Below are positions 1-64,000 of a stretch of DNA of 64,000 nucleotides, in pieces. The translations under genes were made by a program, and so were the position numbers. Within the stretch, counting starts at the first letter, position 1, and each line of letters opens with the position of its first letter. Under the pieces are notes generated by a model that saw only the letters and a list, made by a program, of their open reading frames with translations, searched no databases and was not told the origin of the DNA. Source of the DNA: Actinomycetes bacterium (GTDB lineage Bacteria > Actinomycetota > Coriobacteriia > Coriobacteriales > Atopobiaceae); contig JAKPQM010000084.1 of NCBI GenBank assembly GCA_029546925.1, positions 1 to 64,000 of the forward strand. Direction: 5' to 3'.

Positions 1-35
1 ACCTGTAAGACGGGTGTTCGGGCCATCCCGTTCGC

Positions 36-41
36 TATACT
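36..41 (+). promoter_or_regulatory. Possible -10 box for thyA-folA
   Basis: TATACT matches the -10 consensus at 5 of 6 positions and lies about 40 bases before the thyA start. No convincing -35 box is visible at the usual spacing, so this is tentative. A purine-rich AGGACGAGG just before the ATG serves as ribosome binding site. Confidence 0.3.
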
Positions 42-82
42 TGCATCTAGGCAACTCCCATCTCAGGCGATAGGACGAGGCG

Positions 83-931
83 ATGAGCAGAGCTGACAGC
101 ATCTTCATCGATATGTGTACCGATATCATCGAGAACGGTACCACCACCGAAGGGCAGAAGGTCCGCCCGCGCTGGGAGGATGGCGCGAGCGCCTACACCA
201 TCAAGAAGTTCGGGATCTGCAACCGCTACGACCTGCGCGAGGAGTTCCCGGCGTTGACGCTGCGACGCACCGCCCTCAAGAGCTGCATGGACGAGATCCT
301 CTGGATCTATCAGAGAAAATCCAACAACATCCACGACCTGAAGCCCCATATCTGGGATGAATGGGCGGATGAGACGGGGTCGATCGGCAAGGCATACGGC
401 TATCAGGTGGGTCAGATCTCGCACTATGCGGACGGCGATTACGACCAGATGGACCGCGTGCTGAAGGATCTGCGCGAGAATCCTTATTCGCGGCGCATCA
501 TGACCAACCTCTACACCTTTGCAGATCTTTCCGAGATGCATCTCTACCCCTGCGCCTTCAACGTCATCTACAACGTGACGCACGATGCGGGAGTCGAGAG
601 GCCTACGCTGAATATGCTGCTCGTGCAGCGCAGCCAGGATGTGCTTGCCGCTAACAACTGGAACGTCTGCCAATACGCGTTGCTGCTCATGATGGTCGCG
701 CAGGTCTCCGATATGGTTCCGGGCGAATTCGTGCACATGATCGCCGACGCGCACATCTACGATCGCCACATCGATATCGTACGCGAGCTCCTCGAGCGTC
801 CGTGCTATCCCGCGCCGAAGGTCTCCTTGAACCCTGACGTGCATGATTTCTATGCATTCACCACCGATGACCTCGTCGTCGAGGACTATGTCTTCGGTCC
901 GCAGGTCACCGGCATTCCGATTGCGGTCTAG
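83..931 (+). CDS. thyA: Thymidylate synthase
   Basis: Makes dTMP from dUMP with 5,10-methylene-THF as methyl donor and reductant, releasing dihydrofolate, in the cytoplasm. The 282-residue product shows the active-site block LYPCAFN with catalytic Cys157, the QRSQD motif that binds the dUMP phosphate, and the AHIYDRH block near the C-terminus. Length is normal for ThyA. The start follows AGGACGAGGCG. The stop is two bases before folA, so the two are one operon: the dihydrofolate made here is reduced by the next product. The methylene-THF supply is encoded about 20 kb away (fhs, fchA, folD). Confidence 0.97.
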   Translation: MSRADSIFIDMCTDIIENGTTTEGQKVRPRWEDGASAYTIKKFGICNRYDLREEFPALTLRRTALKSCMDEILWIYQRKSNNIHDLKPHIWDEWADETGSIGKAYGYQVGQISHYADGDYDQMDRVLKDLRENPYSRRIMTNLYTFADLSEMHLYPCAFNVIYNVTHDAGVERPTLNMLLVQRSQDVLAANNWNVCQYALLLMMVAQVSDMVPGEFVHMIADAHIYDRHIDIVRELLERPCYPAPKVSLNPDVHDFYAFTTDDLVVEDYVFGPQVTGIPIAV

Positions 932-933
932 CC

Positions 934-1419
934 ATGGATGCGATCGTTTCCGTCACACGTGACTGGGGCATCGGCCGCAACGGCGGTCTGCTTGTCCGCA
1001 ACAAGGCCGACATGCGGCGCTTCAAGGAGCTCACGATGGGCGGGAGCGTCATCATGGGCAGGCAGACCTTCGAAGGTCTGCCGGGAGGTCCGCTGCCGGG
1101 CAGGAACAACATAGTGCTCACGCGGAACCGCGATTTCTCCCTTGCAGGCATCGAGGTCGCCAGCTCGATCGACGAGGCCTTGACGCTGGCGGATGCGTAC
1201 GGGGGGAAAACGTGGCTTATCGGCGGAGCCTCGCTCTACAGGCAGTTTCTCGACAAGTGCAGCAAGGTCTACGTCACCCTCCACGATATCGTCCTCGATG
1301 CAGATGCGTACTTTCCCAATCTTGACGAGGATGATGCGTGGTCATGCGTCGATATCACAGAGACCGACTTCACCGAGCACGGAGTCCCCTTCCGTTTCGT
1401 CCTGTACGAGCACCTGTGA
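934..1419 (+). CDS. folA: Dihydrofolate reductase
   Basis: Reduces dihydrofolate to tetrahydrofolate with NADPH, regenerating the cofactor oxidised by ThyA. The 161-residue length is typical. Visible family features are the N-terminal substrate loop DWGIGRNGGL, the GRQTFEGLP segment corresponding to the GRxTxxS/LP region, and WLIGGASLY (the GG NADPH-binding turn) in the second half. The ATG is two bases after the thyA stop, indicating co-transcription and probably coupled translation. It is the last gene of the plus-strand pair; a repeat-bearing spacer follows, then converging minus-strand genes. Confidence 0.95.
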   Translation: MDAIVSVTRDWGIGRNGGLLVRNKADMRRFKELTMGGSVIMGRQTFEGLPGGPLPGRNNIVLTRNRDFSLAGIEVASSIDEALTLADAYGGKTWLIGGASLYRQFLDKCSKVYVTLHDIVLDADAYFPNLDEDDAWSCVDITETDFTEHGVPFRFVLYEHL

Positions 1420-1442
1420 CTGCGGGCCGTCGCGCTCGTTTC

Positions 1443-1598
1443 ACGTTTCCCCAGCACACCCATCGGTGACTGTACAGCCACTATGGCCTTTGCCGGCCAA
1501 ACGCAGCGTGGCAGGTTTCTAGGAGGGCCTCAATCCAACGTTTCCCCAGCACACCCATCGGCGACTGTACAGCCAGCGAGGGGCGTGCTGGGGAAACG
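1443..1598. repeat. Direct and inverted repeat cluster 3' of folA
   Basis: Two near-identical 38-base copies, 1443-1480 and 1538-1575, share ACGTTTCCCCAGCACACCCA and the following GACTGTACAGCCA, differing at one base. A third partial copy is inverted at 1585-1598 (GTGCTGGGGAAACG) and can pair with 1539-1552. The cluster lies in the 194-base spacer between converging folA and the lipoprotein gene, so it may act as a bidirectional terminator or be a degenerate small repeat. No coding capacity is apparent. Confidence 0.7.
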
Positions 1599-1613
1599 CC
1601 AAGCCAAGAAAGC

Positions 1614-2207
1614 CTAGATGCTGAAGTCCGCTCCTCCATAGAGTGCGGAGTAGAACTCGTTATTATCGGGATTGATATCCCACGTTCCATCCTCGTTCTT
1701 GAAGACCTCGAGCGTGACGTCGGCAGTCGTGGTCTCCAGCTCGCCCGAATCGATGAGTTCGTAGAGGAATGAGAAGAGCTTCTTGACGAGGGCGCTTTCC
1801 CCTTCCGCGTTGAAGAGCTCCTGCGCTTCATGGGTAGCTGCGAATTCTTCGAACTGCTCGCCCGCCCGCTCAAGTGCCGTGCCGAGGTTGACGTTGGTTA
1901 CCGAGAGGGCGACCGTACCCGTATCTCCAGAGAGATTGATGTCGCCGATCTCCCACTCGAGATGCTTGAAGCAGTAGCCTAAAAACTCGTTGGCATCGAC
2001 GCCATAGACGTTGAGCGAATCGAGGACGCCTTGGTCGGCAAAGCTCACAGCATCGGAGTTCTCGGCATTCTTGAAGATCTTCATCGCGTTGTCGACGGCA
2101 TCATGCACAGCACCCTCCTCACCCGCGAAGAGCGAGCAGGATGCAAGCACGATCGACATCGTCAGCAAGCAGAGGATAGATGCGATGGCCTTGAGCTTTG
2201 CCTTCAT
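1614..2207 (-). CDS. Small predicted lipoprotein, function unknown
   Basis: A 197-residue secreted protein. The N-terminus MKAKLKAIASI is followed by a hydrophobic core and a lipobox LASC, so the product should be lipidated on cysteine and anchored outside the membrane. The remainder is acidic, with no catalytic motif recognised. The start at 2207 was chosen over an upstream in-frame ATG because it gives the signal peptide and follows AGGGGGAGAGCC. It resembles small actinobacterial lipoproteins with NTF2-like domains only in general composition, so no family is claimed. It lies 10 bases after the kinase-like gene and is probably co-transcribed with it. Confidence 0.8.
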   Translation of the reverse strand: MKAKLKAIASILCLLTMSIVLASCSLFAGEEGAVHDAVDNAMKIFKNAENSDAVSFADQGVLDSLNVYGVDANEFLGYCFKHLEWEIGDINLSGDTGTVALSVTNVNLGTALERAGEQFEEFAATHEAQELFNAEGESALVKKLFSFLYELIDSGELETTTADVTLEVFKNEDGTWDINPDNNEFYSALYGGADFSI

Positions 2208-2217
2208 GGCTCTCCCC

Positions 2218-2991
2218 CTATTCGAAGTCGGCAGCCGCATTGATCCAGCCGAGCAGGAACTCATCGTAGATCTTACGCCCGCGCGAGAGCTCCGCCGCCG
2301 CCAAAACAGGAAGCCAATAGCGGATCTTCTGCTTGGGGATATCTGATTTGATGGAATAGGTATCGAGGTAGAGCTCGGCCCAGTCGGGCTGCTCGAGCGA
2401 GAGCTCAAGGTAGGTCATGGCAGCATCGGCCTCGGGCACGCCGCGCGAGACGTGCGCCCAGTCGCACACGTAGGGTTTGCTGCCGTCCTCGGGAATGAGG
2501 ACGTTGCTGGGGTTGAAATCGCCGTGGCAGATCGTACGCCCGTTGCGCATGCCGTCGGCGCGCATCTGCAGATCGTAGCGTACGGTGGGATCGAGCTCCT
2601 TGACGCTGCTGACCATGCCGATGAGCTTGCGCTTCTGGTTATTGAGCAGCATGGGTGCCGGGATAGCCTGTATCTCGAGCTGCAAATCGACGAACTGATC
2701 CATGTAGGCCTTGAGTTCATCACCCGAGGCGTTGCGCATGAACGTGGAGAGCTTCTCGCTGGGGATATACTCGTTCGCGAGCGCCCAAGAACCGTCCTCG
2801 ATCTGGGAAACCTCGAGGATGCGGGGGGCACGTACACCCGCCTCTTGGATACGGGCGCAGTTCAGCGCCTCATTGAAGATATCCTGCGCTGGCTTGGCGG
2901 CATTGAAGACCTTGACCACGCGATTGCCATCTCGGTAGACGACCTTGTTGTGACGGCGGACGATCTCGACCTTGCTATCTGAAAGCTGCAT
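2218..2991 (-). CDS. Aminoglycoside phosphotransferase/choline kinase-family protein
   Basis: A 257-residue protein of the APH fold. The central ICHGDFNPSNVL carries the catalytic Asp and the Asn of the HGDxxxxN loop, and YVCDWAH supplies the metal-binding Asp of the DFG-equivalent DW motif. The N-terminal strand VVKVFN has the expected ATP-anchoring Lys. The substrate is not evident; the family phosphorylates aminoglycosides, choline, homoserine, sugars or proteins. The start at 2991 follows GGAGGAAACGAA. It lies between adhE and the lipoprotein gene with a 31-base gap to adhE, so all three may form one transcript. Confidence 0.85.
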   Translation of the reverse strand: MQLSDSKVEIVRRHNKVVYRDGNRVVKVFNAAKPAQDIFNEALNCARIQEAGVRAPRILEVSQIEDGSWALANEYIPSEKLSTFMRNASGDELKAYMDQFVDLQLEIQAIPAPMLLNNQKRKLIGMVSSVKELDPTVRYDLQMRADGMRNGRTICHGDFNPSNVLIPEDGSKPYVCDWAHVSRGVPEADAAMTYLELSLEQPDWAELYLDTYSIKSDIPKQKIRYWLPVLAAAELSRGRKIYDEFLLGWINAAADFE

Positions 2992-3022
2992 TTCGTTTCC
3001 TCCAAACGGTTGGGGCGCTCGA

Positions 3023-5644
3023 TTAGTCTTCGTAGCTCGACGCCGGACGACCGTAATAGGCATCCAGATAGAGCTCGCGGATCTCGGAGATGAGCGGATA
3101 ACGCGGATTAGCACCCGTGCACTGGTCATTGAAAGCCTGCTCGCTCATCTCATCGAGATTGTCGAGGAAGTACTGCTCGTCGACACCGTACTCAGCGATG
3201 GTCTTCTTCACGCCCACATATGCGAGAAGGGCCTCGATCTTGGCGATGAACTTCTCGAAGACCTCGGCATCATCGGCACCGGTCACGCCGCAGAAGCGAG
3301 CAGCCTCGGCATAACGCGCGAGCGTCTTGGGGTGATCGTACTGGGGGAAGGTGCCCATGCGCGTGGGGATCTCGGCAGCGTTGTAGCGCATGACGCGGGT
3401 GAGGATGACTGCGTTGGCCCAGCCGTGGGGGATGTGGTGCCAAGCACCGAGCTTATGCGCCATGGAGTGATTGACACCGAGGAAGGCGTTGGCGAACGCC
3501 ATGCCGGCAAGGCAGGAGGCATTGGCCATGTGGTCGCGAGCCTCGACGTCGCCTGGCGTGTCGTAGGCACGCTCAAGGTAGTCGAAGACGAGCTTCATGG
3601 CACGCAGCGCCATGCCGTCGGTGTAGTCGGAGGCCAACATGGAGACGAAAGCCTCAAGGGCGTGCGTGAGCACGTCGACGCCGGAGGCCGAGGTGAGTCC
3701 CTTGGGCTGGGTCATCATGTTGGCGGTATCGACGATGGCCATGTTGGGAAGCAGCTGATAATCGGCGATAGGCCACTTCACGCCTGTGTCGGCATCGGTG
3801 ATGATGGCGAACGGCGTGACTTCGGAACCGGTACCCGAGGACGTGGGGATGGCGACGAAGAAGACTTTGGAGCCGAGCTCGGGGAAGGTGTAGACGCGCT
3901 TGCGGATATCCATGAAGTCGACGGCCATGTCCTCGAAGCGGGCCTCGGGATGCTCGTACATCATCCACATGATCTTGGCGCAGTCCATGGCCGAGCCGCC
4001 GCCGATGGCGATGATGCAGTCGGGGTCGAACGCCTGCATCTGGCGAAGGCCCTGCTCGGCGCACTGCAACGTGGGGTCGGGCGTGACCTCCCAGAAGCTC
4101 GAATGCACGATACCCATCTCGTCGAGGATGTTCTCGATCTGCTTGGTGAAACCGCTCTTGTAGAGGAAGGTGTCGGTGACGATGAAGCAACGCTTCTTGC
4201 CATAGACGTCCTTGAGCTCGCGCAGGGCCACGGGCATGCAGTCCTTCTTGAAGAAGAGTTTCTCGGGGGTACGGAGCCACAGCATGTTCTCACGCCTCTC
4301 TGCAACGTACTTGAAGTTGAGCAGGTTCATAACGCCCACATTGCCGCACACGGAGTTGCCGCCCCACGAGCCGCAGCCCAGCGTGAGCGAGGGGGTGAGC
4401 TTGAAGTTGTAGAGGTCGCCGATGCCGCCCTGCGATGAAGGCGTGTTGATGAGGATGCGGCAGGTCTTCATGGCCTCTGCATGAGCCGCGATCTTCTCGC
4501 GCTCAGCAGTGTTGATGTAGAGCGAGCTCGTGTGGCCGAAGCCGCCGTCGGCAACGAGGCGCTTCGCTTTTTCAAGGGCATCCTCGAAGGTCTTGGCCTT
4601 GTACATGCCGAGCACCGGGGAGAGCTTCTCGTGGGCGAACGGCTCGGAGGGATCGACCGAGCTGACCTCGCCGATGAGGATCTTGGTGTTCTTGGGAACC
4701 TCGACGCCCGCCATCTGAGCGATCTTGTAAGCAGGCTGGCCGACGATCTTGGCGTTCACGGAACCGTTGATGATGACGATGCTGCCGACCTTCTTGGTCT
4801 CATCGCCTTTGAGGAAATAGCAGCCACGACGCTTGAACTCGTCCTTGACCTCCTGGTAGAGATCGTCGCCCACGACGGTGACCGACTGCTCGGACGCGCA
4901 GATCATGCCATAGTCGAAGGTCTTGGAGTGGATGATCGAGTTGACGGCGAGCTTGACATCGGCGCTCTCGTCGATGATGACGGGGGTATTGCCGGGGCCG
5001 ACGCCGAGCGCTGGCTTGCCGGACGAGTATGCGGAACGGACCATGCCGGGACCGCCCGTGGCGAGGATGATATCGGAGTTGTGCATGAGCTCATTGGTGA
5101 GTTCGAGCGAGGGCGTGGGGATCCAGTCGATGATACCCTCGGGGCAACCGGCGGCCTCGGCGGCATCGCGTATGATGCGTGCCGCCTCGATGGTGCACTC
5201 CTTGGCGCGCGGGTGCGGGCTGAGAATGATGGCGTTGCGGGTCTTGAGGCAGATGAGGCACTTGAAGATCGCGGTCGACGTGGGGTTGGTCGTGGGGATG
5301 ACCGCCGCTACGATGCCGATGGGCTCGGCGATCCGCGTCATGCCGAAGACCGTATCCTCCTCGATGACGCCGCAGGTCTTGGTCTCCTTATAGGCATTGT
5401 AGATGTACTCGGACGCATAATGGTTCTTGATGACCTTATCCTCCGCAAGGCCCATGCCCGTCTCCTCGACCGCCATCTTGGCAAGCGGGATGCGCGCCTT
5501 GTTCGCAGCAAGCGCCGCCCTGTAGAAGATCTCGTCGACCTGTTCCTGCGAGAAGGTGGCGAAGACTTCCTGAGCGGCACGCATCTGCTTCATGCGCTTG
5601 GTCAGCGCATCGACGCTGTCGATCACAATCGCTTTCCTTACCAT
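3023..5644 (-). CDS. adhE: Bifunctional acetaldehyde-CoA/alcohol dehydrogenase
   Basis: Reduces acetyl-CoA to acetaldehyde and then ethanol with two NADH, the main redox sink of mixed-acid fermentation. The 873-residue length is typical. Residues 1 to about 440 are an aldehyde dehydrogenase domain with catalytic Cys249 in YGMICASE. The C-terminal half is an iron alcohol dehydrogenase with AIGGGSAMD, the GVDVLTHALEA block and metal ligands in HSMAHKLGAWHHIPHG. AdhE proteins form long spirosome filaments. The start at 5644 follows GGGAGGTAGAC; the in-frame ATG eight codons upstream lacks a good ribosome binding site. A 620-base spacer lies upstream. Confidence 0.96.
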   Translation of the reverse strand: MVRKAIVIDSVDALTKRMKQMRAAQEVFATFSQEQVDEIFYRAALAANKARIPLAKMAVEETGMGLAEDKVIKNHYASEYIYNAYKETKTCGVIEEDTVFGMTRIAEPIGIVAAVIPTTNPTSTAIFKCLICLKTRNAIILSPHPRAKECTIEAARIIRDAAEAAGCPEGIIDWIPTPSLELTNELMHNSDIILATGGPGMVRSAYSSGKPALGVGPGNTPVIIDESADVKLAVNSIIHSKTFDYGMICASEQSVTVVGDDLYQEVKDEFKRRGCYFLKGDETKKVGSIVIINGSVNAKIVGQPAYKIAQMAGVEVPKNTKILIGEVSSVDPSEPFAHEKLSPVLGMYKAKTFEDALEKAKRLVADGGFGHTSSLYINTAEREKIAAHAEAMKTCRILINTPSSQGGIGDLYNFKLTPSLTLGCGSWGGNSVCGNVGVMNLLNFKYVAERRENMLWLRTPEKLFFKKDCMPVALRELKDVYGKKRCFIVTDTFLYKSGFTKQIENILDEMGIVHSSFWEVTPDPTLQCAEQGLRQMQAFDPDCIIAIGGGSAMDCAKIMWMMYEHPEARFEDMAVDFMDIRKRVYTFPELGSKVFFVAIPTSSGTGSEVTPFAIITDADTGVKWPIADYQLLPNMAIVDTANMMTQPKGLTSASGVDVLTHALEAFVSMLASDYTDGMALRAMKLVFDYLERAYDTPGDVEARDHMANASCLAGMAFANAFLGVNHSMAHKLGAWHHIPHGWANAVILTRVMRYNAAEIPTRMGTFPQYDHPKTLARYAEAARFCGVTGADDAEVFEKFIAKIEALLAYVGVKKTIAEYGVDEQYFLDNLDEMSEQAFNDQCTGANPRYPLISEIRELYLDAYYGRPASSYED

Positions 5645-6105
5645 GTCTACCTCCCTGTTCCGTAACATTCCTTACGCGCGCGATGGACGAGAGCAGCTGC
5701 CAGAAAACGAGACCGGCGCACGAGGTGAAGCGCTCATACACCGATGAGAGGATGAGAGATCGATGGGTGTGGCGTTTGGGAGATGGGCGAGCCGCCCGTT
5801 CTTGATAGGAGCAGAATCGACGGTCGTGCCGCCGCTATCGAAAAGCACTGCCTGTATCCGCTCCGGCCGACTCAAAGCGTCCCTCCATCGAAGGAAAAGA
5901 ACATCGTTTTGGCCCCGTCGCATAAAAAAAGCGACACGGCAATCGGTCGCACTGGACCGCGCGCCCTCCTGGCCACGTGCGCCGGCACAGGACTTCCCTC
6001 TTGGGATAACGGCGAGCCGTTAGGCGGCGGAACAACGCCCTTACTATATCATCCCGATCGAGGTCTTGCCACCCGAATATGCAACGCATCGAAACTGCAA
6101 AATCA

Positions 6106-6196
6106 GGGAGAAACTGGGAGACGGGGACGGTCCTCGGTGTGCATTTTGCTGAAAACAATGCACACCGAGGACCGTCCCCGTCTCCCAGTTTCTCCC
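6106..6196. repeat. Perfect inverted repeat, 40-bp arms, 11-base loop
   Basis: Arms 6106-6145 and 6157-6196 are exact reverse complements. The arm contains GGGGACGGTCCTCGGTGTGC; the core GGGGACGGTCCT recurs in the hairpin at 53685-53781. It lies 69 bases beyond the aldolase stop codon. It may be a transcription barrier, an mRNA 3'-end stabiliser or a mobile palindrome. No poly-T follows either arm. Confidence 0.95.
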
Positions 6197-6207
6197 CGTG
6201 TCCCAGT

Positions 6208-6235
6208 GCGGCCCGGAGCATGAGCCCCGGGCCGC
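6208..6235 (-). terminator. GC hairpin after the aldolase gene
   Basis: GCGGCCCGG at 6208-6216 pairs exactly with CCGGGCCGC at 6227-6235 around a 10-base loop, 30 bases past the aldolase stop. It lacks a T-run on the minus strand, so it is only terminator-like. It could end the PTS-dehydrogenase-aldolase transcript. Confidence 0.5.
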
Positions 6236-6264
6236 CACCTCCCCTATGGAATGGTGCTGGTAGC

Positions 6265-7101
6265 CTACGCCTGGCCGGTTGCACCGCAGAGATCGAACAT
6301 ATGGAGCGCGACCTCCTTGTAGCCTGCCGTGATGTAGTTGAAGAAGCCGTAGGCACCGAAGCCGGTGCAATCGTTGGTCTCGACGCCGCGGATGCAGCCC
6401 TGCATGAGCTCGTTGGCGATATTGAGCTTGTTGGCGCCCATGCGGCACATCCTGTGGAGGTTCTCCTCGCCGGTGCCCGAGCCGCCGTGGATCACGAGCG
6501 GCGCGGGGACGGCCTCGTGGAGCTCGGCGAGCAGGTCGAAGTCGATCCTCGGGGTGCCCTTGTAGACGCCGTGGGAGGTGCCGACGGAGACGGCCAGGGT
6601 GTCGGCGCCGGAATCGGCGAGGAAGCTCACGGCCTCGGCGGGGACGGTGAAGACGGTGTCGGCGGCATCGTCGTACCTGTCGCCGGTGCCGACGTGGCCG
6701 AACTCGGCCTCGACGCCGGCGCCGACGGCGTGGGCGGCCCTGGCCACGGCGGCGACCTCGGCGGCGTTGACCTCGTAGGGCTCGGAGGACTTGTCGAGCA
6801 TGACGTCGGAGAAGCCGGCGCGCAGGGCGAGCATGCAGTGGTCGAAGGAGGCGCCGTGGTCGAGGATGATCGACACGGGAACGGAGGCCTTCTCGGCCAG
6901 GCGGGTGGACATGTAGCCATAGCTCAAGATGTCGTCAACCTTACCGGTGTTGAACATATAGAGCATGATGAGAGGGGCGTTCTTCTCCTCGGCGGCGGCG
7001 ATGGCGGCCTTGACGGTGACCTCGTTGGCAGCGGACAGCGCGGGAATGCAGTAGTTGTTCTCGCGGGCTTTCGCCATGGTCTCGACCATAGAAACGAGCA
7101 T
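6265..7101 (-). CDS. Class II ketose-bisphosphate aldolase (FBA/tagatose family)
   Basis: A zinc-dependent aldolase of 278 residues that should split a ketose phosphate or bisphosphate into dihydroxyacetone phosphate and an aldehyde. Visible features are SIILDHGASFDHC with Asp81 and zinc ligand His82, EAEFGHVGTG, SVGTSHGVYKG, and VIHGGSGTG with a third zinc ligand. The short length suits the GatY/KbaY/FbaA-like branch. It is the last gene of a minus-strand block with two alcohol dehydrogenases and a mannose-type PTS, so the substrate is probably the phosphorylated sugar or polyol they generate rather than glycolytic FBP. Confidence 0.88.
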   Translation of the reverse strand: MLVSMVETMAKARENNYCIPALSAANEVTVKAAIAAAEEKNAPLIMLYMFNTGKVDDILSYGYMSTRLAEKASVPVSIILDHGASFDHCMLALRAGFSDVMLDKSSEPYEVNAAEVAAVARAAHAVGAGVEAEFGHVGTGDRYDDAADTVFTVPAEAVSFLADSGADTLAVSVGTSHGVYKGTPRIDFDLLAELHEAVPAPLVIHGGSGTGEENLHRMCRMGANKLNIANELMQGCIRGVETNDCTGFGAYGFFNYITAGYKEVALHMFDLCGATGQA

Positions 7102-7160
7102 GTGCGACTCCTATCTCTTAGCGGGGGCCCGCCGGTGGGGCGCCCCATGGATACCCGGAC

Positions 7161-8207
7161 TCAGAGCTTGATGATGCAGCGGAAGGTGTCGGGGCGGATG
7201 GCCGCCTCGAAGGCCCTCTGGCAGTCGTCGATGGCGAAGACGCCGGAGACGAGCCTGCCGGGGTCGATGATGCCCTTCGAGAGGGCGTCGCAGGAGCGGC
7301 GGAAGCTGCGCACGGACGGCGAGACGGCCCCGGTGATGACGGCCTCGGAGTTGTGCAGCCAGTTGGGCGAGACCTCGATGGGCTTGTCGGGATGCTGGCT
7401 GGAGTACATGATGACGCGGCCCATCTGGGCGACCATGCCGATGGCCTGCTGCGCGACGGCGGAGACGGCGGTGGTGTTGAAGACGACGGCCGCCCCGTCG
7501 CCGCCCGTGAGCTCCCTGACGGCCTCGACGGCGTCGCAGGAGGCGGGGTCGACGGCGATGTCGGCGCCGAGCTCGCGGGCGAGCTCGCGGCGCGCCCCGT
7601 CGGGCTCGGACATGATGACGCGGGCGCCCTGGGCCTTGGCGCACATGACGTGGAGCTGGCCCATGATGCCGCCGCCGATGACGACGACGTCGTCGCCGAT
7701 CTCGATCCGCCCCTTCTCGATGGAGTTGAGGACGCAGGCGAGCGGCTCGGCGAAGCAGGCCTTCTCGAGCGGGAGCTCGTCGTTCATGAAGAACAGCATA
7801 TCGGGCTCGATGAGCACATACTGCCCGAGGCCGCCGATGCCGGGGTACGCCATCCAGCTCTTGTCCTGCTCGGAGCCGTTGACGCAGAGGTTGCCCTCAT
7901 CGTGGCGGCAGCCGTAGCAGTGTCCGCAGCTGTAGAAGGTGCGCGCGGCGATGCGCCTGCCGATGGGGTAGTCCTCGGGCTTGAGGCCCGCGCCGATGGC
8001 GTCGATGCGTCCGGCAACCTCGTGACCGCCGATGAAGGGCAGCGGAACAGGGACGACGCCCGTGAACATACGCTGCTCGAAGGTGCACAGAGCACACCCC
8101 TCGACGCGCATGCGGATCTGACCCCTACCCGGAACGGGGCGGTCGGCCTCGAGCACAGACGCCTCGTGGTCACCGGTGATGGCGACTATCTTCATTTTAT
8201 CGGCCAT
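7161..8207 (-). CDS. Zinc-dependent medium-chain alcohol/polyol dehydrogenase
   Basis: A 348-residue MDR-superfamily oxidoreductase, likely NAD(P)-dependent and acting on a polyol or sugar phosphate. The zinc-binding start is GCALCTFEQR, followed by GGHEVAGRI; the structural-zinc block is YSCGHCYGCRHDEGNLC with four cysteines. The nucleotide site is VVVIGGGIMGQ. Its nearest functional analogues are sorbitol, galactitol-1-phosphate and L-sorbose-1-phosphate dehydrogenases, but the specificity cannot be read. It lies 53 bases after the iron alcohol dehydrogenase and 59 bases before the aldolase, in the PTS-linked block. Confidence 0.88.
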   Translation of the reverse strand: MADKMKIVAITGDHEASVLEADRPVPGRGQIRMRVEGCALCTFEQRMFTGVVPVPLPFIGGHEVAGRIDAIGAGLKPEDYPIGRRIAARTFYSCGHCYGCRHDEGNLCVNGSEQDKSWMAYPGIGGLGQYVLIEPDMLFFMNDELPLEKACFAEPLACVLNSIEKGRIEIGDDVVVIGGGIMGQLHVMCAKAQGARVIMSEPDGARRELARELGADIAVDPASCDAVEAVRELTGGDGAAVVFNTTAVSAVAQQAIGMVAQMGRVIMYSSQHPDKPIEVSPNWLHNSEAVITGAVSPSVRSFRRSCDALSKGIIDPGRLVSGVFAIDDCQRAFEAAIRPDTFRCIIKL

Positions 8208-8260
8208 GATGTACCTCTTTTCTTAGAGCCGAACAATACTACCGAGCTTGGAAGGCCACT

Positions 8261-9403
8261 CTAGCCGATGCCGTAATAGAGGTCGCGGTAGAGCTTCTCG
8301 AGATCTTCACGCGTGGCCTTGTAACCATGGCTATCGAGCGAGGGGTTGGCAAGGGTCTCCTCTATCCACGCCGAGACGCGAGCCAGGTAGGCATCCTCGT
8401 CAACACCGGCGTCCTTGTAGCACAGAGGCACATTCATATCGCGGCACATCTGGCGAATCTTCTCGATAAGGGCGTCGGTAACCTCCTCGTCGGCACCGAA
8501 GAGCCCGACCTGATGGGCAAGGCGCGCATATTCGGGCTGGGGTTTGGAGATCTCCATGACGAAAGGAACGCCTATGGCCTGCGCGAGGCCATGCGGGATG
8601 CCGAACTCCCCACCCGGTTGGTCAATGGAGTGCGCGAGACCGCAGTTAGAGTTGTCGATTGCCTGACCGGCAAGCGTGGCTGCAACCGCCATGCGCTGAC
8701 GGGCACCCTGATCGCCGTTATAGGAGTCGACGAGGTTCTCGATGGTGGCCGTTGCTGCGGCAATGGCAACCGTACGGGTGAGCTCATTTGCCCAATTGAT
8801 GGTGGATGCCCCGATGGCATGGGAGAGCGCATCCATACCCGAGAAGGCGATAACGCTCTTGGGAAGGCTCTCCAAAAGATCGTAATCGAGAACCGCGTAG
8901 GTGGGACGGATCTGCGGCGCAAGAATCATCGCGTAGTGCTCGGCCGTCTTGTCGGCCATGGCGCAGCAGGTGGTCTCGGAGCCGGTGCCGGAGGTGGTGG
9001 CAACAGCGATCATCCTGCACTTGCCGGGGAAGGGATCGACGGCGAAGAGCTGGCAGGCCTGCTCCCACGTGTACAGCGGAAGCTCGTAGAAGAGCCACAG
9101 GACCTTGGCGGAATCCATGGTGGCGCCCCCGCCGATGGCGACAATCCAAGTGGGCTCGAACTCTTGGCAGGCCTTGATGGGTTCCTCGAGGAGCTCGCGT
9201 GTGGGCTCGCCGGGGATACTGCAGAGGTACCTGTATGCCTCTGCGTCTTTGAGAAGCTCGGCAATGCGGGGCTCGAGTTCGAGCGCCCCCATGATACCGT
9301 TGTCGACAACCAAACCGACACGCTCGCCCTTGAGCTCGGCGAGGCAGTCGAGGGCACCTGATCCTATCTTGTATTGCGTGGTGCCGAACGTTCCGTAAGG
9401 CAT
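8261..9403 (-). CDS. Iron-containing alcohol dehydrogenase
   Basis: A 380-residue group III alcohol dehydrogenase. The NAD-binding motif is AIGGGATMDSAK; the metal site is formed by the GMDALSHAIGA block and the His of GLAHSIDQPGGEFGIPHG. The wider family includes 1,3-propanediol, lactaldehyde and butanol dehydrogenases. It sits between the PTS IID gene and the zinc dehydrogenase, all on the minus strand. Two different dehydrogenases next to one aldolase suggest oxidation and reduction steps on a sugar-alcohol phosphate. It is a stand-alone relative of the C-terminal half of AdhE but clearly divergent from it. Confidence 0.9.
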   Translation of the reverse strand: MPYGTFGTTQYKIGSGALDCLAELKGERVGLVVDNGIMGALELEPRIAELLKDAEAYRYLCSIPGEPTRELLEEPIKACQEFEPTWIVAIGGGATMDSAKVLWLFYELPLYTWEQACQLFAVDPFPGKCRMIAVATTSGTGSETTCCAMADKTAEHYAMILAPQIRPTYAVLDYDLLESLPKSVIAFSGMDALSHAIGASTINWANELTRTVAIAAATATIENLVDSYNGDQGARQRMAVAATLAGQAIDNSNCGLAHSIDQPGGEFGIPHGLAQAIGVPFVMEISKPQPEYARLAHQVGLFGADEEVTDALIEKIRQMCRDMNVPLCYKDAGVDEDAYLARVSAWIEETLANPSLDSHGYKATREDLEKLYRDLYYGIG

Positions 9404-9534
9404 TTCACACTTCCAATCGTTACTGCATGCGAACGTCTCTGGAATCCCAGATACGTGGCGCGACCCGCCTCAGAGATCACAGGCCGCGCCGTATCAAAGA
9501 CACGGAAAACACACCAGCGTCAGCTGCGCTTCCC

Positions 9535-10362
9535 CTATGCGAGGATGCCGGTGACGCTACCCACAACACCGATGACAACGAGGAGCAGAAGAACCTTGGT
9601 GGAGCTCCAACCCTTGCTGACGAGCGCGTAGCACATCAGGGTTGCGGCAAGGGAGAGAAGTCCGGGAAGTATCGTGTCGAAGAGCCCCGTTTGCAGGCTG
9701 AACGGCTCGACGCCCTCGCCCATCGGGATGATGATGCCGGTATGGACGGATACGAAGTTCATGATGAGGGCACCCAGGACCATGCAGCCGAGGATGCCGG
9801 CGCCGGACAGGAGGTTCTTGAAGGTGCCCGACTCGAGAAGGTCGAGAAGGGCGTCGGAACCCTTGTTGTAGCCAAGATTGAACATGAAGCGGGCGATGGT
9901 GATCTGGATGATAGCTTGGAGGAGGATGACGATGATGGGAACGGCGGTGTTGCCCAGAACGCCCTGTGCGCAGCCGATGGCCAAGATGATCGGGTAGATA
10001 ACGCCCTGCATATAGGAATCGCCCACGCCAGAGAGCGGGCCCATGAGACCCGTCTTGATGGAGCGGATGGCATCCTCAGTGACATCTTCGCCGGATGCGC
10101 GCTGCTCCTCCATGGCGAGCACGAGGCCCAGAACGCCGCCACCCGTGGTGTTCTCGATGTTATAGAACTCGAAATGGCGGGCTGCGGCGGCCTTGAACTC
10201 ATCGGGATCGTCGGCGTAAAGCTCGCGGATTGCGGGGGCCATGGCATCGAGGAAGCAGCCACCCTGCATATTCTCGTAGTTGTAGCAGGCCTGGTAGGTC
10301 CATTCCCAGGTCCAGAAGCACTTGTTCAGCGTGCTCTTCGAAAGTTTCTTGGGCTCTGCCAT
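9535..10362 (-). CDS. PTS mannose-family IID component
   Basis: A 275-residue membrane subunit of a mannose/fructose/sorbose-type PTS permease. The N-terminus holds the IID hallmark WTWEWTYQACYNYENMQGG, and the middle has the GPLSGVGDS-type loop. The C-terminal half is hydrophobic with several membrane segments (for example IIVILLQAIIQITIARFMF). It works with the IIC subunit to translocate sugar while IIA and IIB pass phosphate from HPr. Its start overlaps the IIC stop, so the two are translationally coupled. Confidence 0.93.
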   Translation of the reverse strand: MAEPKKLSKSTLNKCFWTWEWTYQACYNYENMQGGCFLDAMAPAIRELYADDPDEFKAAAARHFEFYNIENTTGGGVLGLVLAMEEQRASGEDVTEDAIRSIKTGLMGPLSGVGDSYMQGVIYPIILAIGCAQGVLGNTAVPIIVILLQAIIQITIARFMFNLGYNKGSDALLDLLESGTFKNLLSGAGILGCMVLGALIMNFVSVHTGIIIPMGEGVEPFSLQTGLFDTILPGLLSLAATLMCYALVSKGWSSTKVLLLLVVIGVVGSVTGILA

Positions 10363-11108
10363 TATTCTGCACCTTCAATCTTGCTCGTAAGCTGGATGTA
10401 GATGATGGCGGTGATAAGGCTGATGAGGCCGATGCCGATCATATCGAGTTCGGTGTAGGCGGCCAGCAGGAAGCCTAGGAACAAAAAGACACGGGTCTCG
10501 CCCTGGAAGATGAACTTCAGGGTGATACCGATGCCGAGGGCGGGCATGAGACCGCCGACGACCGACATGATGGGGATCAGGAAGGCGACGCTGCCGAGGA
10601 AGTTGCCGACGACCTGAGAACCATAATATGCGGCGATGGTCACGGGCACGCAGGTGATGCAGAACAGGAAGATCTGCGGAAGGATGACCGTGGGCAGCCA
10701 GAGGTTTTTGAGGCCGTCGTTCTTCTCGATGATCCTCTCGGTCAACGGGTTGAAGAACGAGTCGACGGTGAGGCGACCGACCCAGGTGAAGGCACCGAGC
10801 AGGCCCAAGGGCACAGCAAGGGCGAGGGCGGCATCGATCTCGAGCCCTGCGGAAATCGCGAGGGCGGTACCGAGTATGCCGGCCATGGGGATGTCGCTCG
10901 GCAGGGAACCGCCGGCGGAGATGAAGCCGATGAACATCATGTTGATCGTCGCACCGATCTGGACGCCCTTAACGGGATCGCCCAGGATGCAGCCGACCAG
11001 AAAGCCGTTGACCAGTGGACGATAGATGGTGCCGTAGCTGACCATCGTCACGTTCGACTGGGCAAGAAAATACAAAAGACCGCACAAAAATGCTTGGAAA
11101 AGTGACAT
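10362..11108 (-). CDS. PTS mannose/sorbose-family IIC component
   Basis: A 248-residue integral membrane subunit that forms the sugar channel of the permease with IID. Multiple hydrophobic segments span nearly the whole length, and the conserved GDPVKGVQIGATINMMFIG stretch near residues 41-60 is typical of ManY/SorA. Its last base overlaps the first base of IID. A gap of 84 bases separates it from the IIB gene upstream. The transported sugar cannot be deduced; ManXYZ-type systems take mannose, glucosamine, sorbose, fructose or galactosamine derivatives. Confidence 0.93.
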   Translation of the reverse strand: MSLFQAFLCGLLYFLAQSNVTMVSYGTIYRPLVNGFLVGCILGDPVKGVQIGATINMMFIGFISAGGSLPSDIPMAGILGTALAISAGLEIDAALALAVPLGLLGAFTWVGRLTVDSFFNPLTERIIEKNDGLKNLWLPTVILPQIFLFCITCVPVTIAAYYGSQVVGNFLGSVAFLIPIMSVVGGLMPALGIGITLKFIFQGETRVFLFLGFLLAAYTELDMIGIGLISLITAIIYIQLTSKIEGAE

Positions 11109-11192
11109 TCTTATTTCCTCCCAACGCCTAATCTACGCAATCCGATAGAACACGTGCCTCGTGATGCAGACGGGACAACTTCATGACAGGAA

Positions 11193-11672
11193 CTAGAGAA
11201 GCTTGTCCAAGGGGATGTAGGACTCCTGGGGTACCAGGTGATACCCGACCTCGATGCCCTTCTCCACCAGACGCTTCATGCAATTAACCTCCTCTTCGCT
11301 CGCCGAGACGTTCCTGTTGAGCTTGGTGCGCCCCGCCCTGATACCCATACCCCCGAGAACAACCGCCTTGATCGCCACGCCACCGCAGACGAGCTCCTCG
11401 ATGGGCTCGGGACCCTTGGCGATCAGCATGACCTTCTCCCTATCGTGCTCGCCGCCATTGATATAGGCGATGGTGTCGCCGACGCTTTTCGCGACGACCG
11501 TGGAACCCTTGGGCGCGGCAGCGCGCAGCACGCGCTGCATGAGGGAATCCTTGGCAACGCCTTCGTCGACGATGATGATGACATCGCTTGGATAATACTT
11601 GAGCCATGCCGTGACCACTTGTCCATGGATGAGACGGTCATCGATGCGGACCAATGAAATCTCTGCTGCCAT
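11193..11672 (-). CDS. PTS mannose/fructose/sorbose-family IIB component
   Basis: A 159-residue cytoplasmic phosphocarrier that accepts phosphate from IIA and gives it to the incoming sugar. The N-terminal LVRIDDRLIHGQVV contains the phosphorylated His of this family, and the length is standard. The start follows AAAGGAGAAATAAG. A 540-base gap separates it from IIA, unusual for a PTS operon, so IIB-IIC-IID and the downstream enzymes may have their own promoter. Confidence 0.93.
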   Translation of the reverse strand: MAAEISLVRIDDRLIHGQVVTAWLKYYPSDVIIIVDEGVAKDSLMQRVLRAAAPKGSTVVAKSVGDTIAYINGGEHDREKVMLIAKGPEPIEELVCGGVAIKAVVLGGMGIRAGRTKLNRNVSASEEEVNCMKRLVEKGIEVGYHLVPQESYIPLDKLL

Positions 11673-12212
11673 CTTATTTCTCCTTTGAACTAGCGCGCCT
11701 CTGCTTTATGCGAATCTCTCCAAGGTACGCAGCCGGAAGAGAGACCAGCCCAAGAAAAAGGTGAGGATATTTTTTGCGCCAAGAGTAGTGGCCTTGGCTG
11801 AATATATGGCAGAACCTATGCGGGAAGAGAGAATACCTTTCCCAATCCTTCCCCGCTCCGGACGGCGCCTCCAAACCGCACGCCCCGAGCTCGCTTTCGC
11901 ACTGCACGCGTCAAAGCGCACGCACTCACGCACAAGACCCTTTCCCGCGATATCGCGAGGAAAAACGGCATCCTGTGAGCCCTGCACCTCGAACATCCAA
12001 TCCCCACGTGCAAGCAAATACCAAAGCGGTGGGGCTACCTCTCCCCACGTCACTTACTATACGTTAAAGGAGACACAAAAGTCCCTCAAATCCGTGAACG
12101 CATGCTTTTTTACCGCATAGGAAATAGTTCTTGCAAAATCTGACGAAGTTATGTAAATGCACGAAAATGCATCAAAGCGTTCGAAGGGCACGCGCATGTG
12201 CAGCCGGCAGGA
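11673..12212. other. 540-base spacer between PTS IIA and IIB genes
   Basis: No convincing gene in either strand. A minus-strand TATAGT at 12056-12061 could be a -10 box for the IIB-IIC-IID-dehydrogenase-aldolase transcript, which would then have a leader of about 380 bases. A minus-strand GCCAAG/CTTGGC stem lies near 11784-11804. No sigma-54 -24/-12 promoter was found with correct spacing. Confidence 0.4.
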
Positions 12213-12635
12213 TTACTCGAAATCATCGGTCTCGAGAAAGTCGCCGAGGAGCTTGTTGACGTCGACCACGCTCATGGAGCCGATATCGGTGAGGGTTTCC
12301 GAAAGTTCGGATGCGGACATGAAATCACGGCTCGTGAGCAGCTCGATGACCATGGGCAGGTTCATACCGGTAATGTGATGGAATGTGCAGGAACCCATAG
12401 CGGCGCAGGTCACGTTGAAAGGGCTGCCGGACTGGATATCGGTCAAAACGATGAGGTCGCCGCGGGAAAGGCTCTCCTCGATAGCAGAACGCACCTCATC
12501 GCGGAAGGTGTCGACGGAATCGCCCAAGTACAGGCCGAAGGTTTTCACGTGATCCTGCTTGCCGCAGATGAATTCTGCCGACTCGAGGAGGGCTTGGGCG
12601 AGCGGGCCGTGCGAAACCAAGATAACGTCGAACAT
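12213..12635 (-). CDS. PTS mannose-family IIA component
   Basis: A 140-residue cytoplasmic IIA phosphocarrier that takes phosphate from HPr. The N-terminal ILVSHGPLA contains the phosphorylated His at residue 10, and LTDIQSGSPFN matches the family's TDxxGGTPxN loop, with Gln-Ser replacing the usual Phe/Leu-Gly. The start at 12635 follows GTGGAGGAAAGC; an in-frame GTG four codons upstream would lie inside that ribosome binding site. It is the first gene of the PTS cluster but is separated from IIB by 540 bases. Confidence 0.9.
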   Translation of the reverse strand: MFDVILVSHGPLAQALLESAEFICGKQDHVKTFGLYLGDSVDTFRDEVRSAIEESLSRGDLIVLTDIQSGSPFNVTCAAMGSCTFHHITGMNLPMVIELLTSRDFMSASELSETLTDIGSMSVVDVNKLLGDFLETDDFE

Positions 12636-12737
12636 GCTTTCCTCCACACTTTTTGAAAAAACGTTCCGAACATCGATTCGCTTTTCAAACTGTAATACAT
12701 AGTCGGCTGCTGTGGTAGATCCAACACAACAAACAAG

Positions 12738-13361
12738 TCATTCCCGGATGAGCGCATCCGATATCGCGAGCATCGCTTCGAGCTCCTCGATCTGCGCGAA
12801 GGGATCGTCTGCAGAAGCATAGAAGCGGAAGGTATCGTCATATCCCGTGCACCTATAGTCGATGGCGTTGCCGAAGCCGTAGGCGAGCGCTTGGGCGCTT
12901 GCCGCGAAGCTCTCATCCGACTTGAGGCCGGGATAGGAGACCTGTTCCACAAGAGGATGGCAGACAAGATACTGGGCGACTGCCGAAGCGGCATCGTTCT
13001 CGGCACGCATGGCAGCGAGAAAAGCGTCTTGCCGCTCGGCAAGCTCAGCCGCCTCGTCTTCGGAAAGCGGCATCGGGGCGGAAGAGGAGACGTCCCCCCA
13101 CACGCAATAGAGCGCGGTTGTCGGATCACGCAAGATACGGGCCATGTGCTGGATATACGCATCGGCCTTGATACGGGCGGGGTTCACTCCCCCATAGGTC
13201 GGAAGGGAGACGTCGACAGCGGAACCGGGCTCGGGGATGGTGCAGGAAAGCGGGCTGCCCCCGAGAAGGACATGCGCATCCACTCCGAACAGGATATGCG
13301 AGAGCTCCTGCACAGAGCCGGGAAAGCTGTAGAAAGCACGGGGAAGCCGTCCTGCCATCAT
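12738..13361 (-). CDS. Solitary C-terminal fragment-like protein of the Cys/Met PLP-enzyme family
   Basis: About 207 residues. CHPLVEQVSYPGLKSDES strongly resembles the HPxVExVxYPGL segment of cystathionine lyase/methionine gamma-lyase proteins, where it opens the C-terminal domain. Family members are near 390 residues and hold the PLP lysine before this point; no such lysine block is visible here. The protein is therefore a remnant or a stand-alone C-domain that cannot act as a normal PLP enzyme alone. The start is uncertain: ATGs at 13361 and 13358 have weak ribosome sites and lie only 11 bases from the terminator of the preceding gene. Possible pseudogene. Confidence 0.5.
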   Translation of the reverse strand: MMAGRLPRAFYSFPGSVQELSHILFGVDAHVLLGGSPLSCTIPEPGSAVDVSLPTYGGVNPARIKADAYIQHMARILRDPTTALYCVWGDVSSSAPMPLSEDEAAELAERQDAFLAAMRAENDAASAVAQYLVCHPLVEQVSYPGLKSDESFAASAQALAYGFGNAIDYRCTGYDDTFRFYASADDPFAQIEELEAMLAISDALIRE

Positions 13362-13371
13362 GCACCAGCCT

Positions 13372-13403
13372 AAAAGAAAAGGGCCCCAGGCAAGCTGAGG
13401 CCC
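13372..13403 (-). terminator. Rho-independent terminator of the CsbD-like gene
   Basis: On the minus strand a 9-bp stem (GGGCCTCAG with CTGGGGCCC, one G-T pair) closes a CTTGC loop and is followed by TTTTCTTTT. It lies 19 bases after the stop of the small CsbD-like gene. This is the clearest classical terminator in the left half of the window. Confidence 0.9.
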
Positions 13404-13422
13404 GAGCATGCGAACGAGAGGG

Positions 13423-13668
13423 CTACGCGCCCTTGCCGACCTTGCCATCGCCATCGAGATCCGTGCCGACCTTCTCTTCGACGAAGTCCTTGGCGGTACC
13501 GTAGGCGCTGGCTGCCGCCTCCCCGACCTTGCCCGCCACATCCTTGACGGTCTCGATAACGCCGGGAGCCGCATCCTTGGCCTTGTCGGCCAGATCATCG
13601 GCGACCTCTGCAGCTTTGTCGACCAGCTCTGTTGCCTTGTCCTTGAGATCATCGAAATCAACAGTCAT
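13423..13668 (-). CDS. Small CsbD-like stress protein
   Basis: An 81-residue, highly charged, Ala/Lys/Asp-rich protein made of one long amphipathic helical repeat (for example KAAEVADDLADKAKDAA), ending in DLDGDGKVGKG, which looks like a single calcium-loop motif. It has the composition of CsbD/LEA-like stress proteins, but no exact family is proven. The start at 13668 follows AAGGAGCGTATC. It lies 32 bases after thrS and is followed by its own strong terminator. Confidence 0.75.
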   Translation of the reverse strand: MTVDFDDLKDKATELVDKAAEVADDLADKAKDAAPGVIETVKDVAGKVGEAAASAYGTAKDFVEEKVGTDLDGDGKVGKGA

Positions 13669-13700
13669 GATACGCTCCTTAGAAATCATCGAACCCGGAC

Positions 13701-15464
13701 TTACCCCTCGCGCGTCGCGATCTCGCGAAGAAGCTCCCCGATGAAGGCATCGAGATCCTTCTGCACGGTCTCATTCGTTCGATCGCGTACCGAGATGTTG
13801 CCCGCCTCGGCCTCTTTCTCGCCGAGGATGAGCATGTACGGCACGCGGTCGATGGAACGCGCCTCCCGAATCTTATACCCGATCTTCTCGTCGCGCTCAT
13901 CGACTTTTACGCGAATGCCGACAGAAGAAAGTTTTTCGGCGACCGCGTGCGCATAGGAGCGGGTTTTCTCGGAGACAGGGAGGATCTTGACCTGGCACGG
14001 CGAGAGCCAGGTGGGGAACTTGCCCGCATACTGCTCGGTCAGCATGCCGATGAAGCGTTCGAAGCTGCCGAAACCCGCGCGGTGGATCATGATGGGACGG
14101 CGCTTCCCACCGTCGGAAGCGGTGTACTCGAGCCCGAAGTTCAGCGGGAGCTGGAAATCGAGCTGGATGGTGCCGCACTGCCAGGTACGTCCGAGGCAGT
14201 CGGTAAGGTGGAAGTCGATCTTAGGACCGTAGAAGGCCCCGTCGCCCTCGTTGAGGATGTACGCGACGCCGAGCGCCTCAAGCGCCTCCGCAAGACCCGC
14301 CTCGGCATGATTCCAATCCTCATCGGAACCCATGGAGTTCTCGGGGCGCGTGGACAGCTCGACTTTGTATTCGAAACCGAACTGCTTGTAGTACGCATCG
14401 AAGAGATGCGCGGTCTCGAGCACGGTCGAGGTGATCTGCTCGGGCGTGACGAAGATATGGCCGTCATCCTGCGTGAAAGCACGGACACGGAAAAGACCGT
14501 GCAGGGCACCGCGCATCTCATGCCGGTGATCGAGGCCGGCCTCGGCGAGCTTGAGGGGCAGATCACGATAGCTGCGCGGCTTGGATTTGTAGATGAGGCA
14601 GGCACCCGGGCAGTTCATCGGCTTGACAGCGAAGTCCTCATCGTCGATGAGCGTGGTGTACATATTCTCTTTGTAGTGGTCCCAATGGCCGCTCGTCTCC
14701 CAGAGCTTGCGCGAGAGGATCTGGGGGGTCTCGACCTCGTCGTAATCGTATCGTGCCATCATCTCATGCCAGTAATCGATGAGGGCGTTCTTGAGCTTGG
14801 TGCCGTTGGGAAGCCAGAAGGGGAATCCCGGACCCTCGTCGGCGAACATGAAGAGCTCCATCTCCTGGCCGATCTTGCGATGGTCGCGCTTCTTCGCCTC
14901 TTCGATGAGGGCGAGATGGGCGACGAGCTCCTCCTTCGTTGGGAAGGCGATGCCGTTGATGCGGGTGAGCATCTTGTTCTCGGCATCGTTTTTCCAGTAG
15001 GCACCTGAGACGGCCGTGAGTTTGAAGGCCTTGAGCGCCTTGGTATAAGCGAGGTGGGGGCCGACGCACATATCGATGTATTCGCCTTGGCTGAAGAAGG
15101 TGATGCGGGCGTCGGGGTCGAGATCATCGATATGCTCGGCCTTGTAGAGCTCTCCCCTCTCGATCATGAGTGCCTTGGCCTCGTCGCGGGAAAGCTCGAA
15201 CGTGGCGAATCTGAGGTTTTCCTTGACGATCTTTCCCATCTCCGCCTCGATCGCGGGGAAATCCTCCTCGCTCAGGTGCTCGTCGCCGAGATCGACATCA
15301 TAGTAGAAGCCGTTATCGGTTGCCGGGCCATACCCGAAATGGGCGTTGGGAAAAAGGCGCTTGATGGCTTGGGCCATGATATGGGCGGCACTGTGCCGGA
15401 CGACATGCGCCTCCTCTTCGGAGGCGCATTCGGCTACCGTGCCGTCATTGTAGAGGACCTTCAT
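13701..15464 (-). CDS. thrS: Threonyl-tRNA synthetase lacking the TGS domain
   Basis: Charges tRNA-Thr. The 587 residues start directly with a short strand and then the editing domain (VRHSAAHIMAQAI, HxxxH type, with a later MCVGPH), followed by the class II catalytic core: motif 2 around LDHRHEMRGALHGLFRVRAF, zinc-site PMNCPGACL, motif 3 HRAGFGSFERFIG, and the C-terminal anticodon-binding domain. The usual N-terminal TGS domain of about 60 residues is missing, explaining the short length. Only 26 bases separate it from the zinc-ribbon gene upstream, leaving no room for a T-box leader. The start follows GAGGAAGCG. Confidence 0.95.
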   Translation of the reverse strand: MKVLYNDGTVAECASEEEAHVVRHSAAHIMAQAIKRLFPNAHFGYGPATDNGFYYDVDLGDEHLSEEDFPAIEAEMGKIVKENLRFATFELSRDEAKALMIERGELYKAEHIDDLDPDARITFFSQGEYIDMCVGPHLAYTKALKAFKLTAVSGAYWKNDAENKMLTRINGIAFPTKEELVAHLALIEEAKKRDHRKIGQEMELFMFADEGPGFPFWLPNGTKLKNALIDYWHEMMARYDYDEVETPQILSRKLWETSGHWDHYKENMYTTLIDDEDFAVKPMNCPGACLIYKSKPRSYRDLPLKLAEAGLDHRHEMRGALHGLFRVRAFTQDDGHIFVTPEQITSTVLETAHLFDAYYKQFGFEYKVELSTRPENSMGSDEDWNHAEAGLAEALEALGVAYILNEGDGAFYGPKIDFHLTDCLGRTWQCGTIQLDFQLPLNFGLEYTASDGGKRRPIMIHRAGFGSFERFIGMLTEQYAGKFPTWLSPCQVKILPVSEKTRSYAHAVAEKLSSVGIRVKVDERDEKIGYKIREARSIDRVPYMLILGEKEAEAGNISVRDRTNETVQKDLDAFIGELLREIATREG

Positions 15465-15490
15465 GCAATTCGCTTCCTCATCTACCGGGG

Positions 15491-17281
15491 CTACTGATTG
15501 ATGTCGATATAACAGGACACGACGTCCAGATACTGGCCCTCGGACACCTCGATCGAGACGGGCTCATCGATCAGATCGAATGTAACAATGGTTTCGTACA
15601 TCGTCACAGGATCGGTGCTCGTGAGAACGGCATAGTATCCCATACCCGACTCGGTGGGGGTGAGCGTGATCGTAGCAGCAGGGATATCCAAGCCGATCTT
15701 GTAGATGCCGCTGGCGCCCCACTCGGTGGTAGCGGAACAGGAGGAGATGGGATCGAGCGAGCAATCCTCGAATTCGACGTACTGGCCGTTGCGCAGGGTC
15801 ACATAGCAGCAAGAATCGAAGAAAGAGTTGTCGATGATATCATCGATCTCGGTGGAGCTGTTATCGGGATACAGGGCGTAATAGCCGCCGATGCCGCCCT
15901 CATCGGCATAGAGCTTGTACTCACCGGCGGGAAGGCCCTCGCCCACGATATAGGAGCCAGGGGGTATAGAACCGACGGCACCCTGTGAAAGGGTGCCGGA
16001 GGTGGGAGTGCTTGGTGCCGTGGAGGGGATGGAGGGCGCCGTTGCCGAAGCGCCCGAACTGCCGCCGATCGATCGTCCGAGGAGGTTATTCCAGACCTCG
16101 GCAACGCTTGAGCCGTAGTCGTCGCCGAGATACTCTTCGAGCAGACCCGAGGCAACAGCTTCCTCGTTGAAGATGTTCAGAACATAGTAGCCGTTCCTCC
16201 CGGAGGCAAGGATTATGTTGTTCCTACCCGAAGGGCCGGCGACAACGGCGAGGCCGAGATCATCCTCGAGCCATTCGCTATCGAGGACATCTATATTCGC
16301 AAGCTTGTCGAGGGCATCCCGTACAGATCTGTACTCGTCCTCGTCGGTGACGATGACGTAGAGGCAGGCCTTGCCCTGACCATTCCTGCTCAAACTCGTG
16401 ATCTCGCTGCGGGTAAATTCGTAATCGTCATTGCCGTAGACGTAGATGTAGTCGTTGCCCTCGGAGGAAATCCACCAGAGGCTCTCGCTGTCCCACGAGA
16501 AGCCCTGGCCCTCGACAGCTTGGGCGAGTTCAGCGCCGGTGAGCTCGAGGATAGAATAGATAGTGGGATTTCCCTTGGAATCGAACAGGTCGTATCCGGT
16601 GGGAGAAGGGGTGTTGCCGCCGCCCGTGTTGCCGCCGCCACCGCGGTTGCCGAAGAACATGTACACCAAGAAACCGGCGAGCGCCAACACGACGGCACCG
16701 ATGGCGATCTTGGCGATAGGAGATTTCTTTGCGGGTGTTGCGCCCATGGGGGCACCGGTTGCCGCTGCAGGCTGATAGGCGTAGCCGGGAGCCTGCTGAC
16801 CTGCGGGCGCAGGAGGAGCGTAGCTGGGCTGGGGAGCGTACGCCTGCTGAGTGGGAGCAGGGGTGGGAATGGTTTGCGCCGCAGGAGCGGGGGTATACGC
16901 AGGCGCTGGCGTGGGCGCACTGGGTGCCGGAGAGACAGCGGTGGGCTGGGGGGCGGGAATGCTCTCGACAGGGCTCGCAGGCTCAGCGGGAGGCGCCACG
17001 GGCACAACCGGGGCAACGGCGGGGGCAGCGGTCTGGTCGGCAGCTGCACCCTCTGCCTCCATCTCGGCCTTCAGGCGTGCAAGGGCATCGTCTATGCTCT
17101 CGGATGCAGCTTCCTGGACGGGCTCGATGCTGGGAGCAGCGGCTTCCTGGGCGGCCTTCTCGACCACGGTCTGGGCAGCATCGGCGGTCGGAGTTGCAGA
17201 CGATGCCGAAGTCGGCGTGCCGCAGTTCGGGCAGAATGCAGAGCTATCCGGTACCTCTGCACCACATTGCGAACAATACAT
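15491..17281 (-). CDS. Zinc-ribbon membrane protein with Pro/Ala linker and extracellular domains
   Basis: A 596-residue protein. Residues 1-22 are a zinc ribbon (MYCSQCGAE, FCPNCG). A Pro/Ala/Thr-rich low-complexity linker follows to about residue 185, then one membrane segment (IAIGAVVLALAGFLVYMFF) and a Gly/Asn hinge. The large outer part ends in a beta-rich domain with a PPGSYIVGEGLPAGEYKLY motif seen in other actinobacterial envelope proteins. The start at 17281 follows GAGAAGGGAATACC. Function unknown; an envelope sensor or scaffold is possible. It may be co-transcribed with the small zinc-ribbon gene upstream and thrS downstream. Confidence 0.75.
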   Translation of the reverse strand: MYCSQCGAEVPDSSAFCPNCGTPTSASSATPTADAAQTVVEKAAQEAAAPSIEPVQEAASESIDDALARLKAEMEAEGAAADQTAAPAVAPVVPVAPPAEPASPVESIPAPQPTAVSPAPSAPTPAPAYTPAPAAQTIPTPAPTQQAYAPQPSYAPPAPAGQQAPGYAYQPAAATGAPMGATPAKKSPIAKIAIGAVVLALAGFLVYMFFGNRGGGGNTGGGNTPSPTGYDLFDSKGNPTIYSILELTGAELAQAVEGQGFSWDSESLWWISSEGNDYIYVYGNDDYEFTRSEITSLSRNGQGKACLYVIVTDEDEYRSVRDALDKLANIDVLDSEWLEDDLGLAVVAGPSGRNNIILASGRNGYYVLNIFNEEAVASGLLEEYLGDDYGSSVAEVWNNLLGRSIGGSSGASATAPSIPSTAPSTPTSGTLSQGAVGSIPPGSYIVGEGLPAGEYKLYADEGGIGGYYALYPDNSSTEIDDIIDNSFFDSCCYVTLRNGQYVEFEDCSLDPISSCSATTEWGASGIYKIGLDIPAATITLTPTESGMGYYAVLTSTDPVTMYETIVTFDLIDEPVSIEVSEGQYLDVVSCYIDINQ

Positions 17282-17362
17282 GGTATTCCCTTCTCTTTTC
17301 GACAAATGCGGAGCCACCTGAGTGCGGCCCCACGACGTGGCCGGCTCGTACTGTTCCCTATA

Positions 17363-17794
17363 TTACTGGATACGTGTACGGCAATAGGGGCAAACCTTCC
17401 AATCAGCGTTGAGCGGCCTGTGGCAGGTAGGACAGACGTTGCGCACCTGCGTGTTGCAGATGGGGCATACGACGAAATCGCGGTCGATGGGGGCACCGCA
17501 TTTGGGGCAGATGCCGTAGTGGGAGAGCTGATGCTCGCGCAGCGCGATGTCGAGATCCTGCTCCTCGCGGTCGATGAGGTAGGAGCTGGGGCGCAGGATG
17601 ACATAGGCGAGAAGGCCGATGACGGGGATGACGGAGATGACGGCCCACATCCACCAAGGCTCGGCGCCACGGCGCTGCGCGTCGCGGATGACGTAGACGA
17701 TGGAGAGCACGTAGAGCATGACCACGCACGCCACCATAAGATAGAGGACCATACGTACTTCAGGGGTAATCAGCTGATCGAGTAGCTCTTGCAT
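17363..17794 (-). CDS. Small membrane protein with C-terminal zinc ribbons
   Basis: A 143-residue protein with two N-terminal membrane segments (roughly residues 15-36 and 47-68) separated by a short charged loop, then a cytoplasmic tail with cysteine pairs ICPKCG, VCPICN, VCPTCH and VCPYCR forming two zinc ribbons. It matches the general plan of coriobacterial PLDc_N plus zinc-ribbon proteins. No catalytic motif. It is adjacent to another zinc-ribbon membrane protein, so the two may function together. Confidence 0.8.
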   Translation of the reverse strand: MQELLDQLITPEVRMVLYLMVACVVMLYVLSIVYVIRDAQRRGAEPWWMWAVISVIPVIGLLAYVILRPSSYLIDREEQDLDIALREHQLSHYGICPKCGAPIDRDFVVCPICNTQVRNVCPTCHRPLNADWKVCPYCRTRIQ

Positions 17795-17863
17795 ACGAGA
17801 TGCTCCTTAACGCATTGAACCGACACAAAGTGCCCACACACGACGAATGATTGTAGCAGAGAG

Positions 17864-20053
17864 CTAGGCAAGTTGGGCTAAAACCTCGCCCGCAAGCGTG
17901 ATTGACCCGCATGCGACATAAGAATCTCCACATAATGCGGACACGGCGTCCCTCACGCTGGGATAGACGCCCGCAACATCGGCCCTCGCGCATCTGAAGA
18001 GTTCGGCCAGCTCCTCGGCGGGGAGCGCGCGGTGCGAGGAGGTCTGCGTGCAAACCACGTGTGGGAACTCGCGGGCGAGCAGGGCGACGATACCGCGCAC
18101 ATCCTTATCGGCAAGCACGGCGGCAAGGAGCGTCGGGCGATTCTCGACCTCGGGTTCGATGGCACGCACGGCGGTGAGGAAGGTCTCGACCGACTGCGGG
18201 TTGTGGCATGCGTCGATCAGGATGGGCGGATCGGGGCGCAGGAGCTGGAAACGGCCCGGCGTGGGACAGCTGACGATCGAGGCGTAGAGCTTCTCGGCAT
18301 CGAGCACGCGGCCGAGATGGTTCTCGGCAAGGCAGACGGCGCAGGCGATATTGGCCGCCTGGTAGCTGGGTTTGAGCGCCGCGAGCTCGGGATAGCGCGC
18401 GCGCGTCGTGGTCACCTCGAGCTCAAGCGGATGGCCTAGGCGGCGCGGGTGCTTGGTGATGAGGTAGCTCGCGTGGGAAAGATCGGGATGCGTGCGCAAA
18501 ATCCCCTCGCCCATCTCCCCCGCTGCGTCCTCGAGCCGCTCGGGAAGCAGCAGGGTGGGCGCAACGCCCTGCTCGGCGCAGCGCGCGAGGAACACGTCCT
18601 CCACAGATGCGGGAAGGGCGGTTCCCACACCGAGGACGCAGCTGCGGCCGCGTTTGATGATCGCGGCCTTCTCGCCTGCGATCGCTTCTACGGTATCGCC
18701 GAGCACGTGCATGTGGTCGAGCCCGACGCCCGTGATGGCGACGGACTTGATCGATTTCACGGCGCTCGTGGCGTCCCAACGGCCGCCCATGCCGCATTCG
18801 AGGACGGCGATATCGACCTCGGCTTCGGCAAAGGCAACGCAGGCGGCGACCGTGAGCAGGTCGAATTCGGTGATGTCGTAGAGACGCTCGCCGGCTGCCG
18901 TGCGGCGCTCGTTCACGCGCGTGCCGGCCTCGAGGGCGGCCGCGATGCCGTGGGCGAGCTGCTCCTCGGAAACCGGCGATCCTTGGATCTCCATGCGCTC
19001 GGTGTAGGAAATCAGCTCAGGACTGGTATAGAGGGCCGTGCGGTATCCCTCGCCCATGAGGATGGCCGCCGTGTAGCGTGCGGTCGAGGTCTTGCCGTTG
19101 GTACCGGCAATTTGGAGGGATTCGAAATAGGTATCGGGGTTCTCCAGCTCTGCAAGCATGTCCTCGACGGTCTCGAGCATAGGCGAGATGCCGAACTTCA
19201 AGGTCTCTCGGAGCTTGCTCAGCGCCTCATCGTAGCTCAGGGGCGCGATGGCGAAGGGAACACGGTAGCTTGCGCTTTTTCTCTTCCCATAGACAAACCA
19301 GTACGTGCACGCGACGATGAGGACGCCGCCTACGAGATTGCCGAGGGTGGCGAAGGCGATGTTGTGCGCCATGCCGGCGAAGGTGATGGCATCGAGCCCC
19401 AAAGCCCCCTGGGTGAGCATGCCCAAGGGGATGAAGAACATGTTGGCGACGCAGTGCTCGAAGCCGCAGGCCACGAAGGCCGCAACGGGAAGTGCGGCAG
19501 CCGCGAGCTTGTCGGTGACGGAGCTTGCCGCAAAACCCATCCATACGGCGAGGCAGACGAGCGCGTTGCAGAGGATGCCGCGGAAAAAGACCGCGCCGGG
19601 AGCGAGCGCGGTTTTGGCCGTGGCAACCGAGACGATGGCCTCCCCCACCGCACCGCCGCCGAGCTCGCGGAAAGCCGCAGCGTGGAGGATGAGCGCGAGC
19701 AAAAGCGATCCTGCGAGGTTGCCCGCATAGACGATGGCCCAGCGGGAGAGCATCTGGGATGCACGGTACCTTTTGGAGAGCGCGCCGATGGCCATGAGGG
19801 AGTTTCCCGTGAAGAGCTCGGCGCCCGCAACAAGCACGAGGAAGAGGCCGAGCGAGAAGGCGATGCCACCCAGAAGCGACGAGAGGCCGAACGAGAGCGA
19901 GCTATCGGCCTTGATGATGAGCATGAACGTGGCACCGAGGCCGATGTAGAAGCCTGCGAGGCAGGCAAGGGCGAAGGCTTTGGGCGGAGGAAGGGCCGCC
20001 TTTGCCTGGCCCGCCTTCTCCACAGCCCCCTCGATTTCCGCCGGGCTCAGCAT
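17864..20053 (-). CDS. Formate/nitrite channel fused to folylpolyglutamate synthase (FNT-FolC)
   Basis: One 729-residue ORF with two complete modules. Residues 1 to about 258 are an FNT channel: [13 protein letters not shown] with Thr82, Lys147 in [10 protein letters not shown], and [15 protein letters not shown] with His200, matching the Thr, Lys and His of E. coli FocA. Residues from about 271 are Fol[21 protein letters not shown]-loop AGTNGKTST (316-324), then the Mur-ligase-like domains to the end. The linker (about 259-270) has no ATG, GTG or TTG and no ribosome site, so FolC cannot easily start alone. Its start overlaps the folE stop in ATGCTGA. It closes a formate-assimilation operon, implying that formate entry and folate polyglutamylation share one protein at the membrane. 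Confidence 0.93.
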
Positions 20054-20643
20054 GATCCCACCCCGATGAGGTTCAAGGCCTCCTCACGGGCCTTGAGATC
20101 GGTCTTGAGGTAGCCGCGCACGGCCGAGGTGACCGTGAGCGCACCGGCGCTCTTGATGCCGCGCATGGTCATGCAGGTGTGCTCGGCCTCGAGCACGACG
20201 AGCACGCCGCGCGGGTCGAGGCGCTCGATAAGGGCATCGGCGATCTGGTTGGTGAGGCGCTCCTGGAGCTGCGGGCGGCGGGCGAAGCCATCCACGCAGC
20301 GGGCGAGTTTGGAGAGGCCGGTTATCCTGCCATCGTTGGGCAGGTAGCAGATGTGCGCCCTGCCCACGAAAGGCAGGAGATGGTGCTCGCACATCGAGGA
20401 GAAGGGGATGTCCTTCACGATGACCATGTCCTCGTTGCCGGGCTCGCTGAACTGCCTCAGGAGGTGGAGGCCGGGATCTTCCTGCGTGCCGCCGAAGATC
20501 TCCTCGCAGGCGCATGCCACGCGGTGGGGTGTATCGAGCAGGCCCTCGCGGTCTGGATCCTCGCCGATGCCGGTGAGCAGCTCGCGTACCGCAGCCTCGA
20601 TGCGCGCCTTATCGATAGAGTTGTATCTGAGCGTCTCGGCCAT
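20047..20643 (-). CDS. folE: GTP cyclohydrolase I
   Basis: Converts GTP to 7,8-dihydroneopterin triphosphate, the first step of folate synthesis. The 198-residue protein has zinc ligands Cys85 and His88 in CEHHLLPF and Cys157 in HTCMTMRG, and the typical [20 protein letters not shown] helix region. The start at 20643 follows AAAGGACGG at slightly long spacing. It lies one base after the folD stop and overlaps the channel-FolC start by 7 bases, so it is embedded in the C1-folate operon. Its presence links de novo folate supply to formate use. Confidence 0.95.
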
Positions 20644-20644
20644 C

Positions 20645-21499
20645 TTAGACGACCGTCCTTTCTGCAGCTTCGACAACGTGCTTGGCAAGCACGGCCGTCG
20701 TGGTGGAGCCGACGCCGCTGGGAACCGGTGTAATGGCATCGACGATCGGCGCCACTTCATCATAGAGCACATCGCCGACGAGCCTGCCGCTCTTCTCATC
20801 CCAATTGATACCGACGTCGATGATGACCTGACCGGGCGCAACGGAATCGGCACCCACGCAACCCCTGCTGCCGGCTGCGACCACGAGGATCTCGGCAGCG
20901 GCGCACGCTGCGGCGAGATCGCGCGTACGGGTGTGGCACATGGTCACCGTGGCATTCCTTGCCTGGAGCATCATCGAGACGGGCTTGCCGATGACGAGCG
21001 AACGGCCCACGACCGTGACGCGTGCTCCGGTGAGATCGTAGCCGTAAAAATCGAGGAGCTCGATCACGGCTTCTGCCGTGCAGGGCGCGAAGCCGATCGG
21101 CCTGTTGGCGAAGACGCCGTAGAGCGATCCTCGGGTGATGCAGTCGATATCCTTGGCGGGGTCGAGGGCCGCGCAGGCGGCCTCCTCGTCGAGGTGCTTG
21201 GGCAGCGGACGGAACATGAGGCAGCCGTGAATGGAGGTATCGGCGTTGATGCGGCCGATAGCGGCCATGAGCTCATCTTGGGAGCACGTGAGATCGAGGG
21301 TGACCTGCACGGCATCGATGCCGAGGGCGGCGCAGCGTTTGAGGGCGGCGCGCTCGTAGGAAAGATCATCCTCGCGCGCGCCGACGCGCAGGATTGCGAG
21401 CTTGGGGGTGACGCCCCGCTCGGCAAGCGCGGCGATACGCGGGATCAGCTTCTCGGTGAGCGCTGCAGCGACCGGGGCGCCCGTAAGCAGTTCTGCCAT
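20645..21499 (-). CDS. folD: Methylene-THF dehydrogenase/methenyl-THF cyclohydrolase
   Basis: Interconverts 10-formyl-, 5,10-methenyl- and 5,10-methylene-THF with NAD(P). The 284 residues have the catalytic Tyr48 and Lys54 ([10 protein letters not shown]), the substrate-loop block around [13 protein letters not shown], the nucleotide site [16 protein letters not shown] and the C-terminal [14 protein letters not shown]. The usual PGGVGPMT is changed to PSGVGSTT, and QLPLP to RPLPK, so it is somewhat divergent. The start at 21499 follows AGGAGAAGGAGC. It overlaps or abuts fchA and folE on either side, showing tight operon packing. Confidence 0.93.
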
Positions 21500-21501
21500 G
21501 G

Positions 21502-22143
21502 CTAGCTCCTTCTCCTGATATAGTCCATGACCTTGGCTTCGATGACTTCGGCGCGCGGGCACCACTCGTCGAGAAGCTCCTCGCACACTCTATCGATCCT
21601 CTCGGCGGATTCAGCACAGCCGAGGCTGGCCAGCACCCTGGTGTTGACGAACACGTTGAGGCTCGCAGCCTCGAGGGCGGCACGGCAGAGCAGCGCTCCG
21701 CAGCCCACGTCGGAGAGGAGCATGCGCGAGCCCTTCTCGCACAGCTCCTCGAGCAGGGCGATGGCTTCGCAGCACTGATGCATCATCTCGACGGGAGCGA
21801 CGATGGCGGCGCGGGTGGCCTCCTCGAGCATCTCGGCACGCCTCGGATCCTCCTTGGGGATACCGTAAGCCTGCGAGAGCGGATAGAACGCCGCGGCATC
21901 CTCGTCCACAAGCGCAACCAGACGTCTGCGTATGGCCTCGGCGATCTCCAGCATGCGCTGGATATCGTCCTCATATTGAGCATAGCGTTTCTTACCCGCG
22001 GTGAAGTTGCCCACCATCGATGCGAGCGCCACGCCGAGCGCGCCCGCATAGGCTGCCGCTCCCCCGCCGCCCGGTACGGGCTCTTTAGCCGCGAGGGCAT
22101 CGGCGAATTCGACGCAGCTCTTGTCAGTAAGGGCTTCAGCCAT
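21502..22143 (-). CDS. fchA: Formiminotransferase-cyclodeaminase family protein (methenyl-THF cyclohydrolase)
   Basis: A 213-residue helical protein of the FchA family. The N-terminal region VPGGGGAAAYAGALGVALASM is diagnostic. In clostridia and acetogens FchA supplies the cyclohydrolase step between formyl- and methenyl-THF; in histidine degraders it releases ammonia from formimino-THF. No formiminotransferase gene is present here, so the cyclohydrolase role beside Fhs and FolD is favoured. Its stop is two bases from the folD start. A structured 208-base spacer separates it from fhs. Confidence 0.9.
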   Translation of the reverse strand: MAEALTDKSCVEFADALAAKEPVPGGGGAAAYAGALGVALASMVGNFTAGKKRYAQYEDDIQRMLEIAEAIRRRLVALVDEDAAAFYPLSQAYGIPKEDPRRAEMLEEATRAAIVAPVEMMHQCCEAIALLEELCEKGSRMLLSDVGCGALLCRAALEAASLNVFVNTRVLASLGCAESAERIDRVCEELLDEWCPRAEVIEAKVMDYIRRRS

Positions 22144-22251
22144 GATCGACTTCCTTGTCAGTCAATTCCGTTAATGCCCGCAGCCTTTCCAAAGCCTGCC
22201 GAGAAGATCTCCTCGACGTCGGCACGGCCGGCCGTACGAGAAACCTGCACT

Positions 22252-22337
22252 GAGGCTCCCAGAAGACCTCGTAAGGAATCTTTTCCGCAGCGCGCCCTTT
22301 GCGCGAGGACGATTCCGACGAGACTTCCGGGAGCCTC
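22252..22337. repeat. Imperfect long inverted repeat between fhs and fchA
   Basis: GAGGCTCCC at 22252-22260 pairs with GGGAGCCTC at 22329-22337; inward the arms 22252-22280 and 22311-22337 remain complementary with small bulges, and the centre contains CGCGCCCTTTGCGCG. It sits just after the fhs stop in the minus-strand operon and could attenuate or stabilise the message at this point. It has no T-run and no coding potential. Confidence 0.7.
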
Positions 22338-22351
22338 GAGAGGAAAAGCTC

Positions 22352-24025
22352 TTAGAACAGGCCGACGATCCTGCCGTCCTCGGTGACGTCGATCTTCTCG
22401 GCGGCAGGGACCTTGGGAAGGCCCGGCATCGTCATGATGTCGCCGGTGAGGGCGACGATGAAGCCGGCGCCGGCGGAGACCTTGAGGTTGCGTACCGTGA
22501 TGCGGAAATCGCGCGGCGCACCGAGCTTGGTCTGGTCGTCGGTGAACGAGTACTGGGTCTTGGCCATGCAGATCGGGAGCTTGTCGAAGCCCTGATCGGT
22601 GAGGTCCTTGAGCTGCCTGGCCGCGCTGGAGGTGAGGTCGACGCCGTCGGCATGGTAGATCTTGGTGGCGATGGCCTCGAGCTTATCCATGATGGGGGCA
22701 CCGGCATCGTAGGAGAAGCTGAAATCGTTGGGCTGATCGCAGAGGCGGACGACTTCGTCGGCAAGCGCCTCGCCGCCCGCGCCGCCCTTGGCCCAGACCT
22801 CGGAGAGCGCGACGTTGACGCCGAGCTCGTTGCACTTGGCCTCGACGAGATCGAGCTCTGCCTTGGTGTCGGTCGGGAATGCATTGATGGCCACGACCAC
22901 GGGGAGCTTGAAGACGTCTTGGATGTTGGAGACGTGCTGGAGCAGGTTCGGCAGACCGGCCTCGACTGCGGAAAGGTCCTCGGTGCCGAGATCGGCCTTT
23001 GCAACGCCCCCGTTGTGCTTGAGGGCGCGTACCGTGGCGACGAGCACGACCGCGGAGGGTTTGAGCCCGGTCATGCGGCACTTGATATCGAGGAACTTCT
23101 CGGCACCGAGATCGGCGCCGAAGCCGGCCTCGGTCACGACGCAATCGGCGAGCTTCATGGCCGTGGTGGTCGCCTCGACGGAATTGCAGCCGTGGGCGAT
23201 GTTGGCGAACGGGCCGCCGTGCACGAACGCGGGATTGTTCTCGAGCGTCTGGACGAGGTTGGGTTTGATGGCATCTTTGAGAAGAGCCGTCATGGCACCC
23301 TGGGCCTTGAGGTCGCCGCAGGTGACGGGCGTGCGATCGTAGGTGTAGGCCACGACCATGCGGGCAAGGCGGGCTTTGAGGTCGGCGAGGTCGGCGGCGA
23401 GGCAGAAGACCGCCATGACCTCGGAGGCCACGGTGATGTCGAAGCCGTCTTGGCGGGGCATGCCGTCGGCGATACCGCCGAGGCCGTCCACGACGTTGCG
23501 GAGCTGGCGATCGTTCATGTCGACGCAACGGCGCCAGGTGATGCGGCGTGGATCGATGTTGAGGGCGTTACCCTGTTTGATGTGGTTGTCGATCATGGCC
23601 GCGAGCAGGTTGTTCGCGGCACCGATGGCATGGAAGTCGCCGGTGAAGTGCAGGTTGATGTCTTCCATGGGGACGACCTGGGCGTAACCGCCGCCGGCAG
23701 CGCCGCCCTTGACGCCGAAGACGGGACCGAGGGAGGGCTCGCGCAGGCAGAGCATCGTCTTCTTGCCGATGCGGTTGAGACCGTCGGCGAGACCTACGGA
23801 CGTGGTGGTCTTGCCCTCGCCTGCGGGCGTGGGGTTGATGGCGGTCACGAGGATGAGCTTGGCCGATGCGGGTCTATCTTTAAGCGAGTGGATATCAACC
23901 TTGGCCTTGTATGTGCCGTAATGCTCGAGCATATCGTCGGAAAGGCCCACCTTGGCGGCGACCTCCGAGATGGGAAGCATGGTTGCCGCCTGCGCGATCT
24001 CGATGTCGGACTTGATCTCTGCCAT
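22352..24025 (-). CDS. fhs: Formate-tetrahydrofolate ligase
   Basis: ATP-dependent activation of formate to 10-formyl-THF. The 557-residue length and the P-loop [17 protein letters not shown] (about residues 64-80) are diagnostic; [20 protein letters not shown] and HFTGDFHAI are further conserved blocks. It leads the operon fhs-fchA-folD-folE-channel/folC, which would turn formate into methylene-THF for thymidylate and related pathways. The start at 24025 follows AAAAAAGGAGAGAGA. It could also run backward to make ATP from formyl-THF, as in purinolytic anaerobes. Confidence 0.97.
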
Positions 24026-24069
24026 TCTCTCTCCTTTTTTCTGGTGGGCACACATCCGTGCTCGGATCC

Positions 24070-24125
24070 ATTATCCTGTACGTGCTGCTCGAAACCTAAT
24101 GCATATCCGGCATGGCTCCATGCCG
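24070..24125 (-). promoter_or_regulatory. Putative fhs operon promoter region with palindrome
   Basis: Reading the minus strand, GATAAT (24070-24075) could be a -10 box 45 bases before the fhs start; no good -35 is seen. Just upstream is an 8-bp palindrome CGGCATGG..CCATGCCG (24108-24125), a plausible operator or small hairpin. The rest of the 24026-24329 spacer is comparatively AT-rich, with no gene. Confidence 0.35.
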
Positions 24126-24329
24126 ATTCGAAAAACACACCGAGTGTAACGTGGAATACCCGCAATTCGAATACTCAGAAGTGCTCATTTTACCGGCTGG
24201 TATTCCGACGTTTTGTCGGCCACGGGTATTGTCGCCGAGCGGGAACCGCGCCATCAACAGACAAATGCACAAATCACCACTGAGCGTTTCGTCGAATCTG
24301 CGCAGGGAGCAAGGCGTTGGCCTCCCCAA

Positions 24330-24402
24330 ATAACATACACTTTACAAGCTTTCCTGCGGTTTCTTCTAGGAGAAAGCCCAGTTGAGGTTATGGAGTGTAT
24401 GC
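24330..24402. repeat. Palindromic element, family A copy 1
   Basis: The left end ATAACATACACTTTA is conserved; the right end GTGTATGCAAG is degraded from the family GTGTATGTTAT. The inner part GGTTTCTTCTAGGAGAAAGC is nearly identical to copy 3 at 39981-40056. It lies 32 bases past the stop of the MFS gene. Confidence 0.9.
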
Positions 24403-24434
24403 AAGCAGCTGGATGCCGTTGGGCGCGGCGCGGG

Positions 24435-25853
24435 CTACTCGCCGCGCTCTGCCTTCTTGAGTAGGAAAGCGATGGCGAACATCACGGCGTAGGCGACAAG
24501 CGCGATGATCATGGAAGTGCGCATACCACCTGCGGGGTTAGCACCTACGATGAGGGTGAAGAGCGCCACGCCTATACCGCCGCCTAGGTTCTGCCCGAGC
24601 TGGATCACGGAGTTGCCGGTCACGCGGAGTTCGGGAGCGAGCTGAATCTGCGGGGCGGCCGACATGGTGGTCGACGTCTGGGAGTTGTAAAAGCCTACGA
24701 GGAACATCAGCAGGTAGATGACCCAGAGCGGCGTGCCAGGAACGAGCAGGAAGATGAAGCCCACGGTGACGGCGATGCGCACGATGTTGCCGATGACCAT
24801 GAGGGGCTTGGCATCGCCTGACGCTGCAATCTTCTTTCCGAAGATCGGCCCGAGGAAGATGCCGAGGATGGCGGATGCGGTGGTGGCGAGGCCTGCGGCA
24901 AGCGCAGGGCCGAGGGTGAGGGAGAGCGGATCCTCCGCGAGGACACGCATGATGAAGCCGGGGATGAAGAACGTGACCGTCATGGCGCCGAAGTTGTGGA
25001 GCAGGTTGGAGACGGCGAGCACGAGGACGTTGCGGTCCTTGATGGCGCTTGACGGCACGATGGCTGTGTCACCCTTCTTGCGGATGACCGCAACGAGAGC
25101 GATGAGCGCGATCACCGAAGCGATGAACAGGGCGGTGTTGGCCGTGCCGCCGAACGGAAGATAGTTGCCGCCCATCGAGAGAGCCAAGATGAGGCAGCCG
25201 AGGAAGATGGTGACGGCGATGCCGCCGGACCAGTCGAACGAGTTCTTGGCGTCGCTTGCGGGGAACGCGTCGTCGGAGACGCGGGCGCCCATGAGGTTGA
25301 GCGCGGCACCGATTGCGAGCAGCGCGGCCAGCAACCAGCAGAGCACACGCCAGCCCAGACGATCGATGATGATGCCGCCGAGGAACGGCCCCACGAGCAT
25401 GGCGATGGACATCATGGTTCCGACGAGGCCCAGATAGACGCCCACTTCCTTCTGGTCGAAGAGGTCGCGGATGGTTGTGAGGCCCACGGCGAATACGCCT
25501 GCGGACACGAAGCCCCAGAAGATGTTCGCGATGATGATGACGAACATGTTGGGTGCAAGGGCGCGGACGGCGAGCACGACGGCGCCGATCACGAGGCCGA
25601 GCGCGGTAAGCAGGGGCTTCTTAGCGGGGTCGCGAGCAGCGAGGAAGCCGAAGATGGGCATGAGGCAGATGGATAGCACGCCGGAGATGGACTGCGCCAC
25701 GCCATAGATGTCTTGGCCGCCGATTTCGGCGGCAGCGGCGGGAAGCATCGTGGCGTTGGTGGTGGAAACCATGAGGTTGCCGATGATGGCAAGGTAGATG
25801 CCTGCGAGCGTCATCATCTTCTTGTTGCGTGGAACGCTCTGATAGGGGTTCAT
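24435..25853 (-). CDS. MFS transporter, drug/small-molecule exporter type
   Basis: A 472-residue major facilitator protein with about 12-14 hydrophobic segments. The loop after segment two has GFLAARDPAKK, and GPFLGGIIIDRLGWR is the antiporter-like motif C/D region typical of DHA-type proton antiporters. The start at 25853 follows GAGAAGGGAATCC. It is downstream of the PanB-like gene, with only a hairpin between them, so it may import the substrate or export the product of the accessory pathway. Direction and ligand cannot be read from sequence. Confidence 0.88.
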   Translation of the reverse strand: MNPYQSVPRNKKMMTLAGIYLAIIGNLMVSTTNATMLPAAAAEIGGQDIYGVAQSISGVLSICLMPIFGFLAARDPAKKPLLTALGLVIGAVVLAVRALAPNMFVIIIANIFWGFVSAGVFAVGLTTIRDLFDQKEVGVYLGLVGTMMSIAMLVGPFLGGIIIDRLGWRVLCWLLAALLAIGAALNLMGARVSDDAFPASDAKNSFDWSGGIAVTIFLGCLILALSMGGNYLPFGGTANTALFIASVIALIALVAVIRKKGDTAIVPSSAIKDRNVLVLAVSNLLHNFGAMTVTFFIPGFIMRVLAEDPLSLTLGPALAAGLATTASAILGIFLGPIFGKKIAASGDAKPLMVIGNIVRIAVTVGFIFLLVPGTPLWVIYLLMFLVGFYNSQTSTTMSAAPQIQLAPELRVTGNSVIQLGQNLGGGIGVALFTLIVGANPAGGMRTSMIIALVAYAVMFAIAFLLKKAERGE

Positions 25854-25881
25854 GCGGATTCCCTTCTCTATTTGGACAAAT

Positions 25882-25908
25882 GGGCTGCAGGGTTTGCCCC
25901 CGCAGCCC
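25882..25908 (-). terminator. Hairpin between PanB-like gene 1 and the MFS gene
   Basis: GGGCTGC at 25882-25888 pairs with GCAGCCC at 25902-25908. It has no T-run, so it may attenuate rather than fully stop transcription into the MFS gene. Confidence 0.5.
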
Positions 25909-25927
25909 GTACCGGTTCGCCAATCGG

Positions 25928-26803
25928 CTAATGGATGTCCTTGTCGAGCATGTCGTTGAACTTCTCGAGTTCGGCGGGATCCATGTGCCAGCCGTGCTCC
26001 TCCTGCGGGTAGGCGCCTTCCTTGACCTCGTGGTCGAAGCCCATGTAGCCCTTCATGGCTTCGGCGGCGACAGAAGCGTAGGCCTTGGAGTGCTTGGCCA
26101 TAGCCTCGGGAGGCAGGAAGCCCATGAGGTCGAAGATAACGAGCTCGGAACCGTCGGCGGCACCGCCTGCGGCGACCTCGATCACGGGGATGGCGAGCTT
26201 GGCGGCGATTGCATTGGTAACCTCGATGTTGGTCATCTCGATGGTCATACCGCACATGCCGTTCTCCTGGTACTCATAGGCCATACGCCAGATCTTGTAG
26301 GCGTCCTCGGCAGTCTTGCCTTGGCGGCGGTATCCGCCGAACTGGCCGGTCTGCCAGCCGGAGAGGCAGCCCACGTGGCCGAAGACGGGAACGTAGTTCG
26401 CGCTCATGCAGGCAAGCGTCTCGTTGGTGACGCCCATGCACATGACGGAATCGGCGCCATCGGCGAGGATCCGCGAGCCGCACTCGATCGCCGTGGGGCC
26501 ATCCTTGTATTGCGGAGTCTGCATGACGGCGTTCAGGCACACGTTGGGAGCCATCTTGCGGATAGCGCGGGTCCACCACGAGATATTGCGTTCGCGGTCT
26601 GCGCAGGTCTCGCCGGGAGCGGTGTAGCGCACGAGGTCGATGCCGGCTTTCTCGGCGAGGCTCGACCAGAGGGGATCCATGTAGGCGGTGCCCACCATGG
26701 AGATCTTCTCGCCCTTGTTCTTCATCTGCTGGAGGTGCCAGATGGTCTTGCGGCCGGTGGAGAGGGGCATCATCTCGATGTTGCTGTTCTTGCCGGTAGC
26801 CAT
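25928..26803 (-). CDS. PanB-family paralogue with altered active site (1)
   Basis: A 291-residue TIM-barrel protein of the ketopantoate hydroxymethyltransferase family. Matching blocks are VFGHVGCLSGWQTGQFGGYR (140-159), RQGKTAEDA, TIEMTNIEVTNAIAAKLAIP and the C-terminal GAYPQEEHGWHM. PanB's catalytic Glu is kept as Glu189 and the conserved His as His143. The three metal-binding acidic positions of PanB (Asp45, Asp84, Glu114 in E. coli) fall in LVRYTAPG, CLNAVMQ and VMCMGVT and are not acidic. It therefore probably does not make ketopantoate and has a different, unknown reaction. It is paired with an SDR upstream; a paralogue lies at 34495-35376. Confidence 0.85.
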   Translation of the reverse strand: MATGKNSNIEMMPLSTGRKTIWHLQQMKNKGEKISMVGTAYMDPLWSSLAEKAGIDLVRYTAPGETCADRERNISWWTRAIRKMAPNVCLNAVMQTPQYKDGPTAIECGSRILADGADSVMCMGVTNETLACMSANYVPVFGHVGCLSGWQTGQFGGYRRQGKTAEDAYKIWRMAYEYQENGMCGMTIEMTNIEVTNAIAAKLAIPVIEVAAGGAADGSELVIFDLMGFLPPEAMAKHSKAYASVAAEAMKGYMGFDHEVKEGAYPQEEHGWHMDPAELEKFNDMLDKDIH

Positions 26804-26850
26804 GATCGTTCCTTTCGTCCTGTTGCATGCGTATGGTCGTGAGATCGGGT

Positions 26851-27792
26851 CTATTCCTCGGCGGGGCCGGGGATGCAGCCGGGAACGGTGGTGGAGAAGG
26901 GCTTGCGCTGGGTGTTGAGCAGAGCACCGCCGTTGACGTCCACCGTGGCACCGTTCATGAAGTCGGACGCGCTCGTGCAGAGCACGTAGACCATGAGGGC
27001 GACTTGGTCGGGGTTGAATGCCAGGGGAACCGGAGATGCCTCGCGCATGGCCAGCTTGAGGGCGTCGTACTCCTCACCGTAGACGCTGCTGTTGGCACGT
27101 CCCTCGAAGAAGACGCCGCGGGAGAGCATGCCGCCGGGAGCCACGCAGTTCACGTTGATGCCGTACTGCATCAGCTCGGCTGCGGCGCCGACGGTGAGGG
27201 CGCAGACGCCTGCCTTCGCGGCCTGGTAGTAGGTGTTCATGCCCACGCCGCGCGGGCCCTCGCCCAGATGCGCAGCCGAGGAGATGAAGACGATCTTGCC
27301 CTTGGTCTTGTTGGCCACCATGTTGCGGGCGACGGCCTGACCCATGAAGTAGGATCCCTTGAGGTCGACGTCGAGGACGCGGTCGTAGGTGGCCTCGGTC
27401 ACGTCGAGGTAGGCCTGCTCATCCCAGCCGGCAGCAGAGGTGACGAGGATGTCGACGTTGCCGAAGGTCTCGACGGCGAAGTCGACAGCGGCATAGCATG
27501 CCTCGACGGAGCTTACATCGGTAGAGATGAACGCCGCCTCGTAACCGCGCTCCTTGAGCGTCTCGGCGGCCGCGTTGCCGCGCTCGGGGTTGCGACTCGC
27601 AATGACAACCCTGGCACCTGCCTCGGCGAGGCGGTTGGCCACGTTGAAGCCGAGGCCGGTAGCCCCGCCGGTCACGATGGCAACCTTACCGGTTAGGTTG
27701 GTGAGCGCGTCCGCGAGCGGGGCGCATCTGTCGATGGTGCCGAACGCCATCGTCTCGGGATCGGGCATCTGACGTGCGGAATTGTCTGCCAT
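26851..27792 (-). CDS. Short-chain dehydrogenase/reductase (1)
   Basis: A 313-residue classical SDR. The cofactor motif is TGGATGLG (41-48), the catalytic Ser is at 171-172 (FISSAA) and the pair is Tyr189/Lys193 (YYQAAK); NVNCVAPGGM follows. An N-terminal extension of about 34 residues and a C-terminal tail are longer than usual. It is closely related to the SDR at 35797-36699, including the extension and VNCVAPGGM, so the two are paralogues. It lies 47 bases upstream of the PanB-like gene on the same strand. Substrate unknown; a secondary alcohol or ketone intermediate of the local pathway is likely. Confidence 0.9.
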   Translation of the reverse strand: MADNSARQMPDPETMAFGTIDRCAPLADALTNLTGKVAIVTGGATGLGFNVANRLAEAGARVVIASRNPERGNAAAETLKERGYEAAFISTDVSSVEACYAAVDFAVETFGNVDILVTSAAGWDEQAYLDVTEATYDRVLDVDLKGSYFMGQAVARNMVANKTKGKIVFISSAAHLGEGPRGVGMNTYYQAAKAGVCALTVGAAAELMQYGINVNCVAPGGMLSRGVFFEGRANSSVYGEEYDALKLAMREASPVPLAFNPDQVALMVYVLCTSASDFMNGATVDVNGGALLNTQRKPFSTTVPGCIPGPAEE

Positions 27793-27875
27793 GGAACCCT
27801 CCTTCGTGTAGATCTTCTGCGGTCAGCCTGATGGCTTGGTCAGAAGATATCCGCGCGCGGAAGGCCATGCACTAA

Positions 27876-28718
27876 TCACGATTGCGTAGACGAGGTGCGC
27901 TTCCTGCCCTGAACGGTCGATTCCTGGAGCTTGGCAAGAAGCTCGCCCTGGCTACTCACGCCGAGCTTGGCATGGATGTTCGAAACGTGCTTGTAGACGG
28001 TGCGCCGCGAGATGCGCAGCTTCTCCGAGATGGACTTGGGCGATTCGCCGCGCATGAGCATCGTGCAGATCTGCCGCTCACGTTCGGTAAGCGGGATGCC
28101 GCTCGCCATAAGGCCGATGGTGTCGCCGGCGGTAGAGGGTGGATTGCCGAACATCTTGCGGCACATGTTGTCCAGATGGGTGGAGACGAGCGAGAGCGTG
28201 GCCCGCTCGTCCGCCGTGAAGGTGACGGGGCGCGTACGGTCGATGCAGAAGAGCACGCGGGCCCTGCCCCTGCTGTCACAGAGCTTGAATCCCGTGCTGT
28301 ACGTGAGGCCGAGCCTCGACACATGGTCTCGGTAAAACTGCGTGTCGTGGGGTTCTCGGGACCAGTCCATCACCTTGATTTCCTGTCTCGACACCCTCAT
28401 CCCCTGCTCGATGCCCTCGTCATCAGATATGACGCTCTCCCGGGCTTTGTCCCGCAAGCGCTTTATGGCAGAGTAGCGGTTCTGATCCACACCGCTGTAG
28501 TACTCGTGGTACTCCTTGGTGATCTTCTTGCTCACACCCAGAAGATGCTCGTCGAACACGCAGCCGTCCTCATCGAACAGATACACGCGGCCTTGGTCGA
28601 AGGAGACCACCTTGCGGAGCCGGTTGAGGGCATTCACGCAAAATGGGATAAGATCGTCGTATGCGCCAACCTGTAGGAGATACTCGTTGAGCTTGTCCCA
28701 CTGCGCTTGCGATGGCAT
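27876..28718 (-). CDS. LuxR-type transcriptional regulator (1)
   Basis: A 280-residue regulator with an N-terminal sensory domain of about 190 residues and a C-terminal LuxR helix-turn-helix: LTERERQICTMLMRGESPKS, then RISRRTVYKHVSNIHAKLGV. The sensory part has no receiver Asp or autoinducer-binding signature and is shared with three other regulators in this window. The start at 28718 follows GGCGAGGGAC. It is upstream of and divergent in spacing from SDR 1 (83-base gap, same strand), so it probably controls the SDR-PanB-MFS genes. Part of its HTH coding sequence is nearly identical to LuxR 3. Confidence 0.9.
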   Translation of the reverse strand: MPSQAQWDKLNEYLLQVGAYDDLIPFCVNALNRLRKVVSFDQGRVYLFDEDGCVFDEHLLGVSKKITKEYHEYYSGVDQNRYSAIKRLRDKARESVISDDEGIEQGMRVSRQEIKVMDWSREPHDTQFYRDHVSRLGLTYSTGFKLCDSRGRARVLFCIDRTRPVTFTADERATLSLVSTHLDNMCRKMFGNPPSTAGDTIGLMASGIPLTERERQICTMLMRGESPKSISEKLRISRRTVYKHVSNIHAKLGVSSQGELLAKLQESTVQGRKRTSSTQS

Positions 28719-29498
28719 GTCCCTCGCCTTTCCCCGAATCTCGGTAACCCATGCATAGCATAATCGGCGGAAAGCGCAATAAGCAAACGTGAGCAGGATC
28801 AGAAGAGCGTGCGCCCCTCCATCGCCGCTAGGGCGAGCGTCGTGCACATCGATGACGCCTCGGCACACAGGTCGGCGGAGAGCTAGCACTCGCGACGACG
28901 CACTTGGACAATTCTGCTGTGCATGCGGGCCAAAGGCATGGGAAATTCATATCGTTCCAGCAGCTATCTGCTCGGAGCATTCGTGGATCTGGAAAACGGC
29001 GTCGCTTCAAGCCCATCCATACTTGTCTTCGTCGAACTTACTCGCATCATACACCCACTTGGTATCGGGAATGGAACATTGCGGGCGCTTCCTGCGCGGC
29101 TCCAACGACTTGCGGAGCGACCGCGTAGCATGTGTCATGCGACAGTGCGGCCTACCACGTTTTCGGTATCATGCTCCGTGGAATGAAAGCGAACCTCAAT
29201 CGCAATGGCGAGGAATACTTCCAATAGGATGTCATCATCTAATCTGCAGTGAAACAGGGCACCGCTCCAAGAGCACAGATATCTCGAAGCGTTCGCGGAG
29301 ACATGGGCGCAGGTTGTGTCGGACAAACGGCGTGCTATGAGCTTGTCGGCGCTCATGTCGGGCTCCCCACGAAAGCATCGGAATCGCTTGGAACCCGTAT
29401 CGGAACCATGAAAACATGCTCAACTGGATTTCATCTAGAGAGATACCCGATGATTCCACAAAGAGTATAGTTTGCTGACACAAAGGGGGTGCAACGCA
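28719..29498. other. 780-base spacer without a gene
   Basis: It lies between two divergently transcribed LuxR genes. ORFs here have improbable composition and no family motif. The right end has a possible -10 TATAGT at 29466-29471 for the plus-strand LuxR gene. The middle is less GC-rich than its neighbours and may be decayed sequence. Confidence 0.5.
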
Positions 29499-30302
29499 AT
29501 GAAGGTTATCGAAATCGACAGCATCGAAAACATCCCTTGGGCCAAGATCAACGCCCTGCTCCTCGCATGCGGCGGCGAGCGCGAGCCCAAGAGGCTCATC
29601 GAGACCTTCATGCGCGAGATCGCAGGCATCGTGCCCTTCGACTCCGCCCGTGCCTTCCTCACCAACGGCGAGGGCACCGTGGAGGGCATCGTCTCGCTCG
29701 GCATCGCCGAGAAGTGGAACAAGAGCTACCGCAGCTACTTCTCCTTCGTGCGCGGTGGACGCTATTCCATGGTCGAGGACGGCCCTTCGATCGCAGACAT
29801 GGGCATGAAATTCGCTGCGGCACCCGATACTGCGGATTGCTTCCTCTACGACTGGTCGCAAGGATTCGACGATCAGGGCTTCCAACAGGACTATCTCGAA
29901 CCGCAAGGCATCGTGTACGTGCTGGGCTGCAACCTCTTTGATGCGCACGAAAGGCACTGGTGCACCGTCATGTTCGAACGGGGCAGGCTCGGAGCCTTCG
30001 ATCGGCGCGATCTCGCAACCTTCGCGCTGCTTGCAGCCCATCTGGGCAACATGGTGAAGGGCCTCTTCACCATCCCGCGCAAGGAATGGGCGCCTATCGA
30101 GGGCATCAAGCTCACGCCGCGCGAGCGCGAGGTGGCCCTGCTTATCCTACGCGGCCTCACGGCCCCCGCCATCGAGAAGCGCCTCGTCATCAGCAGGCGC
30201 ACGGTCTACCGCCACATCGCAGGACTCCACAAGAAGCTCGACGTGCACACGTACGCCGAGCTTATGCTCGCTCTCGAAGCCATTGAGGACGAGCTGCGCT
30301 GA
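29499..30302 (+). CDS. LuxR-type transcriptional regulator (2)
   Basis: A 267-residue regulator with an N-terminal sensory domain and C-terminal HTH (LTPREREVALLILRGLTAPA, then ISRRTVYRHIAGLHKKLDV). It is more diverged from LuxR 1 and 3, which resemble each other. The start at 29499 follows AAAGGGGGTGCAACGCA; the upstream in-frame ATG at 29472 has no ribosome site. It converges with the DapB-like dehydrogenase gene, with a shared hairpin between them, and may regulate that gene or the divergent hydrolase. Confidence 0.9.
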   Translation: MKVIEIDSIENIPWAKINALLLACGGEREPKRLIETFMREIAGIVPFDSARAFLTNGEGTVEGIVSLGIAEKWNKSYRSYFSFVRGGRYSMVEDGPSIADMGMKFAAAPDTADCFLYDWSQGFDDQGFQQDYLEPQGIVYVLGCNLFDAHERHWCTVMFERGRLGAFDRRDLATFALLAAHLGNMVKGLFTIPRKEWAPIEGIKLTPREREVALLILRGLTAPAIEKRLVISRRTVYRHIAGLHKKLDVHTYAELMLALEAIEDELR

Positions 30303-30308
30303 GAGCGC

Positions 30309-30338
30309 GAGGCTGGCCCCACGAAGGAGGCCGGCCTC
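30309..30338. terminator. Hairpin between convergent LuxR 2 and DapB-like genes
   Basis: GAGGCTGGCC (30309-30318) pairs with GGCCGGCCTC (30329-30338) with one G-T pair. It lies in the 58-base convergent gap and can act on both strands. No T-run. Confidence 0.5.
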
Positions 30339-30360
30339 GGGATCGAGGTGTCTTCGGTCG

Positions 30361-31497
30361 CTACCTCTTGACGGCGCAGACCTTGTGGGCGAAGGAAGTC
30401 ATGTCGCTGCGGAAGACCGCAGAGGGCTTGGGCATGGCGATATCGTGCACGGTAACGATACCGGGCTTGGCAGCGACGACTTCGGGGATGGCGTTCATGA
30501 GGCGCATACCGGTGAGCACGTAGCCCTCGTAGGAGAGCTCCTCGGGATGCTCGGGCACCGAGACGTTCATGTCGGCTTGGAGGTTGGGGTCGCCCTCCAC
30601 GGTCACGCGGATCTGACCCACGCGGTCGGTCATGGGCCAGTCGGGCTCAATGCCCTGTTCCATGCGATTGACGTGCTCGAGCACGATGGCCTCGCGGCCG
30701 TTGATGTAGCCGCTCGTGCGCATGCGGATGGCTGCGACCTCGCCCGGCTCGATGGTGCCCCAGCCCACGGGGATGACGTGATCGGTAGTGCGCTTTTCGT
30801 AGGTGGACTCCATGCGCTCGATCTCATAGCCAAGATAATTGGCGATGTGGCGTACCGTGATACCCCAGATCATGTCGAGCATGCTCGGATCCTCGAACAT
30901 GCACGTATACTCCATCGGCTCGCCAAAGCCGTACGGCAACGACAGCTCCTGCTTCACAGGCGCCGTGCTGTAGTTGTACATCTCGGAGATGGTGAGGCGC
31001 TTGATGGTGTTGGAGCAAGACGCGAGCAGGAAAGCCTGCGACTCGGCGTAGCCCGGCTCTTGGCCGTTCATGTAGATGGAGGCCCCGCCGGCCTCGCCTG
31101 CGGCTTGCATGGCGGCCACGAACTCGGGGCTCACGGCACCCTTGGGCCAGAGCAGGTCGCCCACGGAGGGGGTCACCACGTTGATGCCGCGCGTGAGCAG
31201 CTTGGCGTACCACTCGCCGTTGACCGCCATCGCGGCGCGCGGGTCGCGCACGTTGATGACCATAATGGCGCAGTCGGGCGCTAATGCGAAGATATCCTCC
31301 TCGTCGCCGGTGATGGTGATGCCGCAGGGCTCATAGCCGTCGAGCAAGCCCGCATCGGTGCCGATGAGATGGCCGGCCGTCTCCTTGTGAGCCCACACGC
31401 CCACGAGCTCCATGTCTTCCCTGCCTTGGATGCAGCGGCACACGATACCGCCGATGTTGCCGGTGCCGATGACGACGACACGCAGTTTCTCTGCCAT
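30361..31497 (-). CDS. DapB-like NAD(P)-dependent dehydrogenase
   Basis: A 378-residue oxidoreductase with an N-terminal Rossmann domain (VVVIGTGNIGG, residues 7-17) and the dihydrodipicolinate-reductase-like fold seen in 2,4-diaminopentanoate dehydrogenase and related amine or amino-acid dehydrogenases. It is over 100 residues longer than true DapB and lacks its KxxK-type substrate motif, so it is not assigned to lysine synthesis. The start at 31497 follows GAGAGGGGATTTCACC. It is divergent from the alpha/beta hydrolase across 258 bases. A role in oxidising or reductively aminating a pathway intermediate is inference. Confidence 0.75.
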   Translation of the reverse strand: MAEKLRVVVIGTGNIGGIVCRCIQGREDMELVGVWAHKETAGHLIGTDAGLLDGYEPCGITITGDEEDIFALAPDCAIMVINVRDPRAAMAVNGEWYAKLLTRGINVVTPSVGDLLWPKGAVSPEFVAAMQAAGEAGGASIYMNGQEPGYAESQAFLLASCSNTIKRLTISEMYNYSTAPVKQELSLPYGFGEPMEYTCMFEDPSMLDMIWGITVRHIANYLGYEIERMESTYEKRTTDHVIPVGWGTIEPGEVAAIRMRTSGYINGREAIVLEHVNRMEQGIEPDWPMTDRVGQIRVTVEGDPNLQADMNVSVPEHPEELSYEGYVLTGMRLMNAIPEVVAAKPGIVTVHDIAMPKPSAVFRSDMTSFAHKVCAVKR

Positions 31498-31755
31498 GGT
31501 GAAATCCCCTCTCACGTAGTGGATGGCGGCGTACCGCCGCTGCTTGGCTCCATCATGGAGAGGAGCACGGTCTCTCGTTAATGGTCAAAGTTAACCAATT
31601 GAGCGGAAATCCATGCGTGTGGGCACGAAAGGAGTGCCGAGGGCATAGCTGCCTACATAACAGTTGGTATTGCCCGTGCGACGTGCTGCGGGATATGGTG
31701 CGCACAGGTCGATCAGACTGCGTAAACCCCGAGGAACCATACAAAGGAGAGAGCC

Positions 31756-32547
31756 ATGAGCACGAGCGAGAGCACCCCCGCCTTCGCCATCTACGAGCCC
31801 CACACCATCGACCTCGCACCCGGCAGCGCAACCTTCGTGCTCGTCCCCGGCGCCGGCCACGGCGCTTGGTGCTACGACTTCGTCAAGAAGATCCTTGAGG
31901 ATGCCGGCCAAGAGGTGCACGCCCTCTGTCTGCCCGGTGTAGGCGAACGCGCAGCCGAGCTCACTGTGGAGACCGGCCATGAGGACCACGTGCGCTCCGT
32001 CGTGGACTACATCGTCGAGCACGACCTCGCTGACGTTATCCTCGTGGGCCACAGCTACGGCGGCACCGTCATCACCGGCACGGCCGACCGCGTGGCCGAG
32101 CGCATCAAGCGCATGGTCTACCTCGACGCCGTCCACCCGTCCGATGGCCAGAACATGCCCGAGGCCCAGCCGCTCCTTGCCTACACCCCCGTGGTCGCCA
32201 ATGCCTACGACAACAACGGCGTCATGTGCAACATGTTTGATCTCGAGGAGACCGTCGAGTTCCTCGGCCTCCTCGACGGGGACCAGGCCGCCTTCGCGCG
32301 CACACGCCTCACACCGCACCCCTGGAAGTCGTTTACCGACCATCTGCACCTCACGAACCCCGAGGCGCTCGCAGCCATCCCCAAGACCGACATCTACACC
32401 GACACCACCATCGGCGGCCTGCTCGCCACCGGGTTCGCCACCGTCGAGGAAGCTCAGAACTCGCTGGTCATTGCATCGGGTCACGACCTCATGATCATCG
32501 AGCCCGAACTCACGGCCAACATGCTCCTCTACGTAGCGACGCTCTAG
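31756..32547 (+). CDS. Alpha/beta hydrolase (methylesterase/hydroxynitrile-lyase-like)
   Basis: A 263-residue hydrolase. The oxyanion block is VLVPGAGHGAWCY, the nucleophile is Ser100 in VGHSYGG, and the C-terminal SGHDLMIIEPELTANML holds the catalytic His in the pattern of plant methylesterase/salicylate-binding-protein-like enzymes. Likely reactions are hydrolysis of a small ester or C-C/C-N cleavage of a plant-type compound. The start follows AAAGGAGAGAGCC. It is the only plus-strand enzyme of the accessory region, converges with LuxR 3 and diverges from the DapB-like gene. Confidence 0.88.
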   Translation: MSTSESTPAFAIYEPHTIDLAPGSATFVLVPGAGHGAWCYDFVKKILEDAGQEVHALCLPGVGERAAELTVETGHEDHVRSVVDYIVEHDLADVILVGHSYGGTVITGTADRVAERIKRMVYLDAVHPSDGQNMPEAQPLLAYTPVVANAYDNNGVMCNMFDLEETVEFLGLLDGDQAAFARTRLTPHPWKSFTDHLHLTNPEALAAIPKTDIYTDTTIGGLLATGFATVEEAQNSLVIASGHDLMIIEPELTANMLLYVATL

Positions 32548-32565
32548 CGGCTCTTCGCAACACCG

Positions 32566-32596
32566 GGGGCCGGATGGCGCACTGCTATCAGGCCCC
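32566..32596 (+). terminator. Hairpin after the alpha/beta hydrolase
   Basis: GGGGCC at 32566-32571 pairs with GGCCCC at 32591-32596, with further GAT/ATC pairing inward, then TTCCCT. It lies 19 bases past the stop codon and can serve both convergent genes. Confidence 0.55.
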
Positions 32597-32623
32597 TTCC
32601 CTATGGCGCCGGAGCGCAGTTGA

Positions 32624-33421
32624 TCAGCTCCGCTGCGTGGCGGCGCCCAACTTGCTCACGAGTTCGAGCTGGCTCGTCACGCCGAGCTTGGCATGGATGT
32701 TCGAAACGTGCTTGTAGACGGTCGCCCGCGAGATGCCGAGCTTCTCGGCGATGCGCTTGGGCGACATGCCCGCGAGCAGGAGCTTCGAGATGTCGAGCTC
32801 GCGCGCGGTGAGGCCGAAGCCGCCCTGCTCGAGCGCGATGGTATCGCCGTGCGCGGATGGCGGCATCACGAAGAAGTTGCGGAAGAGGTTGTCGAGATGA
32901 TGGTTGAGGAGGCTCAGCATCTCGCGCTCCCCTGCAGTGAAGGGCCCCGACTCCTCGGTACGGTCGAAGGAGAAGAGAGCCCGCGCGAGGTCGTCAAGAT
33001 CGAAGAGGGCGATGCCCGTGGAGTAGCGAATCCCCAGCTGGGAGATATACTCGCGATAGAAGCGCGTGTCGTGGGACTCCTTCTCCCAGTCCTTCACGAA
33101 TATACGGTAGGGCGAGTGGCTCGCATCGCGCTTGATGATCTCCCGGCGCACCTGGGCCAAGCGAGTCATCGAATATGCGCCGCCGTCTGACTCCCCGTAA
33201 ATCTCATGGTACAGACGCACCTTATTGCGCGTAACGCCCTCGAGATGCTCGTCGAACACCTTGGCGGAGTCGTCGAGGAAGAAGATGCTGCCACGGTCGA
33301 AGGGAACGAGCTTCCTGATCTCGCGGAGGGAGAGGATGCAAAACTCGTACGAGTCACGCACCGAACCGCAGGCGAGCGCGGCGGCATCGACGGATCTCAG
33401 TTGTTCGAGCGTCAGCGCCAT
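32624..33421 (-). CDS. LuxR-type transcriptional regulator (3)
   Basis: A 265-residue regulator with the same plan as LuxR 1: sensory domain (PFDRGSIFFLDDSAKVFDEHLEG matches VFDEHLLGV in LuxR 1), then HTH LTARELDISKLLLAGMSPKR and SRATVYKHVSNIHAKLGV. About 40 bases coding for the recognition helix end are nearly identical between this gene and LuxR 1, pointing to recent duplication or gene conversion. It lies downstream of the SDR 2 gene, separated by a family A palindrome, and converges with the hydrolase gene. Probable local regulator. Confidence 0.9.
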   Translation of the reverse strand: MALTLEQLRSVDAAALACGSVRDSYEFCILSLREIRKLVPFDRGSIFFLDDSAKVFDEHLEGVTRNKVRLYHEIYGESDGGAYSMTRLAQVRREIIKRDASHSPYRIFVKDWEKESHDTRFYREYISQLGIRYSTGIALFDLDDLARALFSFDRTEESGPFTAGEREMLSLLNHHLDNLFRNFFVMPPSAHGDTIALEQGGFGLTARELDISKLLLAGMSPKRIAEKLGISRATVYKHVSNIHAKLGVTSQLELVSKLGAATQRS

Positions 33422-33463
33422 GGCGAACCCCTCTGGTGCGGAACAATGGGAGAAGGGCGATTA

Positions 33464-33534
33464 CCATACACTTTAAACGTCCAACTGGGGTTCTTTCCAG
33501 AAGAAACCCCAGTTGGGCCGGATTAGTGTATGTT
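33464..33534. repeat. Palindromic element, family A copy 2
   Basis: The ends are CCATACACTTTAAA and GTGTATGTTG. The centre is the cleanest inner palindrome of the family: CCAACTGGGGTT and AACCCCAGTTGG are exact complements. It lies 21 bases beyond the stop codon of SDR 2. Confidence 0.9.
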
Positions 33535-33555
33535 GATCGCGGGCAATCTGCGCTA

Positions 33556-34401
33556 TTACGTGAGCTCCATGCCCAGCATATCGGGTAGCTGGCCGGTGAG
33601 CGTTGCAGCCTCGAGGCCCCAGTCTACGATGAGGCAGTGGCCCGAGACGTACTCGGCGAGGTCGCTGCCCAGATAGAGACAGGCCTTACCCATGACGGAC
33701 GGGTCGGCGATGGGCTTGCTGTTTCCCACACTGGCCTCGAACTGCTTCCTGGCGCCCGGCATGGCCTCGTAGAACTCGGTCATGAAGCGCGACCCCGTTG
33801 AGCAGGGCAGCACCGCGTTGATACGCACATCGCGCGCTGCGAGCTCGGCGGTCTTGGAGGCCACGAGGAAGTTCATCGCACGTTTGGCCAGTATATATGC
33901 CATGTTGCCGCCCGCATCGTCCATGTCGAGATCGTGAATAGCGTCGATGGTGGCGTCCCAGCCGTCCGCCTCCACGATGTCGCGGTACTCGTCGATGAGC
34001 TCCTCCTTGGCCCAGCGCACGCCCGCTGTGGAAGTGACGAAGGTGATCGATCCACCCGGCACCACGCGCTCGGCGAGGTAGGTGTCGAGCAGGTACTTGT
34101 TGGCGACGAAGTCGATGATGAAGGTGTCGACGTAGCCGTTCTTGACGCCCGAGACGCCCGCCACGCCGAAGAAGCGGTCGATCTTGGCCGGCAGCTGAGC
34201 GAAGGCCCCGTCGATGGAGTCGCGCGAGACTTGGTCGAGCTTGACCCAGTCCGTCTGCCCCTCGATCGCTGCCTCTCCCCTGCTGGCGGTCCAGACCTCG
34301 GCCCCGCAGCCCACGAGCATCTCCGCCAGCGCGCGGCCCATGCCCGAGCTCGCGCCCGTGGCCACGCACACCTTGCCTGCATAACCCAGATAATCGGTCA
34401 T
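33556..34401 (-). CDS. Short-chain dehydrogenase/reductase (2), 3-alpha-HSD/carbonyl-reductase-like
   Basis: A 281-residue SDR with TGASSGMG (15-22), Ser124 (TSTAG) and Tyr169/Lys173 (YILAK). A 35-40 residue helical insertion between the Ser and Tyr blocks, then MAYILAKRAMNFLV and RINAVLPCSTGS, recalls 3-alpha-hydroxysteroid dehydrogenase/carbonyl reductase of Comamonas, where a similar insertion precedes YAGSK. The substrate could be a steroid-like or other bulky ketone, but this is not proven. It lies 93 bases after PanB-like gene 2, with two hairpins between them. Confidence 0.88.
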   Translation of the reverse strand: MTDYLGYAGKVCVATGASSGMGRALAEMLVGCGAEVWTASRGEAAIEGQTDWVKLDQVSRDSIDGAFAQLPAKIDRFFGVAGVSGVKNGYVDTFIIDFVANKYLLDTYLAERVVPGGSITFVTSTAGVRWAKEELIDEYRDIVEADGWDATIDAIHDLDMDDAGGNMAYILAKRAMNFLVASKTAELAARDVRINAVLPCSTGSRFMTEFYEAMPGARKQFEASVGNSKPIADPSVMGKACLYLGSDLAEYVSGHCLIVDWGLEAATLTGQLPDMLGMELT

Positions 34402-34418
34402 GTTCGCTCCTTATAGGA

Positions 34419-34482
34419 AGGGCGGCGCACGTCACCGCACGCCGCCCTGGATTGGGACAAAAACCAGCGGGCCTTTTGTCCC
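34419..34482. terminator. Two hairpins between PanB-like gene 2 and SDR 2
   Basis: First hairpin: AGGGCGGCG (34419-34427) with CGCCGCCCT (34440-34448). Second: GGGACAAAA (34454-34462) with TTTTGTCCC (34474-34482). Both are exact 9-bp stems following the PanB-like stop on the minus strand, and could reduce read-through into SDR 2. Confidence 0.6.
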
Positions 34483-34494
34483 ACCGTCGATGTG

Positions 34495-35376
34495 TTAGCC
34501 CTCGAAGGCGTCCATCATGGTGTTGAACTTCTCGAGTTCCTCGGGATCCATGTGGTAGCCGTGCTTGTCCTCGGGGTAGTCGCCCTCGCGCACGTCCTCG
34601 AGCCAGCCCATGTAGGCCTCGCACAGGAACGGCAGCAGCGCGGCGTAGCTCTTGGAGTGGGACGCCGGCTTGGGCATGACGCCGAAAGTATCCATGTCGA
34701 CCATCTCGGAGCCGTCGCATGCGGCACCGCCGGCGATGGATACCACGGGCACGCGGAGTTTCTCGGCGATGGCCTGGGAGACCTCCATGGGCGTGAGCTC
34801 GATGGTCATGCCGCCCATACCGTTCTCCTGGTACTCATAACCCCATTTGAAGATCTTGAAGGCGTCCTCGGCGGTCTTGCCGACGCGCTTGTAGCCGGTG
34901 GCGTTGGTCTGCCAGCCGGAGATGGCGCCGATATGGCCGTAGGTCGGGACGTAGTTGTCGCTCATGAACTTGAGAACGTCGTTGGTGACACCCATGGGAA
35001 GCATGGAGTCGGCACCGTGGAACACGAGCTCGGCGCCGTTCTTCACGGCGTCGACCTTGTCGGCGTACATGGAGATGGGCATGTAGAAGTTGATGTGGAT
35101 GATCTTGCAGTACTCGCGGAACTTCTTGATGGTGAGACGGGAGCCGATCTTGTCCTCTTCGGCGGTGGTGCCGGTGCGGGTGGAGATCATGTGCGGGATG
35201 CGGCAGATGTCGCAGCCCACCATCTCGGCTGCCAGCGCGAAGAAGGGGCCGAGCTCTGCGGGGCACATCTGGACGATCTTCTCGCCCTTGTCCTTCATCT
35301 TCTGCAGGTAATCGAGGTTCTTGCGGGATTTCGAAACGGTTGACATCTTGATGTCGGCATGCTCGTTGTCGGCCAT
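34495..35376 (-). CDS. PanB-family paralogue with altered active site (2)
   Basis: A 293-residue relative of the product of 25928-26803: KMKDKGEKIVQ, YGHIGAISGWQTNATGYKRV, VGKTAEDAFKI, TIELTPMEVSQAIAEKLRVP and KHGYHMDPEELEKFN align closely. The family catalytic Glu is Glu193 and the conserved His is His148. As in paralogue 1, the positions of PanB's metal ligands are non-acidic (ICRIPHM, IHINFYM, MLPMGVT). The start at 35376 follows AAAGGAACCGCC. It is flanked by a 71-residue protein upstream and SDR 2 downstream on the same strand, so a PanB-like/SDR pairing occurs twice in this region. Confidence 0.85.
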   Translation of the reverse strand: MADNEHADIKMSTVSKSRKNLDYLQKMKDKGEKIVQMCPAELGPFFALAAEMVGCDICRIPHMISTRTGTTAEEDKIGSRLTIKKFREYCKIIHINFYMPISMYADKVDAVKNGAELVFHGADSMLPMGVTNDVLKFMSDNYVPTYGHIGAISGWQTNATGYKRVGKTAEDAFKIFKWGYEYQENGMGGMTIELTPMEVSQAIAEKLRVPVVSIAGGAACDGSEMVDMDTFGVMPKPASHSKSYAALLPFLCEAYMGWLEDVREGDYPEDKHGYHMDPEELEKFNTMMDAFEG

Positions 35377-35410
35377 GGCGGTTCCTTTCTGGTTGAGATG
35401 AGCGTGATGA

Positions 35411-35465
35411 GGGGACACCTGTCGTGACATGACAGCGTGACAAACGACCTGTCCCCTTGTCACGC
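35411..35465. repeat. Hairpin of the GCGTGACA/CCTGTCCCC type, copy 1
   Basis: AGGGGACA pairs with TGTCCCCT (35410-35417 with 35450-35457), and an alternative stem GCGTGACA (35435-35442) with TGTCACGC (35458-35465) overlaps it. The same motifs recur at 51134-51188. It lies 48 bases after the stop of the small gene. Confidence 0.7.
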
Positions 35466-35513
35466 GCTGGTAGAGGTGAGCGTGATGGGAGCGTTTCGAT
35501 CGCTTGTCGCGCC

Positions 35514-35729
35514 TTATGCATCCAGCGCGTCGAGACGCTCTATGATCTCGTTGACGACTTCCTTGGAAAGACCGGTCTGCGGGAACTTGAGGAGGGTCTT
35601 TATCTTCATGCCCTTGACGGGGCCGAGCTCGGGATTGGAGATGAAGCCGGGGATGTACTCGTCGATGATGGCGACGGCACGCTCGTCCTCGAGGATCTCG
35701 GAAAGCTTGCTCTTGCTGCTGATGGCCAT
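35514..35729 (-). CDS. 71-residue DUF1858-like small protein
   Basis: A compact, probably all-helical protein. ILEDERAVAIIDEYIPGFIS followed by a Gly/Pro/Lys hinge and KTLLKFPQTGLSKEVVNEII resembles the short helical domain (DUF1858-like) found alone or at the ends of fermentative enzymes, but the match is by pattern only. The start at 35729 follows AAAGGAAGAGCT. It is sandwiched between SDR 3 and PanB-like gene 2 on one strand, so it is a candidate small subunit or substrate-binding accessory of that pathway. No signal peptide or metal motif. Confidence 0.7.
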   Translation of the reverse strand: MAISSKSKLSEILEDERAVAIIDEYIPGFISNPELGPVKGMKIKTLLKFPQTGLSKEVVNEIIERLDALDA

Positions 35730-35796
35730 AGCTCTTCCTTTCTCTTGTGCGCTTGTATCCTTTCCCGCTATCGCGGGGTTGTGCCCGATAAGGCCA

Positions 35797-36699
35797 TCAC
35801 GCGTGGAGGCCGCCCTCCATCGTGTAGCTCCATGGCTTCGTTTGGAAGCTGAAGCCCGCACCGCCGTCCACCTCGACGACCTTGCCGTACATGAAATCGG
35901 AGACGGACGTGCACATGGTGAGGATCATGCGCGCCATCTCATCCGGAGTCGACGCGACAGGCGTGTCCTTACCGCCGGCCATGCTATCTGCCTGCCATTC
36001 GGCCCCGTAGCGTGCAACCGTCTCGACGCAGTTGGCGATCGCGCCCGGAGTGACCATGCCGCCGGGGGCGACGCAGTTCACGTTGATGCCGTACTGTTTG
36101 AGCTCCTTGGCGATGCCGCGCGTCATGCCGATGACGCCGGCCTTGGCGGCGTTGTACGGGGTCATCATGGCGAGATGCGCCATGTCCTCCCCGCGGTAGG
36201 CAACCGAGGCGATGGTAACGATCTTGCCGCCATGCTTCGCCCTGACCATGGACCGGGCCGCCGCTTGCACGAGGAAGTACTGGCCTTTCATGTCGGTATC
36301 GACGATATCGTCGTAGAGCTCCTCGTCCATATCGAGGAAAGCGCGGGCCTGCCACGTGGCGGCGACGGGCACGCAGATATCGACCGGACCGAACCGTTCC
36401 TCGGCGAAGGCGACAAGAGCTTGGCAATCTGCTACGTCGCGCGTATCGAGCTGCTTGAAGGCCACATCCTCGTAGCCGAGGTCGTTCAGGGCCTTGATGG
36501 CCATCTCTCCCCACTCCTCAGAACGGGCGCCGAAGACGACCTTGGCGCCGCACTCGAGCAGGCGGTTGATCACGAACAGGGCAAGACCGACCGAGCCTGA
36601 GACCACGGCAACCTTGCCCGAGAGATCGAACACATCTGCGATGGGTTCGACATCCTCCAGGGCATCGGCAGACATATCGAACAGATCTTCTTTGTCCAT
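35797..36699 (-). CDS. Short-chain dehydrogenase/reductase (3) with disrupted glycine motif
   Basis: A 300-residue SDR, paralogous to SDR 1 (shared N-terminal extension, YGINVNCVAPGGM, DFM-G-VVEVDGG end). It keeps Ser165 and Tyr182/Lys186 (YNAAK). The cofactor motif is abnormal: VVSGSVGLAL (33-40 region) replaces VTGGATGLG, losing one residue and two glycines, and the usual NAG is PVAATW. Cofactor binding may be changed or lost; it could act with SDR 1 as a heteromer. It is the first gene of the SDR-small protein-PanB-like-SDR string. The start follows GGAAAGGGGTCTCC. Confidence 0.87.
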   Translation of the reverse strand: MDKEDLFDMSADALEDVEPIADVFDLSGKVAVVSGSVGLALFVINRLLECGAKVVFGARSEEWGEMAIKALNDLGYEDVAFKQLDTRDVADCQALVAFAEERFGPVDICVPVAATWQARAFLDMDEELYDDIVDTDMKGQYFLVQAAARSMVRAKHGGKIVTIASVAYRGEDMAHLAMMTPYNAAKAGVIGMTRGIAKELKQYGINVNCVAPGGMVTPGAIANCVETVARYGAEWQADSMAGGKDTPVASTPDEMARMILTMCTSVSDFMYGKVVEVDGGAGFSFQTKPWSYTMEGGLHA

Positions 36700-36882
36700 G
36701 GGAGACCCCTTTCCTCGAAGATGGATGATCCAGCCTTGAGAAAAGTATCGCGTGGCGCCGTTGGCCGGGTTATGGGTATTGCTGGGTATCTTTCGTGCCT
36801 AGTTTTTGGTATATGAGCAGGTAAACGGTATGGTTTTTGACGTAGATGGTGAGACGGCTCCGGGGTATCGCATTGGACGGAG

Positions 36883-36941
36883 TGAGCGGAGGGACGGGGG
36901 CATGTTCACATGGCGTGAACATGCCCCCGTCCCTCCGCTCA
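36883..36941. repeat. Perfect inverted repeat, 27-bp arms, 5-base loop
   Basis: Arms 36883-36909 and 36915-36941 are exact reverse complements, containing GAGGGACGGGGGCATGTTCA. It lies 7 bases past the stop of the trigger-factor-like gene, so it can act as that operon's 3' end. It is similar in style to the hairpins at 6106 and 53685. Confidence 0.95.
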
Positions 36942-36948
36942 GCCCTCG

Positions 36949-37365
36949 CTACTGTGCGCATGCCCGAGCGCGGATCTTGTTCTCGCGCACGTCACGCTCG
37001 AGGAAAGCCAGATCCTCGCCGAAGAAGCGCCTCATCTCCTCGACGGTCGAGCCTTGACGCTTGGCCATGGCCTTCGCCTCGGCGAGAAGCTCCTCGGGTG
37101 TGACCGTGATATCGAGCTTTGCGGCGAGATCGCGCAGCACGAGCGGTTCCTTGGCTTCGAAGAGCGCTGCGGCACGCAGCTCGTCCTCCTGCTCGGCAAG
37201 CTCCGCATCGGGAAAGACGTGCGTCTCTCCCCCGGTCATATGCGCATACATCATGCGATGCTTCATATCGGCGCGCACGAGCCTGTACTCCTCCTCGATA
37301 CGCTCCTCAGGCACCTCGATATCGTAGCCGACCACGTACCGATGCCATGCCTCCTCGTTGATCAT
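36949..37365 (-). CDS. Trigger-factor C-domain-like chaperone protein
   Basis: A 138-residue, all-helical, highly charged protein. YDIEVPEERIEEEYRLVRADM and DITVTPEELLAEAKAMAKRQ, then STVEEMRRFFGEDLAFLERDVRENKI, follow the pattern of the trigger factor/SurA chaperone domain (VPE...I..E, then VTxEEL.AE...MA, then L..D.R..K). The ribosome-binding and PPIase domains are absent. The start at 37365 follows GGGAGGTGCGCG and overlaps the GroEL-paralogue stop by 4 bases, so the two are translationally coupled. Likely a client-holding partner of that chaperonin; this role is inference from context. Confidence 0.7.
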   Translation of the reverse strand: MINEEAWHRYVVGYDIEVPEERIEEEYRLVRADMKHRMMYAHMTGGETHVFPDAELAEQEDELRAAALFEAKEPLVLRDLAAKLDITVTPEELLAEAKAMAKRQGSTVEEMRRFFGEDLAFLERDVRENKIRARACAQ

Positions 37366-39020
37366 CGCGCACCTCCCACATGGAATGCCTCGGCCAGGTT
37401 GACGTCTCCGCCCTTGACGGGCGTGACGCCCGCCTCGGTCACGAGCAGCGTCTCGGCGACCGAGAAGGCCGCTTCGAGCGCGCTGCGGGTCACGCGCACC
37501 GGGTCGATGATGCCCGCCTCGAACATGTCCACATACTCGTTGCGCGAGGCATCGAAACCCGTGCCCTCCGGCAGCTCGCACAGCTTCTCGACCACCACGC
37601 GCCCGCTGGCACCCGCGTTCTCGGCAATACGGATGGCGGGGACTTTGAGCGCCTCGATGGCGATGGCGGCTCCTGCACGCTCGTCGCCCTCGAGCGTTGC
37701 GGCAAGCTTCTCGAGAGCGGGCACCAGCTCGAGCAGCGCCGTGCCGCCGCCGGCGACCACGCCCTCCTCGTAGGCGGCGCGCGCTGCGCTGACGGCATCC
37801 TCCACGCGCATCTTGCGCTCCCACTGCTCGGGCTCGGTGGCCCCGCCCACCGCGATGGTCGCCACGCCCGAGACGAACGAAGCCAAGCGCTCCTCGTGGC
37901 GCTTGCGGTTGAACTCGTAGTCGGTATTCTCGGCACGGTAGCGTAGCTCTGCCACGCGCTTGGCGATGGCCTCGGGATCCCCGTGCCCGCCCGAGATGAT
38001 CGTGCGCTTGCGCGTGACCTTCACATGGTCGGCGGAACCGAGCATCTCGCGCGTGACCTCGCGGATGGAGAGCCCCATCTCCTCGCTCACGTACATGCCG
38101 CCCGTCTGCACCGCGATATCGTCCATGCGCCAGCGGCGGCCCTCGCCATAGGCGGGTGCCTGCACGCAGGCCACGTTCATATCGCCCTCGAGCTTGTTGC
38201 GCATGACGAGGGCCAGCGCATCGTCCTCGATGCCGTCGCAGAGCACGAGTATGTCGCGGCCATCCTCGGCGGCGCAGATGAGCGCGGGGATGATGTCCTG
38301 CGGATTCTCGAACTTCTTGTCGGTGATGAGGATATAGGGGTTCTCAAGCACGGCCTCGCCGGAACGGGTATCGGTCGCCATGTGGGGGGAGAGGAGCCCC
38401 CGATCGAAGACGATGCCCTCGTCAACGGTGAGCTCGGTCTCCGTGCGCTGCGAATCGTCCACATTGACGACGCCTTCGAGGCCCACACGGTAGATAGCCT
38501 CCCCCACCATGGTGCCAAGCGGCTCGTCTTGGCAGGAGATGATGGCAACGTGCGCGATGTCCTCCTGCGTCTCGACGGGCACGGCAGATTCCGCGAGTTT
38601 CTCCACGGCAAGCTCCCCCGCCTTTTTGATACCACGGCGGAGCGCCAACGGATCAGCACCTGCAACGATATTTTTGAATGCACCGTGGAGAATGGCCTGA
38701 GCGAGCACGATTGCCGTGGTGGTACCGTCGCCCGTCTCGTCGTTGGCCTTGACGGCGGCCTCCTTCATGAGCTGCGCGCCCATGTTCTTGACGGGATCGG
38801 AGAAGGAGATCTCCTTGGCGATGGTCACGCCGTCGTTGGTGATGAGCACATGCGCCCCAGCCCCCGTCTGTGCGCCGTAATCAGCGCCATACAGGTTGGC
38901 CTTCTGGTGCAGCGCGATGTTGCGCCCCTTGGGTCCAAGCGTCGCGCTTACAGCAGACGCGAGCTCATCGACTCCTGAAAGCAGTGCCTTACGTGCGGCA
39001 TCACCGCGAATGATCGCCAT
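37362..39020 (-). CDS. groL: Divergent GroEL chaperonin paralogue
   Basis: A 552-residue Hsp60. ATP-site blocks TLGPKGRN (28-35) and GDGTTTA (98-104) and the C-terminal [20 protein letters not shown] are intact, so ATPase function is plausible. Differences from E. coli GroEL: an insertion of about 13 residues in the stem-loop region after [10 protein letters not shown] ([18 protein letters not shown]); loss of the Gly-Gly-Met tail; and RGLLSPHM in place of RGYLSPYF, changing aromatic residues used for GroES and client binding. No groES is nearby. It lies 18 bases after a LuxR gene with no CIRCE element, suggesting specialised, non-heat-shock expression. Confidence 0.92.
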
Positions 39021-39038
39021 CTTGTGAATCCCCTAACC

Positions 39039-39797
39039 TTACTTTCCCAACAGCTTCACGAGGAGCTCCTGCCTGCTGTCCACCCCAAGTTTACGGTAGA
39101 TATGCGCGATATGCTTGTTCGTCGTGCCCAGCGAGATGCGGAGCTCGCGTGCGATGTACACCGGCTTGATTCCCTGGCAGAGCAGATCGAGCACCTCGCG
39201 CTCGCGCTGCGTAAGATCATCCACGCCCGCAACGCCATCCCACATGCGCACTTGCTCGGTCGGTCGCACGAAGAGGTTCTTGTAGAGGTTGCCGAGATGC
39301 GCGGTCAGGAGCTTGATCGTTTCGACCTCTGCATCGGAAAACATGCCGTCGACGAGCTTATCCAAGCAGAATATGGTCGCCGGCGACCCCCTGAGATCGA
39401 AGAGCACGAAGGTAAGCGTCTGGGAGAGCCTGCGAGGTCTGATGTAGTTCACCATGAAGTCGTTGCGGATCCAATTGAGTTCGCGCCAATCGATCAGATC
39501 GACGTATCCCCCTCCCTCGATTTCGAACGCATCCACCGTGAGCGCGAAGTCGTCATCGACCGATTTGGAGTAGTAGTTGAGGTACATCTGCGACCAACGC
39601 TCCGAAAAGCCGACAAAATGCTTGCGGGCGATCTTGCGGTTGCCGTCGAGCATGAGGAAGAGCGCCTGATCATAGGGGATGAGGTCGCGGATCTGGTCGA
39701 GAACCGTGACGCAGAAGCGGAACGGCTCGTGTATGCTACCGCAAGCGAGCACGAAATCGCTGCACGCTTTCCAAGGAACAGGCGGGTGTGCTTCCAT
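39039..39797 (-). CDS. LuxR-type transcriptional regulator (4)
   Basis: A 252-residue regulator: N-terminal sensory domain (LIPYDQALFLMLDGNRKIAR) and LuxR HTH LTQREREVLDLLCQGIKPVY, then SLGTTNKHIAHIYRKLGVDS. It belongs to the same local family as the other three. The GroEL-paralogue gene follows after 18 bases on the same strand, so regulator, chaperonin and trigger-factor-like gene are probably one transcript and the regulator may control its own operon. Confidence 0.9.
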   Translation of the reverse strand: MEAHPPVPWKACSDFVLACGSIHEPFRFCVTVLDQIRDLIPYDQALFLMLDGNRKIARKHFVGFSERWSQMYLNYYSKSVDDDFALTVDAFEIEGGGYVDLIDWRELNWIRNDFMVNYIRPRRLSQTLTFVLFDLRGSPATIFCLDKLVDGMFSDAEVETIKLLTAHLGNLYKNLFVRPTEQVRMWDGVAGVDDLTQREREVLDLLCQGIKPVYIARELRISLGTTNKHIAHIYRKLGVDSRQELLVKLLGK

Positions 39798-39933
39798 GAC
39801 TCCCCCGTTAGAAATGCCATGTCAGGTATGTCTTAACAAATCATCGAGCACTGTGTGTATACCTAAAAATACCCATATCTGCCTGCGGGCTGCGTAAGGA
39901 GCGCAAGCGGCGCCACCGATGGGGATGTGCACA

Positions 39934-39960
39934 CCGTGACAGCGGCCAGCCCTGTCACGG
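39934..39960. repeat. Short hairpin, GTGACAG/CTGTCAC
   Basis: CCGTGACAG (39934-39942) pairs exactly with CTGTCACGG (39952-39960). It is a shorter relative of the GCGTGACA/TGTCACGC hairpins at 35411 and 51134. It lies in the 270-base spacer upstream of LuxR 4 and downstream of the VOC gene, next to a family A element. Confidence 0.6.
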
Positions 39961-39980
39961 GGAAGCGCTGGCCTTCGAAA

Positions 39981-40056
39981 ATAACATACACTTTAGAGGC
40001 TTTCCTGCGGTTTCTTCTAGGAGAAAGCCCAGTTGGGCTCGTAGAGTGTATGTTAT
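39981..40056. repeat. Palindromic element, family A copy 3
   Basis: A 76-bp element with complete ends ATAACATACAC and GTGTATGTTAT, exact inverted repeats. The inner segment GGTTTCTTCTAGGAGAAAGC matches copy 1. It lies 11 bases after the stop of the VOC gene. Confidence 0.95.
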
Positions 40057-40067
40057 TTTCCCCTACG

Positions 40068-40448
40068 TCACACCGTCAGCTCTATGCGGTTGCCCTCGGC
40101 ATCGAGCACGCAGCTCTCGTAGTAGCCATCGCCTGTTGTGCGCGGTCCGCTCACGCAGCGATAGCCATCGTCCACGAGCCGTGCCGTCAGAGCATCGACC
40201 GCCTCGGCCGAGCCGAGCGAGAGCGCCACATGCGCCCAACCATCGTGCGGACGGTCGTCGCTGTTGGGAATCTGCGTCCCATCGCACATGAGCTCGATGC
40301 GTGCTCCCCCATCCAGCGTGAGGAAGTACGAGTGGAAGCCGCGTGCGTTGACGTACTCGGAACCCGCCGAGGCCCCGAAGTACGTCTCCCAGAAGGCCCG
40401 CGCCCGCTCGAGATCGGCAACCCAGAGGGCAATGTGCTCTACCTTCAT
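40068..40448 (-). CDS. VOC-family (glyoxalase/dioxygenase-fold) protein
   Basis: A 126-residue VOC metalloprotein with two beta-alpha-beta-beta-beta modules: MKVEHIALWVADLERARAFW with the first metal His, ARIELMCDG with Glu, GWAHVALSLGS with a second His, and AEGNRIELTV with the terminal Glu. The four-ligand pattern fits a divalent-metal site as in glyoxalase I. The substrate is unknown; a metabolite-detoxifying role is possible. The start at 40448 follows GGAGGAAAGACC. It lies 11 bases after the M20 peptidase and ends the peptide-utilisation operon. Confidence 0.88.
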   Translation of the reverse strand: MKVEHIALWVADLERARAFWETYFGASAGSEYVNARGFHSYFLTLDGGARIELMCDGTQIPNSDDRPHDGWAHVALSLGSAEAVDALTARLVDDGYRCVSGPRTTGDGYYESCVLDAEGNRIELTV

Positions 40449-40459
40449 GGTCTTTCCTC

Positions 40460-41914
40460 CTAACACTGGCGCAGCACGCGCGTGAAGAACTCGATGGAGC
40501 GGTGCAGCGTCTCGACCCGGATGCGTTCGTTGTTGCCGTGTACGGTTGCGAGCTCGTCTGCGGTCACGTCATAGGCCGAGAAACGGTATACGCGGTCGGA
40601 GAGGTCGCGGTAGTGGCGGCTATCCGAACATTGCACCATGACATAGGGGCTCACCACGCAATCCGGCCAGGTATCGCCGACAGCTTGGGCGACACGGCGG
40701 TAGCCCTCGCAGTCGGTGCGCGAGACGGGGCTCGGCTCGCAGGCATCTAATACGGCGATGGTGACATCGGGATCGTCAATCGTGATCCTGAGATGGGCCA
40801 GCACGCCCGAAACCGTATCATCGGGATTGATGCGGATGTTGGAGACGACGGATGCGGTCGACGGGATCACGTTGTAAGCCGAGCTCCCCTGCATCTGCGT
40901 GAAGGCGACCGTCGTGCGCAGCAGGGCATTGAGGTTGCCCCCGGTTTTGCGCGTAAGCATATCGAGCATCGGCGTGAACGCCTCGATATTGGCGAAGAGC
41001 ATGCGGTAGAGCGGCATGGTATGGCGTCCCAACGTATCGAACATCTGACGTACGGGTTCCGAGATCCTAAGCGGCATCGGGTTGGCCTCGATGGCGCAGA
41101 CAGCTTCGGCAAGCGCCGCGACCGGCGAATGCGGCTTGGGAGCGGACGCATGGCCCCCGCTCGAGCCAGTCTCATAGCGTACGTTCAAGAAGCCCTTCTC
41201 GGCGATACCGATGAGACCGCAGGGACGTCTCAGGCCGGGAAACACATCCCGCACCACGGCACCACCCTCATCGAGAACCATCTCGGGGACGATGCCCTGC
41301 CCGGCGAACCAGTCCACGATATGCGCAGCCCCCGGCCCGTTCACCTCCTCGCTACCCGAGAAGGCGAAGTAGACGTCGCGTTTCGGTACGAAACCCCCTG
41401 CGATGAGGGCGTTCGCGGCGGAGAGGATGCCGTTCATGGTGACCTTGGTATCGAGGGCGCCGCGACCCCAGAGAGCACCGTCGACAAGCTCGCCGCCGAA
41501 GGGATCGTGCTCCCACGCATCCTCGTCCACAGGCACCACATCGTAATGGGCCATGAGGATGGCGGGGCGGCCCAGCTCGCGGCCGGGCCACCTGAACAGC
41601 AGCGCCCGCCCGTCCATGCGCATGAGCGAGCAGGCTTCGAACACATGGGGATAGAGTTCCGGGAGCATGCCGACGAGCTTCTCGAACTCGGCATCGTCCT
41701 CGAGGGCAGGATCGACGTTCGAGACCGTCTTGCAGCGGATGAGGCGGGCAAGATGATCAGCGGCCGCATCGATGTCCACATCGACCGGCTCGATGGCGCG
41801 GGGCTTTTCAACAGGTGGTGCGAAGCGCATGGCGCGGACGGCGAGCGTAGCTGCGGCACCCGCGCCGAGCGCGGCCAGAGCCCCGGTCATAGCACGTTTG
41901 AGCAGTCTGTTCAT
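40460..41914 (-). CDS. M20-family peptidase, membrane-anchored (PM20D1/CPS-like)
   Basis: A 484-residue zinc peptidase. The first 30 residues are a signal anchor (ALAALGAGAAATLAVRA). Metal and catalytic motifs are ILMAHYDVVPV, GRGALDTK and FSGSEEVNGPGA, with a late His in VQCSDSRHYRDL. The long architecture resembles carboxypeptidase S/PM20D1 rather than short dipeptidases; these cleave or form N-acyl or peptide bonds. Its start overlaps the GPH-transporter stop in ATGA. With the neighbouring iminopeptidase and transporter it suggests use of small peptides or N-acyl amino acids, possibly at the outer face of the membrane. Confidence 0.9.
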   Translation of the reverse strand: MNRLLKRAMTGALAALGAGAAATLAVRAMRFAPPVEKPRAIEPVDVDIDAAADHLARLIRCKTVSNVDPALEDDAEFEKLVGMLPELYPHVFEACSLMRMDGRALLFRWPGRELGRPAILMAHYDVVPVDEDAWEHDPFGGELVDGALWGRGALDTKVTMNGILSAANALIAGGFVPKRDVYFAFSGSEEVNGPGAAHIVDWFAGQGIVPEMVLDEGGAVVRDVFPGLRRPCGLIGIAEKGFLNVRYETGSSGGHASAPKPHSPVAALAEAVCAIEANPMPLRISEPVRQMFDTLGRHTMPLYRMLFANIEAFTPMLDMLTRKTGGNLNALLRTTVAFTQMQGSSAYNVIPSTASVVSNIRINPDDTVSGVLAHLRITIDDPDVTIAVLDACEPSPVSRTDCEGYRRVAQAVGDTWPDCVVSPYVMVQCSDSRHYRDLSDRVYRFSAYDVTADELATVHGNNERIRVETLHRSIEFFTRVLRQC

Positions 41915-43314
41915 GAGAGCTCCTCTCGTTTGGATGCGAGTTCGGCGACCTCTTCCTCGATATGGAAGCGCCAGACCACGATGAGCATGATCGCGCCGAA
42001 GATGAGCGGGGCCCAGCCCAGCAGGAAGTTCAACGTGGGAACGACGGCAGCGGGTTGGGATGCGAGGTCGGCATCGAAGCCCGCGCGGGCGAGCAGGGCA
42101 CCGATCATCCAGGTCACGCCGGACTGCGAGAGCTTGGCCGCGAGGTTGTCGACCGTCGAGACCATGGAGTCGAGGCGCCTGCCCTCCTTCGCCTCGACCA
42201 GATCGACGATGTTGTTGCGATTGGTGTTCATCATGATGAAGGTCGTCGAGACACCCATGCCCGTCACCGCCGCATTGGCGTAGAGGGCCGCGATGCTCGC
42301 AGGGTCGAGGATGAACCAGATCTTGGACACGATCAGGAAGATCGCGCCTGCGATCATCGTCCTCCGGCGCCCCAGCTTGCGATCGATAAGGCCGACGAAC
42401 AGGCTCATGAAGAGCGAGGATGCGAGATAGACGGCCTGGATGGGCGTTGCGGCCGCCGTCGAGCCGAGCGCGTAGGTCGCGAAGTAGGTGAGGCAGGAGA
42501 GCAGAAGCGCATTACCGCAACCGTAGCACGCCACGTAGATCGTGTTGCGGATGAACGAGGGGCATGAGATGAGCATGCGCGTGACCTCGCGGAAGGGAAT
42601 CTTCTCCGCGCTGTCCTCTACCTGGTGGACGCGCTCGCGCGTGGTCGCGAAATGGACTGCGGCACCTGCGATGCAGATGGCGCCCATCACGCTCGCGGTA
42701 AGGATGAAACCGCGGCCGGCGGCGTCGGTGAGATTGCCCGAGGCATCCATGGCACCGAAGACCTTGAGGAGCGGCAGGCAGGCGAGTGCGCCGATGGCCG
42801 TGCCGAGGCACCCTCCCACGTTGCGGAAGATATTGAGGCTCCTGCGGTCGTCGTCGCGATTGGTCGCGACGGAACCCATCGAGTTGTACGGGATGCCGCA
42901 GAAGGTATTGAAGGCCTCGAAGATGAAGTAGATGGCCTCGGCAACGACCGCCTTGAAGAGCTCGCTGCCGGGAAATGCCCAGAAGAGCGCCACGATGGAG
43001 ATGGCCCACGGCACCGCATAGAGGATGTAGGGGCGGATCTTCTCGCCGCTCTTGAAGCGGTGGTTGAGGGCCATGTAGCCCAGCAGCGGGTCGTTCACGG
43101 CATCCCACACGGTGCCGATGGCGAAGACCGTGCCCGCGACGCCCACGCTGATGCCCAGCACGTTGGTCAGGAAGAACAGGTAGTAGAGGCTCTTGAACTG
43201 GTAGACGATGTTATCGGAGGCCGAGAAGGTCATGAAGCCGAGCTTCTCGATAAGCCCCATCTTCTCGGTGGTGGCGCTGACACGCATCTCGGCCGCCTTC
43301 GCTTCGTTCGTCAT
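41911..43314 (-). CDS. GPH/MFS-type cation symporter
   Basis: A 467-residue transporter with about 12 membrane segments. The N-terminal SASDNIVYQFKSLYYLFFL and VWDAVNDPLLGYMA (Asp-rich, residues about 67-80) are signatures of the glycoside-pentoside-hexuronide:cation symporter family, and GIPYNSMGSVATNRDDDR is another conserved loop. The substrate is unclear. The start at 43314 follows GAGGAG eight bases upstream; an in-frame GTG three codons earlier overlaps that site. It overlaps the upstream hydrolase stop and the downstream M20 start by 4 bases each. Confidence 0.9.
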   Translation of the reverse strand: MTNEAKAAEMRVSATTEKMGLIEKLGFMTFSASDNIVYQFKSLYYLFFLTNVLGISVGVAGTVFAIGTVWDAVNDPLLGYMALNHRFKSGEKIRPYILYAVPWAISIVALFWAFPGSELFKAVVAEAIYFIFEAFNTFCGIPYNSMGSVATNRDDDRRSLNIFRNVGGCLGTAIGALACLPLLKVFGAMDASGNLTDAAGRGFILTASVMGAICIAGAAVHFATTRERVHQVEDSAEKIPFREVTRMLISCPSFIRNTIYVACYGCGNALLLSCLTYFATYALGSTAAATPIQAVYLASSLFMSLFVGLIDRKLGRRRTMIAGAIFLIVSKIWFILDPASIAALYANAAVTGMGVSTTFIMMNTNRNNIVDLVEAKEGRRLDSMVSTVDNLAAKLSQSGVTWMIGALLARAGFDADLASQPAAVVPTLNFLLGWAPLIFGAIMLIVVWRFHIEEEVAELASKREELS

Positions 43315-44285
43315 ATGCGGCACTCCTCGCGCTCCTTGATGTCCATGAGCTTCTCGCGCAGGAGCCGCTTGAACTTCTCGGGCTCGTCATTCATGGGATT
43401 ATGGCCCGAATGCTCGAACCAGATAAGATCCTTCTCGGGGGCCTCGATCATGTCGTACCACTTCTGCACGAGCTCGGAGGGTGTGTTCATGTCGAGGCGA
43501 CCGTCGAAGATGTAGAAGGGGGTTTCGAACTTCGTGCAGGTAGCTGGAAAGTCCACAGCACCCACCTCGGGCCACATGACGGAGAGCACGCGCCTGTGCC
43601 CGATGATATAGCCCGCGAGATCGGCCGGGCTGTACTCCCTTGAGGCGAGGATGGGCACGACCATGCTCGAAAAGTAGCTGCGCTTGCCCCTGTCTTTGGA
43701 ATAGCCGCCGTATCTCATCATGACGCGGCGCTGCGCCATCATGCCGTCGTAAGCCCCCTTGTACTGGCCGCGCACGGGAGGGCCGACCGCTTGGAGCTTC
43801 TTGACGGAATCCTCATCACCTGCCGCACGGGCGGCATCGAGGGCGAATCTGTAGGAGAGCTCCTCGTTCTTTCCGCCGTCGACCACCTGTCCGAAGCCCA
43901 CGAAGGCGGCGATCTTGCCGGGATAGCGGTAGACGAGCCACGTGCCGAGCACGCTTCCCCAGCTGCCACCGATCACGAAGATCCTATCCTTGCCGAAATG
44001 GGCGCAGAGCCACTCCACGAGCTCTGCCGCGTCGTCGGTGAGCCTGCGGATGGTGAGATCGGCATCCTTCACGCCCAAGGCCGAACCGCCCGAGCCGCGC
44101 TGGTCCCAAGTGGCGATGGTGAAGCTGTCGAGCAGATCGAGGTGGGCGGTCATGATGTTGTGGCGGTTGCAGACGCCGGGACCGCCATGCAGGAAGAGCA
44201 GCACGGGCTTGGAGGTATCGTCGGTCTTGATGTGGATGCGCTGCCTCATACCGCCGAGCTTGATCTTGGTGTTGATGTCGATCAT
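43311..44285 (-). CDS. Proline iminopeptidase-like alpha/beta hydrolase
   Basis: A 324-residue S33-type hydrolase: LFLHGGPGVCNRHN oxyanion motif, nucleophile in GGSWGSVLG, acid in FDGRLDMNTPSE and His in EHSGHNPMND. Such enzymes remove N-terminal proline or hydrolyse small amides and esters. The start at 44285 follows GGGAGGGGTTTCGCG. It is fourth from the end of a five-gene string (FAD enzyme, this hydrolase, transporter, M20 peptidase, VOC) with 4-base overlaps, supporting a peptide-scavenging function. No secretion signal, so it acts in the cytoplasm. Confidence 0.88.
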   Translation of the reverse strand: MIDINTKIKLGGMRQRIHIKTDDTSKPVLLFLHGGPGVCNRHNIMTAHLDLLDSFTIATWDQRGSGGSALGVKDADLTIRRLTDDAAELVEWLCAHFGKDRIFVIGGSWGSVLGTWLVYRYPGKIAAFVGFGQVVDGGKNEELSYRFALDAARAAGDEDSVKKLQAVGPPVRGQYKGAYDGMMAQRRVMMRYGGYSKDRGKRSYFSSMVVPILASREYSPADLAGYIIGHRRVLSVMWPEVGAVDFPATCTKFETPFYIFDGRLDMNTPSELVQKWYDMIEAPEKDLIWFEHSGHNPMNDEPEKFKRLLREKLMDIKEREECRI

Positions 44286-44314
44286 CGCGAAACCCCTCCC
44301 GTTGGCGCACGCCC

Positions 44315-45727
44315 TCAGCGTGAAGCGAGCTCTTCGCCCATCAGAAGCCCCATGACGCTCGACATCATGAGGCCGCGCGTCCAGCCCGAGCTGTCGCCCA
44401 AGCAGTGGAGCCCTGCGATATTGGTGTCCAAGTGCTTGTCCATCACCACGCGGTTGCTGTAGAACTTGAGCTCGGGTGCGTAGAGCAGCGTCTCGCTGGA
44501 CGCAAACCCGGGCACCACCACGTCGACCGCCTTGATGAACTCGATGATGTCGGTCATCGCGCGAAACGGCATGGCCGAGGTGATATCGCCCGGCTCGGCA
44601 TCGGCGAGCGTGGGCATGACGTTGCTGCGCGAGAGCTCCTCGCGCCAAGTTCGCTTGCCGTCGAGGATGTCGCCGAGGCGCTGCACGAGGATGTGGCCGT
44701 TGCCGAGCATGTTCACAAGCTGGCCCACCTGCCGCGAATAGGCGATGGGCCGGTTGAACGGCGCACGGAAATGCTGCGTGGCGAGAACGGCGAGGTTGGT
44801 GTTGGCGCTCTTGCTGTCCTTGTAGGAATGCCCGTTCACCACGGCGAGATCGCCATCGTAGTTCTCTTGGCTCACGAAGCCGCCCGGATTCTGGCAGAAC
44901 GTGCGCACCTTGTCGCGGAACGGCAGGGGGTAGCCTACGAGCTTGCTCTCGTAAAGAACGTTGTTCACATCGTCGAGCACCTCGTTGCGCACCTCCACGC
45001 GCACGCCCATGTCCATAGGACCGGATTCGTGGGCGATTCCGTGACGCTCGCAGAGCTCGTCGAGCCAAGCGGCGCCCCGTCGTCCCGTGGCGACGACCGT
45101 CTCCTTGGCACGGATCTCGCACGTGCCCGCAGGTCCGCAGACAGCGGCGCCCCGGCAGACGCCCCCCTCGATGAGAAGATCGGTGCAATCGTGCTCGAAG
45201 AGCAGCTCGACGCCCGACTCTTCAAGATAGCGCTCGATACGGCCGTAGAGGCCCTGCGCACGCTCGGTCCCCAGATGGCGTATGGGGCAATCGAGGAGCT
45301 TGAGGCCCGCACGGATGGCGCGGCGGCGGATATCGGCCACCTGGTCGGGATGTCCGACGCCCTCCACATGCTCGTCCGCCCCGAACTCGAGGTAGATCGT
45401 ATCGCAACGACCGATCATCTCTTGGGCGAATTCCGTGCCGATAAGCTCGGGCAGATCCCCGCCCACCTCGTGGGAGAGCGAGAGCTTGCCGTCGGAGAAC
45501 GCGCCGGCACCCGAGAAACCCGTGGTGATGCGGCAGGGATCGCAGTGCACGCACGCACCGGTCGTGATCTTGGGGCAGAAGCGCTTCTCGATCGCGCGGC
45601 CTTTCTCGACCATGACGATGTGGCGGGCAGCGCCGGACCGGAGCAGTCCGAGTGCGCAGAAGATGCCTGCGGGACCTGCACCGATGATGAGGACATCGCA
45701 GATTCTCTGTGCGGTTTCGGGTTTCAT
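44315..45727 (-). CDS. FAD-dependent dehydrogenase (COG2509-like)
   Basis: A 470-residue flavoprotein with an N-terminal dinucleotide motif DVLIIGAGPAGIFCALGLLR and a later ATGRRGAAWL. The cysteine-rich CPKITTGACVHCDPC and GFSGAGAFSDGKL segments are typical of an uncharacterised family of FAD-dependent dehydrogenases widespread in anaerobes. The C-terminal CLGDSSGWTRGLMMSSVMGL is also conserved there. Substrate unknown. The start at 45727 follows GGAGGGACCGTGCC. It is the first gene of the peptide-utilisation string but may only share a promoter by position. Confidence 0.87.
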   Translation of the reverse strand: MKPETAQRICDVLIIGAGPAGIFCALGLLRSGAARHIVMVEKGRAIEKRFCPKITTGACVHCDPCRITTGFSGAGAFSDGKLSLSHEVGGDLPELIGTEFAQEMIGRCDTIYLEFGADEHVEGVGHPDQVADIRRRAIRAGLKLLDCPIRHLGTERAQGLYGRIERYLEESGVELLFEHDCTDLLIEGGVCRGAAVCGPAGTCEIRAKETVVATGRRGAAWLDELCERHGIAHESGPMDMGVRVEVRNEVLDDVNNVLYESKLVGYPLPFRDKVRTFCQNPGGFVSQENYDGDLAVVNGHSYKDSKSANTNLAVLATQHFRAPFNRPIAYSRQVGQLVNMLGNGHILVQRLGDILDGKRTWREELSRSNVMPTLADAEPGDITSAMPFRAMTDIIEFIKAVDVVVPGFASSETLLYAPELKFYSNRVVMDKHLDTNIAGLHCLGDSSGWTRGLMMSSVMGLLMGEELASR

Positions 45728-45876
45728 GGCACGGTCCCTCCAAAGCGGTTCCTCGCCGAGGCGATGGGATTGAGGACATCTTCGCCTGCAATCGTACACC
45801 CGGAAGCTAGAATCGGGTCCCCGGCTTTTGCGTGGCATGTCCACCCGGGAAAAACCACGCGCTCTCACGAACGCAT

Positions 45877-45901
45877 CCGGCCTTCCGAAACGGAAGGCCG
45901 G
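45877..45901 (-). terminator. Strong hairpin after htpG
   Basis: CCGGCCTTCCG (45877-45887) and CGGAAGGCCGG (45891-45901) are exact complements around AAA, 54 bases past the htpG stop. There is no T-run on the minus strand, but stem strength makes a transcription-end role likely. Confidence 0.65.
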
Positions 45902-45955
45902 AGTTGCGAGGACAGGGATCAAAACCGCCGGCAGTATGAGCTGATAGCCCCTCGA

Positions 45956-47926
45956 TCACATCAGCGAGCAGATGTTCTTGGCAAACTCCACGGGATCGTC
46001 GATGGGCAGACCTTCGACGAGCAGCGCTTGATCGTAGAGGAGGTTCGCGTAGAGGGCGAGCTTCTCATCCTCCCCCGCCGCTTGCACGGCAACGAGCTTG
46101 GCGAAGACCGGGTGCTGGGCATTGAGCTCGAGCACGCGCTCGGCATGGGGCGCCAAGGCGGCGTCGGGGCCCTTCATCATCACACGCTCCATCTCGAGCG
46201 AGATCGGCCCCTGCGCGGTGATGCACGCGGGCGCATCGGTGAGGTTGGCCGAGACGCGCACCGCGCTGACCTTCTCGCCGAGTGCCCGGGCCATGGCCTC
46301 GAACAGGGCCTCGTTATCCTTGGTCGACTGCTCGGCAGCGGACTTCTCCTCCTCGGTGGCGAGGTCGAGGTCGGCCGTGGCAACGTTGGCGAGCTCGAGT
46401 TCACGCCCTCCCTCATCGGGATTCTCATCGTCATCTGCATCGGATGCGAGGCGATAGGTGCGCATGGTCTGGAACATGAACTCGTCGATGTCCTGCGTGC
46501 AGAGCAGCACGTCGTAGCCGCGATCGAGGGCGCTCGTCACCGCAGGGAGCTTCTTGAGCCGCTCGAGCGCCTCGCCTGCAGCGTAGAGGACCTTGTCCTT
46601 GCCCTCCCCCGCAGCAAGGCCGTACTCGCGTAGCGTGACCTGCTTCTCCTCGCGTGCGGACCAGAACAGCAGCAGGTCGGCAAGGTCATCGGCCTTGGCA
46701 CCGTAGCTCTCGTAGATGCCGAACTTGAGGCCGCGTCCGAAATTCTCGAAGAACGTCTCGTAGGCTGCGCGGTCATCGGCGAGCATGCTTGCGAGCTCAT
46801 CATGGATCTTGCGCTCCACACGCTTGGCGATGGCGCGCAGCTGGCGATTCTGCTGGAGCGTCTCGCGCGAGATGTTGAGCGTCACATCCGGCGAGTCCAC
46901 CACACCGCGCACGAAGTTATAGTAGTCGGGCAGCAGGTCGGCGCACTTCTCCTGGATGAGGACATTCGACGAGTAGAGCGCGAGGCCCTTCTCGTAGTCC
47001 TTGCTGTAGAGGTCGAAGGGCGCACGACCGGGGATGAAGAGCAGCACATCGTAGGAGAGCGCGCCCTCGGCATGGAACGAGACCGTGCGGGCGGGTGCCT
47101 CCCAGTCGTGGAAGGCGGCCTTGTAGAACTCGTCGTAGTCGGTCTGCGCAACGTCCGAACTGCGCTTCTTCCAGATGGGCGTCATGGAATTGAGCGTCTC
47201 GAGTTCCTGGCACTGCTCGTATTGCGGGGTGTAATCGTCGCCCGCATCCTCCGGCTTGGGCAGCTCGCGGCTCTTGGTGACCATCATCTGGATCGGGTGG
47301 CGCACGTAGTTGGAGTAGCGCTTCACGAGATCGCGCAGGCCCCATTCCGAGAGGAACTTGTCGAGATCCTCGTCCTCGCCGCTCTCGCGCAAAAACAGCG
47401 TCACGTCGGTTCCGTGATCATGCGCGCCGTCGCGTTCGCCGGACTTGGCGGCTCCGATGGTGTAGCCCCGGATACCATCCGACTCCCAAGCGAAAGCTTG
47501 GTCGGAGCCGAAGGAACGGCTCACCACGCGCACACGGGAGGCGACCATGAAACTCGAGTAGAAACCCACGCCGAACTGGCCGATGATGTCTATATCGCTG
47601 CCTTGGTGCTCGATGTTCTCGTCTTTGAAGGCCTCGGAGCCGGAATGCGCGATGGTGCCGAGGTTGCGGTCGAGCTCGGCCTCGGTCATGCCGATGCCAT
47701 TGTCGCTCACGGTGATGGTACGGGCATCCGCATCGAAGGAGAGGCGGATGGCCAGATCCTCGGCACCGAGGTCGACCGTGCTGTCGGTGAGCGCCTTGAA
47801 CGAGAGCTTGTCGATGGCGTCGCTCGCATTGGAGACGAGTTCGCGCAGGAAGATCTCACGGTTGGTGTAGATGGAGTTGATCATGAGGTCGAGGAGTTTC
47901 TTGCTCTCGGTCTTGAATTGGCGCAT
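45956..47926 (-). CDS. htpG: Chaperone protein HtpG (Hsp90)
   Basis: A 656-residue ATP-dependent chaperone dimer. The N-terminal GHKL ATPase domain has REIFLRELVSNASDAIDKL, TVSDNGIGMT and QFGVGFYSSFMV; the middle domain contains NISRETLQQNR. No C-terminal MEEVD, as expected for bacteria. The start is preceded by GGAAGGAAGCGACC. The upstream region has the palindrome ACCCAAGTTGGGT next to a TATAAG-like -10 box, but no CIRCE or HspR site. A hairpin follows the stop. Confidence 0.97.
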   Translation of the reverse strand: MRQFKTESKKLLDLMINSIYTNREIFLRELVSNASDAIDKLSFKALTDSTVDLGAEDLAIRLSFDADARTITVSDNGIGMTEAELDRNLGTIAHSGSEAFKDENIEHQGSDIDIIGQFGVGFYSSFMVASRVRVVSRSFGSDQAFAWESDGIRGYTIGAAKSGERDGAHDHGTDVTLFLRESGEDEDLDKFLSEWGLRDLVKRYSNYVRHPIQMMVTKSRELPKPEDAGDDYTPQYEQCQELETLNSMTPIWKKRSSDVAQTDYDEFYKAAFHDWEAPARTVSFHAEGALSYDVLLFIPGRAPFDLYSKDYEKGLALYSSNVLIQEKCADLLPDYYNFVRGVVDSPDVTLNISRETLQQNRQLRAIAKRVERKIHDELASMLADDRAAYETFFENFGRGLKFGIYESYGAKADDLADLLLFWSAREEKQVTLREYGLAAGEGKDKVLYAAGEALERLKKLPAVTSALDRGYDVLLCTQDIDEFMFQTMRTYRLASDADDDENPDEGGRELELANVATADLDLATEEEKSAAEQSTKDNEALFEAMARALGEKVSAVRVSANLTDAPACITAQGPISLEMERVMMKGPDAALAPHAERVLELNAQHPVFAKLVAVQAAGEDEKLALYANLLYDQALLVEGLPIDDPVEFAKNICSLM

Positions 47927-47994
47927 GGTCGGTCGCTTCCTTCCAAACTGGTGCGGGCGGCTCCTGCCGCTCGATAGATGACGTAGATGCTTAT

Positions 47995-48007
47995 ACCCAA
48001 GTTGGGT
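47995..48007. promoter_or_regulatory. Palindrome ACCCAAGTTGGGT upstream of htpG
   Basis: A 13-base odd palindrome lies 69 bases upstream of the htpG start; on the minus strand it runs directly into TATAAG (47990-47995), a possible -10 box, so a bound protein would block the promoter. A related CCCAACTTGGG occurs at 55629-55639 upstream of fmdB-like and HAD genes. Candidate operator. Confidence 0.4.
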
Positions 48008-48167
48008 GATCCGGATACCCCGCGTTGGGAACGGAACGGACCCCGCAGCGGCATCATCCTGCTGTCGCGTTGGCTACAATGGTACCCCCATCTGACTCTC
48101 CATGTAGGAGCGGCCATGATATGCAGGATCTGCCACATCGCGATTATCTGATCGAGGAAGAGCGGCC

Positions 48168-48430
48168 ATGGCACGCGAAGACGAGATCCGTTCAGCCTAC
48201 AGGCAGCTCGGCAGATCACTGTCTCTCTACGATGGCTCCTGCGACTGCTTCTACGTGGAGGGTTCCTTTGCGCGGACGGACTGGCTCGTGCGGAGCTTCT
48301 ATGTTCCCATGGGTTTCTTCACGCCGCATTCGAGACCGAGGCAAGCCTCGGCAAACGTCTCGAGCGCAGGTACTCCTCGGCCGAGATCGAGACGTTCAAC
48401 TCGATAGCCTGCTTCGCGTGTGTGAAATAG
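48168..48430 (+). pseudogene. Frameshifted gene remnant, possibly a methyltransferase
   Basis: The reading frame begins MAREDEIRSAYRQLGRSLSL and reads like protein to about HS at 48331, then the composition becomes implausible. In the +1 frame a second protein-like stretch, AFETEASLGKRLERRYSSAE to a TAG at about 48430, continues. The two halves suggest a frameshift and internal deletion of a longer gene; the ends recall coriobacterial SAM-dependent methyltransferases, a weak match. The start has only GGAAGAGCGGCC upstream. It could instead be a coincidental ORF pair. Confidence 0.35.
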
Positions 48431-48440
48431 TGCGTTTGCA

Positions 48441-48516
48441 ATAACATACACTTCAGGAGCTCAACTGGGCATTCTCCCAGAAGAAACCGCAGGAAAGCCC
48501 GTAAAGTGTATGTTAA
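48441..48516. repeat. Palindromic element, family A copy 4
   Basis: Ends ATAACATACAC and GTGTATGTTA. The inner segment is in the opposite orientation to copies 1, 3 and 5: CTCAACTGGGC comes first and CGCAGGAAAGC last. The right end supplies the TAA stop codon of the DUF559-like gene (48513-48515). Confidence 0.92.
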
Positions 48517-49736
48517 TCGCTCACAACCGACACTATCTTGGGATCCCCCTCCCCCGCTTCGAACCTCACAACCGCCTCTTCGAACGAGATGCCGAGCTCC
48601 TGCACATCCGTAATTCCACGCGTGCCAGGCAGACCGGGCATGAGCGAGCAGATAAGGCCATGGCGCGCTTGGGAGATCCGCTCGTTTCCCAATGCAACTC
48701 GCTGGGCGAGCAGGTCGCGCCGCTCCGTGCGCTCGATCGCCTCGACCACCTGCCCCATCACCCGCTCGAAGCCGCCCCGGTCAAGCAGATCCTCCTTGGT
48801 GATGGAGAAGACCGTGAGGCCGAGCAACATAAGATCGCGGTCCCTGCGCTTGTCTGCGACGATGCGCGAGCGCGAGTCGGCCATCGCTTTGGCGAACTCA
48901 CGCGCCAGAGCGGAGTTTCCCGGATCCCTATCCAGCGCAACCGCGGCGCGGGCGATCTCGGACAGGCGGAAATGGTCCTCACCGTCGTAATTCAGGCCCA
49001 CGCTCGTTCCCCGGAACATGATGTCGGGCACGCGCGAGCCCGCATCGCTCAAACGGGAGAGGCGCTCTCCCAGCTCCTTGCGCGGGTTGAGGCCGATAGG
49101 ACCCAAGTCAAGCCCCAACTTATCTATCGGCAGCACCGCGAGCGCGGCGACAAGCGCTTCCATGGGCGACCAGGCGTTCTCGACAATGAGATCGATGATC
49201 GCGAGCGCATGCTGGGATCCGCGAACCTCGTGGGCTTCTCGCGCATATGCCCTCAGCTCGGCAACGGTCGTCACCGGCACGATGCTGTAGACCGCCTCGC
49301 CATTGCGCGGGTTTTCCGCCGCACGGGAGAAGCACCCGCAGAGCTCCATTCCCACCAGCACATGATCGATGGGATCCATCACCCGCCCGAGCTCGATGAA
49401 CAGGAGCTCGGGGCAGCTCATGGCGATGCCGTTGCCCATATCGACGAACGACCCTCTGGGAAGAGTACCCGAGACAACCGTGCTCTTGGCACCGGCCACC
49501 TGCAGGCGCAGGTCCTTTTCGGGCACGAGGACATCGAGCGGGCACGTGGCCGAGAACTCCCCCGCCTTGCCGAGAAAAGCGAGCTGCTCGGCGATTCTCT
49601 TGGGCGTCCACCGACGCAACGGCTCCGGATCGGGCGGCAGCATGTCGCAGCGTCTTGCCAGGCTGGCCCCAACCTTGCCGCATCTGATGGCGCGGGTTAT
49701 ACGAAGCGCGGTGAGCGAACCGAGGGTCAGGCGCAT
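48513..49736 (-). CDS. AbiEi/DUF559-like protein with Vsr-type nuclease-like C-domain
   Basis: A 407-residue protein. The middle (LPRGSFVDMGNGIAMSCPEL followed by LGRVMDPIDHVLVGMELCG) matches the pattern of actinobacterial AbiEi-like proteins. The C-terminal VGLNYDGEDHFR and later KRRDRDLMLLGLTVFSITKE resembles the DUF559/very-short-patch nuclease core (x-YDGxxH, then D-R-L-G-V-F), which suggests an endonuclease or antitoxin role. No toxin partner is adjacent. Family A palindromes lie at both ends, and the stop codon is inside one of them. No ribosome site is evident beyond AGGAGCGCCC. Function is inferred only. Confidence 0.7.
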   Translation of the reverse strand: MRLTLGSLTALRITRAIRCGKVGASLARRCDMLPPDPEPLRRWTPKRIAEQLAFLGKAGEFSATCPLDVLVPEKDLRLQVAGAKSTVVSGTLPRGSFVDMGNGIAMSCPELLFIELGRVMDPIDHVLVGMELCGCFSRAAENPRNGEAVYSIVPVTTVAELRAYAREAHEVRGSQHALAIIDLIVENAWSPMEALVAALAVLPIDKLGLDLGPIGLNPRKELGERLSRLSDAGSRVPDIMFRGTSVGLNYDGEDHFRLSEIARAAVALDRDPGNSALAREFAKAMADSRSRIVADKRRDRDLMLLGLTVFSITKEDLLDRGGFERVMGQVVEAIERTERRDLLAQRVALGNERISQARHGLICSLMPGLPGTRGITDVQELGISFEEAVVRFEAGEGDPKIVSVVSD

Positions 49737-49770
49737 GGGCGCTCCTCTCGAGCAGATCGTTCCTCTTCAA

Positions 49771-49846
49771 ATAACATACACTTTAAAGCACCAACTGCGG
49801 TTTTCTCTAGAAGAACGCCCAGTTGAGCTCCTGAAGTGTATGTTAT
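49771..49846. repeat. Palindromic element, family A copy 5
   Basis: A 76-bp element with exact ends ATAACATACAC and GTGTATGTTAT. The inner part GGTTTTCTCTAGAAGAACGC parallels copies 1 and 3. It lies 31 bases after the paaK stop and 34 bases upstream of the DUF559-like start. Confidence 0.95.
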
Positions 49847-49877
49847 TGACGAGAGAGGCTGCAGCTCCCGCCATCCC

Positions 49878-51116
49878 CTACCTGTGTCGCTCGTCGAAAA
49901 CGCGCTTAGTCTTCTTCTCGCTACGTGGAAGCACGCCGAGCTCGACGATCTTGACGAGCGGGGTGAAGCCGAGCTTGCTCCTGATGCGCTGTGCCACGCG
50001 CGCACGCAGGTCATTCCAGTCGACCGAGCCGTTGGTCTCGACGTAGATACGCATGGTGTCGCGTCCGTCGAGGTGGCTGATACGGATCTGGAACTCGCTC
50101 GAGAGCTCGGGGAAGGTCTGGAGCACCTCCTCGATCTGCTTCGGGAAGACGTTTACTCCCTTGATCTTCATCATGTCGTCGGAACGACCGGAGATCGCCT
50201 CGACGCGCGGGTGGTGGCTGCCGCAGGGGCAGTCGCCGGGTATGATGCGCGAGAGGTCGTGGGTGCGGAAGCGGATGAGCGGTGCTCCCTCCTTGACGAG
50301 CGTCGTGAGCACGATCTCGCCCCACTCGCCATCGGGAAGCACCTCCTCCGTCTCGGGATCGATGATCTCGCAGTAGACGAAGTCGTCCCAGATGTGCATG
50401 CCGACATCGTATTCGCAGCTGATGCCGATGCCGGGGCCATAGATCTCGGTGAGGCCGTAGATGTCGTAGATCTTGACGCCCAGCTCGTTCTTGATACGGT
50501 TCCGCATCTTCTCGCCCCAACGTTCGGAACCGATGATGCCGCGCTCGAGGCAGATCTTGTCCTTGACATCGCGCCGCTCGATCTCCTCGGCAAGGAGAAG
50601 CGCATAGCTTGAGGTAGCGCAGAGCACCGTTGATTTCATGTCGATCATGAATTGGAGCTGCCTGTCGGTGTTGCCCGGACCCATGGGGATGGCCATGGCG
50701 CCGAGGAGCTCGCAGCCCGCTTGGAACCCGATCCCCGCAGTCCAGAGGCCGTAGCCCGGCGTGATCTGGATGCGGTCTGCGGGCGTGATGCCGGCGTACT
50801 CGAAGCAGCGCGCGAATTGGATAGCCCAATCGTCTACGTCTTTGTGGGTATAGGGGATGATGACCGGGGTGCCCGTTGTGCCCGAGGAGGAGTGGATGCG
50901 CACGATCTCGCGTTCGGGAACGGCGGAGAGCCCCAGCGGATAGGCCTCGCGCAGATCCTCCTTCTCGCAGAACGGGAGCGCGAGAAAGTCATCTGTGGAA
51001 GAGACGCCCGTTATGCCCGCCTCGCGGAGGCGCGCGCCGTAGAAATGGTTTGAGTCGAGCAAACGCTTGACCTGGGCATCAACCTGCTTGAGCTGGGTCT
51101 CGTTGATCTGCATCAT
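49878..51116 (-). CDS. paaK: Phenylacetate-CoA ligase family
   Basis: Activates an aryl or other carboxylic acid to its CoA thioester with ATP, giving AMP. The 412-residue length and the AMP motif HSSSGTTGTPVIIPYT, DIYGLTEIYGPG and the C-terminal MMKIKGVNVFPKQIEEVL are diagnostic. In anaerobes with IorAB this ligase acts on arylacetyl products such as phenylacetate or indoleacetate, or runs in reverse to make ATP from aryl-CoA. It follows iorB by 66 bases on the same strand, supporting that role. The start at 51116 follows AAAGGAATGA. Confidence 0.92.
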   Translation of the reverse strand: MMQINETQLKQVDAQVKRLLDSNHFYGARLREAGITGVSSTDDFLALPFCEKEDLREAYPLGLSAVPEREIVRIHSSSGTTGTPVIIPYTHKDVDDWAIQFARCFEYAGITPADRIQITPGYGLWTAGIGFQAGCELLGAMAIPMGPGNTDRQLQFMIDMKSTVLCATSSYALLLAEEIERRDVKDKICLERGIIGSERWGEKMRNRIKNELGVKIYDIYGLTEIYGPGIGISCEYDVGMHIWDDFVYCEIIDPETEEVLPDGEWGEIVLTTLVKEGAPLIRFRTHDLSRIIPGDCPCGSHHPRVEAISGRSDDMMKIKGVNVFPKQIEEVLQTFPELSSEFQIRISHLDGRDTMRIYVETNGSVDWNDLRARVAQRIRSKLGFTPLVKIVELGVLPRSEKKTKRVFDERHR

Positions 51117-51133
51117 TCATTCCTTTCGTTGTA

Positions 51134-51188
51134 GCGTGACACGTGGCCTGTCCCCTGCCATGACGAAGGGGCAGGTCGCTTGTCACGC
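51134..51188. repeat. Hairpin of the GCGTGACA/CCTGTCCCC type, copy 2
   Basis: GCGTGACA (51134-51141) pairs with TGTCACGC (51181-51188), and inside CCTGTCCCCT pairs with AGGGGCAGG. It shares both motifs with the hairpin at 35411-35465. The right arm overlaps the iorB stop codon. Confidence 0.75.
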
Positions 51189-51755
51189 GGAGTATGCGAG
51201 CGCACGGAAATTGAGCTCATGGAAGCGGTCGGGCAGGCGTGCGATGATGGCAGCGCGCAGGTCATCGGACGTGAGCGAGAGGACCCCGCTTCTCACGGCG
51301 GCGCCGAGAAGCACCACATTCAAGCACTTCGACGAGCCGAGATCTGCAGCGGCAGCATCGGCATCGACCACGATGAGATTCTCCACATGGGCGCGTAGGT
51401 ACGCCATGATGGCGTCGAGATCATAAGTCGGGCCGCCGATCGTGGCGCTCACGGGAATGATGGGCTTCGAACTCACGACCACCGTGCCTCCCGCGCGCAG
51501 ATAGGGCAGCTGGCGAACGGCCTCGGCAGGCTCGAAAGCGATGATGATCCCGGCGCGGCCGCGGCCGATAAGCGGAGAATCGACACCCTCCCCTATGCGC
51601 ACATGGGAGAAGACGCTTCCTCCGCGCTGGGCCATGCCGATGGTCTCCGCCGTCTTGACCGGAAGGCCTTTTGCCATGGCCGCCGCAGCAAGGAGCTTGG
51701 AAGCGAGGACGGTACCCTGACCGCCCACGCCGCAGAGGATGATATTGTCGCTCAC
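51183..51755 (-). CDS. iorB: Indolepyruvate:ferredoxin oxidoreductase, beta subunit
   Basis: The 190-residue gamma/beta-type subunit of the oxidoreductase that decarboxylates aryl-pyruvates to aryl-acetyl-CoA with ferredoxin reduction. The N-terminal ILCGVGGQGTVLASKLL is the family's nucleotide-like motif, and KTAETIGMAQRGGSVFSHVR is diagnostic. It is shorter than most but complete. Its start overlaps the iorA stop by 4 bases, so the two subunits are translationally coupled. Confidence 0.93.
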   Translation of the reverse strand: MSDNIILCGVGGQGTVLASKLLAAAAMAKGLPVKTAETIGMAQRGGSVFSHVRIGEGVDSPLIGRGRAGIIIAFEPAEAVRQLPYLRAGGTVVVSSKPIIPVSATIGGPTYDLDAIMAYLRAHVENLIVVDADAAAADLGSSKCLNVVLLGAAVRSGVLSLTSDDLRAAIIARLPDRFHELNFRALAYSA

Positions 51756-53566
51756 AGCCGCTCACCTCCTGCGATGGCGCCCACAGGGCACAGCTGCTCG
51801 CAGAGGGTGCAGCCCGTGCAAAGCGAGCTGTCGATCTTCGCCTTACCACCCTCGAGGAAAAGGGCCGGACAGCCGATCTCGGAGATGCAGCGTTTGCACC
51901 CGATGCACGTCTCGCCGTCGACATGGCTTGTAGCCTGCGGTTTTGCGAGCATCACGCAGGGGCTCTTGAAGATGATGGCCTTGACCCCCGGCCCATCTGC
52001 CACGCGGCGCACCGTCTCGACCGCATGTGCGTGATCGAGCGGATCGACGGTCTCGACGACCGTGAGGCCGATGGCACGCAGGATCGCCTCGATCGAGACC
52101 TTCTCGACGACTTCGCCCATCATGGTGCGCCCGGTACCGGGATGCGGCTGATGGCCGGTCATGGCGGTGGTGGAGTTATCGAGCACGACGAGCGTGAGAT
52201 CTGCCTGGTTGTAGAACGCGTTGACGACGCCCGTGATGCCGCTCGCGAAGAAGGTGGAGTCGCCCACGAACGCGAAGCAGGCGGTATCGGGTTCCACATG
52301 GAAGATGCCCTGGGCGATGGCGATGCCGGCCCCCATGCACAAGCAGGTATCGACCATGTCGAGCGGCTGGGAATTGCCGAGGGTGTAGCAGCCGATGTCG
52401 CCGCAGTAGATGGTCTTGCGGCCCCTCATGGCCTTCTTGACGGCATAGAAGCTCGCGCGGTGAGGGCAGCCCGCGCAGAGGACGGGTGGGCGTACGGGAA
52501 GGGGCGGCGCGGAAGCGGCGGGACTCGACTCCTGCGGTCCGTCGCCGAGAAACGCGGCAAGGGCATCGCCCACCGACTCGACGGTGTTCTCGCCCGCTGA
52601 CGCGATATCGCCGGTGAGCTTGCCGCGGATGCGCACATCAAGACCGTGCTTGGCGCATGCTTGGAGAAGGGCGCGCTCGATGACCGGATCGAGCTCCTCC
52701 ACGCAGAGGACCTCGTCGAGACCGGTGAGGAACTCCAGCCCGAGGTTCTCGGGAAATGGGAAGGGCGTGGCGACGCGCAGGAGGCGCGGGCGGGTCTCGG
52801 CGGTAAGGTTCTCCTCGACATAGGTGAGGCTGATGCCATGCGTGGCGATGCCCACGCGCGGGGCGGATGGGCCCTCGGTCAGGATGCGGTTGCGCGGATA
52901 GGCCGAGAGCTCATCGGAAAGCCGCGCGTTTCTCGCCTCGATCTTGGCATGGTTGGCAAGCGAGAGCTGTGGGAAGATGACCCAGCGGGAGGAATCCTTC
53001 GCGAAACCCGTTGGCTCGGTGCGCTTCCAGTCGGTCTCGTCGGCGACCGTGACAACTTCGTAGCCATGATCGATGCGGGTCGTGGCGCGGAAGAGCACGG
53101 GCGAGCCGATGCGCTCCGAAAGATCGAAGGCCTCTTGGACCATCTCGTATGCCTCGGCGACGCCGGAAGGATCGAAGACGGGCAGCTTGGAGAACTGAGC
53201 GAAGGTGCGCGTATCCTGCTCGGTTTGCGATGAGATGGGGCCCGGATCGTCGGCGATCATGATCACCATGCCGCCTTCGATGCCCACGTACGCGAGGCTC
53301 ATGAGCGGATCGGATGCCACGTTGAGGCCGACCTGCTTGCAGGTGACGAGCGAGCGGGCACCTGCGTAGGCGGCACCTGCGGCAACCTCCATGGCTGCCT
53401 TCTCGTTGATGGACCACTCCACATAGACGGTGCCGGGATTGCGCTTTGCAACGGTCTCGAGAACCTCGGTGGACGGTGTGCCCGGATAGCCGGCGACCAC
53501 GCCCGCGCCGGCGGCGAGCGCACCGAGCGCGATAGCCTCGTTGCCCATCAGGAATTCCTCGTGCAT
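51752..53566 (-). CDS. iorA: Indolepyruvate:ferredoxin oxidoreductase, alpha subunit
   Basis: A 604-residue catalytic subunit. The N-terminal pyrimidine-binding domain begins NEAIALGALAAGAGVVAGYP with the ExxA-type PGTPSTEV; the TPP site includes AFVGDSTFFASGITGVVNAF. The C-terminus has two [4Fe-4S] ferredoxin motifs, CIGCKRC with later C-P and CTGCTLCEQLCP. It oxidises transamination products of tryptophan, tyrosine and phenylalanine. The start at 53566 follows GGAGGTGAGCTC. With IorB and PaaK it forms an aromatic amino-acid fermentation unit that conserves energy as reduced ferredoxin and thioester. Confidence 0.95.
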   Translation of the reverse strand: MHEEFLMGNEAIALGALAAGAGVVAGYPGTPSTEVLETVAKRNPGTVYVEWSINEKAAMEVAAGAAYAGARSLVTCKQVGLNVASDPLMSLAYVGIEGGMVIMIADDPGPISSQTEQDTRTFAQFSKLPVFDPSGVAEAYEMVQEAFDLSERIGSPVLFRATTRIDHGYEVVTVADETDWKRTEPTGFAKDSSRWVIFPQLSLANHAKIEARNARLSDELSAYPRNRILTEGPSAPRVGIATHGISLTYVEENLTAETRPRLLRVATPFPFPENLGLEFLTGLDEVLCVEELDPVIERALLQACAKHGLDVRIRGKLTGDIASAGENTVESVGDALAAFLGDGPQESSPAASAPPLPVRPPVLCAGCPHRASFYAVKKAMRGRKTIYCGDIGCYTLGNSQPLDMVDTCLCMGAGIAIAQGIFHVEPDTACFAFVGDSTFFASGITGVVNAFYNQADLTLVVLDNSTTAMTGHQPHPGTGRTMMGEVVEKVSIEAILRAIGLTVVETVDPLDHAHAVETVRRVADGPGVKAIIFKSPCVMLAKPQATSHVDGETCIGCKRCISEIGCPALFLEGGKAKIDSSLCTGCTLCEQLCPVGAIAGGERL

Positions 53567-53684
53567 GAGCTCACCTCCTGCACCATGCGATTGGATGATC
53601 GTGCTCGACCATAGCAGGTTTGACCGGAGCGTGCGTGTTTGTTCACATGCTTGAGACATGCGTGACCGTGACGGGGACGCTGGG

Positions 53685-53781
53685 GGCTGCAGGTGGGGAT
53701 TGCACACGGGGGACGGTCCTTCCCGTGCATCCAAAATGCACGGGAAGGACCGTCCCCCGTGTGCAATCCCCACCTGCAGCC
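53685..53781. repeat. Perfect inverted repeat, 46-bp arms, 5-base loop
   Basis: Arms 53685-53730 and 53736-53781 are exact reverse complements and contain GGGGGACGGTCCTTCCCGTG. The core GGGGACGGTCCT is shared with the hairpin at 6106-6196. It ends one base before the stop codon of the minus-strand glyoxalase-like gene, so that gene's transcript would end in a 46-bp stem. Confidence 0.97.
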
Positions 53782-53782
53782 A

Positions 53783-54184
53783 CTACTTCGTGCGCAGGGC
53801 CTCGGACGGGATCTCGTCCAAGCCGCGCACGACTTCGATCCAGCAGCCGTCCGGATCGGCGATGAAGTAGAGGCCCATCTTGGGATTCTCCTTGACGATG
53901 CAGCCCATCTCCTCATGCAGGGCATGGAAGGCATCGTAATCGTCCACGCGCACGCAGACATGCGTGTCCCCGTTGCCGTTATCGTAGATACCCTCGTAGC
54001 CGCGGTTCCACGTGAGCTCGAGCTCGAAGTCGCACTCGTCGTTGCCGATGAAGACGATGAGCCACGAGCCGTCCTCAGGACCCTTGCGGCGCCGCTCGGA
54101 AAGGCCGAGGGCCTTCTCGTAGAAGGCGAGCGTGGCGTCGAGATCGTAGACATGGGTGTTGCGGTGGATGAGCTTGGCGCGCAT
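53783..54184 (-). CDS. Glyoxalase I-like VOC protein
   Basis: A 133-residue VOC-fold enzyme. The first module has LIHRNTHVYDLDATLAFYEK with the metal His near residue 8, and DFELELTWN with Glu; the second has DTHVCVRVDDYDAF with His and DGCWIEVV with Glu. This four-ligand arrangement is that of lactoylglutathione lyase, although the thiol used by this organism is unknown. The start lies 17 bases after the thiN stop. Its 3' end abuts a 46-bp palindrome. Confidence 0.88.
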   Translation of the reverse strand: MRAKLIHRNTHVYDLDATLAFYEKALGLSERRRKGPEDGSWLIVFIGNDECDFELELTWNRGYEGIYDNGNGDTHVCVRVDDYDAFHALHEEMGCIVKENPKMGLYFIADPDGCWIEVVRGLDEIPSEALRTK

Positions 54185-54201
54185 AGCGCCCCCTTTCTCG
54201 T

Positions 54202-54861
54202 TCAGTCTTTGATGAGGAACGCCGCGAGGGCGCCCTCATGGCATGTAACCTTGGCATGCTCCTCGACGATGCGGTTCGACACGCCCCTATCGCCCAGCAA
54301 GGGCAGCTCGACGCCATCGAGGCACCAGCGCATCCCCTCCTCGGAGACCACGGTGCCGGGCTCGAGCGCCACGGCCGAGAAGGTCTTGCCGATCTCACAA
54401 TCGGCGAACTCCCAGCTGTCGCAGCCCTCGGGCGAGAGGATCACAAGCTCGAAACCGTCCTCGATGAGCACGGGTCCCGTCTCTTTGATGGCGAGAAGGA
54501 GCCCGAGGGCACCGAGCATATGGTCGGGGCGCCCTCCTGTGGCACAGGTCAGGCAGACATCGAGGACCTCGCCGCGACGCTGCGCCTCCTCGGCTGCGCA
54601 ATCGAGGGCGAAGGCGAGGTCGGTCGCGTCCTTCTCGACGGGAAGGCGCATGATCGAACCAGCATGCTCGCGCGCCCATGCCGCAGTATCGGCATCTGCG
54701 GAGTCCCCATCTCCGCAGAAGAGATCGGGTACCACGCCGGCGGCACGGCAGATGATGGCACCGCGGTCGACCGCGACGATGTAATCGGCATCCTCTGCCA
54801 GCGACGCTACGAGATCCGATGACGAAGGCTCGGGCGAACCATCGATGATCAGGACATTCAT
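54202..54861 (-). CDS. thiN: Thiamine pyrophosphokinase
   Basis: Transfers pyrophosphate from ATP to thiamine, making the TPP cofactor that IorA needs. The 219-residue protein has the family motifs DLFCGDGDSADADT, LPVEKDATDLAFAL and CATGGRPDHMLGAL. The start at 54861 follows GGAGGTGCAC; a GTG two codons upstream overlaps that ribosome site. It lies between the HAD and glyoxalase-like genes with small gaps. The usual GDFDS is here GDGDS, which is within family variation. Confidence 0.9.
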   Translation of the reverse strand: MNVLIIDGSPEPSSSDLVASLAEDADYIVAVDRGAIICRAAGVVPDLFCGDGDSADADTAAWAREHAGSIMRLPVEKDATDLAFALDCAAEEAQRRGEVLDVCLTCATGGRPDHMLGALGLLLAIKETGPVLIEDGFELVILSPEGCDSWEFADCEIGKTFSAVALEPGTVVSEEGMRWCLDGVELPLLGDRGVSNRIVEEHAKVTCHEGALAAFLIKD

Positions 54862-54876
54862 GTGCACCTCCCGAAT

Positions 54877-55545
54877 CTAGATAGAGATGGACCGCAGTCG
54901 CTCGAGCGAGAGCTCGGTATAGCCTGTGGCGAGGATGTCGGAATGCTTTCGCATGAACACGGGATCGCGCCCATCGTGATCGTTCAGGAGGGCGACCACA
55001 GGGAAACCCTCGTTCTTTGCCGTGCGGACAGCAAAAGGCGCATCCTCGAACACCCACGTCGTCTCCCTGCTCGTGCCAAGCCGGCGGAGCGCTTCACGGT
55101 AGATGTCAGGGTGCTCCTTATCGCGGTACCCGGTATCCTCCGAGGTCACGATATCGTGGAAGAAACGATCGAGCCCATGCAGCTCAAGCGCGCGCCGAAC
55201 CGCTTTTTTGGGCGTGGACGATGCCACGATCAGGGGAATACCCGCCGCTGCAAGGGTCTCTAGGAAGTCGACCGCGCCCGTGAAGGGCTCGACGTCATGC
55301 TCGTAGAAGTCAAGCACGAGCGCGAGATGCTCCTCGAAGAGCGACTCTGCGCTTGCGCCGAGGCCGAAGCGCTCATAGAGCACCCGACACCCCTCGCGCA
55401 GCGATATCGACTCGAGGAACCTATACTCCTCCCACCCCGCTTCGATGCCGTGACGTGCAGCGATCTTCGGGAACAGGCCAACCCAAAACGGCATGGAATC
55501 GAGCAACGTGCCATCGCAATCGAATATGGCGCCGGTGATGCCCAC
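54877..55545 (-). CDS. HAD-family phosphatase (beta-phosphoglucomutase-like)
   Basis: A 222-residue HAD hydrolase. Motif I is AIFDCDGTLLDS (nucleophile and acid Asp), motif II is IVASSTP, the Lys is in STPKKAV and motif IV is WVFEDAPFAV. A helical cap lies between motifs I and II, as in phosphoglycolate phosphatase and beta-phosphoglucomutase. The GTG at 55545 with AGGGGAG six bases upstream is preferred; an ATG at 55563 would add six residues but has no clear ribosome site. It diverges from the FmdB-like gene across about 140 bases. Confidence 0.87.
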   Translation of the reverse strand: MGITGAIFDCDGTLLDSMPFWVGLFPKIAARHGIEAGWEEYRFLESISLREGCRVLYERFGLGASAESLFEEHLALVLDFYEHDVEPFTGAVDFLETLAAAGIPLIVASSTPKKAVRRALELHGLDRFFHDIVTSEDTGYRDKEHPDIYREALRRLGTSRETTWVFEDAPFAVRTAKNEGFPVVALLNDHDGRDPVFMRKHSDILATGYTELSLERLRSISI

Positions 55546-55628
55546 GCGCAGCTCCCCTCTCATCATCCATGGATAGGACCCGAATTCGATGATACCTGTG
55601 TTGAATGCGAAATATATGGCATACGATC

Positions 55629-55639
55629 CCCAACTTGGG
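55629..55639. promoter_or_regulatory. Palindrome CCCAACTTGGG in a divergent promoter region
   Basis: An 11-base odd palindrome followed on the plus strand by GTAAAG, between the divergent HAD and FmdB-like genes. It resembles ACCCAAGTTGGGT upstream of htpG (47995-48007). Candidate shared operator. Confidence 0.35.
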
Positions 55640-55688
55640 TAAAGTTGTGCCTTGGCATTCGATTCTGCACGAAATGAAGGGCATCCCC

Positions 55689-55937
55689 ATGGCGCGTTAC
55701 GACTACATCTGCACCTCATGCAACCACATCTTCGAGATCGAGCATCCCATGGACGTGCACCCCGATGTGAGCTGCCCCGTATGCGGGGCGCCTTCCCAGC
55801 GCCATTTTGCCAGCTCGTCCATCGTGTTCAAGGGATCGGGCTTCTACAACACCGATCAGCGCGGCAATGAAGGCGCATCTGCAACCGGCGAGCACGAGCA
55901 CCATTCCTGCGAGAATTGCCCGCATAAGATCGCCTAG
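55689..55937 (+). CDS. FmdB-family zinc-ribbon protein
   Basis: An 82-residue protein. The N-terminal MARYDYICTSCNHIFEIEHP and SCPVCGAPSQRHF form the CxxC...CxxC ribbon of the FmdB putative regulatory family, and the C-terminus has a second HHSCENCPH cluster. The start at 55689 follows AAGGGC; an ATG five codons upstream is possible. It is the only plus-strand gene between 48.4 and 63.9 kb. FmdB-like proteins often accompany nucleic-acid or stress functions, but their role is not established. Confidence 0.9.
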   Translation: MARYDYICTSCNHIFEIEHPMDVHPDVSCPVCGAPSQRHFASSSIVFKGSGFYNTDQRGNEGASATGEHEHHSCENCPHKIA

Positions 55938-55972
55938 GCATAGATCCGAGCTCAGGGAAAAGCACTCCCCTT

Positions 55973-57289
55973 CTATCGGGCACGGAAGGGCACTCCCCTT
56001 TTAGTCAGAACGGCACAATAATGGCCATCGGGAGCACTTGGGGCGGGAAAGCTCTGGAGGTCGGTTCCCGTGCGCACGAAGTCGGCACCCGCACAGCTTG
56101 CAAGGAAGGCATCGATCACCGCCTCGTTCTCCTGGATAAGGACCGAGCAGGTCGAATAGATGAGCTTTCCGCCCGGCGCAACGCGGATCGAGGAGGCGCT
56201 CAGGAGCTCGAGTTGCAATCGTGCGAGCTCCGAAACTGCCTCTGAAGTGAGCGTCGAGGCTATCTCGGGATGGCGCCGCATGGTGCCGGTACCCGAGCAG
56301 GGGGCGTCCACGAACACCAGATCGAAGAGGCGGTCGAGCTCGGGGGGCACGTCCTTCTCGCCAAGACGCATGGCATCGAAGGAGAGCGAGGCCACGCGAT
56401 TGCCGAGGCCTGCCCGATCGAGGCGTTCGCGCGCAACGGCGACCTTCGATCCGAGCAGGTCGATCGCGGTGATCTCGGCATCGCAGCGCCGTGCGATGAT
56501 CAGCGTCTTGGTGCCGCTCCCCTGCCCGACCTCGAGGATGCTCGCCGGTGCATGAGCTGCGATGAGAGCGCAGATGCGATGCGCAGAGAGATCGGAAACC
56601 ACCACGGCACCCGATTGCACGAGCCCCGAGTCGAACAGATCGCCAGGTGCTTGGAGCTCGAACGTGGCATCGAGATCCGTGGGGAGCGGAGAGAAGCGCT
56701 CCAAAGACGCAGGGTCCTCGGCAAAGACGTACACCGGGGCAGGCTCGAGATTGGCTTGTGCGAGGCTCGCTGCCGCCGCCGCGCCGCGATCATGCGAGAT
56801 GCGGTCGAGCAGCCACAACGGAAGCCCCGAGACGAGCCTCAGCTCGTCGGGACGTGCGGCGCGCGCGATCAGGGCATCGCGTGCCGCATCGATCTGGGGT
56901 CTGAGCTCGGAGCCGATCCTGCGCAGAAGCGCATTGGCAAGAGCGGTCGCGCGGGGCGCAACCGAGCGCACGAGCTCCACACCCTGGCTCACGGCCACCT
57001 CTTGGGGCGTTTCGAGGTACAACAGCTCGAACGCTGCGATGCGCAGGGCATCTTTCACGCGCGGCTCGAGCGAGGAGGGTCGTCTCACACGCTCGGTTAT
57101 CAACTCGTCAAGCAGATTTAGAGCCGAAACGGCGCCCACGGCGAGACGCGTCGCAAGCGCCCGGTCGACAGCCGAGAGCCCTTGGAAGGCCCTATGCGTG
57201 CGGATGATGTCGCGGATGCGTCCGCTGCGGCGGCGCGCATCCGATAGCGCCGCCAGCGCGGCACGTCGGGCAGCCGCAAGCTTCGTCAT
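55973..57289 (-). CDS. rsmB: 16S rRNA m5C967 methyltransferase
   Basis: SAM-dependent methylation of C967 in 16S rRNA. The 438 residues have an N-terminal NusB-like RNA-binding domain (RAALAALSDARRRSGRIRDI) and a Rossmann methyltransferase domain with ILEVGQGSGTKT, the nucleophilic motif VDAPCSGTGTMRRHPE and the second Cys in IYSTCSV. It overlaps fmt by 4 bases in the order def-fmt-rsmB, common in many bacteria. A motif-I change (EVGQGSGTKT) from the usual D-A-x-P-G-G-K-T is noticeable. Confidence 0.93.
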   Translation of the reverse strand: MTKLAAARRAALAALSDARRRSGRIRDIIRTHRAFQGLSAVDRALATRLAVGAVSALNLLDELITERVRRPSSLEPRVKDALRIAAFELLYLETPQEVAVSQGVELVRSVAPRATALANALLRRIGSELRPQIDAARDALIARAARPDELRLVSGLPLWLLDRISHDRGAAAAASLAQANLEPAPVYVFAEDPASLERFSPLPTDLDATFELQAPGDLFDSGLVQSGAVVVSDLSAHRICALIAAHAPASILEVGQGSGTKTLIIARRCDAEITAIDLLGSKVAVARERLDRAGLGNRVASLSFDAMRLGEKDVPPELDRLFDLVFVDAPCSGTGTMRRHPEIASTLTSEAVSELARLQLELLSASSIRVAPGGKLIYSTCSVLIQENEAVIDAFLASCAGADFVRTGTDLQSFPAPSAPDGHYCAVLTKRGVPFRAR

Positions 57290-58200
57290 GAGAGGGCGGC
57301 CCAGAGCTTGGCATCACGCAGCCCAGCGGCCCACGCAGCGGCGGGCATGGCGCGCTTTCCATCGGGCTTGACCTCGAGGACCTCGAGGCTCCCCTGAGAG
57401 CAGCCCAGATACACGCGGCCTGAGCGCACGCGGACCTCGCCTGCGGCGACCCCTTCGGACGAGACGCGCGCATCGAGGATCCGCACGCCGCGCGCGGAAA
57501 CGAGGCAGCGGGCGGGCGCGGCATCGCCCGAGGCCTGCACGCGGGCGCGGTTCTTCTCGGCTGTGTCGGCAGGATCGAGGTGCAGCTCGGACTTCTCGAT
57601 CTTGCGCGCATAGGTGACGAGGGTCTCGTCCTGCTCGGTCCACACCGCTTCGCCGTGCTCGAGCTGAGCGAGGGCTCCTACCAGCTCATCGGCACCGAGA
57701 CGGGCGAGCTCGTCTATCAGCGCGGCAGCGTTCTTCTCGCCGATCGGGATCGACGCCTGCGCGCAATAGGCACCCGCATCGAGATCGTGCACCACGCGCA
57801 TGATGGAGATGCCCGCGGCCTCGTCTCCCGCGAGGATGGCACGTTGGATGGGAGCCGCACCGCGCCAGCGGGGCAGCAACGATGCGTGGACATTCACGCA
57901 GCCCAAGGGCGCGATGCCGAGCAGGGCGTCGGGCAAGATGGCACCGTATGCCGCAACGACGATCACATCGGGACGCGCTTCCTCCAGAAGCTCGATCGCC
58001 TCGTCGGTGATGCGGGCGCACTCGTGGACGGGAAGGCCGAGCTCGTGTGCGCGCAGCTTCACGGGCGAGGGTTCGAGGGAGCGGCCGCGCGAACGGATGG
58101 CATCGGGCCGGGTGAGAACGGCGACCACCTCATGATGCGCGGCGAGCGCCTCGAGCGAGGGTACTGCAAATGCGGGGGTTCCCATGAAGACGACACGCAT
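57286..58200 (-). CDS. fmt: Methionyl-tRNA formyltransferase
   Basis: Formylates initiator Met-tRNA with 10-formyl-THF, a direct consumer of Fhs product. The 304 residues have MRVVFMGTPAFAVPSLEAL, the catalytic block NVHASLLPRWRGAAPIQRAI with Asn/His, and GISIMRVVHDLDAG. Start and stop overlap or abut def and rsmB. The start codon overlaps nothing but lies 10 bases after the def stop. Confidence 0.96.
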   Translation of the reverse strand: MRVVFMGTPAFAVPSLEALAAHHEVVAVLTRPDAIRSRGRSLEPSPVKLRAHELGLPVHECARITDEAIELLEEARPDVIVVAAYGAILPDALLGIAPLGCVNVHASLLPRWRGAAPIQRAILAGDEAAGISIMRVVHDLDAGAYCAQASIPIGEKNAAALIDELARLGADELVGALAQLEHGEAVWTEQDETLVTYARKIEKSELHLDPADTAEKNRARVQASGDAAPARCLVSARGVRILDARVSSEGVAAGEVRVRSGRVYLGCSQGSLEVLEVKPDGKRAMPAAAWAAGLRDAKLWAALS

Positions 58201-58210
58201 GCTCCGGCTC

Positions 58211-58759
58211 CTACTCCTCGTCGCCTACTTCTCCAGGCAGCGCGCCCTCCTCGATGGCCTTGCGGCACTCCGCCAGAGCGCGCGCGCGCTCGATAGGCCC
58301 CAGATAATCCACCATGGTCTTCCCATCGAGATGGTCGATCTCATGCTGCAGGCAAACGGCCATCAGATTGTCGGACGCCTCGTAGCGCAGCGTGTCGCCC
58401 TCGAGATCCTCGGCCTCCACGATCACATGCGACGGGCGCGTCACCGTCACGGAGATGCCCGGGAACGAGAGGCAGCCCTCGGCGAAGTCGCGCTCCTCGC
58501 CATCGGCGGCGATGATGCGCGGGTTGATGAGGACATAGGGGTTGCGGTTATCGGTACCCGCATAATCGCAGTCGATAACCACGAGACGCACGAGCTCACC
58601 CACCTGAGGCGCCGCAAGGCCGCAACCGTAGGCAAGATACATATCGTCGAGCATGCGCTCGGCGAGTGCGCGTACCTCGGGTGTGACCTCCTCGATCTCG
58701 GCGCACCGCTGTTTGAGGCGCGGATCGGGGGATAAGACTATGTCGTCGAAAGAAGCCAT
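58211..58759 (-). CDS. def: Peptide deformylase
   Basis: Removes the N-formyl group from nascent proteins. The 182 residues contain the three metalloenzyme motifs: GCGLAAPQVGE, EGCLSFPG (Cys ligand) and QHEIDHLDG (HExxH). It lies 9 bases after priA and 10 before fmt, forming the formylation/deformylation pair. Confidence 0.97.
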   Translation of the reverse strand: MASFDDIVLSPDPRLKQRCAEIEEVTPEVRALAERMLDDMYLAYGCGLAAPQVGELVRLVVIDCDYAGTDNRNPYVLINPRIIAADGEERDFAEGCLSFPGISVTVTRPSHVIVEAEDLEGDTLRYEASDNLMAVCLQHEIDHLDGKTMVDYLGPIERARALAECRKAIEEGALPGEVGDEE

Positions 58760-58768
58760 CGGGATCTC

Positions 58769-61066
58769 CTACATCATGTCGTATGCATCGATATCTATCG
58801 ACATGTTACTACCCCGTTTGACCGGGAGCATACGGGCGCACGCGGAAAGAACAGAACCGAGATCCGCATCCAGAGGCGCCTTCACCATGACATGGCGCCT
58901 GAAGCGATCCTTGATACGGGATTTTATGCACGCGGCAGGGCCGAGCACCTCCCAGGCGGGATCCGCTGCCACCCGCGCGCGCAGCTCTGCCGCAAAGGCA
59001 TCGGAAGCCGCAAGGACATCGCTGGACTGCTTGCTCCAGAAGGTGACGTTGGCGAGACGCGAGAAGGGCGGATATCCGGCCTCCTTGCGTTCGGCCAGCT
59101 CGGCTTCCTCGAACGGCCTGCGGTCATGGCGGGCCGCAGCGAGGATGGCGGGGTGGTTCGCCCACCAGGTCTGGATGATGACCTCGCCGGGCTTCTCCCC
59201 CCTGCCCGCACGGCCCGAGACCTGCTCGAGCAGGGCGTAGGTGCGCTCAGCCGCACGGAAATCGGGAAGCTTGAGCATGGTGTCGGCGTTGATGACGCCG
59301 ACGAGGGTGACCTCGGGGAAATCGAGGCCCTTGGCGATCATCTGCGTGCCGATGAGCACGGCGCTCGGGGATGCATCGAAGCGCTCGAGAAGCTCCTGGT
59401 GGGCTCCCTTGCCGCGCGTGGTATCCGCATCCATGCGGATGATGTCCATGCTGTCGGGCAGGAGCATGCGAAGCTCGTCCTCGACGCGCTGGGTGCCCAC
59501 GCCGAAAGCCGCTAGGAAGCGGCTGCTGCAGTTGGGGCAGCTTGTAGATGGGTCGGGATAGGCCTTGATGGGCCAGCTCTGGCCGCAGGTATGGCACATG
59601 AGCTCGTGGGAGCGCTCATGGTAGGTGAGCGCTGTGGAGCAGTGCGGGCATTCGGGCACGCATCCGCAGTCACGGCACATCAAAAAGGTCGCGAATCCCC
59701 GGCGGTTGAGCAGCAGGACGGCCTTCTCGCCGCGCTCGGCCACGGCGTGCAGGGCCTTTCTGAGCGGCTCGGAGAAGATCGAGCGCGCGCCGCTTCTGAA
59801 CTGGCTCGCCATGTCGACGACGGTGACCGTGGGAAGCTGGGCGCAACCGGGGCGCTCGGGCATCTCCACGCGGGTCCAACGGGCACCGCGATACGAGCCG
59901 GTGCGGCAGCGCTCGAGGCTCTCGAGCGAGGGCGTGGCCGAGCCCAGCACGAGCGCCGCCCCGCGCTCCTTGGCGAGACGTGCCGCGAGCTCGCGGGCAT
60001 GGTAGCGCGGCGCCTGATCCTGCTTGTACGAGCCTTCGTGCTCCTCGTCGATGATGATGAGCCCCACGTTGGAAAGCGGGGCGAAGAGCGCCGAGCGGGC
60101 GCCGACCACCACATGGGCCCGTCCCGCGCGGACCATGTCCCACTGGTCGAAGCGCTCCCCGGCGGAAAGGCGCGAGTGCAGGATGGCGACATCATCGCCG
60201 AAACGCGAGCGGAACCTGCCCACGGTCTGCGCGGTAAGCGAGATCTCGGGCACGAGGACGAGCGCTCCCCTGCCCTGATTGAGCACGTGCTCGATGGCAG
60301 CGAGGTACACCTCGGTCTTGCCCGAGCCCGTGACACCGTCGATGAGCACGCAATCGCCCGAGGCCTTCTCGGCCGCCTCGCCGATGGCGGCAAGGGCCTC
60401 CATCTGTCCCTGCGTGAGCCGGTCGGGCCGCGCAGCATGGGCGCTCGAGAGGGTCGTTGCCGTGCCGCCCCGCACCCGGCGGCGGGATGCACACGACACG
60501 GCGCCGCGTTTCTCGAGGGCTTTGACCGCAGAGGCGGCTCCTCCGATGAGGGCCGAAAGCTCTGCGAGCCTCATGGGCCCGGCAGCGAGCGCCTCGAGCA
60601 CCTGGCGCTGACGCGAGGCATGCGCCGCCGGCACGAACCCCGCATCCGCAAGCTCCACCCAGCGGTCATCGATTGCACCGGTGCGCTCGTGCGTGAGCTC
60701 CCATGGTGCGCCCTCTCCCGCACGGGTCACCTTGACCTTCTGGCCGGGTGCGAGGAAGGGGCGGACGGCCTCGGAGAGCGGGCAGGCATATTCGCGGGCC
60801 ATCCAAGCGATGGTGCGGGCCGCCGTCCCATCGAAGGCGGACGGTGCGAGCACCTGCTGGATATCCTTGATCTTGTCGGTATCGATGTCCTGCGGCGCTT
60901 CATCCGAGAGGCCGACCACATAGCCCACGGCGGCGCGATGCGAGAAATCCACGAGCACCGTAGCGCCCACGGACACCTCGCCCGCAAGCTCGGGCGGAAC
61001 GCGGTAGCCGAACGCGCGCTCGAGGGCGCGCGTGGGTATGTCGAGCACGACGCTTGCGGATAGCAT
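58769..61066 (-). CDS. priA: Primosomal replication factor/helicase PriA
   Basis: A 765-residue DNA helicase that restarts stalled forks. It has an N-terminal fork-binding domain, Walker A in LIDGVTGSGKTEVYLA, DEEH box in LIIIDEEHEGSYKQ, a zinc region with eight cysteines (CRDCGCVPECPHC and CHTCGQSW...CPNC), and helicase motifs GTQMIAKGLDFP and QVSGRAGRG. Length is typical. It is in the metK-thpR-priA-def-fmt-rsmB run. Confidence 0.97.
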   Translation of the reverse strand: MLSASVVLDIPTRALERAFGYRVPPELAGEVSVGATVLVDFSHRAAVGYVVGLSDEAPQDIDTDKIKDIQQVLAPSAFDGTAARTIAWMAREYACPLSEAVRPFLAPGQKVKVTRAGEGAPWELTHERTGAIDDRWVELADAGFVPAAHASRQRQVLEALAAGPMRLAELSALIGGAASAVKALEKRGAVSCASRRRVRGGTATTLSSAHAARPDRLTQGQMEALAAIGEAAEKASGDCVLIDGVTGSGKTEVYLAAIEHVLNQGRGALVLVPEISLTAQTVGRFRSRFGDDVAILHSRLSAGERFDQWDMVRAGRAHVVVGARSALFAPLSNVGLIIIDEEHEGSYKQDQAPRYHARELAARLAKERGAALVLGSATPSLESLERCRTGSYRGARWTRVEMPERPGCAQLPTVTVVDMASQFRSGARSIFSEPLRKALHAVAERGEKAVLLLNRRGFATFLMCRDCGCVPECPHCSTALTYHERSHELMCHTCGQSWPIKAYPDPSTSCPNCSSRFLAAFGVGTQRVEDELRMLLPDSMDIIRMDADTTRGKGAHQELLERFDASPSAVLIGTQMIAKGLDFPEVTLVGVINADTMLKLPDFRAAERTYALLEQVSGRAGRGEKPGEVIIQTWWANHPAILAAARHDRRPFEEAELAERKEAGYPPFSRLANVTFWSKQSSDVLAASDAFAAELRARVAADPAWEVLGPAACIKSRIKDRFRRHVMVKAPLDADLGSVLSACARMLPVKRGSNMSIDIDAYDMM

Positions 61067-61151
61067 GGGACTCCTTCGCGGTATCGGTACCAGTGTAGCG
61101 CCTCAGGCGCGAAGGTGATATGCGCGGCCGTGCCCGCACCGCATTCTTCGC

Positions 61152-61688
61152 CTAACCTCCCCCGCCCTCGAGCACGACTTCGGAAAGCGGCGTGTAGACG
61201 GGATGCTCTCCCGAGAGGTCGCTCTTGAAGAGCGCGACCGTATCGATGGTACCGCCTGCCACATGCGGCATGGGCAGCACGCCGCTCGAAAGATCTGCAG
61301 AGCGCATGAGCGTCACATGTGCGAGGAAGCCCTTCCCGTCGAAGGGGAAGCCGGACGTCGAGAGCCTGTGGCGGAGCTTCTCGGCGAGGGCCTCCAAGCG
61401 CCCGTCGGAGCGGATCTCCTGCCAGAGCGTAGCGCTCTTCCGTCTCCCGAAGTTGCCAAGTGCACCGAGATGGGCATCGATAGGCGGCGAGCCCGCGCAG
61501 GCATCCTCGAGCAGCGACGAGAGCTCCCACACGCGCGCCGCGTCCGTCTCGCCGAGGAAGGCGAACGTGACATGGAAACGGTCGGGCGCCACATACCGGC
61601 CGGAAACGGCCCCGCGCAAGAGCGCAGAGGTCTCCGAGAGCGTCTCGATAAGCTCCTGGGGAAGTTCTGCAGCGATGAAGATCCTCAT
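61152..61688 (-). CDS. thpR: RNA 2',3'-cyclic phosphodiesterase (2H family)
   Basis: A 178-residue 2H phosphoesterase. The two catalytic HxT motifs are FHVTFAFLGE and LAHVTLMRS. The N-terminal MRIFIAAELP is diagnostic of LigT/ThpR proteins, which open 2',3'-cyclic RNA ends. The start at 61688 follows GGGGGGCGC. It lies between priA and a hypothetical gene, spacing 85 and 20 bases. Confidence 0.92.
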   Translation of the reverse strand: MRIFIAAELPQELIETLSETSALLRGAVSGRYVAPDRFHVTFAFLGETDAARVWELSSLLEDACAGSPPIDAHLGALGNFGRRKSATLWQEIRSDGRLEALAEKLRHRLSTSGFPFDGKGFLAHVTLMRSADLSSGVLPMPHVAGGTIDTVALFKSDLSGEHPVYTPLSEVVLEGGGG

Positions 61689-61708
61689 GCGCCCCCCGGC
61701 CGCCGATG

Positions 61709-62197
61709 CTACTGCCTGCCCAAGGCGTTCTCGGCGGCGGCGCGGACGCCCTTCCACATGGCAAAACCCCAGATGGGGGTCTTCTCGAGGAAATCAATCC
61801 GACCGCTTGCCAAGTCGACGACCGTAGGCAATGCAAATGCGGCAAAGTGGGCATCGGGCTTCTGCTTGGTATAGGCAACGACCTCGGGGGTCGCAGGGCC
61901 TTGGAGCAATACGGGGTAGATGGCGACAGTTTTCTGGAGGCCGCGCGGAAGCCCGCGGTAATTCCCAAGCGCCCAGGAGACGCACGCCTTCACGTAGGCA
62001 TCGAAGTCTGCAGCGGAAGCGTTGTCATCGCGCGTGATGAAAAAATAATGGTGCATCTTCACGGCAAACGTAGCCCAATTCTGGCTCGAGAGCTGATATG
62101 CGCCGAGCTGGGAGTTCCAAGGCGCTTCCTGGCCGATGCGTCCGGCAACCATGCCGACGAAGGCTCTGAGCTGCTCGTCATTTGGATTCACATTCAT
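61709..62197 (-). CDS. Conserved hypothetical protein
   Basis: A 162-residue protein without a recognised family. It is rich in aromatic residues (SQNWATFAVKMHHYFFITRD; TPIWGFAMWKGVRAAAENAL), has no clear membrane segment or signal and contains a long middle stretch around VAIYPVLLQGPATPEVVAY. The start at 62197 follows AGGGGACCAGCC. Its position in a housekeeping operon between metK and thpR suggests a conserved gene rather than a chance ORF. No function is proposed. Confidence 0.7.
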   Translation of the reverse strand: MNVNPNDEQLRAFVGMVAGRIGQEAPWNSQLGAYQLSSQNWATFAVKMHHYFFITRDDNASAADFDAYVKACVSWALGNYRGLPRGLQKTVAIYPVLLQGPATPEVVAYTKQKPDAHFAAFALPTVVDLASGRIDFLEKTPIWGFAMWKGVRAAAENALGRQ

Positions 62198-62285
62198 GGC
62201 TGGTCCCCTCCTCCACAGGCTGTCATACCGGGATTGTACACCCTGATGTGGATGGGGCCTATCCGCTGCCCGCCGGCACCGGATC

Positions 62286-63548
62286 TTATTCCCGGAGCAT
62301 TGCGACAGCCGCGCGCAGCTCCTCCACCCTATCCGTGCGCTCCCAGGTGAAATCGGGGTCGGTGCGGCCGAAATGACCATACGCAGCGGTCTTCTCGAAA
62401 ATAGGCCGGCGCAGATCGAGGTCGCGGATGATGGCGGCGGGACGCAGGTCGAAGACCTTGCGCACCGCCGCCTCGATCGCAGCGTCCCCAACCGTTGCCG
62501 TGCCGAAGGTATCGACCATCACCGAGAGGGGCCGCGCGATACCGATGGCATAGGCAAGTTGGATCTCGCAACGCTTGGCAAGGCCCGCTGCGACCACGTT
62601 CTTGGCGACCCAACGCGCCGCATAGGCGGCCGAGCGGTCGACCTTGGTGCAATCCTTGCCCGAGAATGCCCCGCCGCCGTGGCGGCTCGCACCGCCGTAG
62701 GTGTCGACGATGATCTTGCGACCGGTGAGGCCCGTGTCGCCCACGGGGCCGCCGATCACGAAGCGCCCGGTCGGGTTCACGAAGATCTCCGCATCGCGCC
62801 ACGGGATGCGCGCCTCGCCGAGCACGGGCGCGATGACATGCTCGAGCATATCGGCCTTGATGAGGGCCATGTCCTCGATCTCGGCGCTGTGCTGGGCAGA
62901 CACGACGATAGCCGTGACCTCTGCGGGAACGCCGTCATCATAGCGCACCGTCACCTGGGTCTTGCCATCGGGGCGCAGGTAGGCGAGCGTCCCGCGCTTG
63001 CGGACCTCGGCGAGGCGGGCGGAGAGGCCGTGCGCAAGGTAGAGGGGCATGGGCATGAGGACCTCGGTCTCATCGCAGGCGAAACCGAACATCATGCCCT
63101 GGTCGCCTGCTCCCGTGCGGTCGAGCTCGTCGGCCGTGCGCCCGGCTTGGGCATCGAAGGACTCGTCGACGCCCAGAGCGATATCGGGCGACTGCTCGTG
63201 GATCATGTTGAGGACGCCGCAGGTATCGGCGTCGAAGCCGTACGCTGCCGACGTGTAGCCGATGCGTCGGATGGTGTCGCGCACGATCCTCTGGACGTCC
63301 ACGTAGGCCTGCGTGCGGATCTCCCCTGCCACGAGCACCGTCCCCGTGGTCACGAACGTCTCGCAAGCGCAGCGCACGTCGGCAACGCGGGCGGGTATCC
63401 CGCTCGGCGAGACGTAGCCTTGGGCCTCGAGTCGCGCCTCCTTCGCAAGGATCGCATCGAGGATGGCGTCGGAGATCTGGTCGCAGATCTTATCGGGGTG
63501 GCCCTCGGTCACGCTCTCGGAGGTGAAGTAACGGCTCTTGGATGCCAT
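62286..63548 (-). CDS. metK: S-adenosylmethionine synthetase
   Basis: Makes SAM from methionine and ATP. The 420-residue protein has [32 protein letters not shown], and the phosphate loop [20 protein letters not shown]. It is longer than the usual 385-400 owing to an extra segment after residue 30. Its leader carries a SAM riboswitch and terminator, so it is feedback controlled at the level of transcription. The start follows AAAGGAGCCGTTCC. Confidence 0.97.
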
Positions 63549-63580
63549 GGAACGGCTCCTTTCATCTTTGCGGGGTCCAT

Positions 63581-63606
63581 AAAAAAGCCCCCTGCCTTGA
63601 GGGAGC
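63581..63606 (-). terminator. Terminator in the metK leader
   Basis: On the minus strand GCTCCCT (63600-63606) pairs with AGGGGGC (63587-63593), one T-G pair, followed by TTTTTT (63581-63586). It lies 32 bases upstream of the metK start, placed for riboswitch-controlled attenuation. Confidence 0.9.
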
Positions 63607-63643
63607 CCTGATCATCCAAGCACTCCCCGTCTTCCAGACGTGC

Positions 63644-63724
63644 CGAGCGGCCGCCTGCCGAGATTTGGCACCGTTCCCCATGGGGTGGTTGCCGGAGCAT
63701 CGTAGGGCTCGGTCCCTCCGCTCG
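63644..63724 (-). promoter_or_regulatory. SAM riboswitch (SAM-I/IV clan) before metK
   Basis: Reading the minus strand, GGAGGGACCGAGCCC (63705-63719), CCGGCAACC (63687-63695) and GGTGCCAAATCTCGGCAG (63655-63672) are the conserved S-box core. A P1 helix can form from CGAGC (63720-63724) and GCTCG (63644-63648). With SAM bound, the downstream terminator at 63581-63606 should form and stop metK transcription. The subclass within the clan was not resolved. Confidence 0.9.
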
Positions 63725-63764
63725 ATGCGCCGCATGCGCGACGCCTCATGACGAGTGGCTTTAC

Positions 63765-63791
63765 CTTATAGCTTTCCGCGCACCTTGGCAA
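63765..63791 (-). promoter_or_regulatory. Possible metK promoter
   Basis: On the minus strand TTGCCA (63786-63791, 5 of 6 matches to a -35) and TATAAG (63765-63770, -10) are 15 bases apart, slightly short. They lie about 40 bases upstream of the riboswitch. Confidence 0.35.
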
Positions 63792-63957
63792 TGAGAAGGC
63801 TGTATTTCAAACACCTCGCCCCGGATGACAAAACATGGGAGGGACCGGGATGGGCGCGGGGGCTCTGCAGATTGCCAGAAAAATAACTGATATCCCCGCA
63901 CGGTCCGCCGGTCGCAAGGTACCCTACAATGGAGGAATATCCGGGGAAGGAGATGTC

Positions 63958-64000
63958 ATGGCATATCTAGGAGAAGATATCCCCAAGCTGGGCTTCGGCC
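63958..64000 (+). CDS. Aldo/keto reductase, N-terminus only (cut by window edge)
   Basis: Fourteen codons are visible: MAYLGEDIPKLGFG, the typical opening of aldo/keto reductases such as those ending LGFGxMRLP. The start follows AAGGAGATGTC, and a TACAAT at 63925-63930 may be its -10 box. The rest lies beyond the window. Confidence 0.65.
   Translation, partial: MAYLGEDIPKLGFG

Follow-up and report, generated by a model that had tools for sequence, protein, structure and literature searches.

PanB relatives with a remodelled active site belong to a conserved gene set with a second GroEL and a trigger-factor-like protein in Coriobacteriia and Clostridia

The closest described relative of the proteins analyzed here is PanB, the ketopantoate hydroxymethyltransferase (EC 2.1.2.11, PF02548). 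In the E. coli enzyme, D45, D84 and E114 are the acidic metal ligands and H136 and E181 the catalytic residues, and the metal-ligand positions and K112 serve the binding of Mg2+ and the 2-oxoacid. A second point of reference is the tetrahydrofolate (THF) pathway from one-carbon (C1) units to formate (FolD-FchA-Fhs); its genes adjoin the PanB relatives in several lineages, and we know of no tie between this pathway and a PanB relative of this type. Known PanB was described as a class II aldolase that requires a metal (PMC4814558), and EDTA inactivates it and was added to prevent retro-aldol cleavage (PMC10127515). E. coli PanB uses free formaldehyde, forms quaternary centres and tolerates bulky products (PMC7610986). 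Position 212 lines its substrate pocket, and with the exchange I212A a benzyl 2-oxoacid was converted to 90% instead of 6% (PMC7611260).

The window, i.e., the whole stretch of 64,000 nucleotides that was analyzed, contains two PanB relatives, here named PanB*:

25928..26803, minus strand: PanB*-A, 291 aa, member of a second, deeply diverged PanB* subfamily (PF02548 147.3 bits, separate clade)
34495..35376, minus strand: PanB*-B, 293 aa, metal-site-less PanB relative of the main, widespread subfamily (PF02548 142.8 bits, residues, AF2/Foldseek fold, tree)

The PanB* family and its active site

Both open reading frames were found intact at these coordinates, as originally predicted. The PF02548 match covered the full length of both proteins, with 147 and 143 bits at a cut-off of 28.7 bits. 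With the PanB equivalog model TIGR00222, the two proteins scored 102.9 and 79.8 bits and thus stayed under its cut-off of 207.6 bits. Sequence relatives in the PDB were solved PanBs only. The AF2 model of PanB*-B (mean pLDDT 88, pTM 0.82) had the PanB fold: PanB was by far the first match, and the best-fitting chain was 1oy0 (TM 0.86, rmsd 2.5 Å). The next structural matches were PrpB-type enzymes of the PEP mutase/isocitrate lyase superfamily, a distant fold match (E about 1e-7, TM about 0.5) with 10% identity, and the acidic metal site is missing in PanB*.

The active-site residues were compared in an alignment of 53 family members with E. coli PanB as reference. The original prediction had claimed that both window proteins retain the His (143/148) and the Glu (189/193) and that all three acidic metal ligands were lost. 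The retention was confirmed, and the equivalents H136 and E181 were kept in 53/53 members. The loss is firm for D84, which is replaced by Y, V or F (45/5/3), and for E114, which is M in 53/53 members; for D45 it is probable, as the loop alignment is loose there, the position being a gap in one window protein and His in the other, and the family having no conserved acid. In addition, K112 is replaced by L in 52 members and by M in one. A larger set gave the same picture: 24 rows of full-length canonical PanBs read D-S-D-K-E-H-E, while 87 PanB* rows, which include some duplicates, kept only H-E. At D84, K112 and E114, every canonical row has D, K and E, and every PanB* row has a hydrophobic residue. 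Three positions are newly occupied (E. coli numbering): 82 is an invariant Asn, 212 an invariant Glu, and 80 is His throughout, except for a Cys in the group of PanB*-A. Judged from these alignments, the metal/2-oxoacid half of the PanB site is gone in PanB*, and the His136/Glu181 half is retained.

A scan of 84,980 genomes revealed 51 related loci, which were found in Coriobacteriia and Clostridia. In the tree, PanB* formed one clade (100/100) with a clean break from 23 canonical PanBs, and the separating branch had a length of about 3.5 changes per site (support 100/100). The subclades of PanB*-A and PanB*-B are old and distinct from each other, and PanB*-A clusters with L111, the second PanB* of Lactonifactor longoviformis. 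Sequences of Actinomycetota and Bacillota are intermixed inside the clade, which argues that PanB* genes have probably moved between the phyla. A further, separate PanB-like type (L112), which also lacks the ligands, adjoins sugar-type ABC and Gfo/Idh-like genes.

The PF02548 match and the PanB fold would also be expected if the two proteins were ordinary or slightly divergent ketopantoate hydroxymethyltransferases. Against this stands the loss of D84, K112 and E114 in all PanB* members. Moreover, PanC was not found in 44/49 PanB* genomes, the window's own genome among these. A canonical PanB was present in only three PanB* genomes, in two of them beside panC and away from PanB*. In the class sample, canonical PanBs (fragments aside) scored at least 222 bits, compared to 142-146 bits for PanB*. 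Because 44/49 genomes are without PanC, PanB* is, as judged from gene content, not a pantothenate maker in these genomes. On the basis of the residue losses and the missing PanC, the identity as canonical PanB was rejected, and we regard the chance that it is correct as minute. Naming the proteins by the PF02548 hit alone would wrongly credit PanC-less genomes with pantothenate synthesis. The prediction that the two proteins are neofunctionalised is thus supported by residue changes that are fixed across a monophyletic family and by the absence of PanC. In summary, PanB* shares with PanB the fold, the full-length homology and the invariant His136 and Glu181, but differs in the hydrophobic residues at D84/K112/E114, the remodelled D45 loop, scores under the PanB family cut-offs, other gene neighbours and the absence of the pantothenate pathway.

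Conserved and window-specific neighbours

Neighbours within 8 kb were counted for the 28 PanB* loci with full flanks. A LuxR regulator was present at 26/28 loci, an SDR at 26/28, a locus-specific GroEL (GroEL*) at 25/28 and a trigger-factor-like protein (TF*) at 25/28, and all four were found together at 21/28 loci. The private GroEL and the trigger-factor-C protein are thus real conserved partners. They were overlooked in the original prediction, which covered 25928-35376; LuxR4, the second groEL and the trigger-factor-C gene lie just beyond. The respective genes of the window are:

26851..27792, minus strand: SDR1, located 47 bp upstream of PanB*-A as its partner SDR (Pfam SDR)
27876..28700, minus strand: LuxR1, paralogous regulator encoded upstream of SDR1 and PanB*-A (GerE domain)
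29472..30302, plus strand: LuxR2, more distant paralogous regulator (GerE domain)
32624..33421, minus strand: LuxR3, paralogous regulator (homologous to the other LuxRs of the window)
33556..34401, minus strand: SDR2, a third SDR, encoded on the downstream side of PanB*-B (Pfam; 10/58 loci)
35797..36699, minus strand: SDR3, partner SDR of PanB*-B (Pfam SDR; homologue in 44/58 PanB* loci)
36949..37365, minus strand: TF*, stand-alone trigger-factor C-terminal domain, 138 aa (PF05698, 14/14 members, best 1.7e-23)
37362..39020, minus strand: GroEL*, locus-specific second GroEL with the GDGTTTA ATPase motif and no GGM tail (own lineage, 100/100)
39039..39797, minus strand: LuxR4, core-module regulator (a LuxR of its family near 26/28 full-flank PanB* loci)

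GroEL* resembles chaperonin 60 in the conserved ATPase motif and in 45% identity to the housekeeping GroEL of the same genome. It scored 570 bits with PRK00013, which is above the cut-off, but 559 bits with the equivalog TIGR02348, just under the cut-off of 582.1. It also differs from GroEL in the missing GGM tail and in being a second copy, which was the case in most genomes searched. In the GroEL tree, one branch (100/100) separated 36 GroEL* proteins from 20 GroELs encoded elsewhere in the same genomes. TF* members have about 140 aa and share with trigger factor the C-terminal domain, PF05698 being consistently the sole match (14/14); the ribosome-binding (N-terminal) and PPIase domains of trigger factor are missing. 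A high-scoring TF* was found in only two of 248 genomes of the class, both PanB* carriers, and it was not found in the third PanB* genome of the class sample (PanB* copy with an internal TAG). The clients of GroEL* and TF* may be PanB* and/or the SDR.

A similar combination is known from the cpr/rdh reductive dehalogenase clusters of Desulfitobacterium, e.g., cprTKZEBACD, which are likewise anaerobic catabolic clusters with their own predicted chaperones (RdhD/E) and a trigger-factor homologue, RdhT (PMC3306737). They differ from the PanB* loci in having a CRP regulator instead of LuxR and in the enzyme to be folded, and a reductive dehalogenase is absent from PanB* loci.

The partners of PanB*-A also recur: homologues of SDR1 with 82% identity (L021/L048) and homologues of LuxR1 with 54-68% identity (L020/L021/L048) lie beside PanB*-A-like genes. 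Assigning a substrate from SDR relatives was rejected, as the PDB and NCBIfam matches were unspecific. A 70-bp palindromic element is present upstream of Fhs, LuxR3 and LuxR4. Its reading as a shared operator was dropped because copies adjoin ligA and GH3-like genes on contig C2, and a repeat or recombination element is at least as likely.

The SDR beside each PanB paralogue as well as the DapB-like, alpha/beta hydrolase, MFS and three LuxR genes of the original prediction are all present in the window. The proposal that the DapB-like protein, the hydrolase and the MFS transporter are pathway partners did not hold: homologues were found in 0, 0 and 1 of 58 PanB* loci, respectively, and the three were rejected as conserved members. 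They lie in a block that is absent from Coriobacteriales bacterium OH1046 (L003), a member of the same genus whose sequence is collinear with the window on either side of the block (blastn):

24402..33461, no single strand: 9.06-kb block with MFS, PanB*-A, SDR1, LuxR1-3, DapB-like and alpha/beta hydrolase genes (missing from L003)
24435..25838, minus strand: MFS transporter, window-specific partner (PF07690)

Other PanB* loci have different, barely related MFS genes.

One-carbon genes and candidate chemistries

Adjacent to the block, the window encodes C1 functions:

17864..20053, minus strand: formate/nitrite transporter that runs on into a Mur-ligase (FolC-like) domain (PF01226 237 bits, PF02875/PF08245)
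20645..21520, minus strand: FolD, methylene-THF dehydrogenase/cyclohydrolase (sequence reading; linked homologues)
21502..22143, minus strand: FchA-like methenyl-THF cyclohydrolase (sequence reading; linked homologues)
22352..24055, minus strand: Fhs, formate-tetrahydrofolate ligase (PF01268 899 bits)

These genes are codirectional with the MFS gene and PanB*-A; the transporter and the FolC-like domain are encoded by two separate genes in L003. Fhs is common in the class (215/248 genomes), and its presence is therefore uninformative; proximity alone was retained as evidence. In 15/48 genomes, Fhs and PanB* were at most 15 kb apart, compared to 0.9 genomes expected at random, and for Bacillota only this was the case in 4/27 genomes (0.58 expected, P=0.002), both values ignoring relatedness within the phyla and contig ends. 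The layouts vary, e.g., in L106 FolD-FchA-Fhs is divergent from LuxR-SDR-MFS-SDR-PanB*-SDR-PanB*-TF*. Some loci have further C1 genes nearby, i.e., MTHFS, FolE, GcvT-like, SHMT or an MtaA-like methyltransferase. The gene c18, which recurs beside GcvT-like genes, was left aside as evidence: its product matched neither Pfam nor NCBIfam, and the AF2 model was poor (pLDDT 42). Most Clostridial PanB* loci have no C1 gene nearby.

The loss of the metal/2-oxoacid half and the retention of His136/Glu181 make a different, more hydrophobic, SDR-made ketone with retained hydroxymethyl chemistry the simplest reading of the sequences, and the linkage to C1 genes would fit a C1 unit that is lost to THF and formate. 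The preferred reading is that PanB* could be a PanB-derived carbon-carbon lyase/transferase that acts after oxidation by an SDR, delivers the C1 unit to THF/formate and is folded by GroEL*/TF*; we advance it tentatively, with somewhat less than even confidence. We infer the catalytic activity and direction of PanB*, the C1 chemistry, the regulation and the chaperone clients as follows. A LuxR-type regulator would sense the compound and switch on SDR, PanB*, GroEL* and TF*. The SDR would oxidize a hydroxyl of the substrate to a ketone, and the Glu181/His136 half-site of PanB* would remove the hydroxymethyl group next to the ketone by retro-aldol cleavage or retro-hydroxymethyl transfer, a step that would run without the Mg2+/2-oxoacid site of PanB. 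The C1 unit would pass to THF and, where linked Fhs-FchA-FolD and a formate channel exist, leave as formate with a gain of ATP. GroEL* and TF* would be chaperones reserved for the folding of PanB*, the SDR or both. Of the originally predicted catabolic pathway with a retro-aldol or C1-transfer step, the step is plausible and backed by the Fhs/FchA/FolD linkage, and the substrate and the activity are putative. The metal need and EDTA sensitivity of known PanB count against a metal-free PanB*, which would have to stabilize the enolate without a metal. The unspecific SDR matches and the missing C1 genes near most Clostridial loci were also counted against the preferred reading.

Alternatively, the metal may have been swapped, e.g., for Zn2+ held by His80, Asn82 and Glu212 together with His136/Glu181, and PanB* may act as a class II aldolase on a larger aldehyde without a folate role. 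The three new (nearly) invariant positions are His, Asn and Glu, the exchange of His for Cys in the PanB*-A group joins two residues that can both bind Zn, and the C1 genes are missing from most Clostridial loci. However, Asn is a poor ligand, and the linkage to Fhs is above chance in both phyla, so that we consider the metal swap, combined with the aldolase role, possible but unlikely.

The lost oxoacid/metal site, the very long branch to canonical PanB and the likewise ligand-less type L112 amid sugar-type ABC and Gfo/Idh-like genes would also agree with other chemistry on the PanB fold, i.e., an isomerase, hydratase, decarboxylase or non-catalytic binding. The invariance of Glu181 and His136 in all members speaks for acid/base chemistry kept at the same place, and a change of this kind is unlikely too, a little more so.

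PanB* could also work in the forward direction and add a hydroxymethyl group. Its donor would be methylene-THF, which Fhs would supply from formate, and the SDRs would reduce what PanB* forms, either in a biosynthesis or to dispose of electrons. Addition is the physiological direction of PanB, Fhs fixes formate, and there are several SDRs per locus; but the mosaic spread in gut phyla, the LuxR control, the MFS genes and the varied SDRs look catabolic, and a conserved biosynthetic partner is absent. The forward reaction together with such a purpose is therefore judged improbable.

For the preferred hydroxymethyl removal, the substrate might come from plants and carry a hydroxymethyl ketone, which is a guess; open-access papers on lignans and lignin revealed no direct link to PanB* loci. 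The most far-reaching version is a doubtful, speculative extension: in a pathway that is widespread in the anaerobic gut, SDRs would turn plant compounds into ketones, and a descendant of PanB that needs no metal and is folded by its own GroEL and trigger-factor-C protein would strip these of hydroxymethyl groups, with the C1 units going to THF/formate.

Meaning of the gene set

A prior description of the LuxR-SDR-GroEL*-TF*-PanB* gene set was not found in the full text of open-access papers. It combines a variant of the known PanB fold with a pair of private chaperones, which is unusual, and it suggests that an anaerobic pathway exists, so far undescribed, in which a one-carbon unit is removed or moved. 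While PanB is the textbook case of an aldolase that depends on a metal, PanB* would be a new enzyme type, with which the metal requirement of C1 chemistry on this fold can be tested directly. The GroEL* lineage and TF* beside PanB* would be unusual in that a chaperonin is devoted to a particular client. PanB*, which has spread over Actinomycetota and Bacillota of animal guts, points to a gut transformation that would release C1 units.

A 70-bp palindromic element

A palindromic element of 70 bp, ACATACACT-N52-AGTGTATGT, was found in the window and in L003, a genome of the same genus, in the following copies:

window 24333-24402
window 33464-33533
window 39984-40053
window 48444-48513
window 49774-49843
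L003 5386-5455
L003 11832-11901

The core pattern CATACACT..AGTGTATG is present six times in the 2.4-Mb genome, and five of the six copies are located within the window. The sixth is on contig C2, which also contains one weaker copy of the element. Fhs (formate-tetrahydrofolate ligase), LuxR3, and LuxR4-GroEL* (GroEL* being the second, locus-specific GroEL) each have a copy upstream, and copies also flank the 9-kb extra block that is absent from L003. The element may be either an operator or a mobile or recombination repeat. Two of the copies directly enclose a 407-aa ORF (window 48513-49736), for which no Pfam match was found.

A possibly fused and an interrupted reading frame

A formate/nitrite transporter and a FolC-like Mur-ligase domain are encoded by a single 729-aa ORF (window 17864-20053), whereas they are two separate genes in L003. 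The single ORF may be a true fusion or an assembly error.

In G217, a genome of the same family, the gene for PanB* (the PanB-fold family that lost the PanB metal ligands D84 and E114; C8:2778-3515) carries an internal TAG, but is still about 3 kb from Fhs. The TAG may indicate a decaying gene or a sequencing error.

Further families

A conserved 400-aa family with the motif EARGCGxxHCRxxAE is encoded in the vicinity of PanB* loci:

L029 148-1365
L048 2532-3773
L109 12270-13586
L026 2128-3366

One member was searched, and it had no Pfam or NCBIfam match. A PucR-like gene adjoins the family genes, as does, in some cases, a relative of GcvT-like demethylases.

Another PanB-like type without the metal ligands is encoded at L112 7742-8545, and is also present in L093. 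At the ligand positions of this type (E. coli numbering) D84 is replaced by P, K112 by Y, and E114 by T, while His136 and Glu181 are retained. The gene is surrounded by a cluster with a sugar-type ABC transporter and Gfo/Idh-like genes.
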